Assembly: GCA_030647005.1 (NCBI GenBank)
Contig: JAUSKG010000030.1
Coordinates: forward strand, 1-47,416
From: a bacterium
Lineage (GTDB): Bacteria > Patescibacteriota > Patescibacteriia > JACPHY01
Length of the DNA stretch: 47,416 bases
Reading direction: 5' to 3'
The notes under the pieces were generated by a model, which worked only from the letters and a program-made list of their open reading frames with translations, was not told the DNA's origin and did not search any database. Within the stretch, counting starts at the first letter, position 1. Each line of letters opens with the position of its first letter. Shown one piece after another: positions 1 to 47,416 of this stretch. Position numbers and translations under genes: made by a program.

Positions 1-1107
1 TCCCTCCGCACCACCACCACCCCCCGCGACCTCCCGAGCATCACCCACCTCACCACCCTCTCCCACGCCCTCTCCGAGGCATACCGCACGGGAACCATCC
101 CCGAGGGAACATACGATGTTCCCGAAGGACACCTCCCGTACGAATCCTGGAAAAACACCCTCAACCCCTTCCTCACAGAATCCCTCACCACGAACAAGAG
201 CGAAGAGCTCAAAGCATCCTTCCCCGGTATTGAATCCTCTCCTGATCCCCTCGAGTTCCTCATTCAATACCAAGAGGAATTCTTCCAAACACAGTACAAC
301 GACCCCGACTTCACCATTGACCGGAACATCCTCCACCTCTCCAAAGAACGCATCGCAGACATCGTCGCCTCCATCGAGCGCGGAGAGACCGACTTCCCGG
401 TCATTGTTGCCCCACCCCGAAGAGAAACTCTCACGGACAAAGAAACATGCAATCCCTCCCTCGGAGGTCTCCCCCGTACTCTCACCCGCGTGCTGTTCGA
501 TCGGATCATTCGGAGGCAGCGCATCAAATTTCGGGACTCAAGGGATCCCATCCTCAACGACTTCTTCAACAAACTCCGTGACCTCAACCTCCATGACCTC
601 ACGCGGAATGAGCTCCCCCCAGAAGACCCCAACTACATCCCCATTTCCTTCAAAAAAGAACACGTCCTCCAATACCTCACCGCGCTGTACCCCACGCTCA
701 AACGTCAAGGGATCATTGATCAAGAGATCAACGAAACCCCTCCCCCCACTCTCCATTTCATGAAGTGGGAGCAACATCCACCCACAAGCAGAATCATCCC
801 CAACACCACGGAAACCATCGGAAACAAGTCTCTGATTGATGCCGTCACCCATCACTACCCCCTTCCACCTCTTTCTGCATACCTCATCTTGTTTGCGCAG
901 TACCGTGAGAAGACGGGGGAGCCCCTGGATGACTTCCTCCAATCAGGAGATGGAGGTACCTGGTCCTGGATCTTTGGGGTCATAGACCCGAGTACCGCGT
1001 CCAAGTGGCCGTCCGTGTATGCGGGCTGGGGTCCCGATGGACTACTCGTGAATCATAATCGCCCCGAGGATGCGATTAAGTTTTCGCGGCTGCGCGTAGC
1101 GCGTTGA
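1..1107 (+). CDS. Hypothetical protein, 5'-truncated by window edge
   Basis: Frame 1 is open from the first base to a TGA at 1105-1107, giving 368 readable residues; the start lies upstream of the window. I do not recognise the family. The sequence is rich in Pro, Thr, Asp and Glu. It ends in a Trp/Gly-rich segment (GGTWSWIFGVIDPSTASKW) followed by LVNHNRPEDAIKFSRLR. There is no membrane segment or signal peptide in the visible part. In-frame GTG and ATG codons occur inside, but the frame stays open and protein-like upstream of them, so this is the C-terminal part of a longer protein. It is followed by a REP-like palindrome and then tpiA, so it need not be in the same operon. Confidence 0.6.
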   Translation, partial: SLRTTTTPRDLPSITHLTTLSHALSEAYRTGTIPEGTYDVPEGHLPYESWKNTLNPFLTESLTTNKSEELKASFPGIESSPDPLEFLIQYQEEFFQTQYNDPDFTIDRNILHLSKERIADIVASIERGETDFPVIVAPPRRETLTDKETCNPSLGGLPRTLTRVLFDRIIRRQRIKFRDSRDPILNDFFNKLRDLNLHDLTRNELPPEDPNYIPISFKKEHVLQYLTALYPTLKRQGIIDQEINETPPPTLHFMKWEQHPPTSRIIPNTTETIGNKSLIDAVTHHYPLPPLSAYLILFAQYREKTGEPLDDFLQSGDGGTWSWIFGVIDPSTASKWPSVYAGWGPDGLLVNHNRPEDAIKFSRLRVAR

Positions 1108-1121
1108 GCCCTCATAACGGC

Positions 1122-1235
1122 GTCATTGCGAGGAGTCCCCGACGCGGCAATCCCGGTCATACCAGCACAACGGTGAAAGCCCTGTACGCTCTATGACCGG
1201 GATTGCCACGCCTCTCGGATTCGGCTCGCAATGAC
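1122..1235. repeat. REP-like inverted repeat (GTCATTGCGAG family)
   Basis: The left arm (1122-1160) starts GTCATTGCGAG and ends GGCAATCCCGGTCAT. The right arm (1193-1235) starts ATGACCGGGATTGCC and ends CTCGCAATGAC. The inner 15 bases and outer 11 bases of the arms are reverse complements. The element fills the space between the first gene and tpiA and resembles bacterial REP/BIME palindromes. Related variants occur at 27495-27532, 30931-30976 and 38262-38345. Confidence 0.7.
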
Positions 1236-1267
1236 AGAGGTGTATGATGGATGCTGACCCTTACCTT

Positions 1268-2008
1268 ATGCAGCCACTCCTCATCGCCAACTGGAAGATG
1301 CAGCTGACCGATGCGCAGAGTGCGCGCATTGCGGATGCGGTACGGCAGTGTCGTGCATCTGGGGTCTCCGTGGTGCTCTGTCCATCGTTCACCGCCCTCC
1401 CCGAGGTTGCGCGTGTTATTGACGGAGCGGATATCGCGCTGGGGGCACAGGACTGCGCGTTCGCAGAGCACGCCGCGCTCACGGGTGAGGTGAGCCCCGA
1501 TGACCTCGTGCGGGAGGGCTGCACGTACGTGCTCATCGGTCACTCGGAGCGTCGCCATGTGCTCGGTGAGTCCGACGAGGTGGCGGGGAAGAAGCTTTGT
1601 GCTGCCGCCCGTGCCGGACTCCGCCCCGTCCTCTGTGTGGGCGAGACCGCGGCGGAGCGCGAGGCCGGTTTGCGCAATGCGGTACTCGAGCGGCAGTGCA
1701 CCGCAGCACTTGCGAGCGCTGCGCTCGATGAGGTCATCATCGCGTACGAGCCGGTGTGGGCGATCGGCACCGGCGTACACGCCGCACCGGATGACGCATC
1801 GGAGGCCGCCGACACCATCACCGCGCTCGTCGCGAAGTTTGGCATCCGTGCGCGTATCCTCTACGGTGGGAGCGTTGATGCGACGAACGTCGCGGATTTC
1901 CTCCGCGCGGACGGGATCACCGGTGTTCTCGTGGGCACGGCGAGTCAGTCCGCCGATGATCTCTGTGCGCTCATCGGCGTTGCGGTAGCAATGACAGAAC
2001 CCCTATGA
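1268..2008 (+). CDS. tpiA: Triosephosphate isomerase
   Basis: Cytosolic glycolytic enzyme that interconverts dihydroxyacetone phosphate and glyceraldehyde 3-phosphate. Visible family signatures are the substrate-binding NWK near the N-terminus (ANWKMQLT), the catalytic His in IGHSERR, the catalytic Glu in AYEPVWAIGTG with the mobile loop 6, YGGSVDATN, and the phosphate-binding GVLVGTAS. The length (246 aa) is normal. I chose the ATG at 1268 because it gives the standard TIM start (MQPLLIANWKM). In-frame ATGs at 1244 and 1247 would add 7-8 unconserved residues lying next to the REP-like repeat. The stop overlaps the next gene (ATGA), so the two are probably translationally coupled. Confidence 0.97.
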   Translation: MQPLLIANWKMQLTDAQSARIADAVRQCRASGVSVVLCPSFTALPEVARVIDGADIALGAQDCAFAEHAALTGEVSPDDLVREGCTYVLIGHSERRHVLGESDEVAGKKLCAAARAGLRPVLCVGETAAEREAGLRNAVLERQCTAALASAALDEVIIAYEPVWAIGTGVHAAPDDASEAADTITALVAKFGIRARILYGGSVDATNVADFLRADGITGVLVGTASQSADDLCALIGVAVAMTEPL

Positions 2009-2772
2009 TGACCATGATCGGTTTGGTGCTCGTCGGTATCGGTATCGTCACGATCGTCGTGCATGTCGTGCGCGCGTGGCCGCGATTGAAGCGGCTGCGC
2101 GGTCGGAAGAAGCCCGAGGTGACGCGGGATCATGCGGCGATGAATCGTATCCTCATTGATCGGCTGTCGCGGCGCGCGAAGACGCTCAGTGATGCCGCCG
2201 GACGCAAGGTGCAGAAGCAGCTCATGGGTGCGCACGCGAACCTCGAGCGCGGGTACCGGAAGCTGCGGCTCCTCGCGAACGATCATGCGGTGATTCCTGA
2301 GGCGGGAACGGAGGCGATGAGCTGCGAGACGCGTATCGTCGCCGCGCAGGAGGCAATTGATGCCGGTGAACTCGACCGCGCGGAGGAATCGTACCTCGCA
2401 TGCCTCAAGGTTGACGCGAAGTACTATGGCGCGTACCGTGGACTTGCAGCGATCTATCGGCTCCGTAAGGAGGACGAGCTCGCGGAGGAGACCCTGCGGT
2501 TCCTGAGCAAGCTCTACCCGAACGACGTCGAGGCGCACTGCGCGTTCGCAGAGGTGCTCCAAGCGCGCGGAAAGCACGAGGCGGCACTCAAGGCGATGGA
2601 GGCCGCACTGCGCATCGAACCCAAGAACCCGCGCCTCCTTGATTTTGCCACCGGACTTGCTATTGTGAATCATAACCGCATTCGTGCGGTGCAACTCCTC
2701 GGGAAGCTGCGAGCCGTCAATCCGGACAACCAGAAGATCGAGCAGCTCGAGCAGTCCATTTCCGAACTCTAG
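2005..2772 (+). CDS. Membrane-anchored TPR-repeat protein
   Basis: 255 aa. Residues about 5-23 form a hydrophobic N-terminal anchor (MIGLVLVGIGIVTIVVHVV). A basic stretch follows, then a helical region, then three or so tetratricopeptide-like helix pairs (AQEAIDAGELDRAEESYLACLKVD, GLAAIYRLRKEDELAEETLRFL, ALKAMEAALRIEPKNPRLL). TPRs mediate protein-protein contacts, so this is likely a cytoplasm-facing scaffold, but the partner is unknown. Its ATG overlaps the tpiA stop by four bases and its stop abuts tRNA-Thr directly. Confidence 0.8.
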   Translation: MMTMIGLVLVGIGIVTIVVHVVRAWPRLKRLRGRKKPEVTRDHAAMNRILIDRLSRRAKTLSDAAGRKVQKQLMGAHANLERGYRKLRLLANDHAVIPEAGTEAMSCETRIVAAQEAIDAGELDRAEESYLACLKVDAKYYGAYRGLAAIYRLRKEDELAEETLRFLSKLYPNDVEAHCAFAEVLQARGKHEAALKAMEAALRIEPKNPRLLDFATGLAIVNHNRIRAVQLLGKLRAVNPDNQKIEQLEQSISEL

Positions 2773-2845
2773 GCCCAGATAGCTCAGTTGGTAGAGCGCA
2801 TCCATGGTAAGGATGAGGTCACGGGTTCAACTCCCGTTCTGGGCT
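2773..2845 (+). tRNA. tRNA-Thr (anticodon GGU)
   Basis: A full cloverleaf is visible. Acceptor GCCCAGA pairs with TCTGGGC, the D arm is GCTCAGTTGGTAGAGC, the anticodon stem is CATCC/GGATG around loop ATGGTAA (anticodon GGT), and the T arm is ACGGG-TTCAACT-CCCGT. The discriminator is T. CCA is not encoded. It starts immediately after the TPR gene's stop codon. Confidence 0.96.
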
Positions 2846-2848
2846 GTC

Positions 2849-2933
2849 GGGCGGGTCGCGTAGCGGCAATCGCACCTGGCTGTAAACCAGGGGTCTTACG
2901 ACTCCGTGGGTTCGAGTCCCACCCCGCCCACCA
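2849..2933 (+). tRNA. tRNA-Tyr (anticodon GUA)
   Basis: Class II tRNA. Acceptor GGGCGGG pairs with CCCGCCC, anticodon stem CCTGG/CCAGG encloses CTGTAAA (anticodon GTA), a long variable arm follows (about 2892-2904), and the T arm is GTGGG-TTCGAGT-CCCAC. The CCA tail is encoded at 2931-2933 and overlaps the first bases of the following terminator stem. It lies 3 nt downstream of tRNA-Thr, so the two are probably co-transcribed. Confidence 0.96.
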
Positions 2934-2972
2934 AAAGCATCCGACTTCCGTCGGGTGCTTTTGGTTTTCTTT
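2931..2972 (+). terminator. Rho-independent terminator of the tRNA cluster
   Basis: CCAAAAGCA and CCGAC pair with GTCGG and TGCTTTTGG across a TTCC loop; TTTTCTTT follows. It sits right after tRNA-Tyr and ends the tpiA-TPR-tRNA transcription unit. Confidence 0.9.
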
Positions 2973-3018
2973 ACCATTTTCCCTTGTGGAAAAGAAAAGT
3001 AGCGTTTCCCTGGTGTTT

Positions 3019-3027
3019 TGCTACGCT
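3019..3027 (+). promoter_or_regulatory. Probable extended -10 promoter for the HU gene
   Basis: TGCTACGCT matches the extended -10 form (TGnTAnnnT) seen before several genes here. It lies about 70 nt before the HU start and after the tRNA terminator. No good -35 is visible. Confidence 0.45.
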
Positions 3028-3096
3028 GGAAGTACAAACGTCGATATTATTCCTTCATTTTCACTTATTTTGGCGTAGTTGAGCCACACAAGTACT

Positions 3097-3378
3097 ATGG
3101 CAAAGCTGACGAAGTCGCAGATCTTCGCCGCACTCGCGGAAAAGGCGGGTGTGAGCAAGAAGGACGCCCAGTCGTTTTGGGAAGCGATGTACACGCTCGC
3201 GATCAGCGAGGTTCGATCGAACGGCGAGTTCACGTTCCCGGGCGTCGGGAAGCTCGTGAAGGCACACCGCAATGCACGCGTGGGTCGCAATCCGGCAACG
3301 GGTGAGCAGATCCAGATTCCGGCGAAGACCGTCGTGAAGTTCCGCGTTGCGAAGGCCGCAAAGGACAGCATTCTCTAG
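3097..3378 (+). CDS. hup: HU-family DNA-binding protein
   Basis: 93 aa, the typical HU length. HU is a small nucleoid protein that bends and compacts DNA as a dimer. The sequence shows the N-terminal helical dimerisation part (MAKLTKSQIFAALAEKAGVSKKDA), the conserved FTFPGVGKLVKAHRNARVGRNP beta-arm entry (GRNPATGE is the Pro-containing arm tip) and a C-terminal FRVAKAAKDSI helix. The ATG at 3097 gives the canonical MAKLTKSQ start; an in-frame TTG at 3079 is less likely. It is flanked by a terminator on each side, so it is monocistronic. Confidence 0.95.
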   Translation: MAKLTKSQIFAALAEKAGVSKKDAQSFWEAMYTLAISEVRSNGEFTFPGVGKLVKAHRNARVGRNPATGEQIQIPAKTVVKFRVAKAAKDSIL

Positions 3379-3397
3379 TCGCCACGGGCACACGAGT

Positions 3398-3427
3398 AAA
3401 GCGGTCCGATGTCCATCGGGCCGCTTT
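3398..3427 (+). terminator. Terminator-like hairpin after HU
   Basis: AAAGCGGTCCGATG pairs with CATCGGGCCGCTTT (14 bp with one wobble). No T-run follows beyond the stem's own TTT, so termination strength is uncertain. Confidence 0.7.
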
Positions 3428-3443
3428 GCGATAGGGGGGGTAG

Positions 3444-3472
3444 TTGATGGATTCCCGATCGTGTGCTACGGT
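3444..3472 (+). promoter_or_regulatory. Promoter for tRNA-Thr(UGU)-rpmG
   Basis: TTGATG (3444-3449), a 17-bp spacer and TACGGT (3467-3472) preceded by TGC, an extended -10. Transcription would start near 3479 and read into tRNA-Thr and rpmG. Confidence 0.6.
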
Positions 3473-3561
3473 TGGCATGTACCGATGGAGCTCTGCGGGT
3501 GAGCGAAAGGTGGTGGCGCTGTTCGTTCAATGCGCTGCCGATTGCTCGCGGTCGGCAACGT

Positions 3562-3636
3562 GCCGCCCTAGCTCAACGGCAGAGCAACGGTTTTGTAAAC
3601 CGTAGGTTCCGGGTTCAAATCCCGGGGGCGGCTCCA
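3562..3636 (+). tRNA. tRNA-Thr (anticodon UGU)
   Basis: Acceptor GCCGCCC pairs with GGGCGGC. The D arm is GCTCAACGGCAGAGC, the anticodon stem ACGGT/ACCGT encloses TTTGTAA (anticodon TGT), and the T arm is CCGGG-TTCAAAT-CCCGG. The discriminator is T and CCA is encoded at 3634-3636. Together with the GGU isoacceptor, two threonine tRNAs lie within 0.9 kb. Confidence 0.96.
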
Positions 3637-3665
3637 AAAAAATTATCACGGTTCTCGTCACGCCT

Positions 3666-3824
3666 ATGTCACAAGATTACCGCGCCAAGCTGGAGTGCAC
3701 CGAGTGTCACCGGCTGAACTACAACACGACGCGCAACAAGAAGCGCCTCTCGAAGGTTCGGCTGGAACTCAAGAAGCACTGCAAGGCCTGCGGCACACAT
3801 GTGCTGCACAAGGAGACGAAGTGA
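3666..3824 (+). CDS. rpmG: 50S ribosomal protein L33
   Basis: A 52-aa protein. L33 binds near the E site of the large subunit. It carries the zinc-binding version of the fold, with two CxxC pairs (CTEC near residue 14 and CKAC near residue 42), separated by the conserved [19 protein letters not shown]. The start MSQDYRAKL fits the family. It sits 30 nt after tRNA-Thr(UGU), a common tRNA-rpmG arrangement, and is likely co-transcribed with it. Confidence 0.95.
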
Positions 3825-3860
3825 CCTCGTCGGTCGGAAGATGCACGATGGGATCCTCCC

Positions 3861-4490
3861 ATGAACTCCATCCTCACCATCCTCACGACATCTGCGTTCT
3901 TCGCGAACAGCGCAATGGCACTGACCGTGCCGATCGTCGCGGTATTTATCGTGGAGGATCTCGTGGGTGGCTCCGTAGCTGCCGCAGGATTCGCGGCGAC
4001 GATCTACATGGTCGTGAAGGCACTCCTCCAGATTCCCGTTGGCCGGTATACGGACGGGGACTCGGGATGCATGCGCGAGTACGGCGTGATGCTTGTTGGT
4101 CGCGTCCTGCTCGTCGCGGTGCCGTTCCTCTACCTCTTCATTGACCACATCCGCGAGCTCTACATGCTCCAAGTGCTCGCAGGAATTGGTGCGGCGCTCG
4201 TGTACCCCGGGTGGATGGTACTCTTCACGCGATTTGCTGATCACCAGCAGGAAGGCCGCGAATGGTCGTGGTTCAACACGCTCGTCACGTTTGGCGGAGC
4301 TGCTGCGGCATCGTTCGGCGGATGGAGCGCGCAGCGATTTGGGTTCGATGTTGTATTCATTACCTGGGGCATCCTCGAAGCGATATCCCTCATGACGACG
4401 CTGTTCCTCTCGCAGCATCACACCGATCTCGCTACAGGTTGCGCCACCGTCCGCCGCAAGCATATCGTGCACAATGTGCATTGTGCATAA
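3861..4490 (+). CDS. Half-size MFS-like membrane protein
   Basis: 209 aa with about six hydrophobic segments. The pattern resembles one six-helix half of a major facilitator transporter (VGRYTD after helix 2 resembles the MFS loop motif; LAGIGAALVYPGWMVLF resembles helix 4). Full MFS carriers have 12 helices, so this is either a short CPR-type form or a truncated gene. The last residues (KHIVHNVHCA) are encoded by a perfect palindrome (4469-4486, GCACAATG/CATTGTGC) followed by an A-run. This suggests the original C-terminus was lost or the gene ends in a hairpin. The substrate is unknown. Confidence 0.65.
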   Translation: MNSILTILTTSAFFANSAMALTVPIVAVFIVEDLVGGSVAAAGFAATIYMVVKALLQIPVGRYTDGDSGCMREYGVMLVGRVLLVAVPFLYLFIDHIRELYMLQVLAGIGAALVYPGWMVLFTRFADHQQEGREWSWFNTLVTFGGAAAASFGGWSAQRFGFDVVFITWGILEAISLMTTLFLSQHHTDLATGCATVRRKHIVHNVHCA

Positions 4491-4541
4491 AAAAATCATG
4501 CCAACCTGCTGGTGTCTGATCGTTGATGCGCGTGCGTCTTT

Positions 4542-4615
4542 GGGGGTGTGGTGAAGTGGTATCACAGAGGTCTCCAAAACCTTTGTCGGGGGTTCGATTC
4601 CCTCCACCCCTGCCA
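4542..4615 (+). tRNA. tRNA-Trp (anticodon CCA), integration target
   Basis: Acceptor GGGGGTG pairs with CACCCCT. The anticodon stem GAGGT/ACCTT encloses CTCCAAA (anticodon CCA), the T arm is GGGGG-TTCGATT-CCCTC, the discriminator is G and CCA is encoded at 4613-4615. The last nine bases (CCCCTGCCA, 4607-4615) recur at 16308-16316 and 19056-19064, so the tRNA 3' end is the attachment core. The tRNA stays intact after integration. The recombinase gene runs antisense through it and stops at 4562-4564. Confidence 0.96.
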
Positions 4616-6178
4616 TTGTGGAAGAACGGCCGCGAAAGCGGTTGTTCTTTCGTTGATGCAGCCACTTTCATCGAGTTCTAACCGTTTCATGTCGACTGTA
4701 ACGGTGGGGGAGTGCTGTTTGAGCGTCACCCATACAGAGTGCGCATCTATGGCGAGTTTTCGGTCCAAGAGCGAGAAGTTCGAACCAAGTGCTGAAAGCA
4801 CCCGCCTCTTGGTTGCAAGATCACCCTCCGCGAACCAGTGACGCGCGTAGGTTGAAAACTTGAAAATTTGTTCAAGTTGTTCAATCCATCTTTCGTCATC
4901 ACCTTCGGTGTCCCGGAGCCGCGCTTTGAGCCCGTCTTGTTCAACTCGCGTCTTTTCTTTTCTGAGTGCGTATTCCTCCTCGTTTAGCTCATTGGCGATC
5001 CGAAGGTCGAGTAGCCGCTCTAGGCGCGTCTGGGAGGCATTGTAGGCGTCCTGGATGCCCTTTCTTGCCGCCCTGCGATCTGCAGATGTCTCTCGGTTTA
5101 GAGACCTAATGTGCTTGACCGCCCACTTCTGGAACGCCTCGGGAATTTCGATCTCCTCAAGTAGCTCATTGACCTGTCCCTCCAGTACTTCACTGCGGAT
5201 CGTTTTTTGCGAGCATGGCGTCTTTCCCCGCTTTGAACAATGGTAGTAGATGTACTGCTTTTCATTCTTGTACTTGTCTTCTGCGACAACCGAATACCCA
5301 CACTCACCACAACGGATAAGCCCCGAGTAGGCAAACTCCTTGAACTTCGGACGCCGAATCGGTCTTCCCATTATTTTCTGGACTTGTAGGAACTCATCTT
5401 CGGTGACCATCGGCGTGTGAGCTCCTTGGTATTCTTTTGTCTCCCCATCCTCTTCCTGGTGGGCGATGATGCCGCGGTAGAAAGTGTTGCTAAAGAGCTT
5501 GTAGATCACGCTCTTAGATATCGGAACCCCACCGAGACGCTTTCGCGTCGGCGTGCGAAAATTCCACTCGTCATTTGCAATCCTCCGAATGTCTTCTGGG
5601 GAATAGGCGCCCGTGAGCATGAGATCCCACATTTTTTTCACTGCGGAGAAGCGTTCAGGGTCAGGGACGATGGTGTGGTCATCCAGTTTATTCAGATAAC
5701 CAAGAGGGGCAAGCCCTGGCTTCCATCCGATTTCCAGCTTCGCCCGGATGCCTCTTCGCACGTTCTTGCCCAGGTCGGAGACGTATTTGTGTGCCATCCC
5801 AAACTCGACGTACATGAGGAACATGCTTTCATCTCCGGGGAGATAAACCTGTCCTGGGGTAATGATCTCGAGCTTCTGTTGCTCACGCGCCCAGATGACA
5901 CGGCCGCCATCAACCGGATTGCGCGCGAGTCGATCGAGTTTCCAGCAGAGGATGCCATGGATCTCCCCATTTTCCACGCGCTCCAGGAGTCGCGTGAAAA
6001 TAGGGCGCCCCGGCTTCTTGGCCGTCTTTGACTCCTGTAGTATTTCAGAGATACGCAATCCTTGACGCTTGGCGATCTGTTGTAACTCGTTGATCTGGGA
6101 ATCAATTGAAAGCACCTGTCGATCCTCAGATTCGGTCGACTTCCGCGCGTAAATGACGTAGTGCTTTGTGTGAGTCAT
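4562..6178 (-). CDS. Large serine recombinase (integrase) with tRNA-derived C-terminus
   Basis: 538 aa. Catalyses site-specific integration and excision. The N-terminal resolvase domain has the catalytic Ser14 in YARKSTESEDRQ and the conserved arginines in LDRLARN (about 81-87). A recombinase domain follows (about 150-280), then a zinc ribbon with Cys290, Cys293, Cys314 and Cys322, and a coiled coil (about 370-425). The ATG at 6178 was chosen because MTHTKHYVIYARKS is the family-like start; in-frame codons upstream lie in an inverted-repeat leader. The last 14 residues (WRESNPRQRFWRPL) are encoded antisense to tRNA-Trp and are not original. The replaced tail is found in frame at 16230-16316 and 18978-19064, so attP lies inside this gene. 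Confidence 0.93.
   Translation of the reverse strand: MTHTKHYVIYARKSTESEDRQVLSIDSQINELQQIAKRQGLRISEILQESKTAKKPGRPIFTRLLERVENGEIHGILCWKLDRLARNPVDGGRVIWAREQQKLEIITPGQVYLPGDESMFLMYVEFGMAHKYVSDLGKNVRRGIRAKLEIGWKPGLAPLGYLNKLDDHTIVPDPERFSAVKKMWDLMLTGAYSPEDIRRIANDEWNFRTPTRKRLGGVPISKSVIYKLFSNTFYRGIIAHQEEDGETKEYQGAHTPMVTEDEFLQVQKIMGRPIRRPKFKEFAYSGLIRCGECGYSVVAEDKYKNEKQYIYYHCSKRGKTPCSQKTIRSEVLEGQVNELLEEIEIPEAFQKWAVKHIRSLNRETSADRRAARKGIQDAYNASQTRLERLLDLRIANELNEEEYALRKEKTRVEQDGLKARLRDTEGDDERWIEQLEQIFKFSTYARHWFAEGDLATKRRVLSALGSNFSLLDRKLAIDAHSVWVTLKQHSPTVTVDMKRLELDESGCINERTTAFAAVLPQWQGWRESNPRQRFWRPL
4607..4615 (+). other. Attachment core, left copy (attL)
   Basis: CCCCTGCCA, the tRNA-Trp 3' end plus CCA. 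The same nonamer ends the 128-bp direct repeats at 16189-16316 and 18937-19064. Read on the minus strand it encodes WQG in the recombinase frame at all three places. Confidence 0.85.
4622..4649 (+). terminator. Hairpin downstream of tRNA-Trp
   Basis: A 12-bp stem (two G-U pairs) from 4622-4633 to 4638-4649 closed by a GAAA tetraloop; TCG follows. On the plus strand it probably terminates tRNA-Trp. On the minus strand the same bases encode recombinase residues just before the WQG crossover point. Confidence 0.6.
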
Positions 6179-6187
6179 AAAAACCAA

Positions 6188-6288
6188 AGTGGGCGGCACC
6201 TGACTACCCAACAGCGATGAAGCACGTTGGCAGGAACCGCCCACTCTAGTGGCGACTTCTTACGCTTCATCCTCGAACGTTGGGTAGT
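6188..6288 (-). promoter_or_regulatory. Overlapping inverted repeats in the recombinase leader
   Basis: Three pairs are seen: AGTGGGCGG (6188-6196) with 6237-6245, ACTACCCAAC (6203-6212) with 6279-6288, and GATGAAGC (6216-6223) with 6264-6271. The second and third nest into one long hairpin. The first pair encloses the left arms of the other two, so the folds are mutually exclusive. The first pair starts 10 nt before the recombinase start, where no Shine-Dalgarno is visible. This could be an RNA switch, an operator or an origin. Confidence 0.55.
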
Positions 6289-6302
6289 AACCCAAGTATA
6301 CC

Positions 6303-6911
6303 CTAATTCCCAATAGCATTCGAAATTGCCATGTACGCGTCTATCCCCCTCTCAAAGCCCGTTTTTGCCTTTCTGCGCTGCAGTGTCCCGTACCGTTTTG
6401 TTGGTTGGCCTTTCCAATACCGAACCCTCATTTCCTCATTCTTCTCACAGAGCTTGGTGCAGCGCCATGCGGCATTGAGATAGCCGAATCGTCCCGTGTG
6501 CGTTTCTTTTTGGCTCTCGTAGCACAGGTTGTAACATTTTCGACAGCCATAGTACCTGCCTCCGTAGTAGAGAACGGCCACGCGCTTCCTGCAGGCAACA
6601 CCCTCTTTGATGAGTGGGCAGATGAACCAGTATCGTTTCCCTCCAAAGTGGCACGGTGTTGTAGTGAGCCACACTTTGTAATCGTAGTCTGTTTTCTTTC
6701 CATCCTGTCTGCTCGTCGTGGTGTAGTAAAAGCGTATGTATGGGGCATCTGGATAAGTATCGATTTCAATGCCTACGCTGCTTTCACTGCCTCCTCGTGT
6801 CCACGTGATTTGGTGATGCCCCCATTTTGGTTCAGTGGGAAGCATCCCTTTTTGTTTGAGCCAAGAGAGTGATATTGATTGCGTGCCCTCGCATGTATCC
6901 TTGCCCCACAT
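6303..6911 (-). CDS. Zinc-ribbon protein of unknown function
   Basis: 202 aa with no signal peptide or membrane segment. The middle and C-terminal part resembles a small family of conserved proteins seen in mobile DNA (recalled, not searched): FGGKRYWFICPL, then a Cys cluster (CRKRVAVLYYGGRYYGCRKCYNLCYESQ) with CxxC-type spacing, followed by basic helices (RRKAKTGFERGI). This suggests nucleic-acid binding. It lies between the primase terminator and the recombinase on the same strand and is probably part of the element's DNA-handling module. Exact function unknown. Confidence 0.7.
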   Translation of the reverse strand: MWGKDTCEGTQSISLSWLKQKGMLPTEPKWGHHQITWTRGGSESSVGIEIDTYPDAPYIRFYYTTTSRQDGKKTDYDYKVWLTTTPCHFGGKRYWFICPLIKEGVACRKRVAVLYYGGRYYGCRKCYNLCYESQKETHTGRFGYLNAAWRCTKLCEKNEEMRVRYWKGQPTKRYGTLQRRKAKTGFERGIDAYMAISNAIGN

Positions 6912-6967
6912 AGATCGAAATCAATAGGACTTCACAGAAGAAAGGATTTTGCGTTTTGTCTGGATAC

Positions 6968-7022
6968 ACACAGGGCCGGAATTGCTTAGAAAATATATTT
7001 CTAAGCAAAACTGGCCCTGTGT
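6968..7022. terminator. Two-tier hairpin terminator after the primase gene
   Basis: The outer stem ACACAGGGCC (6968-6977) pairs with 7013-7022. The inner stem TTGCTTAGAAA (6982-6992) pairs with 6998-7008. The primase stop codon (7001-7003 on the minus strand) lies inside the inner stem. It separates the replication operon from the zinc-ribbon and recombinase genes. Confidence 0.75.
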
Positions 7023-9181
7023 CCGCGTGCTCTCAGCTCACCATATTCGTCTGAGCAGAACCATTCGAACTCTTTTTTGATGGTCACGATCCTCATGGGT
7101 CGGCCTGCGTCGTTGTTGGTCTTTTGGTCTTCAGTGTTCACAATGCCAAGGACGTGCAGCGTCTCGATTTCTTTGAGTGCGGTAGGATTGCTGCAGTTTA
7201 TTGCGTCCATTACGATTTCCGTACTCACGGTGCCTCCGTGTTCAAGGATTGCGCCCAGAAGACGAACACGGTTGAGTTGTGCGGATTGTAGGGCCACATC
7301 AATGGCTACCCAGAGATCCGCTTCGGCAATCTGCGTTCTTCCCGAGATGAGCGCGTGACCACGCACGAGATTATACAAGCAGGTGCTAATGCGATCCGGT
7401 TTTTCGATGACGACATTCGTGTAGTGCTGCTCGTCGCTCTCGTCGTTGCTCCAGACACTGATCGTGCCGCGCAGGCGTGCGAGGAGCCGTGCACATCGGG
7501 CGATGATTCTTCGGAGATGCACTGGATCTCCTTCATTGTCCCATGCCACACCCCCAGAATGGTGTTTCCAGAGATTCAACGCAAAGTCGCACGTCGCATC
7601 GCGACACTCCTGTTCCTTGAGTTTGTAACTTGGTTTTGCGAGTTGTTCTGCAAGCGCATCTTCGGACTTGTCAGGCGAATGCATGTTCACGAAGAACAGA
7701 CGGCTGCCCAGATTCCCCATCGTTTTGAACACGCGCGGCTGAATGGGTGTGCTCCCTGCAAGGAACATGAATACGAAGTTTCCTCGATACCCGCGCTTCC
7801 CGTGGATGCCGCTGTCCGTCTCAAGCCCCTCGCCGTCGAACACCCGTGTCATCACACCAAGATTCTTCACCAGTGTTTCTTGGCGTTCAGCAAAGATCGG
7901 TGCCAGATCACGCACGACGAACATCTTGAATCGGATTCGTGGTAGCAGATCAATTTCTTCCAGCTGTTCACGTTTGACATTGGATGCGTGGGAGACAAGC
8001 GATGATGGCGTAAAGCTATCGCTGGCGTAGGAGATTCCCTGAAGGTCCGCGAAGAAGTTGAGCGTAATTGTTTTCCCTGCCGACGGTACGTCAATCAATA
8101 CAAGCCCAAACGGATTCCGGATGTCCTTGATGAGCAGCTGTGCAAGCACGGACATGCAGATTTCGGATACCGTAAGGAACTCAGGGAACCGCGATGATAG
8201 CGCCTCTCGCCATGCTTCGATGGTCATGGTTCTCTGTGGTGGCGGAACATCTGCATAGCGCAACTCCGACTCCTCAAGTTGCGCTAATGTTTTTCCGGCT
8301 GTCAGTATTTCTCCAAAGTCATCAGGTGTCCGCTTCAGGCGCGCAAAGAAGTCCGTTACGTCCCCCTTTTCTCCAACGTCCCCCGGAAGCTCGCAAATTT
8401 TTGCATGGGGTATGAGCTTGCCAACCATGAGCGCCCCAGCGCGTCCCTGTGCGTCATGATCGTAGACAATGTGCACTTCCGGGACATTCGAGAGCAGCTG
8501 CGCCCATTCTTGCTTGAAGGTGCCCGCCCCTGCGGTGCCGGAGACAGCCAGGATGCCATTTGAGAGAAGAACGAGTGCATCCAGTTCCCCCTCGCAGATC
8601 ACCACAGATATCGCTCCTTTGAGCAGGTGAACTCCGTAGAGGGCCGCCTGCGCCCCCTTGGGTGTTTTGTAGCGCGGCTCGTCGTTGCTGCCCGGAGCCG
8701 CACGTCTTCGAGCGTAGAGCCATGCTCCACTTTCGTCGGCAATCGGGATGGTGATGTGGCTGCCATCCCATCCGAGTTTTGCATCCCCAATGACAAGGTC
8801 ACTGAGACCCCGATCGTCCTTGAGGTATTGACGGATATGATCGGGGAGATTGTTGTGCCATGTAACGATTTGATCCTTTGAGATTTGTGAGGAAGCTGCG
8901 TTCTTTTGCTCGTGCTGCACCGTCGCGGCGCGGCCCTGCGTGTGCTCTATCAGGCCAAGCTTGTACGGGTCATCTCCGAGGTGCTGGATGAGCTGTGAGA
9001 TGTGGCCGCTCGTTTTGCACTTCTGGCAGCTGTAGACCTGCTTTGCGGTATTGATGTAGAAGTGTCCCGCGTGACGCACCTTCACGTCGCAGTCATTGAA
9101 GGGACACCGCATCACTAATTCATTACCGGTGCATTCTTTGAATTTGATGTTTCTCGTGCTAAGATATTGTTGTACATCCAT
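7001..9181 (-). CDS. Primase-ATPase replication protein (CHC2 zinc finger, Toprim, ATPase)
   Basis: 726 aa. The N-terminus is a primase-type zinc finger (Cys26, Cys31, His40, Cys52, Cys55: RCPFNDC and YSCQKC). A Toprim domain follows with Glu197 (VVICEGELDAL) and the acidic pair 241/243 (VYDHDAQGR). Next is an ATPase-like domain with a P-loop-like DVPSAGKT (364-371), whose first Gly is Asp. The C-terminus has a winged-helix-like segment (residues about 650-700). This order matches primase-helicase fusions that replicate plasmids and phages by making primers and unwinding DNA. It is the last gene of the minus-strand operon that starts near 10046, so it probably supports autonomous replication of the excised element. 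Confidence 0.85.
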   Translation of the reverse strand: MDVQQYLSTRNIKFKECTGNELVMRCPFNDCDVKVRHAGHFYINTAKQVYSCQKCKTSGHISQLIQHLGDDPYKLGLIEHTQGRAATVQHEQKNAASSQISKDQIVTWHNNLPDHIRQYLKDDRGLSDLVIGDAKLGWDGSHITIPIADESGAWLYARRRAAPGSNDEPRYKTPKGAQAALYGVHLLKGAISVVICEGELDALVLLSNGILAVSGTAGAGTFKQEWAQLLSNVPEVHIVYDHDAQGRAGALMVGKLIPHAKICELPGDVGEKGDVTDFFARLKRTPDDFGEILTAGKTLAQLEESELRYADVPPPQRTMTIEAWREALSSRFPEFLTVSEICMSVLAQLLIKDIRNPFGLVLIDVPSAGKTITLNFFADLQGISYASDSFTPSSLVSHASNVKREQLEEIDLLPRIRFKMFVVRDLAPIFAERQETLVKNLGVMTRVFDGEGLETDSGIHGKRGYRGNFVFMFLAGSTPIQPRVFKTMGNLGSRLFFVNMHSPDKSEDALAEQLAKPSYKLKEQECRDATCDFALNLWKHHSGGVAWDNEGDPVHLRRIIARCARLLARLRGTISVWSNDESDEQHYTNVVIEKPDRISTCLYNLVRGHALISGRTQIAEADLWVAIDVALQSAQLNRVRLLGAILEHGGTVSTEIVMDAINCSNPTALKEIETLHVLGIVNTEDQKTNNDAGRPMRIVTIKKEFEWFCSDEYGELRARGHRASFA

Positions 9182-9216
9182 ACTGTTCTAGCTCCTCGAG
9201 GGGAGAGAGCGAGGGG

Positions 9217-9606
9217 TCATGCCGACTCCTCGCTCTCGCTATTTCCGAGAGGCAAAAACTCCGTGACTTTGACATGCTCTTTCCCACTTTGTGACATGGC
9301 ATTCCTCACGACGATTTTGAGCTTCCTTCCGATCATCTCCTCGAGATCCAGCCCCTCGATCATTTCGTGCGATGTGAGCTTTCGATTGAGGACCGCCTCG
9401 CACATGGGCAACAGCTTGCCCTTGGGGTGAAGGGTGGGGGATGTCCAAAGACGAATGCTTTTCTCCCCGAAGGACTCGAACTCGAACATGAGCTGCACCC
9501 TCTCCTCATCGGAGTAGTGCTGGACCTCTTCGTAGCTCTTGAGACGCACGACGTGGATTCCCGCCTCCAGAATGTTTGATGATGTGCTGCGAACCAAGTA
9601 AGACAT
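9217..9606 (-). CDS. Putative ssDNA-binding protein (DUF669-like)
   Basis: 129 aa. The order of elements resembles phage-type DUF669/OB-fold single-strand binding proteins: an N-terminal beta part, a FEFESFGEKSIRLWTSPTLHPKGKL core, a helix, then DLEEMIGRKLKIVVRN and a final VTEFLPL strand. This is recalled family shape, not a search result. It lies 35 nt upstream of the primase gene on the same strand, which fits a replication partner that coats the template. The C-terminus is acidic (NSESEESA), like SSB tails that bind partner proteins. Confidence 0.55.
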   Translation of the reverse strand: MSYLVRSTSSNILEAGIHVVRLKSYEEVQHYSDEERVQLMFEFESFGEKSIRLWTSPTLHPKGKLLPMCEAVLNRKLTSHEMIEGLDLEEMIGRKLKIVVRNAMSQSGKEHVKVTEFLPLGNSESEESA

Positions 9607-9648
9607 GCGATTGTGGGGTGAGTGAATAAAATAATTCCAAGCCCAGAA

Positions 9649-9804
9649 TCAGGGCGGATCCCTGTTCATTGGACGATAAACCGCGAGCATCAGCGACAAA
9701 ACGCGCTCGGCGTAATCGTGGGCTGCCTCAACGTCGAGATCCTCCCCAAATTCCCGCCACCAAATCTCGTGGAATTCATTGATGGTGGTCTCGGGGATCC
9801 TCAT
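9649..9804 (-). CDS. Small conserved protein, 51 aa
   Basis: Begins MRIPETTINEFHEIWWREFGEDL and ends LSLMLAVYRPMNRDPP. The pattern (a FxEIWxxEFGE start, an acidic helix, then LxLxxxVYRP) matches a small protein I recall as frequent in CPR genomes and mobile DNA, with no known function. Its ATG overlaps the upstream gene's stop by four bases (ATGA, 9801-9804), strong evidence that it is translated. It is soluble and has no signal peptide. Confidence 0.7.
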   Translation of the reverse strand: MRIPETTINEFHEIWWREFGEDLDVEAAHDYAERVLSLMLAVYRPMNRDPP

Positions 9805-10046
9805 ACGCGACGCACCGAAAACACCTGCGCCTTCAGCAGCTTCAGGGCATTGAAGTACGCGAGCGCATCAACCTGGAGCTTCCCGTTCCAGTACGCCTCC
9901 ACCTTCTCGTTGATCGTTCCGTCGTCAGCGAAAACGAAAGCCACGCGTCGAGCATCAATTGGCTCCACGCGTAACAACTGCGTTCCTTGTAGTGATTTGA
10001 GTGCCCCGCTCAGTCCCAGGTCAGAGCTGGCAAATTCTCTATTCAT
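9801..10046 (-). CDS. Small hypothetical protein, first gene of the replication operon
   Basis: 81 aa from the ATG giving MNREFASSDLGLSG. I chose this start because GAAGGG lies six bases upstream; longer in-frame starts exist at 10070 and 10052. The protein is soluble with a mixed beta/alpha pattern (VEPIDARRVAFVFADDG then a VEAYWNGKLQVDALAYFNALKLLKAQ helix). No family recognised. Its stop overlaps the next gene (ATGA), and the operon continues to the ssDNA-binding-like protein and the primase. Confidence 0.65.
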   Translation of the reverse strand: MNREFASSDLGLSGALKSLQGTQLLRVEPIDARRVAFVFADDGTINEKVEAYWNGKLQVDALAYFNALKLLKAQVFSVRRV

Positions 10047-10138
10047 ATTCATCCCTTCAGAAATCAACACTAACTTCGTTCAATCTCCCATTTTGTCCAT
10101 CGGGGCCGTAAGGGGGATGAGGTCGGGTACACAAAACG

Positions 10139-10169
10139 AAAGAATGGGCTTTGTGTAGCCCATTCTTTT
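10139..10169. terminator. Hairpin between two minus-strand units
   Basis: AAAGAATGGGCT pairs perfectly with AGCCCATTCTTT across TTGTGT, with A and T runs at the base, so it can act in both directions. It ends transcription of the 312-aa gene upstream on the minus strand. Confidence 0.8.
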
Positions 10170-10206
10170 ACCTAATCCACACCCGAGATGTACCCGATGT
10201 AGTGCG

Positions 10207-11145
10207 CTAGAATTTCCAGCGGTATTGTTTCTCGCTCCTCACGTTTCCTCCGAGGGGTTGGTCCTCGATGATCTCCGAGTACTTCCCCCCGGATGTTTTA
10301 GCGACCCGCTGATTGATTCCTTTAATTGCCTTACGAATCTCCTCAGTGTATTTTTTGTTGGTTCGTTTTGAGTGTAGTTGTTGGCTGATGGTACTGTATC
10401 CAAACCAGTTCCTTTGAGCGTCTTTGTAGAAAAAGTTGATGAGGTCACTACGAATGCCCGGCTCAAATCTAATCGGTTGGGACATATTAGGAAGAGTTAG
10501 GACACTCTTATCGCTCTCGGGGTCGCTACTACGGCCTCCATATATGAAAAACGCCCGATCGGATGGATTGCGCGCACTCCGACCCTTTGCCCCCATCGGT
10601 ATTCTTGTTTCGGTCGGCTTGATTCTTGTTGTCACGCTCGCTTCGTTGGAGTTGAAGATTTGGATTGTGGGTGCTGCAGTTTGATGCCGTGTTTGAGTCG
10701 GTTGCTGTGCCGCCTCTTTATTGTCCCCCCTCTTGACGCTGTTGGAGTAGCGGTCTAGCTTTTCAATGTCAGGAATAAGGTATATGACTGGGCCAACAGT
10801 TCTGATGAGGTACGCCAAATCTACATCTACGGGTGTGTTGTTGTCGTAGGAAGAAAATTCAATTATCACTCCCTCATCCTTCAATCGCCAGAGAATGGAA
10901 TTGATTTCGATGCGAGTGAGACCCTTAGCTAGGAGTGTTTCAGTTTCTAGGGCGACTCCAAGGCCTGCTTCGAAGTCTATGAGTACATCTCCGTAATGAT
11001 CCCAATTTTCTCTGTTCGATACATTTTGATACTTTCTTGCCACTGTCTGTAAATTGGCCTTTTCTTTACTTGAGCAAAGGCCAATTTGTACTTGTATTGC
11101 GTTTACGACTATTGCGATTTTTTCGAGAGCTTCATGCATATTCAT
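10207..11145 (-). CDS. Hypothetical protein with winged-helix-like parts
   Basis: 312 aa, no signal peptide. The N-terminal half (residues about 1-125) is helical and ends in a helix-turn-helix-like stretch (GLTRIEINSILWRLKDEGVI). A low-complexity linker follows (QQPTQTRHQTAAPTIQIFN). The C-terminal 90 residues (NFFYKDAQRNWFGYSTISQQLH, then basic helices) also look like a DNA-binding module. It may be the element's regulator or partition/replication accessory protein, but I recognise no family. It is bounded by the hairpin at 10139-10169 and, divergently, by the structured RNA. Confidence 0.6.
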   Translation of the reverse strand: MNMHEALEKIAIVVNAIQVQIGLCSSKEKANLQTVARKYQNVSNRENWDHYGDVLIDFEAGLGVALETETLLAKGLTRIEINSILWRLKDEGVIIEFSSYDNNTPVDVDLAYLIRTVGPVIYLIPDIEKLDRYSNSVKRGDNKEAAQQPTQTRHQTAAPTIQIFNSNEASVTTRIKPTETRIPMGAKGRSARNPSDRAFFIYGGRSSDPESDKSVLTLPNMSQPIRFEPGIRSDLINFFYKDAQRNWFGYSTISQQLHSKRTNKKYTEEIRKAIKGINQRVAKTSGGKYSEIIEDQPLGGNVRSEKQYRWKF

Positions 11146-11229
11146 CGATTATCATTCTATGCTCAACATAGCCGGATTTTAGTCGAAATGCAATTCATTC
11201 GCACATGGTAGTTCTCGCGTTGTTGAATG

Positions 11230-11238
11230 TGCTACGAT
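11230..11238 (+). promoter_or_regulatory. Extended -10 promoter of the structured RNA
   Basis: TGCTACGAT (TGnTAnnnT) ends seven bases before the 5' arm of the RNA stem, exactly where transcription would be expected to start. No convincing -35. Confidence 0.55.
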
Positions 11239-11244
11239 ATAAAT

Positions 11245-11392
11245 TGTCCAAGCTCAACCGAAAATGAGTAGCTGACCCGCCTCACGGCTGGTTGGCCAGG
11301 GTTAGCGCCTAAAAGGGGGCACCCTGGTTAAAACAATCGGGCACTAACCGTGTTCGGTTGGGCTTGGACACCACTTAGGGTGTCCCTTTTTG
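11245..11392 (+). ncRNA. Structured RNA or attenuator of unknown class
   Basis: The outer arms at 11245-11262 and 11353-11370 pair over 18 bp (17 Watson-Crick plus one G-U). Inside, CCAGGGT (11296-11302) pairs with ACCCTGG (11321-11327). An alternative pairing, GGTTAGcGCC with GGGCACTAACC near 11340-11349, would exclude it. A terminator follows: GGACACC (11366-11372) with GGTGTCC (11379-11385) and CTTTTT. The terminator's 5' arm shares 11366-11370 with the outer stem, so the two compete. It could be a free small RNA with its own terminator or a cis-acting attenuator for the gene at 11420. It matches no riboswitch, 6S, SRP or tmRNA pattern that I know. Confidence 0.65.
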
Positions 11393-11419
11393 TTTGCCTT
11401 CAGGGCTTGACACTACGCT

Positions 11420-12412
11420 ATGCTCAAACGCCTCATTTTGGCAGTGGTAGCATTGGTGCTTTTAGGATTTGGATGCTTTGCGCCAAAGTATTTGGCACCT
11501 CCAGAATTCATCAAGTTACCAGATGCGACTGGAAGTCCTTTGCGAATTGAGGGTGTTGGCTTCAAGGGGGCGACAACTTTGTTGTACGTAGACGATGAGT
11601 TGGTTGAAAGCTTGGCTAACGATAAGAGTGGCAACTTTAGCACCGAGCTTTTATTTTTGGAAAGTGGGCAGATCGAGTTACATGCAAAGCAGCAGTATGG
11701 AGGCACGATTAGCGAACCCTCTTCGGCGGAAAAAGTGTTGGTGGATGTTGACCCACCTGAAGAATCTTTGACATTGTTGTCCGAAATTCCTTCCTTTACT
11801 ACAGCACAAGAATTCAGCGTTAAGGGTCGGGCTTCGTTAGATTCATTCGTCGTGGTTAATGACCGGGCGATAGAAGTAGATTCAGATGGAAATTTCGTTG
11901 CACAGCTCCCGCTCAAGGAGGGAACAAACAAGTTCACTTGGAAATTGCAGGATGTATACGGAAATGATACGGGAGTTTTAAAAAGTTCAGAAATTGTAGT
12001 TGATGCTACGGCACCAGAAATCTCGACATCAAGACTAGCACTGTCATTTGCGGATAGAATGCCGCAGGCAAGCACAAAAGAAATCGTCTATCTTGACAGT
12101 GGCAGCGTTCATCTTTATCCACCCGCAGCGACTGCTGTTCTTATAGAAGGAGAAGTACGAGGAGAGTTATCAGCATTAACCCTAGATGGGAAAAGGATTC
12201 ATTTGGATGAGCGAGGAAGGATTAATCAACGCGTACCGCTGTATCTCAGATTCGGTTCCAATAAGTTCAAAATTGTTGCGAAAGATCTTGCGGGTAACAG
12301 CACCACCGAATACATGAGCATCGAAATCGTTTCAACTGAAGACCAAAATAATCAAGATATTCTCGACAGATTAGATGATCTTGAGGGGAGTATTGACGAT
12401 TTGCGGTATTAG
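11420..12412 (+). CDS. Secreted Ig-like multidomain protein, possible lipoprotein
   Basis: 330 aa. The N-terminal signal (LILAVVALVLLGFGC) ends in a Cys at a lipobox-like but poor position, so it may be lipid-anchored. Three similar beta-sandwich units follow. Their shared pattern is a leading IEG/VKGRA strand, V-D-D/N-E/R, a GNF turn, LxxGxNxFxxxxxDxxGN and a closing strand; the units are at about 35-110, 130-200 and 225-305. This is the Ig-like/Big-type repeat used in surface proteins. The C-terminus is a short acidic coiled coil (DQNNQDILDRLDDLEGSI). It is the first cargo gene, 28 nt after the RNA terminator, and is followed four bases later by the nuclease gene. Confidence 0.75.
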   Translation: MLKRLILAVVALVLLGFGCFAPKYLAPPEFIKLPDATGSPLRIEGVGFKGATTLLYVDDELVESLANDKSGNFSTELLFLESGQIELHAKQQYGGTISEPSSAEKVLVDVDPPEESLTLLSEIPSFTTAQEFSVKGRASLDSFVVVNDRAIEVDSDGNFVAQLPLKEGTNKFTWKLQDVYGNDTGVLKSSEIVVDATAPEISTSRLALSFADRMPQASTKEIVYLDSGSVHLYPPAATAVLIEGEVRGELSALTLDGKRIHLDERGRINQRVPLYLRFGSNKFKIVAKDLAGNSTTEYMSIEIVSTEDQNNQDILDRLDDLEGSIDDLRY

Positions 12413-12415
12413 CCT

Positions 12416-13369
12416 ATGCGCAGAAGCATACAAAAACTTCGTCATTACGCCAGTAGCATCATAATCGTATTGGTGCTGATTTCGGCCTTTTTTGGTACTG
12501 TGCGTCCAGTATTCGGGCATCCCGGTCGTACCGCTTCTGATGGTTGTCATTACTGCAGGACAAATTGTGATAGTTGGGGAGTGGCATGGAATGCACGGCA
12601 CTGTCATGGCGGGTATATTGCGCCACCATCCTATACGCCGCCTCCTACGCTAATCCCGAAGACTCTAACTGCAGCGGAGGAGCACCGGATGCTCGCGATC
12701 GTCACCGAAGTGATTGATGGGGACACCGTCCGCGTTCGTCTATCGGACGGCACGATCGAAAAAGTACGAATTATCGGCATGGATACGCCAGAATCGAAAG
12801 ACCCGAGAAAGACCGTGGAGTGCTTCGCCCATGAGGCAACCGAGCACCTTAGGGACATGCTCAAGGGATCGAGCAATGTGACGACCTTGGTGCGCGACGA
12901 CATCAGCGGCAATCGAGACACGTACCAGCGATTGCTACGACACCTCGAAATCACACCAACAGCAGACGTTACAGAGCGGGATGTCGCGAGGCGTATGATT
13001 CGAGACGGGTACGCCTATGCATACACGAAATATCCATTTGAAAAGGTCAAAATGGAGCAACACATCGCTGCTGAAAAAGAAGCTCGCACACAAGCACTAG
13101 GGCTTTGGGCGCCTGGAGAATGTGAAGAGGATCCGCGTGTCGCTGCTCATGCAAACTCGAAGACAACAGATGACAAGCTAACACCATCACTTGACAATCC
13201 TGTAGAAGCTGGTAAAGATATATCGAACCCAAAAGATGGGAACAATTCGACCGACGAACAGGAGCAAACAACCGATGAAGGATGGCCAGGACTCGCACTG
13301 TTTATTGTCGTACTTGGAGGCATCGCCTACATTGCGCGACCAAGTACTTGGAAGAAATGGGCCAAGTGA
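12416..13369 (+). CDS. Secreted membrane-anchored thermonuclease (YHYH + SNase)
   Basis: 317 aa. A signal or anchor helix (about 13-34) precedes a Cys/His-rich module (HPGRTASDGCHYCRTNC to HCHGG, 35-66). A staphylococcal-nuclease domain follows, with VIDGDTVRVRL (acidic residues 101/103), Arg118 and Glu126 in VRIIGMDTPES, Arg172 in DTYQRLLRHLEI, and LGLWAPGEC closing the fold. A polar linker and a C-terminal helix (about 290-310) plus basic tail would anchor it in the membrane. It should cleave DNA or RNA outside the cytoplasm. In an element it could serve competition, nucleotide scavenging or DNA processing at the envelope. Confidence 0.88.
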   Translation: MRRSIQKLRHYASSIIIVLVLISAFFGTVRPVFGHPGRTASDGCHYCRTNCDSWGVAWNARHCHGGYIAPPSYTPPPTLIPKTLTAAEEHRMLAIVTEVIDGDTVRVRLSDGTIEKVRIIGMDTPESKDPRKTVECFAHEATEHLRDMLKGSSNVTTLVRDDISGNRDTYQRLLRHLEITPTADVTERDVARRMIRDGYAYAYTKYPFEKVKMEQHIAAEKEARTQALGLWAPGECEEDPRVAAHANSKTTDDKLTPSLDNPVEAGKDISNPKDGNNSTDEQEQTTDEGWPGLALFIVVLGGIAYIARPSTWKKWAK

Positions 13370-13393
13370 CGCCAACGCAGCAGAAATCGTGAT

Positions 13394-14335
13394 ATGAGCA
13401 TACAAAAACGAATCTTAATGGGGTTGATGACCATGATATTGGCTGCATCTTCGTTCGCGTTTGCTATAGATGCTGATGCCAGCGTTCGTGTGCGTGGGTA
13501 CTACCGTAAAGACGGAACGTATGTGCAGCCGCACTATAGGAGCAACCCGGACGGAAATCCGTATAACAACTGGAGCTATCCAGGGAATACCAACCCTTAC
13601 ACTGGTGAAACGGCAAAAGGAAATCCAGCTACAAATCTACAAAACAGTAGAACGTATAGCTCATCACCGATACTGACACCCGTGCTGAAACCATCCATCC
13701 CTTCTCTGGCTCCTGCGGTGCCTGCACGCGTTTCTGTGTCCCCTGTGGCAACGCCACGCCAGTACATCCCACCATCTAACCCCACGGGCATTACCACAAA
13801 TGAGCAGGAGGATGGATCGTTACTCGTCAACTTTATCGGAGCATCAGATGCGGATGGAGTAGTAATAAAATTTAATGTCGCGCTGTCCTCAAGCGATCCT
13901 AAGTATAAGGACCTATCCGAATTCCGTTGGATAGAGACATCAGCTGGTATCGCGTCTTACTCTATTCCTGCTTATCTTCGATCACAAAATTGGTGGATAC
14001 TCGTGAGGACGCTCGACAACGACAGCATTATCACTAGGACTGCCGTCTACTTTCCATTCAATCCCTCTTCGAATACTTCGCCTGTTGCGCAGCAACCAAC
14101 GACATACGCCGTTCCGAGGACTAGGCGGTATGTAACGCCGCAAGTCCCCATACAGAATATTCGAGCAGCATCGAATCTCGATGCTGAGGTACTTGAGCGA
14201 GCGAAACCAGGTTGGTTGTACGACATTGTTGCTGAATACCCTAAGTGGTACGAAGTGTCATGGTTTAGTAATCGTGACGGGAAAGTACATCGTGGTTGGA
14301 TGATGCGCCAATATGCGAAGGTTGTAAGTTACTAG
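13394..14335 (+). CDS. Secreted protein with C-terminal SH3-like domain
   Basis: 313 aa. A signal peptide (about 5-30, ending FAFAIDADA) is followed by a motif common in secreted proteins (VRGYYRKDGTYVQPHYRSNP then NPYTGE) and a Pro/Ser-rich linker. A beta domain spans about 135-225. The last 65 residues form an SH3-type wall-binding domain (NIRAASNLDAEVLERAKPGW then WYEVSWFSNRDGKVHRGWM). It probably binds cell wall or a surface polymer. It follows the nuclease gene by 24 nt on the same strand. Confidence 0.75.
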   Translation: MSIQKRILMGLMTMILAASSFAFAIDADASVRVRGYYRKDGTYVQPHYRSNPDGNPYNNWSYPGNTNPYTGETAKGNPATNLQNSRTYSSSPILTPVLKPSIPSLAPAVPARVSVSPVATPRQYIPPSNPTGITTNEQEDGSLLVNFIGASDADGVVIKFNVALSSSDPKYKDLSEFRWIETSAGIASYSIPAYLRSQNWWILVRTLDNDSIITRTAVYFPFNPSSNTSPVAQQPTTYAVPRTRRYVTPQVPIQNIRAASNLDAEVLERAKPGWLYDIVAEYPKWYEVSWFSNRDGKVHRGWMMRQYAKVVSY

Positions 14336-14342
14336 CATCTTC

Positions 14343-14444
14343 ATGAATCTACCCATTCTGCCACTAGCCGTGTGGTACAGCAATCGCCATGGCCAGATGC
14401 ACGGATGGATGATGAAGCAGTACGCGCAAGTGCTGGTCCAGTAA
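14343..14444 (+). pseudogene. Duplicated SH3-domain fragment
   Basis: A 33-codon frame starting MNLPILPLAVWYSNRHG and ending WMMKQYAQVLVQ. It closely matches the end of the preceding SH3 protein (WFSNRDGKVHRGWMMRQYAKV). It begins eight bases after that gene's stop and ends directly against the next gene's upstream ATG. It is most likely the leftover of a tandem duplication of the SH3 gene. Confidence 0.6.
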
Positions 14445-14459
14445 ATGCCTGACACCCAC

Positions 14460-14831
14460 ATGCGATCACCTGCGACGATCATCATTGTCAGTGCCATGCT
14501 GCTTGTTGGCACAGGATGCGGGAGCTCCAGATACGAATACGATGCCTATTATGATGGGGGCAGCGTAGACGAGCACGAGTATGAGTACACGGTCGAAGAA
14601 CCCGAGCCATACTCTGGCTCGACAACTGTTGAAGCGTGCAGTCAAAGCAGTGGTAACTGCTACGATCTCGACGCTGATATTTCCGATGGGGAGGTTGAAA
14701 CAATCTACTTTCCGAACGGCGGCTACCTTGAACTAGATGACGCGGAACTCGATGAGTATGGTTCGGGATCAGGATCAACTTACGACGATGAGTGGGAGAT
14801 CCAGTGTGATGACTGCGCTTGGGAGCACTAA
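14460..14831 (+). CDS. Small acidic lipoprotein
   Basis: 123 aa from the ATG giving MRSPATIIIVSAMLLVGTGC; an upstream ATG at 14445 would add five polar residues. The lipobox-like VGTGC puts the lipidated Cys at residue 20. The mature part is very acidic and Tyr-rich, with four later Cys that may form two disulfides (ACSQSSGNCYDLDADISDGE, IQCDDCA) and the segment IYFPNGGYLELDDAEL. I recall similar small lipoproteins in CPR genomes. Function unknown. Confidence 0.7.
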   Translation: MRSPATIIIVSAMLLVGTGCGSSRYEYDAYYDGGSVDEHEYEYTVEEPEPYSGSTTVEACSQSSGNCYDLDADISDGEVETIYFPNGGYLELDDAELDEYGSGSGSTYDDEWEIQCDDCAWEH

Positions 14832-14839
14832 GCACTGAT

Positions 14840-15019
14840 ATGTCAGAATCAGCGACAAAAACACGTTACGCGAACCGCGCCGTGATCATGGTGACGATCA
14901 CAAAAGTCATAGGAATGGTAGCCCTCGTTGCTTTCGTGGCCGCGTTTAGGATTCTACCGGCCATCCTCTTTCTCGCAGCGGCGGTTTTCGTGACGAGTAG
15001 GCTAAGAGAGCCCGTATGA
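14840..15019 (+). CDS. Small membrane protein, 59 aa
   Basis: Starts MSESATKTRYANRAVIM. About two hydrophobic helices follow (VTITKVIGMVALVAFVAAF and ILPAILFLAAAVFV) with a basic end (SRLREPV). The start is 9 nt after the lipoprotein stop, and its stop overlaps the next gene (ATGA). No family recognised. Confidence 0.6.
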   Translation: MSESATKTRYANRAVIMVTITKVIGMVALVAFVAAFRILPAILFLAAAVFVTSRLREPV

Positions 15020-15420
15020 TTACCAACCCATCACTCACTCCATCAACTGCTGATAGGGGGGGCGAGACGAATAAACCAAGTCAAAGTGTCGCTCAGACCA
15101 TGAGGACAAGTCAAACCGTAAAATTTGGTATTGGCATGCTCCTCTCTCTTGGTACTAGGGGTGCCTTTCCTCCCGCATCCTATTCAGAGGCATTGTTTCC
15201 CGGAGTACTTGTGGCTGTCACACTACTGCCAGTCTATTTACTATTCTTGATCGGTTTATTGCTAGTAATCGCAGCCATTCGACCATTGGAGGATAAAGTG
15301 AAAAGGAAGACGCGCCTGATCACCGGAGGCCTGTATATGCTGTTGTCTGGAGGCACCCCAATGTTTCTTCTGGCAGGCGCAGGATTCATGATCACTGGGT
15401 TGAAAACGAAGAAAGTATGA
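15016..15420 (+). CDS. Membrane protein with a Gly-rich TM module shared with element B
   Basis: 134 aa with a polar N-terminus and about three membrane segments. The C-terminal part (LLLVIAAIRPL, then RLITGGLYMLLSGG, then FLLAGAGFMITGLKTKK) closely parallels residues about 60-125 of the protein at 17386-18276 (ILLIISALRGL, LLITGGIFLALPF, FTGAGFLIAGM). The two elements therefore carry related membrane proteins. It is coupled by ATGA overlaps to both neighbours. Confidence 0.65.
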   Translation: MITNPSLTPSTADRGGETNKPSQSVAQTMRTSQTVKFGIGMLLSLGTRGAFPPASYSEALFPGVLVAVTLLPVYLLFLIGLLLVIAAIRPLEDKVKRKTRLITGGLYMLLSGGTPMFLLAGAGFMITGLKTKKV

Positions 15421-15497
15421 TTATCAACCCCTTCCTCAAAACGCGCCTGCTCATCGTAAGAATCATTGGAATTGTAGTCGCCCCCACTAATATATGA
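15417..15497 (+). CDS. 26-residue mini-ORF or gene remnant
   Basis: Reads MIINPFLKTRLLIVRIIGIV and ends VAPTNI. It has ATGA overlaps with both the gene before and the gene after. Its start resembles MITNPSL of the preceding gene. Either it is a tiny translated membrane peptide that couples its neighbours, or it is the 5' remnant of a frameshifted gene continuing at 15494. Confidence 0.4.
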   Translation: MIINPFLKTRLLIVRIIGIVVAPTNI

Positions 15498-15778
15498 GGA
15501 GGAATGAAGTCCTACGTACAGCATTTCTGATCGCCGGTATCGCTGGAGTAATCGAAATTGGTACTCAGTCAAGTCAATCAGAGGAATTGGGATTTGTCAG
15601 CATCGGTTTTTTGAGTATTCTTACTCCAATTCTTGGTGCTTCAACAGCGGCAGTAATAACAACTTTTTTTGGTACCATTTTTAGCTTCTCAATCCTCTGG
15701 TTGATATTGGCGTTAATTTATCACAGGAAGATCAAAACCCTAGAAAATGCCGCACCCTCCTCTGAGAGCAAGCCCTAA
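15494..15778 (+). CDS. Membrane protein, 94 aa
   Basis: Two to three hydrophobic segments (FLIAGIAGVIEIG; FVSIGFLSILTPILGASTAAVI; FSFSILWLILALIY) and a charged C-terminal tail. The start may be internal to an older, longer gene (see the 26-codon frame just upstream). No family recognised. Confidence 0.5.
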   Translation: MRRNEVLRTAFLIAGIAGVIEIGTQSSQSEELGFVSIGFLSILTPILGASTAAVITTFFGTIFSFSILWLILALIYHRKIKTLENAAPSSESKP

Positions 15779-15818
15779 TCGAATCCCTCATTTTATTTGT
15801 GTTATATCGTGAGGCATT

Positions 15819-15992
15819 ATGAATACCGCAAACATCAAAGGATTACTGTACAGCCTTCTCTTTGTCCTCGCAATTGGGATGGCTATTCAGGCTGCAATTT
15901 TGTACTTGGATGATGGATCAGTTGGTGAACCACCGGATCCATATGGGGACGCACGCATTGAAAATTGCGGCCCAGGCGGAACGTCGTGCTAA
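15819..15992 (+). CDS. Small secreted or membrane peptide, 57 aa
   Basis: Starts MNTANIKGLLYSLLFVLAIG with GTGAGG four to five bases upstream as a ribosome site. One hydrophobic helix (residues about 8-28) precedes a short acidic tail ending IENCGPGGTSC with two Cys. It is too short for most gene finders. A longer overlapping frame from 15862 is less likely because this one has the better ribosome site and a signal-like helix. Confidence 0.55.
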   Translation: MNTANIKGLLYSLLFVLAIGMAIQAAILYLDDGSVGEPPDPYGDARIENCGPGGTSC

Positions 15993-16023
15993 TGCTAACC
16001 CACAAACTAATGTCCCTCCTAAT

Positions 16024-16224
16024 ATGCAGCTTTTCCTCACTCTACTAGCAGCACTTGTCGCATTCGCCGTTCTTAAGGTGGTTTGGCGAAAGGTGATGGG
16101 GATTATTGGTCATACGCCGGCGACGCGGAGGGCGGCGCTTGAAGAGTTGATAGATTCTTTGAATGAGGAATCTTCCACCAAAGATGTTGGGGACGGCGGT
16201 TCAGAAGCAGAGGCACCGCGCTAG
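16024..16224 (+). CDS. Small single-pass membrane protein, 66 aa
   Basis: Starts MQLFLTLLAALVAFAVLKVV, one membrane helix, then a basic juxtamembrane part and an acidic tail (ALEELIDSLNEESSTKD). The frame is open upstream to 15862 but would overlap the 57-aa gene, so I prefer the ATG at 16024. Its last 12 codons lie inside the 128-bp attachment repeat, antisense to the sequence beyond the severed recombinase tail. Confidence 0.5.
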   Translation: MQLFLTLLAALVAFAVLKVVWRKVMGIIGHTPATRRAALEELIDSLNEESSTKDVGDGGSEAEAPR

Positions 16225-16316
16225 ATTGTCTAACCATTTCCGGCCCTCTGTAGTATCCTGAAATCAACAACCAATTCAGCCAATGAGTTTCTGACTTGTT
16301 CCACGAGCCCCTGCCA
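16189..16316. repeat. 128-bp attachment arm, copy 1 (with severed recombinase tail)
   Basis: Direct repeat of 18937-19064, equal in length with no gaps. By hand count there are about 18 mismatches, clustered in the middle. It ends in CCCCTGCCA (16308-16316). On the minus strand it encodes WQG-LVEQVRNSLAELVVDF then RILQRAGNG and a TAG (16230-16232), the original end of the serine recombinase. It also contains a small dyad, TAGA-TTG-TCTA. Confidence 0.88.
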
Positions 16317-16446
16317 AACAGCACCACACAACAGCAGCCACAAGCGCCCCGCCGCGAAATAAGCGAACCTGACACGGTTTCGGTTCGATCCAGCCGCTCG
16401 CGTCCGTGCTTCATGGTGGTGAGAACGCGTGAGGGTTGTACAACTT

Positions 16447-17376
16447 ATGTTTTGTAAAAATTGCGGACAAAAACTTAAAATCGGATCAAAAGTTCTGCAC
16501 AATGTGCGGACAGGAGTTCCTGCTTCGCAAAAGCAACCTACTGAAAATACGAAGGGTCAAGAATCTTGGGTAAACGGAAAAATTGCTAAAACCGCCGTCA
16601 TCGTTTTGGTTGTTGCTGTATTAGTTTGGGTATTAGTTTCGGGGATAGTAGCAGTAGCAACATTTGTAATGAACTCCTTTGTTGTTCATTTTAATAATGT
16701 AGGATGGGAATCATTTGATTCTGGAGACGCACAAAGTGCCATAAATCAGCTAAGAAGCGCCTCTGATTTAGCAGTTACAAACACAGACAAAGTAAACTCT
16801 CTAAAGAACCTCGCTTATGTATACGAGTCGGAGGGACTTTATGATGACGCCCACGATACTTACACAGAAGCACTTTCGCTAACAAGTGAAGGCTCTTTTG
16901 ACTACCACCTCATCTCCGGCGAAATAGCCCTACTGGAGGACAGGCCAAATACGGCACTCGTAAGCTACAACAATGCTTATGAAAAGAATCAGAATGACGT
17001 TCAAATCAATGGCGGGCTAGCGTTGTTCTACTTAGATATTGAGGATACACATCCGCAATATGTGGATTATCTAGAAGCTCTTTCATATGCAAAACGCGCT
17101 TACGAGTTCGACACAGAAAAATCTCAAGCATCAAAACAAACCTTGGCAATCGCATATTTTTACAACAACGACTACAATCAGGCAATCTCCTTACTTTCAA
17201 CATCCAATTTGACTCAACATCCTGACGCCGGTTTTTGGCTTGGCCTCGCTTATTTAAGCGATGGAGATGAAACCAATGGATGCTACTATCTTCAAAAATT
17301 TGCAAATGCGGCCGACTACAAATTAAACCCAAGTAATTTTGCAGAAGCCCCGTCTTGCTTTAAGGAATTGAGATGA
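16447..17376 (+). CDS. Zinc-ribbon/TPR membrane protein with scrambled second zinc knuckle
   Basis: 309 aa from the ATG giving MFCKNCGQKLKIGSK. The N-terminus is half a zinc ribbon (Cys3, Cys6). A membrane helix follows (residues about 50-75), then TPR-like helix pairs facing out (NVGWESFDSGDAQSAINQL, NLAYVYESEGLYDDAHDTY, YNNAYEKNQNDVQINGGLAL). In another frame, 16489-16520 reads KFCTMCGQEF, the expected second CxxC. One extra A in the A-run at 16488-16491 and one missing T near 16517 would explain the loss, so two compensating indels, or sequencing errors, are likely. Confidence 0.75.
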   Translation: MFCKNCGQKLKIGSKVLHNVRTGVPASQKQPTENTKGQESWVNGKIAKTAVIVLVVAVLVWVLVSGIVAVATFVMNSFVVHFNNVGWESFDSGDAQSAINQLRSASDLAVTNTDKVNSLKNLAYVYESEGLYDDAHDTYTEALSLTSEGSFDYHLISGEIALLEDRPNTALVSYNNAYEKNQNDVQINGGLALFYLDIEDTHPQYVDYLEALSYAKRAYEFDTEKSQASKQTLAIAYFYNNDYNQAISLLSTSNLTQHPDAGFWLGLAYLSDGDETNGCYYLQKFANAADYKLNPSNFAEAPSCFKELR

Positions 17377-17385
17377 TTCAAGTGG

Positions 17386-18276
17386 ATGGCCAATATGAAG
17401 CGCAAACAATCTAACAACGAACTAGATAGATGGACATTAAGTGTCGCTTGGCGCATCGTTAAATATCTTTTGGGACTTTCCTTTGCGATCAATGCTCCAA
17501 CATGGATGAACGAATTTTTGGAACAAGAAATATCTACAAGGAGTATTACGTTCGGATTTATTGCGGTCGCGCTAGCTCTCGTCGTTGGAATACTCCTCAT
17601 TATTTCCGCACTACGAGGTCTTGAAAGGGCAACATATCAAAAATTGCTACTCATTACTGGGGGAATATTTCTCGCACTGCCCTTTGCGCTCTCCCTGGCG
17701 TCGCCGCTATCGTTGTTCACCGGCGCGGGATTTTTAATAGCCGGCATGAGGTATATACCAAAACGAAAACCACAAATGAAGTTACCGGATGAGCATGTTC
17801 CCCCTATCGCACAAAACATGAATCCTCAAGAACAGAAGGCAAGCACAGAAGGCAAGCAGAATCTAAAAAAGCAGAGATCAAATACAATACGTCAACTTAG
17901 GCAAAGGTTTTGTCGAGGGGTGCGGGGCCCGGCATCTCGATTCATTCTGATTTCAGCAGCAATTTCTTTCGTTGTATTCGAAATATGGTGGATGCAAATT
18001 CGGCCCGCATCTATCAAGAAAGAATGTTCTTGGAAGGAAATGCATAACGATGCTGTTCACGAGATTACTCAGGCGCAGGCAGATAAAGAGAGGGAGGCAT
18101 GCTTAGAACGACTAGCGCGAGGGTTCAAAAGCCCCTTTAACGACGACATCAATCGAAGATTTGGCGAAGCTAAATGCAATAGCATTAGACCCCAACCATC
18201 TCAACCAGAAAAAACATGGTACGAACCGGCAGGAGATGTAGAATACAAACGTTGTCTCCATAACAACGGTTTGTAA
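17386..18276 (+). CDS. Membrane protein related to the element A protein at 15016
   Basis: 296 aa. Three membrane segments lie in the first 125 residues (FGFIAVALALVVGILLIISA; LLLITGGIFLALPFALSL; LFTGAGFLIAGM), matching the module at 15016-15420. A charged linker (130-175) follows, then one more helix (FILISAAISFVVFEIWWM, about 183-200). A Cys-containing tail completes it (KKECSWKEM, EACLERL, EAKCNSI, and YKRCLHNNGL at the end). Start ATG is 10 nt after the upstream stop, so it is co-transcribed. Function unknown. Confidence 0.65.
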   Translation: MANMKRKQSNNELDRWTLSVAWRIVKYLLGLSFAINAPTWMNEFLEQEISTRSITFGFIAVALALVVGILLIISALRGLERATYQKLLLITGGIFLALPFALSLASPLSLFTGAGFLIAGMRYIPKRKPQMKLPDEHVPPIAQNMNPQEQKASTEGKQNLKKQRSNTIRQLRQRFCRGVRGPASRFILISAAISFVVFEIWWMQIRPASIKKECSWKEMHNDAVHEITQAQADKEREACLERLARGFKSPFNDDINRRFGEAKCNSIRPQPSQPEKTWYEPAGDVEYKRCLHNNGL

Positions 18277-18433
18277 TTATTTTCACTGATCAAAACATTG
18301 CGCCGCCTCATTCGAGTACTCAATGTGAGATGTACCACCAAGAAAATCATGTCAATCCGATTTTGCCCTGTATACGTTGGTCAATCGTTGCGCCGTCGCG
18401 TATTCATCAAGAACATCAAACCTGACACCATCT

Positions 18434-18937
18434 ATGCCAAACACAAAAATTAAAAAAAGGAAATACGGCATCCCGTCTTTTCTTGAGGGAGTGATCTCGC
18501 AAGAAAAATATGAGAGATGGTTGCGGCGTAAAGCGGCGGCACATTTACGGCGCGACAGAAAGTACGGAAACCGAGTAATCTCTGGCGTGATATACAGAGT
18601 CGCGATTCATGAGGCCGTGAAAGAATCGAACGGCAAAGACGCCTACACTGGTGAGCGCCTTGATTGGAAGTCGCTGAGCGAATACTCCAATATAGAGTCA
18701 GCGAAGGGTCGGAGAAAATACAGAGCCCGATTCGCCCTCTTGCCGACGGTTGATCATGTTGATGATCGGTTGGCTTCCCCAAATTTTAGGATCTGTTCAT
18801 GGCGCACCAATGACGCGAAGGGCGATATGACCCTATCAGATTTTTTAAAATTGTGTCGCATGGTAATAGCACATCATGGGAAAAACCACCCAGTGCCACG
18901 AAAAGTGAGAGTGGCAGCACCGCAGGAAGGAGGGTAG
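18434..18937 (+). CDS. HNH-like endonuclease
   Basis: 167 aa from the ATG giving MPNTKIKKRKYGIPS. The C-terminal half shows an HNH-type beta-beta-alpha metal site: LPTVDHVDD (Asp107-His108), a central Asn117 in SPNFRICSW, and TNDAKGDM (Asn126-Asp127), preceded by DAYTGERLDW. The N-terminal half is basic and helical, suited to DNA binding. It should nick or cut DNA. It is the last gene of element B and its stop codon abuts the right 128-bp arm, a frequent spot for nucleases in mobile DNA. The intergenic region before it (18277-18433) shows nothing I can name. Confidence 0.65.
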   Translation: MPNTKIKKRKYGIPSFLEGVISQEKYERWLRRKAAAHLRRDRKYGNRVISGVIYRVAIHEAVKESNGKDAYTGERLDWKSLSEYSNIESAKGRRKYRARFALLPTVDHVDDRLASPNFRICSWRTNDAKGDMTLSDFLKLCRMVIAHHGKNHPVPRKVRVAAPQEGG

Positions 18938-19064
18938 GGGACGGCGGTTCAGAAGCAGGGGCACCATGCTAGATTTTCTAACCATTTCCGGCCCTCTGTA
19001 GTATCCCAGGATCAATAGTGAGCCCAGCAAGAGAGTTTCTGACTTGTTCCACGAGCCCCTGCCA
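18937..19064. repeat. 128-bp attachment arm, copy 2 (with severed recombinase tail)
   Basis: Right end of the accessory region. On the minus strand it encodes WQG-LVEQVRNSLAGLTIDP then GILQRAGNG and TAG (18978-18980), a second version of the recombinase tail. It ends in CCCCTGCCA (19056-19064). Beyond it the host sequence resumes with a short dyad (19077-19091, GTATTGG/CCAATAC) and the typA promoter. Confidence 0.88.
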
Positions 19065-19097
19065 TGTCAAAGCCCCGTATTGGACCAATACACATCC

Positions 19098-19126
19098 TTG
19101 ACACCACAAAAGAACCGGTGTACAGT
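19098..19126 (+). promoter_or_regulatory. typA promoter
   Basis: TTGACA (19098-19103), 17-bp spacer, TACAGT (19121-19126). It lies 33 bp beyond the right attachment core, so integration left the host promoter intact. Confidence 0.85.
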
Positions 19127-19171
19127 AGCAGCTCAGGCATGGGTGCCCCGTGAGGGTGCTTTTTCGTTCGT

Positions 19172-20971
19172 ATGGATTTTCGAAACATCGCCATCATCGC
19201 ACACGTTGACCACGGGAAGACCACCCTGGTGGACGCGATGCTCCAGCAGTCGGGTACGTTCTCGGAGCGCGAAGCGGCGCCGGAGCGGGTCATGGATTCC
19301 AACGCGCTCGAGAAGGAGCGCGGCATTACCATTTACGCGAAGAACACGTCCATCCACCTCGGCGATACGAAGGTGAACATCGTAGACACGCCCGGGCACG
19401 CGGACTTCGGCTCCGAGGTGGAGCGCGTGCTCCGCATGGTGGACTCCGTGCTCCTGCTCGTTGATGCATACGAGGGCCCGATGCCGCAGACGAAGTTCGT
19501 CCTGCGGAAGTCCCTCGCGCTCGGCCTCCGGCCCATCGTGGTCATCAACAAGATTGACAAGCCGAGCGCGCGGCCGGACGAGGTGCTCGACATGGTGTTT
19601 GATCTCTTCGTGGAGCTCGGTGCCACGAGCGAGCAGCTCGACTTCCCGTACATCTACACGATCGCGAAGGCAGGCATCGCGAAGCGCGATCCTCAGGATG
19701 CGAGCGAGAACCTCCAACCGCTCTTCGATCTCATCCTCACGAAGGTTGCGCCCGCGCTCTCGAACACCGACGTGCCGTTGCGCATGCAGCCGGCGAACCT
19801 CACGTACGATGATTTCGTCGGACGCATGGGCTCTGGTCGCATCTACGAGGGCGTCGCGCGCGTGGGGATGTCGGTGACGGTTATCAGTGCTGATGGATTG
19901 CGCAAGCAGCATAAGATCAGCAAGATCTTCACGACCGAGGGGTTGCGGAAAGTTGACGTTGCGGAGGCCGTCGCCGGTGACATTGTTATGATCGCGGGCA
20001 TCCCCACGATTAACGTGGGCGAGACGATTGCAGCGAACGCCAACGCAGAACCGCTGCCGGCAATCACCGTGGACGAGCCGACGCTCACGATGAACTTCCT
20101 CGTGAATAACTCGCCATTTTCAGGCCGCGAGGGCTCGAAGGTGACGTCGCGCCAGATTCGTGAGCGCCTCGAACGCGAGCTCGAGACGAACGTCGGGCTC
20201 CAGATTGATTTCCCGGAGTCCGCGGATTTCTTCACGGTGCGCGGTCGCGGCGAGATGCACCTCTCCATACTCGTGGAGATCATGCGCCGCGAGGGGTACG
20301 AGCTCCAGGTGAGCCGTCCGCAGGTCATTCTTCGCGAGGTGGACGGCGCAACGCACGAACCGTTCGAGCAGGTCATCGTGGATGTGCCGGACGCGCTCGC
20401 GGGCGTTGTTATTGAGTCGCTCAGCAAGCGAAAGGGCGACATGCTCGACCTCGTGAGCGAGAACGGATCAACGCGTCTCACGTTCCGCATTCCCACGCGC
20501 GGCCTCCTTGGCTACCGCATGGAGTTCCTCACGCAGACGAAGGGGAAGGGGACACTCTCGCACATCTTCGCGGAGTACGGAGCGCACCGCGGGCCGATCG
20601 GGCGGCGAACAACCGGCTCCATCATCTCCGGCTTCACGGGAACAACGAGGGCGTACGCGCTTGACCGAATCCAGGAGCGTGGCTCGTTGTTCATTGGTCC
20701 AGGCGAGGACGTCTACGAGGGGCAGGTCATCGGCATGAGCATGAAGGAGACGATGACGGTGAATCCGATCAAGGATAAGAACCTCACGAACATGCGCGCG
20801 AGCGGAACGGATGACGCGATTCTCCTCACGCCACCGATGGACATGAACCTCGAGCGCGCGCTCGAGTACATTGACGACGACGAGTACGTTGAGGTGACAC
20901 CAAAATCGGTGCGCATCCGCAAGCAGCACCTCACCGAGAACGCGCGTAAGCGGAACACACCGAAGGGCTGA
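19172..20971 (+). CDS. typA: Ribosome-associated GTPase TypA/BipA
   Basis: 599 aa, normal length. Translational GTPase related to EF-G that helps 50S assembly and stress or cold growth. GTP-binding motifs are seen in order: AHVDHGKTT (about 10-18), RGITI (50-54), [12 protein letters not shown] (72-83), NKIDK (126-130). EF-G-like domains follow, and the C-terminal BipA-specific part has [15 protein letters not shown] and [12 protein letters not shown] at the end. The start [16 protein letters not shown] is canonical. It is the first host gene after the inserted elements and has its own strong promoter. Confidence 0.98.
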
Positions 20972-21003
20972 CGCGCAGGAGTGCACAGGCGCAGGGGTGA
21001 TCG

Positions 21004-21012
21004 TGCTACACT
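21004..21012 (+). promoter_or_regulatory. Extended -10 promoter before the M23 peptidase
   Basis: TGCTACACT ends 11 nt before the ATG at 21024, leaving only a few bases of leader. Confidence 0.55.
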
Positions 21013-21023
21013 GGGTGCATCCT

Positions 21024-22226
21024 ATGATGCACCGTTCCGTCGTGATCAGCGTGGTCGTCTTCCTCAGCAGCGCTGGCGCGTTCCTTGCGCTCCGCGGTGA
21101 TGCGTCCGTACCGCAGGTGGATGTCGCCCCAAGTCCGCCGCCCGTTGTGGATGAGACGCTCGGGTGGGTGCGTGAGACCATCGGCGATGGCGATACGTTC
21201 GCGGTCGTCATGGAGCGCATCGGCGTACCCTACGCGGAGACGCTCGCGATCGTTGAGGCCGCGGAAGGCGTCTTTGACTTCACGACCGTGCGCCTCGGCC
21301 GCGTGATCCGGTACGAGCTTCGTGACGGGAGTTTGCAACGGCTCGCGTACGACGTCGACACCGAGGACATGGTCGTCGTCGAGCGGAGCAGCGAAGGCGG
21401 CTTCACTGCGACACGCATGCCCATCCCGTACGCCGTGGAACTCATTACTGCGCAGGGGACCATCAACGTCTCGCTCTACGAGGACGGTCTCGCGGCCGGC
21501 ATGTCCGATGTCGCAGTCCTCGCGCTCGCCACAGCGTTCGAGTGGACCGTGGACTTTGCCACGCAGGTCCAGCAGGGCGACACGTTTCGAGTGCTCTACG
21601 AGACGCGCACGCGGAACAGCGAGCCCGCCGGCATCGGGGATGTCCTCGCCGCGGAGTTCGTGAACGCGGGGAAGTCGTACACCGCGTACCTCTTCGACAA
21701 CGGCGACGGCGGTGTACAGTACTTTGACGCAGCGGGTGACTCACTCGCGCGGCAGTTGCTCCGCGCGCCGCTCTCCTACGGCCGCGTGACATCCGGGTTC
21801 ACGTACGCACGGTTCCATCCAACGCTCGGCACAACGACGCCACACCGCGCGATTGACTACGCTGCACCCTCCGGTACGCCGGTGCGCAGTGTGGGGAATG
21901 GCACGGTGAACGCCGCCGGGTGGAACGGCGGGTACGGGAACTTCATCTCCGTTCGGCATAGCAGCACGTACGAGACACACTACGCGCACCTCTCGGGCTA
22001 CGCACGCGGCATTCGGAACGGGGCGAAGGTGACGCAGGGTCAGACGATCGGCTTCGTCGGCTCCACGGGATTCTCCACCGGCCCGCACCTCCACTACGAA
22101 ATTGAAAAATCAGGAACGCTCATCAACCCACTCACGCTCGAGCTCCCGCCGGTAGAACCGGTGGCGGCAGACCGTCGCGCACTCTTTAACGCGCGACGCG
22201 ACGAGCTCCACGCCTTGCTCCCGTAG
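21024..22226 (+). CDS. Secreted M23 (LytM-type) peptidase
   Basis: 400 aa. An N-terminal signal or anchor (VVISVVVFLSSAGAFLAL) precedes an OapA/LysM-like helper region (IGDGDTFAVVMERIGVP, then SYTAYLFDN further on). The zinc peptidase domain occupies the last 130 residues: HRAIDYAAPSGTPVRSVGNG (first His and Asp ligands), ETHYAHLSGYARGI, and GPHLHYEI (HxH ligand). It cuts peptidoglycan cross-bridges outside the membrane during growth or division. I chose the ATG at 21024 because the longer frame starts upstream of the -10 box. Confidence 0.92.
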   Translation: MMHRSVVISVVVFLSSAGAFLALRGDASVPQVDVAPSPPPVVDETLGWVRETIGDGDTFAVVMERIGVPYAETLAIVEAAEGVFDFTTVRLGRVIRYELRDGSLQRLAYDVDTEDMVVVERSSEGGFTATRMPIPYAVELITAQGTINVSLYEDGLAAGMSDVAVLALATAFEWTVDFATQVQQGDTFRVLYETRTRNSEPAGIGDVLAAEFVNAGKSYTAYLFDNGDGGVQYFDAAGDSLARQLLRAPLSYGRVTSGFTYARFHPTLGTTTPHRAIDYAAPSGTPVRSVGNGTVNAAGWNGGYGNFISVRHSSTYETHYAHLSGYARGIRNGAKVTQGQTIGFVGSTGFSTGPHLHYEIEKSGTLINPLTLELPPVEPVAADRRALFNARRDELHALLP

Positions 22227-22249
22227 CATCGCGTCATGCTCACACATCT

Positions 22250-23611
22250 ATGATCAAAAACAGACCATCGAACAGCGGTTTTGAAGGGCTCGGCATCGTG
22301 CCGAAACTCATCGCCTCACTCACTGCGCGTGGGTTTAAGACACCCACACCCATCCAGCAGCAGGCGATTCCCATCGCGTGCGAGGGGAAGGATGTTATCG
22401 GTATCGCGCAGACCGGCACCGGCAAGACCATCGCATTTGGCATTCCCATGATCCAGCAGCTCAGCCGCGGCAAGGGTAAGGGACTCATCCTCCTTCCCAC
22501 GCGCGAGCTCGCCATTCAGGTGAACGAGGAGCTCCAGGCCCTCGGGCGGAACTTTGGGCTGCGCACGGCGGTGATCATCGGCGGAGAGAGCGAGGGCAAG
22601 CAGTTCTCGCAGCTCGCGAAGAAGCCGCACATCCTCGTCGCCACCCCCGGGCGGCTCGTGGATTTCCTCGAGCGGGGAAAGGTGAAGCTCGGTGATGTCT
22701 CCGTGCTCGTACTCGATGAGGCGGATCGCATGTTCGACATGGGATTTGCGCCGCAGATCAAGAAGATCATGCTCGCGGTGCCGCGACAGCGCCAGACGAT
22801 GCTCTTCTCCGCGACGATGCCACAGAATATCGTGAAGCTCGCGCAGGAGCACATGGGGTTGCCCGTGCGCGTGGAGATTGCGCCGCAAGGGACGACGGCG
22901 GATCGCGTCGAGCAGGAACTTTTCATTGTGCCGCGCACGCAGAAGCTCGCGCTCCTCGCGCAGATTTTTGGTGAGGTCCCGGGAACGGCGATTGTCTTCA
23001 CGCGGACGAAGTACGGTGCGAAGGCACTCGCGCGCAAGATTCAACGCATGGATCAATCCGCCATTGAGATCCATGGGAACCGAACGCTCGCGCAGCGCAA
23101 GCTTGCAATGCAGGGGTTCAAGAGCGGGAAGTTCCGCGTGCTCGTGGCGACAGACATCGCCGCACGCGGTATTGATGTCGAGGACGTCGCGATGGTTATC
23201 AACTTCGATCTCCCCATGCAGGCCGAGGACTACGTTCACCGCATTGGACGAACGGCACGTGCGGGGAAGGCCGGCCGCGCTATCTCTTTCGCCACGCCGG
23301 AGCAGGCGAAGGACGTGCGGGCCATTGAGCGCATCATCAAGCGGCAGCTCCCGCGTCGGAAGCTCCCGCAGGGATTGGCTGCGGAATCCGGGCGGGAGGA
23401 GCGGGAGCGCCCGGAGCGTCCGTTCGGTGGCGGACGAGCACAACACCAACGTCGTCCACCACAGGGTCACCCTCAGAGTCGTCCACCGCAGAGTCGCTCA
23501 CCACAAAGTCGTCCACCACAGAGTCGCTCACCACAAAGTCGTCCACCGCAGAGTCGCTCACGCCCCGCTGGCGGGCAATATGGGGGGCGGGGGCCACGAC
23601 GGCGCCGCTGA
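22250..23611 (+). CDS. DEAD-box RNA helicase with repetitive tail
   Basis: 453 aa, RhlE/CsdA-like. All helicase motifs are present: Q motif (FKTPTPIQQQAIP), I (AQTGTGKT), Ia (PTRELAIQ), Ib (TPGRL), II (LDEADRM), III (SATMP), IV (IVFTRTK), V (VATDIAARGID) and VI (HRIGRTARAG). It unwinds short RNA duplexes, for example in ribosome assembly or RNA decay. The tail after residue 380 is basic and made of a repeated R-P-P-Q-S-R-S-P-Q-S unit, then GGRGPRRRR, likely an RNA-binding extension. It is monocistronic, with a terminator at 23619-23646. Confidence 0.96.
   Translation: MIKNRPSNSGFEGLGIVPKLIASLTARGFKTPTPIQQQAIPIACEGKDVIGIAQTGTGKTIAFGIPMIQQLSRGKGKGLILLPTRELAIQVNEELQALGRNFGLRTAVIIGGESEGKQFSQLAKKPHILVATPGRLVDFLERGKVKLGDVSVLVLDEADRMFDMGFAPQIKKIMLAVPRQRQTMLFSATMPQNIVKLAQEHMGLPVRVEIAPQGTTADRVEQELFIVPRTQKLALLAQIFGEVPGTAIVFTRTKYGAKALARKIQRMDQSAIEIHGNRTLAQRKLAMQGFKSGKFRVLVATDIAARGIDVEDVAMVINFDLPMQAEDYVHRIGRTARAGKAGRAISFATPEQAKDVRAIERIIKRQLPRRKLPQGLAAESGREERERPERPFGGGRAQHQRRPPQGHPQSRPPQSRSPQSRPPQSRSPQSRPPQSRSRPAGGQYGGRGPRRRR
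23472..23562 (+). repeat. 30-bp tandem repeat coding the helicase tail
   Basis: About three copies of a unit reading AGTCGTCCACCrCAGAGTCG then CTCACCACAA, in frame with the DEAD-box gene and coding SRPPQSRSPQ. Copy-number changes would alter tail length without a frameshift. Confidence 0.8.
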
Positions 23612-23618
23612 AATCATC

Positions 23619-23646
23619 GAACCCACGCATCACCATGCGTGGGTTC
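23619..23646 (+). terminator. Hairpin after the DEAD-box gene
   Basis: GAACCCACGCAT pairs perfectly with ATGCGTGGGTTC across CACC. No T-run follows. Confidence 0.7.
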
Positions 23647-23705
23647 ATGACGGACGATGGGTCGTTGGATGCGCTATACTGTGCATAAGTGCTTCGGAGT
23701 CCTGT

Positions 23706-24815
23706 ATGAAGCAGCTCATCATTGATACGTTCATTCCACACGCGGGGAATGACTACCATCCGCACTGGTGCCGGCAGCGGCGCATGCGGCGCTACACTGC
23801 GGCGTTCGTGGTCATGAAGCTCGTCGTCGTCACGGCGATCCTTGCTACCCCCGCGTCGCTCTTCATGTCCGAGCAGTCGTTGGTCGCACTCGAGGATGCG
23901 CTCATCAACCACACGAATGCACAGCGCGTGAGTCACGGACAGCTCGCGCTCTATCCGGACATCCAGCTCGAGCGATCGGCGGTCGCGCGTGCGATTGATC
24001 TCGGGACGTCGGGCTACTTCAGCCATGTGGGACCGAATGGCCAGGAGTTTGAAGATTTTCTCCAGCGGTCGGGTTATCACTACGCTGCCGCTGGAGAGAA
24101 CCTTGCGATGGGGTTCACCGATGCGGAGGCGATCGTAGAGGCATGGATGGCGAGTCCGTCGCATCGTGCGAACATCCTCGCGGCGGATTACGCCGACATT
24201 GGCATCGGTGCAACGCGCGGGACGTTCGGTGGGCAGCCCGTCGTCTACATTGCACAGCACGTGGGGAGCCGCGCCACCGATGTCCAGGCGGCAGCATCCG
24301 TGCGGTTCGTCGAGCAGGATCGGTCGTCGGTGGACTGGAGTGCTACGGACGGGGGAACAGCGATCTCCATCGTGGTGGAGTCCGCACTGGATGTGGAGAC
24401 GCTCACGGCGCAGGTGTACTCGGCGACCATTCCGCTCACGAAACGCGGGTCCACGACGTTCGTCGGGAGCGCGGTGCTCCCGCAGGAGCCCGACGCGCTG
24501 TTCACGGTGCAGCTTCTTCCGACCGTCACCGCGCGCGTGGCAGGGGGATTCGAGTACACGGAGACCGTTGACTGGAAGCGTGTCTACGTCCCGCGCATGT
24601 CGCTCCGCGAACGGTTCACGCAGAGAAAGGTCGCGCTCCTCGAGAGTGCACCGTCGTTCTTCCTCATCGCACGCACGCTCTTCGGTGCCGCGCTCACCGT
24701 TTCCGTGTGCCTCCTCATCGTTGGCATGGTGACCGAGACACGGAAGCGTCACCCGAAGATGCTGGGGCGCATGGCCACGTTCGCATTCGTCCTCGCACTC
24801 CTCTTCATCCTCTAG
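23706..24815 (+). CDS. CAP/SCP-like extracellular domain protein with membrane helices
   Basis: 369 aa. One N-terminal helix (AAFVVMKLVVVTAILATPASLF) is followed by a CAP domain (about 55-190) with the usual marks: LINHTNAQRVSHGQLALYPD, SGYFSHVGPNG (His), GENLAMGF (Glu) and VEAWMASPSHRANIL (His). A beta domain follows (200-300). Two helices end the protein (ARTLFGAALTVSVCLLIVGM and GRMATFAFVLALLFIL). CAP domains act outside cells, often at the wall or as lipid or adhesion modules. A likely -10 (TATACT, 23675-23680) lies upstream. The next gene starts four bases later. Confidence 0.88.
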   Translation: MKQLIIDTFIPHAGNDYHPHWCRQRRMRRYTAAFVVMKLVVVTAILATPASLFMSEQSLVALEDALINHTNAQRVSHGQLALYPDIQLERSAVARAIDLGTSGYFSHVGPNGQEFEDFLQRSGYHYAAAGENLAMGFTDAEAIVEAWMASPSHRANILAADYADIGIGATRGTFGGQPVVYIAQHVGSRATDVQAAASVRFVEQDRSSVDWSATDGGTAISIVVESALDVETLTAQVYSATIPLTKRGSTTFVGSAVLPQEPDALFTVQLLPTVTARVAGGFEYTETVDWKRVYVPRMSLRERFTQRKVALLESAPSFFLIARTLFGAALTVSVCLLIVGMVTETRKRHPKMLGRMATFAFVLALLFIL

Positions 24816-24819
24816 TTGT

Positions 24820-25920
24820 ATGCGCCGCATTGCCACCGCCATTGTCTTCTTCCTTGCACTTGTGCCGTTTGCCGTTGGTGCCGAAGTGGGATTCGTACGC
24901 AGCAACATTTGGCTCTCGAAGACCGCTCCCACCGAAGGCGATGCCGTGACGCTCTACGCCATCGTCGTGAACAGCGGCGACGAGCGCCTCGAGGGCACGG
25001 CGCAGTTCCGTCAGGTGGATACCGGCGCAGCGATCGGATCGCCGCTCACGTTCGGGCTGGACCCGAACGGGACCTCGAGTATCCTCTCGACGGTGTGGAT
25101 CGCGGTGCGGGGCGATCACCAGTTCCAAGCGCAGATCACACGAGCAGAGACCGTGAGCGCATCGGGCACCCGCGCACCGATCGCCGGTGGCGTGCTCTCG
25201 GAAACTACTGCGGTCATCCATGTCTCGGTGGACGCGGATGGCGACGGGGTGACCGATGAGGAGGAGACGGAGCAGGGGACAGATCCGAACGATGACGATA
25301 CCGACGACGACGGTGTTGATGACGGTGTGGACAATGAGCCGCTCGACCCTGATGCCGATGACGACGGTGATCTCGATGGGACGGATCCTGCACCCAATGA
25401 TCCCACCATTTTTACGCCGCCGGATACGGATGGCGACGGGATACCGGATGGAGAGGACTCGGATGACGACAACGACGGACTCTATGACTTCGAGGAGGGC
25501 ATCATCGGCACGGACCCGCGGAACCCCGATACCGACGGCGACGGCGTCCGCGATCGCGAGGATGCGTTCCCCGTTGATCCCGCGCAGACGGTCAAGCCGG
25601 ACGCGGATGACGATGGAACACTCGACAATGATGCGGTGACCAGTGAGGGCGCTTTCCCGCTCGATGAGGACCGATTCGATGCGGTGGCGAGCGCGCTCCC
25701 CGTGGAGGATCCTCCTGTGGCGGAAGTGACATCGGGCGGCGGTGATGGAACGGTGCTCGGACAGCGTATCGTGCAGCCAGAGGTGACCACACGCTACATT
25801 GCGCGTGACGGTTGGACCGATACGCTGCTCATGCCTATCCTGGGAGCGACCGTGTTCCTCGGCCTCCTCGTGCTCGCACTCCTCGCGCGTAGACGCCGTC
25901 GCGAAGAGGAGTCATCATAG
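24820..25920 (+). CDS. Surface protein with thrombospondin type 3 repeats
   Basis: 366 aa. Signal peptide (residues 1-21, ending FAVGA), then a CARDB-like beta domain (about 25-130: SKTAPTEGDAVTLYAIVVNS). Calcium-binding thrombospondin type 3 repeats follow (about 133-270: DADGDGVTDEEE, DTDGDGIPDGEDSDDDNDGL, DTDGDGVRDREDAFP). A C-terminal membrane helix (about 337-357) and a basic tail complete it. It probably projects from the membrane as a Ca2+-stiffened stalk. Spacing to the CAP gene implies one envelope operon. Confidence 0.88.
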   Translation: MRRIATAIVFFLALVPFAVGAEVGFVRSNIWLSKTAPTEGDAVTLYAIVVNSGDERLEGTAQFRQVDTGAAIGSPLTFGLDPNGTSSILSTVWIAVRGDHQFQAQITRAETVSASGTRAPIAGGVLSETTAVIHVSVDADGDGVTDEEETEQGTDPNDDDTDDDGVDDGVDNEPLDPDADDDGDLDGTDPAPNDPTIFTPPDTDGDGIPDGEDSDDDNDGLYDFEEGIIGTDPRNPDTDGDGVRDREDAFPVDPAQTVKPDADDDGTLDNDAVTSEGAFPLDEDRFDAVASALPVEDPPVAEVTSGGGDGTVLGQRIVQPEVTTRYIARDGWTDTLLMPILGATVFLGLLVLALLARRRRREEESS

Positions 25921-25926
25921 CATCCT

Positions 25927-26385
25927 ATGCGTATCCCCAATGACCTCCAGCAGTTTCACGGTGCTCCCGCGCTCTTCATTGTGTGTGGGACGCAGGAGGC
26001 AAAACTCTACGACGCGCGTGACGGCACCATCGTCGAACTTGACGCATTCCGTATCGCAAAGCCCAGCTTTACGGATCGTGAGGGGCGGTTTGAGCAGCAC
26101 GGGCGAGGAGGCGAGGGAGCGTCTGGCGGAGCAATGGAGATCGATCAGCCAGAACGACGCAAGACGTTCACGAAGGAGCTCGTCCAGCACGTCGCGCAGG
26201 CACTCGCGGACCGTCCCTACGACCTCGCGTACCTCTTGGTGCCCGAACACATCCACAACGAGGTGCGCGATACGCTCCCTGCGGCATTGCGTCCAAAGAT
26301 CTCCAAGGAGATCCACGGGAACTACTGCGAGGCCCACCCCCACGAGCTCATCCGGATGGTGATGCCAGATGATTATGCATCTTGA
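25927..26385 (+). CDS. Host-attachment/baeRF-family-like protein
   Basis: 152 aa, no signal peptide. The pattern recalls bacterial host-attachment proteins related to the archaeal release-factor fold (baeRF): N-terminal ALFIVCGTQEAKLYDAR, a Gly-rich loop (about 55-70), then TFTKELVQHVAQALADRPYD, LAYLLVPEHIHNEVRDTLPA and the closing KISKEIHGNYCEAHPHEL. Family members may act on ribosomes or tRNA; the old name comes from a plant-attachment phenotype. Family assignment is from recall. It starts 6 nt after the stalk protein. Confidence 0.6.
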   Translation: MRIPNDLQQFHGAPALFIVCGTQEAKLYDARDGTIVELDAFRIAKPSFTDREGRFEQHGRGGEGASGGAMEIDQPERRKTFTKELVQHVAQALADRPYDLAYLLVPEHIHNEVRDTLPAALRPKISKEIHGNYCEAHPHELIRMVMPDDYAS

Positions 26386-26422
26386 CCGTCCACTGCGTCC
26401 ACCGGAGGGTATTCTCGGATAC

Positions 26423-27481
26423 ATGCACAAGCGTAAACGATCGCCACTGCGTCGCGGCATTTTTATTTTGTGTGCACTCGTCGTTATCGTGCTCGTGGTG
26501 TTCGGGACACTCTTCATCATCCCCCAGGGACCTGCGAGCGCAGGAGCGGCATCGGTGACGCTCGACAGCGACGTTGATGTGGTGGTCGCGATGCTACGCG
26601 AGCAGGGCGTGCTGCGCTATGCAACCGCCTTTCGTGTCGCGCTCGCGCTGCGTGGCGGTCAGATCCAGGGTGGTCGCTACGAGATTAGTCCCCACCTCTC
26701 CGTTTGGTCGCTCGTGCATCTCGTCACCACAACGCAACCACGCGCGGAGCGCACGCTGACGATCATCGAGGGGTGGAATCTTCGCGATATCGGTCACTAC
26801 CTGGAGATCGAAGGTATCGCGCAGGCGGAGGAGCTCCACGAGCTCGTGGGTTTCCCCGCGATGGACTACCGCAACGCAGAGCCGGCCATCCCGAGACCTA
26901 CCCACAACTTCGATGTGGAGTTCCCGTTCCTCACCGAGCGTCCGGAGTTCGTCGGATTCGAGGGGTACCTGTTCCCGGACACCTACCGCGTGTTCGAGGA
27001 TGCGACGGTCGAGGACATCGTGACGAAAATGCTGCGGCACTTCGACACGCAGATGACTCTGGTGCTGCGCGAGGAGATCGCCGCGAGCGGTCGCACACTC
27101 CACCAGGTTGTCACGATGGCGTCCATCATCGAGGAAGAAGTTGCGGACGATGCTGCACGGCCGATCGTCGCCGATATCCTCTGGAAGCGACGCGACCAGG
27201 GATGGTTGCTCCAAGCCGACTCCACGGTGAACTACGTCACGGGGAAGTCCGACGCGCGGACGCTCTTCGCGGATCACGCGGTGGATTCTTCCTTCAACAC
27301 GTACCGATACGCCGGACTCCCGCGCGGGCCGATCAGCAATCCCGGCATGGCCTCTATCCTCGCCGCCATCCGTCCCGAGCCGTCCCCGTACTGGTTCTTC
27401 CTCACCGCCCCGGACGGCACCATGCATTACGCGCGCACGCTCGACGAGCACAACGCGAATATCCGGAAGTACCTGCGCTGA
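26423..27481 (+). CDS. mltG: Endolytic murein transglycosylase MltG
   Basis: 352 aa from the ATG giving MHKRKRSPLRRGIF; a longer start at 26369 would overlap the previous gene by 17 bases. It has a basic N-terminus, one membrane helix (ILCALVVIVLVVFGTLFII) and a YceG domain. The catalytic Glu lies in VTMASIIEEEVADD, with LPRGPISNPGMASILAA and the closing YWFFLTAPDGTMHYARTLDEHN. It cuts nascent peptidoglycan strands at the membrane and sets glycan length, working with the elongation machinery (mreB is in this window). Confidence 0.95.
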   Translation: MHKRKRSPLRRGIFILCALVVIVLVVFGTLFIIPQGPASAGAASVTLDSDVDVVVAMLREQGVLRYATAFRVALALRGGQIQGGRYEISPHLSVWSLVHLVTTTQPRAERTLTIIEGWNLRDIGHYLEIEGIAQAEELHELVGFPAMDYRNAEPAIPRPTHNFDVEFPFLTERPEFVGFEGYLFPDTYRVFEDATVEDIVTKMLRHFDTQMTLVLREEIAASGRTLHQVVTMASIIEEEVADDAARPIVADILWKRRDQGWLLQADSTVNYVTGKSDARTLFADHAVDSSFNTYRYAGLPRGPISNPGMASILAAIRPEPSPYWFFLTAPDGTMHYARTLDEHNANIRKYLR

Positions 27482-27494
27482 GTACTCCGCACGT

Positions 27495-27532
27495 GTCATT
27501 TCGAGCGGAGCGAAGCGTAGGGAGAAATCTCA
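27495..27532. repeat. REP-like element (GTCATTTCGAG family)
   Basis: GTCATTTCGAGCGGAGCGAA then GCGTAGGGAGAAATCTCA, in the gap between mltG and the GNAT gene. The ends and the central GAGCGAAGCG are shared, in reverse orientation, with the copy inside mutY (30931-30976). Confidence 0.7.
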
Positions 27533-27588
27533 CCGCCACCATCTCCTGTAGTGTGCGCGATGATGAGGTCTCAACGCCATGCAAGGAA

Positions 27589-27614
27589 AGACCCAGCCCG
27601 AGAGGGCTGGGTCT
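27589..27614. terminator. Bidirectional hairpin between mltG and the GNAT gene
   Basis: AGACCCAGCCC pairs perfectly with GGGCTGGGTCT across GAGA. It lies between two convergent genes, six bases from the GNAT stop. Confidence 0.75.
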
Positions 27615-27619
27615 GCGTG

Positions 27620-28213
27620 TTATGCGGGAGTTTGGAGTGCGCGAGGCGCGTGCCTCTCCCACACCGCTGCGAACTCTTCCGCGAAGAGCTCAAAGAGCAG
27701 TTCATCCACGTACTGTCCATCGCGGAAGACCTGCGCGTGGCTGCGTCCGCATTCGCGGTAGCCACACTTCTCGTGCACGCGGTTCGACGCGATGTTCGAC
27801 GCGATGGTCTGCGAGGTAATCTTGCGTAGGTTAAGGCCGGTGAAGGCGTAGTGGAGCATGAGCAGGACGGCCTCCGTGGCGTACCCCTTGCCCCAGTGCT
27901 CCTTCTCGCCAATGAACCATCCGGTCGTTCCCGTGCGATCGATCCAGTTGATCTCGTGGAGGCCAACGGTACCGATGTGCTCGCGTGTCTCCGCGAGCAC
28001 GACTGCGAAGACGAAGTCCGTGCTCGGGCGTTCCATCGTGCAAGCACGGATCCATGCCTCCTCCGCACCACGCGGGAGTGGCGTGTGACGGAGAAGTGTC
28101 CGCGTCACCGCGCGGTCGTTCATCCATCGGTAGTACCGGTCGAGGTCCTCTATCTCCACCGGTCGAAGGTACAGACGTTTGCTCATCAAGAACTGCACGT
28201 GTTGTTCAGCCAT
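27620..28213 (-). CDS. GNAT acetyltransferase, RimJ/RimL type
   Basis: 197 aa. Starts MAEQHVQFLMSKRLYLRPVE, preceded by AAAGGA as ribosome site. The GNAT fold is visible: YLRPVEIEDLDRYYRWMND at the front, then the acetyl-CoA loop GEKEHWGKGYATEAVLLMLHYAF (Q/RxxGxG/A motif) and LRKITSQTIASNIASNRVHEKCGY (Asn and the HEKCGY helix). It probably acetylates a protein N-terminus or small amine using acetyl-CoA. Target unknown. Convergent to mltG. Confidence 0.9.
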   Translation of the reverse strand: MAEQHVQFLMSKRLYLRPVEIEDLDRYYRWMNDRAVTRTLLRHTPLPRGAEEAWIRACTMERPSTDFVFAVVLAETREHIGTVGLHEINWIDRTGTTGWFIGEKEHWGKGYATEAVLLMLHYAFTGLNLRKITSQTIASNIASNRVHEKCGYRECGRSHAQVFRDGQYVDELLFELFAEEFAAVWERHAPRALQTPA

Positions 28214-28278
28214 CGTTCACATCCTTTCCTGTCCTGCCAGAAGGTGCACTGTCGTGAGGCCGTTTCCACAATGAAAAC

Positions 28279-28305
28279 GCTCCGGCGTTCCTCTCTCGCC
28301 GGAGC
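28279..28305. terminator. Strong hairpin between the GNAT gene and pcrA
   Basis: GCTCCGGCG (28279-28287) pairs perfectly with CGCCGGAGC (28297-28305). It lies in the divergent region between the GNAT and helicase genes, so its role (insulator, stop for upstream transcripts or leader structure) is unclear. Otherwise 28214-28480 shows nothing recognisable. Confidence 0.5.
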
Positions 28306-28484
28306 GGTTCGATCATGGGTGTTGCTACACCATGCATTAACCAACTGCTCGGGAGAGACAGGAACACGACGTGCAACCGATGGCCACCGTGGCCTTCGGT
28401 ACCTCGTGCATGGGGTTGTTGCACTGGTATTCCATAGTGAGCACATCATCGCATGGAATGATGGTGGTGTCAAGTGTCTCGGGT

Positions 28485-28493
28485 TGGTACGCT
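28485..28493 (+). promoter_or_regulatory. Extended -10 promoter giving a leaderless pcrA mRNA
   Basis: TGGTACGCT ends six bases before the ATG at 28500. A start about seven bases after the -10 would fall on the A of ATG. No good -35. Confidence 0.6.
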
Positions 28494-28499
28494 AGGACT

Positions 28500-30575
28500 A
28501 TGCCCATCCCATTCGACAAGCAACTCAACCCCGAGCAGCTCGCAGTCGTCCAGAACGGTGACGGGCCATGTTTGGTGCTCGCGGGGGCGGGATCGGGGAA
28601 GACGCGGACGATTGTGTACCGCGTGGCGTACCTCCTGGAACATGGGGTGCTCCCGCAGCAGGTCCTCCTGCTCACGTTCACGAACAGGGCGTCGAGCGAG
28701 ATGCTCGGGCGCGTGGAATCGTTGCTCGGACGGTACCCGCAGGGGCTGTGGGGCGGTACGTTCCACTCCGTGGCAAACCGGATACTGCGTCGCTACGCGT
28801 CGCTTCTTGGGTATACATCGTCATTCACGATCCTAGACGAGGAGGACTCGTGCGATCTCCTCAAATTCTGCGCGAAGGATGTTGGTGTCCCGCAGACCAA
28901 GGATCGCTTCCCGCAGGCGCGCGTCCTCAAGGCGATCATCTCGCTCTCGCGCAACGCGCAGCGTTCCGTTGAGGAGGTCGTCACGGATCGCTACCCGAAG
29001 TTCGCGCGCTACGCGGAAACCGTGGAGCGGATTGCGGTGACGTACGCGGATCGCAAGCGTGCGGCGAACGCGATGGATTTTGATGACCTGCTCTGCAATC
29101 TCCTCCGCGTGCTCGATGACCCCCATGCGCACGAACAGCTCGCACAGCAGTTTCGGTACGTGCTCGTGGATGAGTACCAGGACACGAACCGCATCCAGGC
29201 GGCGATCGTCGCGCGGCTGGCGAGCGCGCACGGGAACGTGCTCGTGGTAGGGGATGATGCCCAGTCCATCTACTCGTTTCGCGCGGCAGACATCGGCAAT
29301 ATCCTGAAGTTTCCGGAGCAGTTCCCCAACGCAAAGACGTTTCGTATCGAGACGAACTATCGCTCGACGCCACAGATCCTCAACGTGGCGAACGCGGTCA
29401 TCGCGCACAACGCGAAGCAGTTTGAGAAGACGCTCCGGCCCGTGGTTCGGGGTGGTGCGCGGCCGACGCTCGTGCAGTGCAACACCGCCGAGGACGAGGC
29501 GCGCGCCATCGCGCAGCGGGTGCTCGCGCTCCGCGCCGACGGTATGGAACTGCGCGACATCGCGGTGCTCTTCCGCGCGACGCACCTCTCCCAGTACCTC
29601 GAAATGGAACTCGTGAAGCGTGACATCCCCTACGACTACCGCGGTGGGGTGCGATTCTTCGAGCGCGCGCACGTGAAGGACACCCTCGCGTTCCTCAAGG
29701 TGGCAACGAATCCGCAGGACGAGGCCGCTTGGCTCCGCGTCCTCCGCATGCAGCAGGGGATTGGGGACGTCGGTGCCCTCACGATCATCGAGCGCGTCCA
29801 AGCGATCGTGCGCCAGCAGTCCGATGGTGGCGAGGAGCACGTGGTGTGGGGTAATCACGACCTCGCGCTCTCGTTGCGACTCCAGAACGGCTGGCAGGAC
29901 TTCCGCGGTATGATCGAGAAGATGGTCGGTTGCACGGAGCCCGCCGCGATGATTCGCGCCGTTGCGAACGGAAACTACCGCGATTACCTCGAGGCCGAGC
30001 ACCCCAATTGGCAGGAGCGCCTCGATGACCTCGAACAACTCGCGTTGTTCGCAGAGAAGTACGAGAAGCCGGAAGAGTTCCTCGCGGAGACCTCGCTCAC
30101 GGAGATGTTCGGCGCGGAGCGCGTTGGCGCAAACGAGTCCGAGCACGAGCGCATGGTGCTCTCCACCATCCACCAGTCCAAGGGACTGGAGTGGGAGGCG
30201 GTTTTCGTCATGGGACTCACCGCTGCCGCATTCCCCAATCGGCGAGCGATGGTAGAGGATAACGGATTGGAAGAAGAACGTCGTTTGTTCTACGTCGCAA
30301 CGACGCGAGCAAAAAATGTGCTCACGCTTTCGTACTCGCTCTCTGGTGGCTACGATCCGTCCTACCTCGCCGCACCTTCCCCGTTCATTGCCGAGATTCC
30401 GCCAGAGATGCTGGAACCCATCGGTGTTTCCCGCGTGACGCCACGCATGCGGTGGAATGATGATGGAGGCGATGGCGAGCCCGTCATCGTGCTCGACGAC
30501 ATGGGCGAGTTCACGCGCGAGCAGAACGCCGCGAAGAAGCGCCAGGGGTTCCTGCGTGACGTGAGCGAGCTATGA
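28500..30575 (+). CDS. pcrA: UvrD/PcrA-type 3'-5' DNA helicase
   Basis: 691 aa. SF1A helicase of repair and replication restart. Motifs: Q region (LNPEQLAVV), I (AGAGSGKTRT), Ia (TFTNRASSEM), II (VDEYQDTN), III (GDDAQSIYSFRAA), IV (ETNYRST), V (HQSKGLEWEAVFVMGL) and VI (EERRLFYVATTRAK). The ATG at 28500 gives MPIPFDKQLNPEQ, placing the Q region correctly; the frame extends upstream but past the promoter. The C-terminal tail is short and acidic. Its stop overlaps the mutY start (ATGA), so the two repair genes are coupled. Confidence 0.96.
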   Translation: MPIPFDKQLNPEQLAVVQNGDGPCLVLAGAGSGKTRTIVYRVAYLLEHGVLPQQVLLLTFTNRASSEMLGRVESLLGRYPQGLWGGTFHSVANRILRRYASLLGYTSSFTILDEEDSCDLLKFCAKDVGVPQTKDRFPQARVLKAIISLSRNAQRSVEEVVTDRYPKFARYAETVERIAVTYADRKRAANAMDFDDLLCNLLRVLDDPHAHEQLAQQFRYVLVDEYQDTNRIQAAIVARLASAHGNVLVVGDDAQSIYSFRAADIGNILKFPEQFPNAKTFRIETNYRSTPQILNVANAVIAHNAKQFEKTLRPVVRGGARPTLVQCNTAEDEARAIAQRVLALRADGMELRDIAVLFRATHLSQYLEMELVKRDIPYDYRGGVRFFERAHVKDTLAFLKVATNPQDEAAWLRVLRMQQGIGDVGALTIIERVQAIVRQQSDGGEEHVVWGNHDLALSLRLQNGWQDFRGMIEKMVGCTEPAAMIRAVANGNYRDYLEAEHPNWQERLDDLEQLALFAEKYEKPEEFLAETSLTEMFGAERVGANESEHERMVLSTIHQSKGLEWEAVFVMGLTAAAFPNRRAMVEDNGLEEERRLFYVATTRAKNVLTLSYSLSGGYDPSYLAAPSPFIAEIPPEMLEPIGVSRVTPRMRWNDDGGDGEPVIVLDDMGEFTREQNAAKKRQGFLRDVSEL

Positions 30576-31492
30576 CCTCTCGTCCGGTGGGCGCACAGCG
30601 CACGATTGCGGAGCGTCAGCGCGCGCTCATGCGGTGGTACGCGAAGCACGGGCGCCATGCGTTACCGTGGCGGCACGGTATCACGCCGTACCGCGTACTC
30701 GTGTCCGAGGTCATGCTCCAGCAGACGCAGGTTGATCGCGTGGCCCCATACTTCGAGCGATGGATGGAGCGGTGGCCAACGATGGAGCACCTCGCACGCG
30801 CTAGGCGATCGAGCGTCGTGCGCGCGTGGGCCGGTCTCGGCTACAATCGTCGCGCCGTGAACCTCCATCGCGCGGCGCAGGAGATCGTGGGTGATGCGGA
30901 ACTTCGGATGTTGTGCTCAGATCAATGGCGTGAGATTTCTCCGCTTCGCTCGCGGACGAGCTCCGGTCGAAATGACGTAACGCGTGAGTTGGGTCGCATG
31001 CTGCAGCACCTTCCGGGTGTCGGCTCCTACACCGCGAATGCGCTGCTCGCGTTTGCGTGGAACCTGCCGGCACCGTGTGTGGATACGAACGTGCGGCGCG
31101 TGCTCGCGTACGCGATCGTCCGCCGACCCGCGATCATGCAGATGCCGCTCCAGGAGGTTGAGCGGCTCGCGGAACGCGTCATCCCGAGCCGGAAGGGGAG
31201 AATGTGGAACTACGCGCTCATGGACTACGGCGCACTCGTCTTCACGGCTCGGGATGTCCCCAAAACCAATCGTCCCAAACCAACGCAAAAAACATTTCAG
31301 AATTCCACCCGCTTCTGGCGCGGTCGCATCGTTTCGGTGCTTGCACAAAAAAATGAGCGGAGGACGGTACCGCAGCTCCGTGTTGCGCTCAAGCATTTCG
31401 GCAATCCGCCACGCGCGCTCACGCCGCTCCTCCGCGCACTCGAGCGGGATGGTGTCGTTGTGGAGCGCGATGGGTACTACACGCTCGCCTGA
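30572..31492 (+). CDS. mutY: A/G-specific adenine glycosylase without Fe-S cluster
   Basis: 306 aa. Removes adenine mispaired with 8-oxoguanine. The catalytic Glu46 lies in SEVMLQQTQV. The helix-hairpin-helix LPGVGSYTANALLAFAW is followed by catalytic Asp171 in VDTNVRRVL. The four-Cys cluster that normally follows the DYGAL motif is absent: the sequence reads LVFTARDVPKTNRPKP with no Cys. The C-terminal part (FWRGRIVSVLAQ to RDGVVVERDGYYTLA) is a winged-helix-like tail. Residues 120-135 are encoded by a REP-like repeat inserted in frame before the HhH. The 3' end overlaps the convergent malic enzyme gene by 16 bases. Confidence 0.93.
   Translation: MTSRPVGAQRTIAERQRALMRWYAKHGRHALPWRHGITPYRVLVSEVMLQQTQVDRVAPYFERWMERWPTMEHLARARRSSVVRAWAGLGYNRRAVNLHRAAQEIVGDAELRMLCSDQWREISPLRSRTSSGRNDVTRELGRMLQHLPGVGSYTANALLAFAWNLPAPCVDTNVRRVLAYAIVRRPAIMQMPLQEVERLAERVIPSRKGRMWNYALMDYGALVFTARDVPKTNRPKPTQKTFQNSTRFWRGRIVSVLAQKNERRTVPQLRVALKHFGNPPRALTPLLRALERDGVVVERDGYYTLA
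30931..30976. repeat. REP-like element inside the mutY coding sequence
   Basis: TGAGATTTCTCC, GCTTCGCTC and CGAAATGAC are shared, inverted, with the intergenic copy at 27495-27532. It is in frame and contributes residues REISPLRSRTSSGRND to MutY, in the loop before the helix-hairpin-helix. Confidence 0.75.
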
Positions 31493-32655
31493 TGGGTTGG
31501 GGCGGCGGCGTGTTCCTCGTCCCACGCACGCGCCACCGCATCCGCAATCGTTCGCGCGAGGTCGGGAGAGAAGATCGAAGGGATAATGATGTCCGGAGCC
31601 GGCACCTCAACGAATCCCGCAATCGTTTGAGCGGCTGCGAGCTTCATCGCGTCGGTGATGCGGGTGGCACCGGCATTGATGGCACCCAGGAAGATGCCCG
31701 GGTAGGCGAGTGCGTTGTTCACTTGGTTGGGGAAATCACTCCGTCCGGTTGCGACAACCATCGCGCCGGCCGCGCGCGCCTCGTCCGGCATGATCTCCGG
31801 GACAGGGTTGGCCATGGCGATGACGATAGAGCGCGGTGCCATGGATGCCACGAGGGCGGGCGAGAGGAGGCCAGCTTTTGAGACACCAATGAAGACATCC
31901 GCGCCGTGGAGCGCGTCGGCGAGCGTGCCACATACGCTCCGTTTGTTCGTCACCGCGAGGAGCGCGCGCTTCGGGGCGTTGAGGTCGTCGCGTGCCGCGC
32001 AGACGAGGCCGTGAGAGTCCGCGAGAACGACATCCGCGACGCGGGGGGCGAGCATGTGGGCGATGGCCGTACCGGCCGCACCGGCACCAACGACGACCAC
32101 GCGCATGCGCGCGAGTTCCTTCTCCACGACGCGACCGGCATTCAGGAGTGCCGCGAGCACGACGACTGCGGTCCCGTGCTGGTCGTCGTGCATGACCGGA
32201 ATACCGAGGTCCTGCAACCGTTCCTCTACCGCGAAGCACGTTGGCGCAGCGATGTCCTCGAGGTTCACCGCCGCGAACGTCGGCGCGATCGCGCGCACCG
32301 CGGCAATGATGCCATCTGCGTCATGGACATCGAGCACGATGGGAAACGCATCGAGTCCGGCGAACTCCTTGAAGATCGCGCACTTGCCCTCCATGACCGG
32401 CATCGCGGCCCTTGGCCCCACGTTGCCCAGGCCGAGTACCGCCGATCCGTCCGAGATCACCGCGACGCACCGGCCGCTGATCGTGTAGCGGCGTGCGAGC
32501 GTTGGATCCGCTGCAATAGCTCGTGAGACCTCGGCAACCCCTGGCGTATAGACCACGGAGAGATCCTCGCGGCTCCGAATGGCCCGCGTAGATGCCATCG
32601 TGATTTTTCCGCCCTCGTGCGCGGCGAGGATAGCATTTTTGTCGAGTGTCGCCAT
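31477..32655 (-). CDS. NAD(P)-dependent malic enzyme
   Basis: 392 aa, the short bacterial type. Oxidatively decarboxylates malate to pyruvate. Seen motifs: VVYTPGVAEVSRAIAADP, SDGSAVLGLGNVGPRAAMPV (malate/metal site with the downstream MEGK Lys), VNLEDIAAP, DDQHGTAVVVLAALLNA, the dinucleotide fold VVVVGAGAAGTAIA, ANPVPEIMPDEA and SDFPNQVNNALAYPGIFLGA. The ATG at 32655 gives MATLDKNAILAAHEGGK. An extended -10 lies eight bases upstream. Its 3' end overlaps mutY on the other strand. In a small fermentative genome it would link C4 acids to pyruvate. Confidence 0.96.
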   Translation of the reverse strand: MATLDKNAILAAHEGGKITMASTRAIRSREDLSVVYTPGVAEVSRAIAADPTLARRYTISGRCVAVISDGSAVLGLGNVGPRAAMPVMEGKCAIFKEFAGLDAFPIVLDVHDADGIIAAVRAIAPTFAAVNLEDIAAPTCFAVEERLQDLGIPVMHDDQHGTAVVVLAALLNAGRVVEKELARMRVVVVGAGAAGTAIAHMLAPRVADVVLADSHGLVCAARDDLNAPKRALLAVTNKRSVCGTLADALHGADVFIGVSKAGLLSPALVASMAPRSIVIAMANPVPEIMPDEARAAGAMVVATGRSDFPNQVNNALAYPGIFLGAINAGATRITDAMKLAAAQTIAGFVEVPAPDIIIPSIFSPDLARTIADAVARAWDEEHAAAPTHQASV

Positions 32656-32663
32656 AGCGTACC

Positions 32664-32672
32664 AGTGTACCA
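32664..32672 (-). promoter_or_regulatory. Extended -10 promoter of the malic enzyme gene
   Basis: On the minus strand TGGTACACT ends eight bases before the ATG (32655), predicting a leaderless or nearly leaderless mRNA. Confidence 0.6.
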
Positions 32673-32692
32673 CGTCTGGCAGCACCCGAGAG

Positions 32693-32724
32693 AAGACCCC
32701 TCCGCGTGCGTGCGGAGGGGTCTT
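32693..32724. terminator. Hairpin terminator after the 102-aa gene
   Basis: AAGACCCCTCCGC pairs with GCGGAGGGGTCTT across GTGCGT. It ends the minus-strand gene at 32759-33067 and insulates the malic enzyme promoter. Confidence 0.8.
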
Positions 32725-32758
32725 GCAGTGGGGCCTTCGCGGGTGTGGAGCGATCATC

Positions 32759-33067
32759 TCACGCAGGGATTCCGTCGAGCGCATCCCGGAGGTGCTCGTC
32801 GAACTCTTCATCCGATGCAAAGATGAACGCGTCGGAGAGGAGTGTATGGAGCTTGTCCATGGTGGTCGGCCCGTACATCGTGCTCGATCGCTGTATCGCC
32901 GTGAGGAACTGGTATGCTGCGTCGTACTTGGAGAACCAGCGTACGCGGATTTGCTCGAGCTTAGCTGGCGGTGCAATGCGGAGATCGCCGCCACCCCAGC
33001 GCATGGTCTTCATTCGTCTGTCTACCCACTCGCCGCGCGTTCCAGCCCACAGTATGTCGTCGCTCAT
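32759..33067 (-). CDS. Hypothetical protein, 102 aa
   Basis: Starts MSDDILWAGTRGEWVDRRMK, with a strong AGGAGGAGG ribosome site at 33071-33079, which is why I prefer it over the ATG at 33097. Soluble, with the pattern IRVRWFSKYDAAYQFLTAIQ and an acidic C-terminal helix (ASDEEFDEHLRDALDGIPA). No family recognised. Divergent from xseA, with its own terminator. Confidence 0.65.
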   Translation of the reverse strand: MSDDILWAGTRGEWVDRRMKTMRWGGGDLRIAPPAKLEQIRVRWFSKYDAAYQFLTAIQRSSTMYGPTTMDKLHTLLSDAFIFASDEEFDEHLRDALDGIPA

Positions 33068-33137
33068 CGTGTCCTCCTCCTGCTTTCTTCCATCCAAACG
33101 CTAGCATTGCCCTCCGGTGCTGTCAATACGATGAGCG

Positions 33138-33146
33138 TGGTACGAT
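33138..33146 (+). promoter_or_regulatory. Extended -10 promoter of xseA
   Basis: TGGTACGAT ends eight bases before the ATG at 33155; leaderless or nearly so. Confidence 0.6.
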
Positions 33147-33154
33147 GCATACCT

Positions 33155-34375
33155 ATGCGCATCCTGACGGTCTCCGAGTTCCTCGCCGGCATAAACGAGG
33201 TGCTCGCATCGGTGCCGGCGCTCGTGGAGGGCGAGGTATCCGGCTACAGCATGAGCCAGGGGAAGTGGGCGTTCTTCTCGCTCAAGGATGACGCGAGCGT
33301 CGTACCGTGCTTCATGCCGGCTTGGAAGCTCCGGCACGTCATCGAGGATGGCATGGTCGTGCGTATCGCCGGCGTTCCGCGCGTGTACGAGAAGAGCGGG
33401 AAATTTTCCATCACCGTGGAGGCACTCGAGCCGTCTGGCGAGGGATCGCTCAAACGGGCGTTCCAGCTCCTCGTAGAGAAGCTCGAGCGCGAGGGGTTGT
33501 TCGACGTGAGTCGCAAGCGTCCGCTCCCGCGTTTTCCGGAACGCATCGGACTCATCGCGAGCGCGGACTCGGCAGCGTACTCGGACTTCCTCCGTATCCT
33601 TGGCGATCGCTGGGGTGGTGTGGAGGTCTCCACGGTGGATGTACGAGTGCAGGGCGAAGGAGCGGTAGACGATGTGTGTACTGCGTTTCGGACATGCGCC
33701 AGCGCGGGAGGAGTGGATGTGATTGTTCTCACGCGCGGTGGGGGATCGCTTGAGGACTTGCAGGCGTTCAACTCTGAGGAGATCGCGCGCGCAATCTTCG
33801 CGTGTCCTATCCCCGTGGTGGTCGGCGTGGGGCATGAGCGCGATACAACGATTGCGGATCTCGTCGCCGATGTGCGCGCGAGCACGCCATCGAACGCCGC
33901 AGAGCGCGTGGTGCCGGATCGTCATGCCATCGCGCAGGAGCTCCGCATGATGGAGCAGGGGATCGCGGGTGTGATGCTCGGGACCATCGCAGACCACCGC
34001 GCGATCATCGAGCGATTCTCCTATCGGGGTACTGCGTTCGCCCACGCACGCTCCATGCGTGTGGAAGTGAATGCGCGCACGATCGTCCATGCAATGGACG
34101 ATGCACTCCGGTCGTTCGCGCGCCGCAGGGAGGATGCGGAGCAGCGTATGGGGTCACGGCTCGCGGAGCGGTGCGCGACACTCACGGCGCAGGTCATCGC
34201 CTGCACGCGGCTCCTCGAAGGGCTCAACCCCGAGCGCGTTCTCGAACGCGGGTACTCCGTGACGACGGTGGGCGGTCGCGTCGTGCGTCATGCGATGCAG
34301 CTCCGTGCCGGTGACGAGCTCCGTACGCGGTTTGCCGTCGGCAGCGCGGTGTCCACAGTGACACGGACGGAGTGA
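33155..34375 (+). CDS. xseA: Exodeoxyribonuclease VII large subunit
   Basis: 406 aa. Single-strand-specific exonuclease that works with XseB. An N-terminal OB fold (LTVSEFLAGINEVLASVPAL then VEGEVSGYSMSQGKWAFFSLKD) precedes the catalytic core with RIGLIASADSAAYSDFLRIL, VDVIVLTRGGGSLEDLQAFN (GGGS loop) and PVVVGVGHERDTTIADLVAD (HExD). A coiled-coil region leads to the C-terminal NPERVLERGYSVTT. The ATG at 33155 fits the conserved start and the promoter. Followed 41 nt later by xseB. Confidence 0.97.
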   Translation: MRILTVSEFLAGINEVLASVPALVEGEVSGYSMSQGKWAFFSLKDDASVVPCFMPAWKLRHVIEDGMVVRIAGVPRVYEKSGKFSITVEALEPSGEGSLKRAFQLLVEKLEREGLFDVSRKRPLPRFPERIGLIASADSAAYSDFLRILGDRWGGVEVSTVDVRVQGEGAVDDVCTAFRTCASAGGVDVIVLTRGGGSLEDLQAFNSEEIARAIFACPIPVVVGVGHERDTTIADLVADVRASTPSNAAERVVPDRHAIAQELRMMEQGIAGVMLGTIADHRAIIERFSYRGTAFAHARSMRVEVNARTIVHAMDDALRSFARRREDAEQRMGSRLAERCATLTAQVIACTRLLEGLNPERVLERGYSVTTVGGRVVRHAMQLRAGDELRTRFAVGSAVSTVTRTE

Positions 34376-34416
34376 GCATGAAGAATGGAGAGAGAGGATA
34401 ACAACAGCGCGCGCGT

Positions 34417-34629
34417 ATGACCGCAGCAAAGAAGCAATCATCATTCGCCAAGCAGTTCCAGGAGCTCGAAGCAATCACTGCGTGGTTCGAGGGCGAAGCC
34501 ATTGATCTCGAGGAAGGCCTCGAGAAGTTCGAGCGCGGGATGGTGCTCGCGAAGGAGCTCCGCAAGCGACTTGAGGAGGCCGCGGTGAAGATCCAGCGGA
34601 TCCAGCCGAGCTCCGATGACGCCACGTAG
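34417..34629 (+). CDS. xseB: Exodeoxyribonuclease VII small subunit
   Basis: 70 aa, normal length. Helical subunit that binds the XseA coiled coil. Conserved pattern: FAKQFQELEAITAWFEGEAI, then DLEEGLEKFERGMVLAKELR and KRLEEAAVKIQRI. Lies in the xseA operon, two bases before the exonuclease-WYL gene. Confidence 0.95.
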   Translation: MTAAKKQSSFAKQFQELEAITAWFEGEAIDLEEGLEKFERGMVLAKELRKRLEEAAVKIQRIQPSSDDAT

Positions 34630-34631
34630 TT

Positions 34632-35450
34632 ATGCCGAGGACGCTCGTATTCGATGTCGAGACGAAGAAGGAGTTCGCCGAGGTGGGAGGTGCGCACAAT
34701 CGCCACCTCCTTGGCGTTGCGGTCATCGGGTACTGGGATTCCGCAACGGACACGTACGCGTGCGTCGAGGAGCATGAGGTGCTCCGATTCGGCCAGCTCC
34801 TCAAGCAGGCGGATTGCGTCATCACCTTCAACGGTGAGCACTTCGACCTCCCCGTCATCCAGCCCTACCTGCCGTTCGATACCTCGAAAGTCCCGTCGCT
34901 CGATCTCATGCGGCACCTCGAGCGCGCACTCGGGCATCGCATCGGACTCGATGCGTGCGCGGAAGCGACGTTTGGCCTCAAGAAGTCCGGCGACGGCCTC
35001 CAGGCGATCCGATGGTTTCGGCAGGGTGAGATCGAGAAGGTGAAGAGCTACTGCCTCGATGACGTGCGGTTGACGAAGCAGCTCTGGGAGTACGGGTGCG
35101 AGCACGGCGAGGTGTTCTTCATGGGTAGGGACGGTACGAAGCGCGCGGTACCGGTGACGTGGGGGGAAGGTGCGAAAGGTGAAACGGGCATCCGTGCGCA
35201 GCTCGAGCGGGCGCACCGCGACGGCCTACGCGTGGAGATCGAGTACGTCTCCACGGTGGACACCACCGGTGCTGGCCACCGCAATCGGCGGAAGATTGAT
35301 ATCCGGAGCATTCGCGATGGCGTGGTGGATGCGTACTGCTACCTTCGTAACGATGTGCGGCGATTCCACATTGATCGCATCACCGATATCGTGGTGCTCA
35401 CGGAAGCGATGGCGGACGAGCATCGCGTTGGTCAGTACGCACTGTTTTAG
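34632..35450 (+). CDS. DEDD 3'-5' exonuclease fused to a WYL domain
   Basis: 272 aa. The N-terminal RNase H-like exonuclease domain (about 1-165) has acidic residues Asp8 and Glu10 (LVFDVETK), Asp72 (ITFNGEHFDLPVI) and Asp143/144 (YCLDDVRLTKQLW), as in YprB-type nucleases. The C-terminal part (about 188-255: RAHRDGLRVEIEYVS, RRKIDIRSIRDG, VDAYCYLRNDVRRFHIDRI) matches the WYL ligand-sensing fold. WYL domains usually sit in regulators that respond to ssDNA or nucleotides, so the nuclease may be ligand-controlled. It is in an operon with xseA and xseB, which implies DNA repair. Confidence 0.8.
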   Translation: MPRTLVFDVETKKEFAEVGGAHNRHLLGVAVIGYWDSATDTYACVEEHEVLRFGQLLKQADCVITFNGEHFDLPVIQPYLPFDTSKVPSLDLMRHLERALGHRIGLDACAEATFGLKKSGDGLQAIRWFRQGEIEKVKSYCLDDVRLTKQLWEYGCEHGEVFFMGRDGTKRAVPVTWGEGAKGETGIRAQLERAHRDGLRVEIEYVSTVDTTGAGHRNRRKIDIRSIRDGVVDAYCYLRNDVRRFHIDRITDIVVLTEAMADEHRVGQYALF

Positions 35451-35453
35451 TCC

Positions 35454-35482
35454 TTGACGTGGTCGTACTTGTCTGGTACATT
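35454..35482 (+). promoter_or_regulatory. Promoter for the coiled-coil/HhH gene
   Basis: TTGACG (35454-35459), 17-bp spacer, TACATT (35477-35482) with an extended TG. Near the predicted start lies a small hairpin, CGTCCT/AGGACG (35488-35504), followed by TTTCTTT, which may stabilise or attenuate the transcript. Confidence 0.8.
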
Positions 35483-35529
35483 CAGAGCGTCCTACGGGAG
35501 GACGTTTCTTTGTGCTATGGAGGAGAGCG

Positions 35530-36507
35530 ATGCCGGAAGCAGAGCATGCCGTTCAACGGATGATCCTGCATGTGAAGATGATCGAGGGTGAGTGCAGTGC
35601 GGTGCGCGAGGAGCGCGCAAAGCAGCGGAAGCGACTCAAGGCGAAGAGCCAAGTCGTGCGGGCAGAAGCACAGGAGAAGTTTGATGAGGCCGAACGCGCG
35701 CTCGCCATCCTCGAGCAGCGTCTCGAGACGGCAATGCTCACGTTGCAGTTTGAGGAGGCACAAGAGAACCTCCAGGCCGCGTACCGAGCATTCCGCGAAG
35801 GCCGACGGCTCGCGCTCGAAGGCGGTGCTGACCGCGAGCTCACCGATCGCATGGCGAGCGCGCGGCTCGAGGAGCTCGAAGGTCTCCGTGCCACCGTGCG
35901 TCTCCTCGAAAAGCGCGGCAAGGAGACCACGGACGAGCTGCGTACGTTCGTGCAAGCACGGCCGAGCGGGTGGATGCACAGCGACGATCCGCTCAAGCGG
36001 TACCTCGCATACCATGCGCCCGATCGCAGCATCCTCGCGTTCCTCAAGGATAACCCGCGCTACAGCATGACGCCGGACCAGCTCGTGGCACTCGTCGGGA
36101 TTGCGGCCGCTACGCAGTACCTCACGGTTGCCTACGGGTCGTTCGCAAAACAGGTCTCCGACGGGTTGATTCGTGACACCGCGGGTGAGGTGGTGACAGT
36201 GGAACGCCTCGAGGCGCTCCGCACGCGAAGCGTGCATGCGCCGTCCGTGGAGATCCGTCGTCCGGGCGAGGAACAATCCATCGAGGAACTCCTCGATCTC
36301 ATTGATCCGCAGTACCGTGAGGGTGACGGGGACGACATCAGCGTGCTCGGTTTGGACCATGGAACGGAGCAAGCACTGCGAAGCGCAGAGGTGCATCGCG
36401 TGGGACAGCTCCGACGTTCCGGCGACGAGCTTACGCATATCTCCGGCATCGGCCCCAAGCGTGCGAATCACATCCACGATGCCCTCACGCGCCATCGCGC
36501 GGCATAG
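35530..36507 (+). CDS. Coiled-coil protein with C-terminal helix-hairpin-helix
   Basis: 325 aa. Start ATG at 35530 follows GGAGGAGA by three to four bases. The first 135 residues are almost wholly heptad-like coiled coil (REERAKQRKRLKAKSQVVRA; AQEKFDEAERALAILEQRLE). A middle domain follows (about 140-215). The last 50 residues resemble the RNA polymerase alpha C-terminal or other HhH DNA-binding domain (VLGLDHGTEQALRSAEVHRV then ISGIGPKRANHIHDALTRH). It probably binds DNA. Role unknown. It is monocistronic with a strong promoter and a perfect palindromic terminator. Confidence 0.75.
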   Translation: MPEAEHAVQRMILHVKMIEGECSAVREERAKQRKRLKAKSQVVRAEAQEKFDEAERALAILEQRLETAMLTLQFEEAQENLQAAYRAFREGRRLALEGGADRELTDRMASARLEELEGLRATVRLLEKRGKETTDELRTFVQARPSGWMHSDDPLKRYLAYHAPDRSILAFLKDNPRYSMTPDQLVALVGIAAATQYLTVAYGSFAKQVSDGLIRDTAGEVVTVERLEALRTRSVHAPSVEIRRPGEEQSIEELLDLIDPQYREGDGDDISVLGLDHGTEQALRSAEVHRVGQLRRSGDELTHISGIGPKRANHIHDALTRHRAA

Positions 36508-36528
36508 CGGCGACGGGATGGAACATGG

Positions 36529-36556
36529 AACACCCCCCAGCATGCTGGGGGGTGTT
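36529..36556. terminator. Perfect palindromic terminator, shared by convergent genes
   Basis: AACACCCCCCAGCA is followed by its exact reverse complement TGCTGGGGGGTGTT and then TT. It separates the plus-strand HhH gene from the minus-strand gene ending at 36560. Confidence 0.85.
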
Positions 36557-36559
36557 TTC

Positions 36560-37012
36560 CTACTGGAGGGCAAGCGCGTGGATTGCGACGTACTCGCCAC
36601 CGACTGCTGGTCCCGCGAGGTTCTGTTGCTCGCGGATACCGAGGTAGGACCACGTCGCCTCTCGCTCGGTGGTGCGGTAGTCCACGACGACACCGATGGT
36701 CACGACACGGTCGTCGTCGGTGCTACCGAGTGTGATGAGGCACGAGATCGTCTCGCAGGTGATGCTCGTCACACCCATGACGTCGCTGTCGAGGGCGATG
36801 TCGTGAATGCCGAGCTCCTCACCGTCGAACGCGATGCGGTAGTCGAGGCGGACATCTGCCGCCGTCCTGAAGTGCGCCTGCGCCGCGATGCCGTACATGC
36901 CGATGAGGCAGGTAATCGCGAGGGCACCGACCATGAATCGGAGAAAGAAGATGTCGCCGCGACTCGGCGGACACCAGATGCTCTGACCACTTGCACCAAT
37001 GATATAGGACAC
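36560..37012 (-). CDS. Hypothetical membrane protein, 150 aa
   Basis: GTG start at 37012 with AAGGAGG six bases upstream. One membrane helix (FFLRFMVGALAITCLIGMYGIAA, about 22-44) is followed by a beta-rich outside domain with two Cys about six residues apart (SITCETISCLIT), maybe a disulfide. No family recognised. It has a near-consensus promoter (37039-37067), so it is probably well expressed. Confidence 0.65.
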   Translation of the reverse strand: MSYIIGASGQSIWCPPSRGDIFFLRFMVGALAITCLIGMYGIAAQAHFRTAADVRLDYRIAFDGEELGIHDIALDSDVMGVTSITCETISCLITLGSTDDDRVVTIGVVVDYRTTEREATWSYLGIREQQNLAGPAVGGEYVAIHALALQ

Positions 37013-37038
37013 GTTGCCTCCTTGAAGGTTCTGGAGAA

Positions 37039-37067
37039 AGTATAGCAGAAAATGAGCTTGTTGTCAA
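37039..37067 (-). promoter_or_regulatory. Near-consensus promoter for the 150-aa membrane protein
   Basis: On the minus strand: TTGACA (37067-37062), 17-bp spacer, TATACT (37044-37039). Confidence 0.9.
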
Positions 37068-37102
37068 GTGTTTTGTCATAAGAACGGCTCAATGGAGATG
37101 AT

Positions 37103-37130
37103 TTGACAACGTGCGGTAAACCAGTACCAT
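37103..37130 (+). promoter_or_regulatory. rplJ-rplL promoter
   Basis: TTGACA (37103-37108), 16-bp spacer, TACCAT (37125-37130). It is divergent to the promoter at 37039-37067, 35 bp apart. Confidence 0.85.
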
Positions 37131-37229
37131 GGAACTATCGCCAGAGAAAGCAGCGGGGCGCCCACCAATGCCCTTAATCACGCTGCAGAGGCACAACTAC
37201 CCCGCGACTGCGGGGGAGGTCGAGGGTGC

Positions 37230-37256
37230 ACACTTGCTGGCGAGCAAGTGTTTTTT
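37230..37256 (+). terminator. Attenuator-like terminator in the rplJ leader
   Basis: CACTTGCT (37231-37238) pairs with AGCAAGTG (37243-37250) across GGCG, followed by six T, ending two bases before the rplJ ATG. It is a textbook terminator placed where L10-leader attenuation would act. The roughly 120-nt leader before it is the candidate L10(L12)4 binding region. Confidence 0.8.
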
Positions 37257-37258
37257 CT

Positions 37259-37792
37259 ATGCCAAAGACACGAGTGCAGAAGCAGGAGATGATTGCGGGG
37301 GTCGAGCGACGCCTCGATGCCATGCACGGTGTGGTGTTCGCAAATTTTTCTGGTTGCACGGTGCACCAGCTCGAGGAGCTGCGCGCCGCGGCGCGGAAGG
37401 AGAACTGCGAGTACCTCGTCGTGAAGAAGACGCTCTTCAATCGCGCGGTTGCCGCCAAGGAGATCCCTCCGGAAGCAGTGGCCACCGATGGGGCGTTGTC
37501 CGTGCTCTTCGGGTTCGCAGATGCTCTCGCGCCCGCGAAGATCGCTAAGGCGTTCGTGAAGGCGAACGAGCGTTTCCAGGTGCTCGGAGGCCTCATGCGC
37601 GACCGTGCGACGATCCTCGCGCTCAGCGCGGCAGAGGTACGTCAGCTCGGCGATCTGCCGAGTCGTGAGGAGCTCATCGCGAGGGCCGTGGGGTCCATCG
37701 CCGCACCGCTGCGGGGTCTCGTCGGTGTCCTCTCGGGGAACCATCGGCAGTTCGTGCAGGTACTCAATGCTATTCGAGAATCAAAAGCGTAA
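37259..37792 (+). CDS. rplJ: 50S ribosomal protein L10
   Basis: 177 aa. Base of the ribosomal stalk, binding 23S rRNA and the L7/L12 dimers. Conserved parts: [58 protein letters not shown], and the C-terminal helix with [20 protein letters not shown] that holds L12. The ATG at 37259 directly follows the leader terminator; longer frames run through the hairpin. The stop overlaps the rplL ATG (TAATG). Confidence 0.97.
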
Positions 37793-38220
37793 TGTCTATG
37801 TCTGACACCACAACTGAGGAGAAGAAGGAGGTGGAAGTTCCGGCGAAGTTCAAGGACCTCGTGAGCTCGATCGAGTCCCTGACGGTGCTCGACCTCGCGG
37901 AGCTCGTGAAGGTGCTCGAGGAGAAGTTTGGCGTTTCCGCCGCAGCGCCCATGGCCATGATGGCCGCGCCGGCAGCGGGCGGTGATGCTGGTGCTGGTGA
38001 GGAGGAGGTGTCCGAGGTGAATGTCGAGCTCACGTCCGCTGGTGCCAAGAAGATTGATGTCATCAAGGCCGTTCGCTCGCTCATGGATGTCGGTCTCAAG
38101 GATGCGAAGGACATGGTGGATGCCGCTCCCAAGATCATCAAGGAGGGTGTCGCCAAGGCCGTCGCCGAGCAGTGGAAGAAGACCCTCGAAGAGGCAGGCG
38201 CAACGGTGAGTTTCAAGTGA
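37792..38220 (+). CDS. rplL: 50S ribosomal protein L7/L12
   Basis: 142 aa, slightly long because of an N-terminal extension ([17 protein letters not shown]) and the hinge. N-terminal dimerisation helices ([20 protein letters not shown]), an Ala/Gly hinge ([20 protein letters not shown]), and the factor-binding C-terminal domain ([20 protein letters not shown] then [20 protein letters not shown]). It recruits translation GTPases. The start at 37792 or the next ATG at 37798 is equally possible. Translated in coupling with rplJ. Confidence 0.97.
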
Positions 38221-38263
38221 TCGCGCCGGAACAAAAGGCAAGGGCTTCCTTGCCGGCGCGATC
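38219..38263 (+). terminator. Two-part hairpin at the rplL stop
   Basis: GATCGCGCC (38219-38227) pairs with GGCGCGATC (38255-38263). An inner GGCAAGG (38237-38243) pairs with CCTTGCC (38248-38254). No T-run follows, so it may act as an mRNA-end stabiliser instead of a terminator. Confidence 0.5.
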
Positions 38264-38345
38264 ATCCCGAGCGAGTGCGCGAGCGAGGGATCCCGGCAAT
38301 GCAGCACGAGGCCGCGCGACCGAGGGATCTCATACGAGACATCGT
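38262..38345. repeat. REP-like region (TCATCCCGAG variant)
   Basis: TCATCCCGAGCGAGTGCGCG followed by AGCGAGGGATCC, and then a second GAGGGATCTCATACGAGAC about 50 bases on. It is similar in style to the TCATTnCGAG elements elsewhere in the window. Confidence 0.5.
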
Positions 38346-38358
38346 CGGGAGGCAATCA

Positions 38359-38400
38359 ATAAGAATACGGATCCGGCATATGCCGGATCCGTATTCTTAT
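38359..38400. terminator. 42-bp perfect palindrome between convergent genes
   Basis: Bases 38359-38379 are the exact reverse complement of 38380-38400 (centre GGCAT/ATGCC, ends ATAAGAATACGG/CCGTATTCTTAT). The T-rich flanks make it a bidirectional terminator for rplL and the convergent 38411-40732 gene. No loop bases remain unpaired except by steric need. Confidence 0.85.
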
Positions 38401-38410
38401 GCGAGAGGCG

Positions 38411-40732
38411 TCACGTCGGCGGGACGACGACGTACACGGCATCGGCGGCCATGATAAAGAGTGACGCGCCATCACCTGCGAGCGTGATGGCGCTCATGCC
38501 GAGGAATGCGTCAGATTGGAGCTGGCCGACGAGGCGACCGCCGTCTCGCATGACGATGATGCGGCCATCCTGTGGCGTTCCCAGGAAGAACGTGTCGCTC
38601 TCTGAGCGGCCGGCGAGCAAGACGGGACCGGAGAGGGGAGGGTCAATCGTTTCCGTATAGTTTGTGTCACTGCGGTTGCCTGCGAGGTAGCGTGCAACGC
38701 TTCCGTTTTCCATCGAGAGTACCGCCGAGCCATTGACGAGGAGGTGTGCACGTCCTGCGGACTGCTCTGGCGCGCGGAGCCAGACGCTGCCGGCATTGAA
38801 CCCGGCGGCCGTTCGCACGTGGCGTGTGATCGCGCCGTTCGCGTGGAGGAGGTAGAGGCGCTGCTGGAAGAACGCCGCATCAACGATACGTTCGGGCGGC
38901 GCGACGATCGAGGAACTCGTCATCGCGCCGTTCGCCACGGCCACGGAGACAACCTTCGCGTATTCGTCAATGAGGAGAACGGTGCGGTCATCCATGGCGA
39001 GCATCCGCACGACTCCCGAAAGCTGCGGAACAGGAACGATGCGCTGGGCATCGGCATCGCCAGTCCTCGGGTTGAAGGTCGTGAGCTGCGTGCGGTCAGC
39101 GGAGAGGAGTACGAGCTTGCGGTCCACGAGTACCATGTCCGGGAGGAGGGTGAATCCGAGCTGCGCCCCGCTCGTGACGGAGAGCGGGTGCTCGAGGTGC
39201 GTGAGGAGGCGGGCACGATCGAGCGACGATGTCACCTCCTCGCTCAGGCGCTCCGCACGTTCACGTCTGGCGCGCGAGTCACGCGGGAGGACCGTGACGA
39301 GCGCTGCTGCGTCCGCGAAGGACGATCGCGCTTCATCGCGATCGCCAAAGAGTAAACGCGCCTCCGCAACGGAGCGGAGCTCCTCGATTTTTGCAATGAG
39401 CACGTTGTACGAGGTGACATCCTGCTCGGTGACGTTCTGCCTCCAGAGTGCGAGCGTGGACGATGTGAAGAGCAGCCCGAAGCCGATGGCCATGATGAGG
39501 AGGCGTTGGGACTGACGCGGGAGCGCAATGAAGCGCGCGCGAGCTGCCATCACGGCAGCGATGCCGTAGTGGAGTGCATGCACAGGAGTACTCCGCCAGT
39601 GAGGTGCTCGAGGAGTGGATGGTTTGGCCTCAAGGGGTGCGTGGGATTCGGCGTGCTCAGCAGACGCGCGTTTCCGCCATGCCTGGAGGAGTGCACCCGC
39701 GCGGTGCGTCGCGTGGAGTATGCGGAGCGTGCCAATACCGATGAGTCGGAGCGCATCCACGATGAGTGCACCGACACCCGTGAGCGTCACGCGGATGGTC
39801 TGGAACGTGAAACGGATGGATTGGATGACCGCGGGCATGAGCGCATTGGTGCGCGTCGTTGTTCTCCCGCGTCGTGTCGTGCGTCGTGGACGGGCGGCGA
39901 CGAGCATCGTTCCGGTTTTTCGTGCAGCACGCACGTAGCGACGGATGGACGGCCCGAGCTTTGGCGTGAGGAATCCCTCGGTGAGTGCGGCGGTATGGAT
40001 GAACGACTCCATGGACGCGTGCGATCGTTCAACGGGTTGCGCAGATGATCCGCAGACCATGAGGAGCGATGCCTCGATGGGATTTTTCTGGAGCGCCTGG
40101 TGCACGCGCGCGACGGTCTCGCTCATCGTATTCCTGCTGAATGCGCGCTTGAGCGCAGCGGCGGGGAGCTGCTCTTGTGCGTCATCGGTGCCGATGAGGA
40201 GCGCGTCGTGGGGGCCGAGCGTCCCAGACATCGCGTGGGAGAAGGCAAGCGGAACCGATGGCGGTTCTGGCGTGACGACATCTGCACTCGAGACAACGCC
40301 GCGCGCGTTGCGTGACGCGATGCGCACGCGCATCCCTCCCGCAGTAGTGACGATGACCGTGCGTCGTCCCTGTGCCTGGCATGTGAGGCCAATCGCTGCG
40401 TGGAGTGGGATTGATCGTTTGCGTCGTGTGCTATCGTCCTCCTTCCGGAGAACGGTCTGGAGGCGCTGAACAAACGCGGCGAGCCACGCATCAGGTTCCG
40501 TCGCACGCTTCGTATCGTGTTCGGGTGTGAGGAGGTCGTCCGCCCTTGCAATGTTCTCCATGGTCGTCGTGAGGCGTGCGAGGTACGCGCGTGCTGCCTC
40601 GTTTGTTCCGGCAACAGGAATGAGCAGCGCGAAGAACGACGCCCGTCGCGGGCCGAGGAGCGGGATACGGTGCGTGATGCTCACGGCATCATGCGTTGTA
40701 CTTTCGGCGTGGAGCGTGAGAACGGACGGCAT
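38411..40732 (-). CDS. PP2C-like/beta-propeller-like membrane protein
   Basis: 773 aa from the ATG giving MPSVLTLHAESTTHD (an upstream ATG at 40780 is possible). The first 250 residues have a PPM-phosphatase-like layout (FFALLIPVAGTNEAARAYLA, RRTVIVTTAGGMRVRIAS, GTLGPHDALLIGTDDAQEQL). I cannot see a full set of metal Asp, so it may be a pseudo-phosphatase. A long basic helical part, a membrane helix (SQRLLIMAIGFGLLFTSSTLAL, about 435-457), a coiled coil and about 300 outside residues of WD/propeller-like beta repeats follow (VLVDRKLVLLSADRTQLTTF, VLLIDEYAKVVSVAVANG, AAFFQQRLYLLHANG). It may be an inside-out signalling or envelope protein. Confidence 0.65.
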   Translation of the reverse strand: MPSVLTLHAESTTHDAVSITHRIPLLGPRRASFFALLIPVAGTNEAARAYLARLTTTMENIARADDLLTPEHDTKRATEPDAWLAAFVQRLQTVLRKEDDSTRRKRSIPLHAAIGLTCQAQGRRTVIVTTAGGMRVRIASRNARGVVSSADVVTPEPPSVPLAFSHAMSGTLGPHDALLIGTDDAQEQLPAAALKRAFSRNTMSETVARVHQALQKNPIEASLLMVCGSSAQPVERSHASMESFIHTAALTEGFLTPKLGPSIRRYVRAARKTGTMLVAARPRRTTRRGRTTTRTNALMPAVIQSIRFTFQTIRVTLTGVGALIVDALRLIGIGTLRILHATHRAGALLQAWRKRASAEHAESHAPLEAKPSTPRAPHWRSTPVHALHYGIAAVMAARARFIALPRQSQRLLIMAIGFGLLFTSSTLALWRQNVTEQDVTSYNVLIAKIEELRSVAEARLLFGDRDEARSSFADAAALVTVLPRDSRARRERAERLSEEVTSSLDRARLLTHLEHPLSVTSGAQLGFTLLPDMVLVDRKLVLLSADRTQLTTFNPRTGDADAQRIVPVPQLSGVVRMLAMDDRTVLLIDEYAKVVSVAVANGAMTSSSIVAPPERIVDAAFFQQRLYLLHANGAITRHVRTAAGFNAGSVWLRAPEQSAGRAHLLVNGSAVLSMENGSVARYLAGNRSDTNYTETIDPPLSGPVLLAGRSESDTFFLGTPQDGRIIVMRDGGRLVGQLQSDAFLGMSAITLAGDGASLFIMAADAVYVVVPPT

Positions 40733-40897
40733 AGCGGGCACGAGAGGCGCACGAGGAAGGTGGAGAGTGTCGGGATACAAAAAGTGTTCGGAGCATTCCG
40801 CTACGTCACGGGTGTGAACAAATGGTTTGCACAGTCCATATCCTCAGTATATCGTGTGAGTACGAGGTCTGCTACTCATGAGTGTGGCTATCGTTGT

Positions 40898-41518
40898 ATG
40901 CTCGAGCATCTCTTTGGTTCCAAGACGCGGGTCAAGCTCCTCCAACTCTTCCTGGGAAATCCTGGCGGGATGTTCTACGTGCGCGAGATTGCGCGGAGGA
41001 TTGGAGCGCAGATCCACGCCGTTCGTCGCGAACTCGAGAACCTCGAACACCTTGGTATCATCGCCGCGACAACACCTCCGGAGAGCGCGGTCGGTGGGCT
41101 GCGCGAGCGACAGCGGAAGTACTACACGATTGACGAGGGATTCTTCCTCATCGAGGAGCTCCGCTCGCTCGTCCTGAAATCGCAGTTCCTCCTGGAAGCG
41201 GAGTTCAAGCGGCGCATTCAGCGGCTGGGTTCCCTGCGCTACTTCGCGCTCCTCGGGCTCTTCATCGGTGAGCAAGATGCGCCGGTGGATGTATTCCTCG
41301 TTGGCACGATCCACCGAGAACGCCTCGTCCAGCTCATGAAGCAGTTTGAGCGAGAGATCGGTGGAACGGTGAACTACACCGTGATGACCGTCCGCGAGTT
41401 CAACTATCGTAAGAGTATCGGCGACCGATTCCTCTATGACATCCTCGGGGGAAAGAAGATCAGCGTCATTGATGAGCTCACGGAGCAAGCACCCGTCGAG
41501 CGCGTCGCTGTCCATTGA
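40898..41518 (+). CDS. Winged-helix regulator with nucleotidyltransferase-like C-terminus
   Basis: 206 aa from the ATG giving MLEHLFGSKTRVKLLQLFLG. The N-terminal winged helix (FYVREIARRIGAQIHAVRRE, LENLEHLGIIAA) should bind DNA. The C-terminal part (LRYFALLGLFIGEQDAPVDV, FLVGTIHRERLVQLMKQFER) resembles a minimal nucleotidyltransferase fold that has lost the usual GSxxxG catalytic loop, and probably serves as a sensor or dimer domain. The frame is open upstream, but the family-like start is at 40898. The end overlaps the tsaB gene. Confidence 0.75.
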   Translation: MLEHLFGSKTRVKLLQLFLGNPGGMFYVREIARRIGAQIHAVRRELENLEHLGIIAATTPPESAVGGLRERQRKYYTIDEGFFLIEELRSLVLKSQFLLEAEFKRRIQRLGSLRYFALLGLFIGEQDAPVDVFLVGTIHRERLVQLMKQFEREIGGTVNYTVMTVREFNYRKSIGDRFLYDILGGKKISVIDELTEQAPVERVAVH

Positions 41519-41861
41519 TACGACAGGCGAGCGCGGGTTCGTGCGTCTCACCGACGAGCGGAGCGGGCGTTTCGTCACGCGGTCGTTTACGCTCATCAGC
41601 ACTCACGAGCGTGACGGTGCGCTCCTGCGCGCCGTGGAACGCGCGTGTACGGCGTTGGGCGTTGACCGGTGTGCTATCGCCGCTGTTGATGTCGTCCCCG
41701 GACCTGGTCGCTTCAGTGCAGTTCGCCTTGGCGTGGTGACGGCGAACGCACTCGCACAGGCGCTCTCCATTCCGCTTTCCGTCCGCGGCACGCGCACCCG
41801 CCTCGCGCTCCCCGAGTATGGAAGCGAACCATCCATCACGCAACGCCGTGCGGACGGGTGA
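41472..41861 (+). CDS. tsaB: TsaB-like t6A synthesis protein, short form
   Basis: About 129 aa from ATG 41472; the true start is unsure because the 5' end overlaps the upstream regulator gene. It shows the ASKHA-fold marks of TsaB: LSIDTTGERGFVRL near the start and AAVDVVPGPGRFSAVRLGVV, TANALAQALSIPLSV. TsaB partners TsaD and TsaE to make threonylcarbamoyladenosine in ANN-decoding tRNAs (two tRNA-Thr genes are in this window). Usual TsaB is about 220 aa; here the second half is missing, a form I recall in CPR genomes. Confidence 0.75.
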   Translation: MSSRSKHPSSASLSIDTTGERGFVRLTDERSGRFVTRSFTLISTHERDGALLRAVERACTALGVDRCAIAAVDVVPGPGRFSAVRLGVVTANALAQALSIPLSVRGTRTRLALPEYGSEPSITQRRADG

Positions 41862-41928
41862 GGTATGCGATGATTGAGCAACTTCGCGTGCGGTGTGGAT
41901 AACGACGCTCACCAAAAGGGGAACGCTG

Positions 41929-41937
41929 TGCTATACT
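41929..41937 (+). promoter_or_regulatory. Extended -10 promoter before the MscS-TM gene
   Basis: TGCTATACT, about 80 nt before the ATG at 42017; GGAAAGGAG follows at once. No good -35. Confidence 0.55.
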
Positions 41938-42016
41938 GGAAAGGAGAATCATCCATAAAGGTCGGGTAATTTTCCTGTTTCGCGTGAGACAATCTTTGAC
42001 ATAACCAAAAATTCAC

Positions 42017-42709
42017 ATGCCAGATTCCAGCGTATCCGCCTGGGGTGACGTGCTCCTGCAATCACTCCAAGGTCTCTGGATGAGCTCTGCCGCGTTCCTT
42101 CCGCGTCTCCTTGGGGCGCTCATCGTGTTCGTCGTCGGCTGGGTGATCGCTGCGGCGCTCGGGAACGTTGCCCGCCGCATCATTGATTTCATCCAGATTG
42201 ATAAGCTCATTGATCGGTTGAATATCCACAAGGTATTCGAGAAGGCCGATGTTGACTTCTCGTTCTCGCGGTTGATCGGCTGGCTCGTCAAGTGGTTCCT
42301 CATCATCGCGTTCCTCATCGCTGCGGCGGACATCCTCGGATGGGGGCAAGTGACGACGTTCCTCTCGAGCGTCGCGCTCTACATCCCGCAGGTGTTCGTG
42401 GCGGTGGTCATCCTCGCGGCCGGTCTCGTCGCGGCCGACTTCGTCTACAAGGTTGTCGGCAATGCCGTGCAGTCAACGGGATTGCTCAGCCCGCACTTCG
42501 TTTCGGGGATCGCGAAGTGGGCGATCGTTATCTTCAGCGTCTTCGTCGCGCTCGACCAGCTCGACATCGGAACGACACTCCTCAACACCATTGTGCAGGG
42601 CTTCGTCGCGATGGTCGCCATCGCTGCAGGCCTCGCCTTTGGCCTCGGTGGCAAGGAGCATGCAGCGAAGTTCCTCGACCGCCTGCGCAAGGACCTCTCC
42701 GGAAAATAG
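42017..42709 (+). CDS. Conserved TM-helix (MscS-related) membrane protein
   Basis: 230 aa with five or so hydrophobic helices. It matches the conserved TM-helix repeat found in MscS-like proteins: FLPRLLGALIVFVVGWVIAA, then LIGWLVKWFLIIAFLIAAAD, VFVAVVILAAGLVAADFVYK and the ending TIVQGFVAMVAIAAGLAFGL followed by GGKEHAAKFLDRLRKDL. It probably forms or modulates a channel responding to membrane tension. It lacks the large cytoplasmic vestibule of true MscS. Confidence 0.85.
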   Translation: MPDSSVSAWGDVLLQSLQGLWMSSAAFLPRLLGALIVFVVGWVIAAALGNVARRIIDFIQIDKLIDRLNIHKVFEKADVDFSFSRLIGWLVKWFLIIAFLIAAADILGWGQVTTFLSSVALYIPQVFVAVVILAAGLVAADFVYKVVGNAVQSTGLLSPHFVSGIAKWAIVIFSVFVALDQLDIGTTLLNTIVQGFVAMVAIAAGLAFGLGGKEHAAKFLDRLRKDLSGK

Positions 42710-42739
42710 TCCAGCGTTCGAGAACGCTCGGATTGCAAC

Positions 42740-42774
42740 AGCACAACGGCTTCCGCACTGGAAGCCGTTGTGCT
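42740..42774 (+). terminator. Terminator after the MscS-TM gene
   Basis: AGCACAACGGCTTCC pairs perfectly with GGAAGCCGTTGTGCT across GCACT (15 bp). The next gene's -10 begins at its very edge. Confidence 0.8.
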
Positions 42775-42782
42775 GCTAGTAT
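42774..42782 (+). promoter_or_regulatory. Extended -10 promoter of the glycosyltransferase gene
   Basis: TGCTAGTAT ends six bases before the ATG at 42789; GGAG lies between the two, so either leaderless or SD-driven initiation is possible. Confidence 0.5.
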
Positions 42783-42788
42783 GGAGCT

Positions 42789-44315
42789 ATGACCCTCCCT
42801 TCGCACAAACACCACGTTCGCCTCCCACGCGGGACGCCGCTGTTCAGGGTATTTGAGATGATTCCAGGCATCGTGCTCTGGGTTGCGCTCCTCTCGAGCG
42901 TCATCTTGTCGTTCGTGCGGCCGATGTGGGTCATCGTGTTCATGATCTGCTTCAGCTTCTACTGGCTCCTGCGGGTCCTCTACTTCATCGTCTACCTCGT
43001 TGCTTCCTGGGGACGGTTTCGGCGTGACGTCCTGCGCGATTGGACGGCCATGCTCGAGTGTGATTTTCCGGAGCGGTGGCGAACCATCCATCACCTCGTC
43101 TTCCTCCCCACGTCCACCGAATCGGTCGAGGTCATGCGGCAGACCTTCCTTGGTTTCGCTCGCGCGTACCTGCCGCCCGGTCGCATGACCATTGTGCTCA
43201 CGGGGGAAGCGCGCGCAGGTGCGGCGGCGTTCCTCGAGCGGGCACGTTTCATTACACAGGAGTTTAGCGAGACCTTTGACATCCTCGTCATCGTTCACCC
43301 GGAAGGGTTGCCGGACGAGATCGCGGGGAAGGGTTCAAACTTGCACTACGCAGGCGGGGAGGCCGTTCGCCATCTCGCAGCGCGCGGCATTTCCGTGGAC
43401 GATGTCGTCGTATCCGCGTTTGATGTGGACACGGTTGTGCACCCGCAGTACTTCTCCTGCCTCACGTGGACGTTCCTTCACCACCCGAACCGCTACCGGA
43501 CGAGCTACCAGCCCGTGGCACTCTACAACAACAACATGTGGGAGTCGCCATCCTTCATGCGCGTCGCGGCATTCGGCACGACGTTCTGGCTCCTCACCGA
43601 GCTCATGCGACCGGATCGGCTCTTCACGTTCTCGTCCCACTCGATGTCGCTCCGCGCGCTCATCGAAGTAGGGTTCTGGGAGAAGGATATCGTCACAGAG
43701 GACTCGCGCATCTTTCTCCAGGGGTTCATTGCCTACGATGGTGACTATACCGTCACACCGCTTTTTGTGCCGGTGTCCATGTATACCGCGAAGGCCGGTT
43801 CGTTCCTCGAGAGCGTCGTTAACCTCTACAAGCAGCAGCGTCGTTGGATGTGGGGGGTCGAACATTTTCCGTACATGGTCTGGCACTTCTTTTTCGGCTC
43901 CGGTACCGCCATTCCGTTGTGGAAGAAGCTCAAATACCTCTGGAATCTCGGTGAGGGTATGTTCTCGATGGCGACGGCACCGATGCTCCTCTTCATTTTC
44001 AGTCGTTTGCCGCTCGCGATTCTTCGGAGTGGTTCGGGAGCATCATCCGTCCTTGCCCAGACCGCACCGCATGTGCTCGAGTGGCTCCTGGGCATCGCGA
44101 TGATCGGCATCCTTGCTTCTGCGGGGTTCGCACTCACGCTCATCCCGCAACGGCCTCGGGGGATGCACCCGGCGTCATTTGCGATCCATATTTTTCAGTG
44201 GCTCCTCCTGCCGATTACGCTCGTGCTGTTTGGTGCGCTTCCGGCGATTGAAGCGCAGACGCGCCTCATGATCGGGAAGTATCTCGGGTTCTACGTCGCG
44301 AAGAAAACGCAGTAG
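42789..44315 (+). CDS. Membrane glycosyltransferase, GT2/cellulose-synthase-like
   Basis: 508 aa. Two N-terminal helices (about 25-70), a cytosolic GT-A domain, and two or more C-terminal helices (about 395-490). Catalytic signs: DVDT at 212-215 (DxD metal site), EDSRI near 304 (catalytic ED) and QQRRWMWG near 349 (Q/RxxRW), as in processive family 2 enzymes. The N-terminal part of the GT domain diverges from the usual nucleotide-binding start. It likely makes or exports an envelope polysaccharide. Heads an operon with the DUF4012 protein and mreB (gaps of 3 and 24 nt). Confidence 0.88.
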   Translation: MTLPSHKHHVRLPRGTPLFRVFEMIPGIVLWVALLSSVILSFVRPMWVIVFMICFSFYWLLRVLYFIVYLVASWGRFRRDVLRDWTAMLECDFPERWRTIHHLVFLPTSTESVEVMRQTFLGFARAYLPPGRMTIVLTGEARAGAAAFLERARFITQEFSETFDILVIVHPEGLPDEIAGKGSNLHYAGGEAVRHLAARGISVDDVVVSAFDVDTVVHPQYFSCLTWTFLHHPNRYRTSYQPVALYNNNMWESPSFMRVAAFGTTFWLLTELMRPDRLFTFSSHSMSLRALIEVGFWEKDIVTEDSRIFLQGFIAYDGDYTVTPLFVPVSMYTAKAGSFLESVVNLYKQQRRWMWGVEHFPYMVWHFFFGSGTAIPLWKKLKYLWNLGEGMFSMATAPMLLFIFSRLPLAILRSGSGASSVLAQTAPHVLEWLLGIAMIGILASAGFALTLIPQRPRGMHPASFAIHIFQWLLLPITLVLFGALPAIEAQTRLMIGKYLGFYVAKKTQ

Positions 44316-44318
44316 CGT

Positions 44319-46229
44319 ATGCGTGCCTCCCCCACCATCCTCAAGACCGTGCTCGTTCTCATACTCGTGGTCGTCGCGCTCGGTGCGCTCGTCGTTCTGC
44401 GGAGCATCCCCGCGCTCGCGACTGCGGCGCGTGAAGCGTCCATCGCGCAAGACGCACTCGTGCGTGCATCCGATCTCTGGGAAGTGCAGGGGATTGCTGG
44501 TGCCCACACCGCAATTGTGGAGCTCACTCGTGCGCGTACGACGCTCGCTCGCGCGTCGGAGCGTATCGAGGCGCAGGTTTTTTTGAGCTACGTTCCGATT
44601 GCGGGCTCCGTGCGAGTTGCAGCGATGAACGCGACGCGTGGCGCAGAGCATTGGGTGCGCGGCGGGCATCTCCTCGCGACGATTGCCGCGGATGTTGACC
44701 GTCTCGGGACGCGCTTCGGGGGCCGATCATTCCGTTCGCTCAGCGATGCCGAGCAGGCGCAGATCACGGCGTTGGTTGGTTCTGCAGCCCTCCGACTCCG
44801 AACCGCGAACGCGGCGTTTGCGGCCGGTGATGCACTCCTCGCACAGGCGCGTTGCCCGAGAGCGGTACGCCGAATCGTGCCGCAGTGCGCATCGCTCGAT
44901 GGCGCGCTGGGGTCGCCGACCATTGTCGCGCAGCGCGAGCAGCTCCGCGGGGTGACGCAGACCGCGACGGCACTCGTGGATTCGCTGGGGGGTGCGGAGC
45001 CAACGTCCATCCTCCTCCTCTTCTTGAACAACACAGAGCTCCGTCCGGGTGGGGGGTTCCTGGGGACCTACGGCCTCGCGGAGGTCGCAGGCGGATCGCT
45101 CACGCGGTTCACGACGGATGATGTCTACAACCTCGATCGGGAGGTTGTCGGCGAGATCCAGATCGCGCCGCCGGCACCGTTCCGCGAGCAAGGTATCGTG
45201 CAGTACTGGTACCTTCGTGACGCGAACTGGTCGCCGGATTTCGCGGAGTCATCACGCACCGTGCTCGACTTCTACGAGCGGGAGCACGGTCCGGGCAACC
45301 CCGAGGTGGTCGTGGGGTTCACGCCGACGCTCGCGGCAGCACTGCTCATGATCACCGGCCCGATCACCGTGGAGGGTGTTCGCTTTGATGCGGGGAACAT
45401 CGCCGATGAACTGGAGTACCAGGTCGAGAAGGCCTACGCAACGCGCGGCATCCCGCAGCCCCGCCGCAAGGACATCATCGCGCCGCTCTCCACTGCGGTC
45501 ATTGACCGTTTCTACGATATTCCCCTGCGCGAGCTTACGCGTGTGCTCGGCGCACTGCGCGCGGCCGTCGCAGAGCGTCAGCTCATGGCGTACAGTACCA
45601 ACGAGACCTTCCAGCACGCCTTCGAGCAAATCGCCGTCGCCGGTCGCGTTGCGCCGATCGTGCACGGCGAGGACTTCCTCATGGTGGTGGACGCAAACCT
45701 CGGCGCGCTGAAGACCGACAGCGTCATGGATCGTCGCACGACGTACGCCATCACGCCGGACGCCGCAGGTGGGTACACGGGCACCGTCACGCTGACGTAC
45801 CGGAACACCGGTACGTTCACCTGGAAGACGACGCGCTACCAGACGTACACGCGGGTCTACTTCCCGCCAGGAACACGGCTCTACCGCGTGACGGGTGCCG
45901 CCACGTCCGCCGACGTGCTCGAGGAGCTCGACCGTGCGGCATTTGGTACCTTTTGGTCCATCGAGCCCGGTCAAACCGCATCGCTCACGTTCACCGTCGG
46001 CCTGGCTCCGGAGATCGTCGCGCGCATTCGTGCAGGGGAGTACGCGCTGCACGTCCAGAAGCAACTTGGGCTCCCGTCGCCAACGACCTTGACGGTGGAT
46101 CATGAATTCGGTATTCCTGTGGAGACGGCCTCCCCCGCAGAGGTGCCGGCTGCCTGGGGGGATGGACGGTATACGGTGGAGACGGACTTGCGAGTGGATC
46201 AGCGCTTTAGGGTGCGCGTTGCGCCGTAA
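44319..46229 (+). CDS. DUF4012 surface protein
   Basis: 636 aa. One N-terminal membrane helix (TVLVLILVVVALGALVVLRS) and a helical stretch (about 35-190). The DUF4012 core follows: LLLFLNNTELRPGGGFLGTY, LTRFTTDDVYNLDREV, WYLRDANWSPDFAESSRTVL, VVVGFTPTLAAALLMITGPI. A beta-rich end follows (VTLTYRNTGTFTWKTTRYQT). The domain is common in CPR and actinobacteria and its role is unproved. Position between a polysaccharide-type glycosyltransferase and mreB suggests a part in envelope polymer attachment. Confidence 0.92.
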   Translation: MRASPTILKTVLVLILVVVALGALVVLRSIPALATAAREASIAQDALVRASDLWEVQGIAGAHTAIVELTRARTTLARASERIEAQVFLSYVPIAGSVRVAAMNATRGAEHWVRGGHLLATIAADVDRLGTRFGGRSFRSLSDAEQAQITALVGSAALRLRTANAAFAAGDALLAQARCPRAVRRIVPQCASLDGALGSPTIVAQREQLRGVTQTATALVDSLGGAEPTSILLLFLNNTELRPGGGFLGTYGLAEVAGGSLTRFTTDDVYNLDREVVGEIQIAPPAPFREQGIVQYWYLRDANWSPDFAESSRTVLDFYEREHGPGNPEVVVGFTPTLAAALLMITGPITVEGVRFDAGNIADELEYQVEKAYATRGIPQPRRKDIIAPLSTAVIDRFYDIPLRELTRVLGALRAAVAERQLMAYSTNETFQHAFEQIAVAGRVAPIVHGEDFLMVVDANLGALKTDSVMDRRTTYAITPDAAGGYTGTVTLTYRNTGTFTWKTTRYQTYTRVYFPPGTRLYRVTGAATSADVLEELDRAAFGTFWSIEPGQTASLTFTVGLAPEIVARIRAGEYALHVQKQLGLPSPTTLTVDHEFGIPVETASPAEVPAAWGDGRYTVETDLRVDQRFRVRVAP

Positions 46230-46253
46230 CGTACCGAGTACACGGTGAAGGAT

Positions 46254-47261
46254 ATGTTCTCCTCAAAGATCGGCATTGACCTCGGCACCACGAATGTCCT
46301 CGTGTACATGCCGCGACGGGGGATCGTCATCAACGAGCCCTCGGTGGTGGCGATCTCCGTGCTCGACAAGAAGATTCTCGCCGTCGGGCGGGATGCGAAG
46401 GAGATGCTCGGGAGGACACCGGATACGATCATCGCGCAGCGGCCGATGAAGGATGGTGTCATCGCGGACTACAAGACCACGGAAACCATGCTGCGCTACT
46501 TCATCAACAAAGCGGCAGGCGGGTTCCGCATTCGGCGGCCGGAGGTCATGGTCGCCGTGCCTGGCGGTATCACGTCCACGGAGCGCCGCGCGGTCATTGA
46601 CGCGACGCTCGCGGCGGGCGCGAAGGCCGCGTACATCATCAAGGAGCCCATCTGCGCGGCGATCGGCGCGGACATCCCCATCGGGAGCGCGTCCGGTCAC
46701 ATGATCATTGACATCGGCGGCGGGACGGCGGAGATCGCGGTGCTCTCACTCGGGGGTATCGTGACCTCGCGGAGCGTCCGCATCGGTGGGAACCGGTTGG
46801 ACACGTCCATTCAGGAACACATCCGCCGCAAGCACGGCCTCGCCATCGGCGAGCGCACTGCGGAGGAGATCAAAATCGGTGTCGGGTCCGCCATGTACCT
46901 CGAGGAACGACTCACGATGGACGTGCGCGGGCGCGACATGGTGACGGGACTCCCGAAAACGATTACGGTCACCTCGGATGATGGGACCGATGCGATTCAG
47001 GCAGACCTCCAGGGCATCATTGACGCGGTGAAGGATGTTTTCCACGATACGCCGCCCGAACTTTCCGCAGACATCATCGAACGCGGGATGGTCATGTCTG
47101 GTGGGACATCGCTCCTCCGTAATCTCGACGAACTCCTCGCGCGCGCCACTGGTGTCACCGCCCAGGTCGCCGAGGACGCGCTCCTCTGCGTCGCGAAGGG
47201 AACCGGCATCGCCCTCGAGAACCTCGATGTGTACAAGCGAAGCTTGGTGGGGACAAAGTAG
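46254..47261 (+). CDS. mreB: Rod-shape-determining actin homologue MreB
   Basis: 335 aa, normal length. Forms membrane-bound filaments that guide wall synthesis. Actin-fold marks: GIDLGTTNVLVYMPRRGIVI (phosphate 1), RPMKDGVIADYKTTETMLRY, MVAVPGGITSTERRAVIDAT, HMIIDIGGGTAEIAVLSLGG (phosphate 2), KTITVTSDDGTDAIQ and MVMSGGTSLLRNLDELLARA. I prefer the ATG at 46254 (MFSSKIGIDLG) over the GTG at 46245 because the family starts this way. Same operon as the glycosyltransferase and DUF4012 genes. Confidence 0.97.
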   Translation: MFSSKIGIDLGTTNVLVYMPRRGIVINEPSVVAISVLDKKILAVGRDAKEMLGRTPDTIIAQRPMKDGVIADYKTTETMLRYFINKAAGGFRIRRPEVMVAVPGGITSTERRAVIDATLAAGAKAAYIIKEPICAAIGADIPIGSASGHMIIDIGGGTAEIAVLSLGGIVTSRSVRIGGNRLDTSIQEHIRRKHGLAIGERTAEEIKIGVGSAMYLEERLTMDVRGRDMVTGLPKTITVTSDDGTDAIQADLQGIIDAVKDVFHDTPPELSADIIERGMVMSGGTSLLRNLDELLARATGVTAQVAEDALLCVAKGTGIALENLDVYKRSLVGTK

Positions 47262-47271
47262 GGCGGCATCT

Positions 47272-47416
47272 ATGCGCCTCGCCATTGATGCCTCCCGCGC
47301 GGCGGAGTCGAAGAAGACCGGCGTGGGGTGGTACACGCATCATCTCCTCCGTGCCATGCACGAGCAGCTCCCCAACGATGTTGGGGTGTGTTTGTATTCG
47401 GATTGGTCGCTCCCGG
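47272..47416 (+). CDS. Glycosyltransferase, 3'-truncated by window edge
   Basis: 48 codons are visible. MRLAIDASRAAESKKTGVGW followed by YTHHLLRAMHEQLP is the typical N-terminus of GT4-type sugar transferases (GIDASR and TGVxxY signatures). It starts 10 nt after mreB and is likely in the same envelope operon. The donor and acceptor sites lie beyond the window. Confidence 0.75.
   Translation, partial: MRLAIDASRAAESKKTGVGWYTHHLLRAMHEQLPNDVGVCLYSDWSLP

Follow-up and report, generated by a model that had tools for sequence, protein, structure and literature searches.

A serine recombinase gene with its attachment site in its own 3' end and a C-terminal tail that appears to be exchanged on integration at tRNA genes

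Organization of the tRNA-Trp locus

The window analyzed here, a stretch of 47,416 nucleotides, contains a tRNA-Trp gene and, on the opposite strand, a large serine recombinase gene that runs into it, with its ATG at 6178 and its TGA at 4562-4564 (Table 1). The last 14 codons of the recombinase are antisense tRNA-Trp sequence, and the C-terminus of the integrated protein reads ...PQ-W-QG-WRESNPRQRFWRPL. The Pfam domains Resolvase (PF00239), Recombinase (PF07508) and Zn_ribbon_recom (PF13408) were all above cut-off, and the protein matches the integrase family phrog_95. The catalytic serine (S14), as well as Y10, R12 and K13, is invariant across 12 relatives, and the three domains together with this serine identify the enzyme as a large serine recombinase. 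Similarity to solved serine integrases was found over the whole protein: the A2 profile matched SPbeta YokA (E=4e-30) and also the A118 integrase, and Foldseek matched the SPbeta, phiC31, Bxb1 and LI integrases, with a low global TM and a different arrangement of the domains.

Table 1. Features of the tRNA-Trp locus and of the DNA inserted there (window coordinates)
Feature	Position	Strand	Basis
tRNA-Trp (CCA anticodon), target gene, tRNA half of attB	4542-4615	+	ARAGORN; empty site in G001
Large serine recombinase gene, integrated form, 538 aa	4562-6178	-	ORF; Pfam; phrog_95 integrase
tRNA-derived C-terminal tail WRESNPRQRFWRPL and stop	4562-4606	-	ORF translation
T-arm GGTTCGATTCC, putative attB zinc-domain motif, with TTC at -23 as counted from the CCA end	4591-4601	+	5-bp shift relative to attP
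Core CCCCTGCCA, left copy, tRNA/element junction	4607-4615	+	Sequence search
Left arm of attP (P' half), within the recombinase 3' coding region	4616-4632		Left-arm comparison
Element with recombinase, primase-like, SNase-domain and other genes	4616-16316		ORFs; domain searches
Hairpin GAACGGCCGC-GAAA-GCGGTTGTTC, then T-rich DNA, antisense to the recombinase 3' coding region	4624-4655	+	Sequence
First right arm: WQG-LVEQVRNSLAELVVDFRILQRAGNG and stop (native tail, displaced), with core 16308-16316	16230-16316	-	Reverse-complement reading; motif scan
TTCTGAC, putative attP zinc-domain motif, with TTC at -28 as counted from the CCA end	16289-16295	+	Motif comparison
Second stacked segment without recombinase: TPR protein, membrane protein, endonuclease VII-like protein	16317-19064		ORFs; domain searches; two right ends
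Second right arm: WQG-LVEQVRNSLAGLTIDPGILQRAGNG and stop, with core 19056-19064	18978-19064	-	Reverse-complement reading; motif scan
TTCTGAC motif of the second right arm	19037-19043	+	Motif comparison
TGTCAAAGCC, original tRNA-Trp flank (attB' side), displaced by 14.4 kb	19065-19074	+	Empty site in G001

Plus-strand copies of the core CCCCTGCCA, of 9 bp, start at 4607, 16308 and 19056; the single further copy in the window lies on the opposite strand at 24538. Read on the minus strand from the cores at 16308 and 19056, the recombinase frame continues into WQG-LVEQVRNSL...RAGNG and a stop; the original tail of 25 codons thus stands, in frame through the core, at the right ends 16316 and 19064 alike. 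Joining either of these ends to 4616 in silico restores a protein of 549 aa. The two right arms form a 131-bp repeat with 85% identity, and a search of the whole genome found the 29-bp arm with its core nowhere but at these two places. Conserved DNA is also present past the stop codon of the tail, common to 16186-16229 and 18934-18977, with no shared coding frame between the two copies.

The genome G001, of the same genus, has an empty site, which was located via the neighbouring upstream MFS gene (83% identity). There the CCCCTGC of tRNA-Trp is followed by GTGTCAAAGCC / GTGTCAAAGCCTCCC, and the window has TGTCAAAGCC at 19065. Comparison of the neighbours of typA in relatives yielded no empty site, because typA sits elsewhere in them. 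Since TGTCAAAGCC comes right after the second right end and the site is empty in G001, all of 4616-19064 is inserted DNA. The arrangement of the right ends indicates two stacked segments; the recombinase belongs to 4616-16316, and 16317-19064 has none.

An earlier note on this DNA had placed the recombinase gene antisense to tRNA-Trp at its 3' end, as the ORF and ARAGORN coordinates confirm, and had described the same core, on the same strand and in the same frame, at both right ends, coding for the native tail, which reverse-complement translation reproduced. Its claim that a circle would restore a 549-aa recombinase with a 25-residue tail holds for the joining of 16316 to 4616, and the empty site that it had proposed, tRNA-Trp joined to 19065, is the one present in G001. 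For the circular junction, a comparison of the window's exact attP junction with viral contigs gave no match. The note did not mention that the two right ends mark two stacked segments, nor that the family at large shares the arrangement.

Two further observations were made at this locus. The tRNA-Trp gene of G001 (L152 2229-2310) has no encoded CCA and the CCA of the window tRNA-Trp lies inside the core; the element may supply CCA to tRNA-Trp. The TypA protein of the window (19172-20971) is 69% identical to that of G003, a member of another family, and only 51% to that of G001, identities that suggest gene replacement or a paralogue.

Distribution of the recombinase among tRNA genes

Related recombinases were detected in 94 of the 144 genomes of the relatives set and in 189 of the 287 genomes of the phylum, and one relative is a Candidatus Moraniibacteriota MAG. 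A contig search with the single window protein recovered one distant relative only (L032). For 99 genes (72 at class level and 27 at phylum level) the position of the stop codon could be determined, and in 83 of them (61/72 and 22/27, respectively) the antisense end lies within or just across a tRNA gene. The tRNAs are of 16 kinds (Ser, His, Asn, Trp, Gln, Leu, Glu, Gly, Lys, Ala, Arg, Asp, Met, Val, Ile and Tyr). Judging from these gene ends, the window case is one instance of a widespread, family-wide arrangement.

Five genes that were not assigned to tRNAs lack a clear native tail (L018, L025, L101, L179 and L188); they may be degraded, truncated by the contig or located at other sites. Viral loci (n=12) mostly carry a shorter type of recombinase without native tail. 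Relatives that lie away from tRNA genes and end without any such tail had been named in the earlier note as evidence against its reading. The genes in question mostly support it, and a few are left in which no tail is obvious.

Displaced native tails

The regions beside the recombinase genes were searched for a repeat of the tRNA end, and right ends were found for 25 of the 83 tRNA-ended elements. They share the motif TTC(T/G)(A/G)AC, placed exactly 28 bases before the end of CCA. A leave-one-out scan with this motif over 593 kb, a part of the set, gave 27 matches in the forward direction, none in the reverse complement and none in the reversed sequence, counts that chance would not give. The forward matches are mostly the assigned right ends, with two further ones in an array of G131 and three that are weak. 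Weak right ends were seen in G093 (at 32 kb) and G132 (core 6/9).

Translated in the frame of the recombinase, the arms give W..x[VLIF][DE][DE][VI]RT or W..(V)[DE][DE]VRT; displaced tails of this kind are WGRIVRDVRMIIQQQDEYIYIPDFR (G007), WLSIVDDVRTAMKEDFYIPNTKNVLITN (G073) and WLALLNDFRTFDWAEEYKYPTVVLDQMKGLLAKYENL (L137). The earlier note had asked whether a tail like LVEQVRN is conserved among relatives, and a tail of the W..(V)[DE][DE]VRT type is indeed coded in all 27 arms analyzed (25 displaced and two from uninterrupted genes). The recombinase frame is open over 13 codons in 27/27 arms, the other two frames in 11 and 6. Mean entropy per codon position is 1.48/0.97/1.67 (permutation p=1.25e-4), and the pattern persists when the three motif codons are left out (p=2.5e-4). 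The conserved arginine is encoded by AGA in 15 arms, CGA in 8 and CGC in 2, and in the V/I/L/F codon position 2 is invariant while positions 1 and 3 vary. The tRNA-Glu group uses another reading frame, and there the tail motif shifts along with the frame (L127).

Once integrated, the arm is separated from the gene by kilobases and cannot be part of its translation; the coding-type pattern must therefore stem from selection in the joined state. The codon statistics indicate that the displaced native tail is under coding-type selection. Part of its conservation is at the DNA level, because the tail partly overlaps a DNA-binding half-site. This overlap is real, but reading the tail motif as a DNA site and nothing more is not sustained, since periodicity persists outside the motif codons.

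Attachment sites and the tRNA terminator

In serine integrases the zinc-domain motif of attP lies 5 bp further from the centre than that of attB (PMC3783163). The same offset was found here. When the right arms of 23 elements were compared with the T-arms of the tRNAs, identity peaked (0.63) at a shift of exactly 5 and at this shift only, the maximum of 200 random sets being 0.35. It follows that the T-arm serves as the attB motif, with the variable acceptor stem supplying the core.

A hairpin and T-tract just after the tRNA were present at 53 of 82 such sites and in 26 of 82 control stretches, a background so high that only an enrichment is claimed. The hairpin with its T-tract is likely a replacement for the tRNA terminator lost on insertion.

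Uninterrupted genes and cassette arrays

The recombinase gene of G345 is uninterrupted, encoding 549 aa with the C-terminus ...TSVLTHWGRIVCDVRTEMILQV. In this genome (G345:C2, L197 16500-18900) a 719-bp segment with one ORF lies between tRNA-His and the recombinase gene, in the order tRNA, core, cassette, right arm, core, gene, and the gene's own right end is found 6.8 kb further. The right arm of the cassette thus meets the left arm of the gene, and attP and the native tail are restored. Two more genomes have uninterrupted genes, with IRT tails and a spacing that is again -28: G028, where the gene comes after another recombinase element at tRNA-Lys, and G042. An IMG/VR contig (L155) likewise carries an uninterrupted recombinase gene with a tail of this kind, located away from tRNA genes; its protein is 44% identical to that of the window and has ...RLLGDLDDVRTYGYKAS... 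at its end.

The window, G062 and G053 have two right ends each, and G131 has at least six behind one tRNA-His element. The G131 array (L045, oriented positions 6945-15006) consists of tandem right arms that bound segments of about 0.7-2.4 kb with one to few ORFs. These segments begin with a hairpin and T-tract directly after the core, and in G053 the start of the segment is nearly identical to the start of the chromosomal flank. Such segments look like non-autonomous cassettes that share a right attachment arm, and the array of G131 resembles an integron-like cassette array that would be run by a serine recombinase. The segment of G053 (L041, oriented 6597-7313) carries a gene whose product resembles a Doc/Fic-type protein by eye (...SHFFSNGNKRLA...), possibly the toxin of a toxin-antitoxin pair.

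Proposed mechanism and alternative explanations

Taken together, these data make it highly probable that 4616-19064 was placed at tRNA-Trp by a serine recombinase with attP in its own 3' end, and that a swap of tails accounts for the locus. The comparative data show integration at the 3' ends of tRNAs, with the C-terminus of the integrase replaced in frame, which puts the enzyme with those of the Mx8 and rumA type; they also show selection on the native tail and natural cases of its restoration. The earlier note had centred on a serine recombinase that exchanges its tail in frame at a tRNA, and this proposal is supported by the empty site, by 83/99 relatives, by the displaced tails and by the uninterrupted genes. 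In the free circle the right arm, core and left arm would be joined, and the gene would encode the 549-aa enzyme with the conserved tail. The attB site would consist of the T-arm and acceptor stem of the tRNA, and recombination with it would rebuild the tRNA end. After integration, the native tail sequence would stay behind at the far right end and the gene would read via the core into antisense tRNA (538 aa). A further segment inserted between tRNA and gene, as in G345, would restore attP and the full-length gene.

AlphaFold2 predicted a single C-terminal helix for the uninterrupted G345 protein (residues 521-548, across the core Trp, block pLDDT 83-87), whereas residues 499-538 of the integrated window protein were predicted as disordered, with a pLDDT of 31-38 across the last 40 residues. 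This contrast is suggestive only, because the two models use different proteins and alignments. We infer that the free enzyme depends on the tail as a C-terminal helix, probably in order to integrate. Integration would then give a weakened or altered enzyme, which would help to lock the inserted state. A switch function of the tail exchange is plausible, and we give about even chances that a functional difference between the two protein forms matters for direction or stability.

Alternatively, the exchange may be a neutral by-product in a compact element that carries attP at its 3' end, the tail being kept only through its overlap with recognised DNA. The right-arm motif TTCTAAC at -28 is indeed the zinc-domain motif, and Mx8 and the rumA ICEs show that such an overlap can arise repeatedly. 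However, the periodicity outside the motif codons, the frame that is open in every arm and rarely so otherwise, the invariant second position of the V/I/L/F codon and the motif that moves with the reading frame in the tRNA-Glu group all argue against it, and we regard a neutral swap as possible but rather improbable; the remaining probability goes to other roles. A further alternative is a tail that acts in excision or directionality and not in integration, the tail-less form being suited to attL x attR recombination with a directionality factor. The integrated form of the Mx8 integrase has been reported as less active or altered in specificity (PMC4701971, PMC6070905), and contacts of the C-terminal domain set the directionality of serine integrases (PMC5814800), but no directionality factor was identified in the analysis of the window, and this role seems to us unlikely, if conceivable. 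Tandem duplication or an assembly error could produce repeats and tails without site-specific recombination, and the genome is a draft in 35 contigs whose two right arms are 85% identical. This explanation is contradicted by the comparative data and was rejected as extremely improbable: the same architecture recurs in dozens of separately assembled genomes at 16 kinds of tRNA, G001 has the empty site, and both the -28 spacing and the 5-bp shift are fixed.

Returning to the tail exchange as a switch, we tentatively propose a cassette system at tRNAs in which the attachment site would double as a switch of the enzyme, an extension that we hold possible and clearly short of probable. The enzyme next to the tRNA would lose its helical tail, and a cassette with the same right arm entering the slot proximal to the tRNA would recreate attP and the full-length gene, as in G345, and so reset the enzyme. 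Arrays such as that of G131 would be the product.

Comparison with known systems

SSV-type archaeal integrases are tyrosine recombinases that have their attachment site inside the integrase gene and target tRNAs, and integration splits the gene. The site within the gene and the tRNA target are shared with the elements described here, where instead of a split gene a short tail is swapped. An SSV-type split integrase is ruled out in the window, the enzyme having the Pfam domains of a serine recombinase and no tyrosine recombinase identity. SCC elements use CcrA/B and a protein-gene target, and integrons use the tyrosine recombinase IntI and attC hairpins. Both differ in these respects from the arrays found here, but are similar in their stacked segments with one common attachment end beside the recombinase. 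An integron is likewise ruled out for the window, because the recombinase is a serine enzyme and not IntI, and the cassette ends are attP-type arms and not attC.

The Myxococcus phage Mx8 reportedly integrates at the 3' end of tRNA-Asp. Its attP lies inside the integrase gene and integration replaces the C-terminus (Int/IntX), as proposed here. It differs in that its integrase is a tyrosine integrase (PMC4701971), in that 112 residues are replaced by 13, and in being a single phage. The closest serine enzymes are the single serine integrases of streptococcal rumA ICEs, whose genes contain the attachment site and whose C-terminus is exchanged on integration (Ambroset et al., PMC4701971). These ICEs insert into a protein gene, with a change of frame in both proteins, whereas the family of the window targets the 3' end of many tRNAs and has a conserved native tail that is displaced in frame. 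The earlier note had listed known parallels: its likeness to SSV-type integrases holds, but the list was incomplete, since the rumA ICEs (PMC4701971) and Mx8 were missing.

Serine recombinases at tRNA genes have been called rare, the examples given being phiRSM1 (tRNA-Ser) and Mycobacterium AICEs (tRNA-Leu) (Ghinet et al., PMC3218068). The ssrA islands of Dehalococcoides, with the serine recombinase DsiB, stack in tandem with non-autonomous segments (PMC3146451), an accretion comparable to the cassette arrays found here. All of these integrate at tRNA or tmRNA genes like the elements of the window family, but no C-terminal exchange was found described in the portions of these papers drawn on here (PMC3218068, PMC3146451). 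An incomplete literature search returned no account of the tail swap in these bacteria, nor of the combination of tRNA target and serine tail exchange, its breadth, the T-arm as attB or the restoration of tails by cassettes. Exchange of the C-terminus by serine integrases (rumA ICEs) and by a tyrosine integrase at a tRNA (Mx8) is already known; what appears to be new is their combination and its breadth.

The Islander paper states that serine integrases are not known to target tRNA genes (PMC4383910). Contrary to this statement, and to the term "rare", most relatives found here target tRNA genes, of 16 kinds. The T-arm is a nearly universal attB motif, and therefore a single family of enzymes needs little change to pass from one tRNA to another. 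Natural tRNA-targeting serine integrases are thus on offer for genome engineering, and the cassette arrays suggest a route by which these small genomes accumulate genes. As insertion is coupled to the identity of the C-terminus, the old question posed by Mx8 and the rumA ICEs becomes testable in many natural replicates, including G345 with its restored tail.
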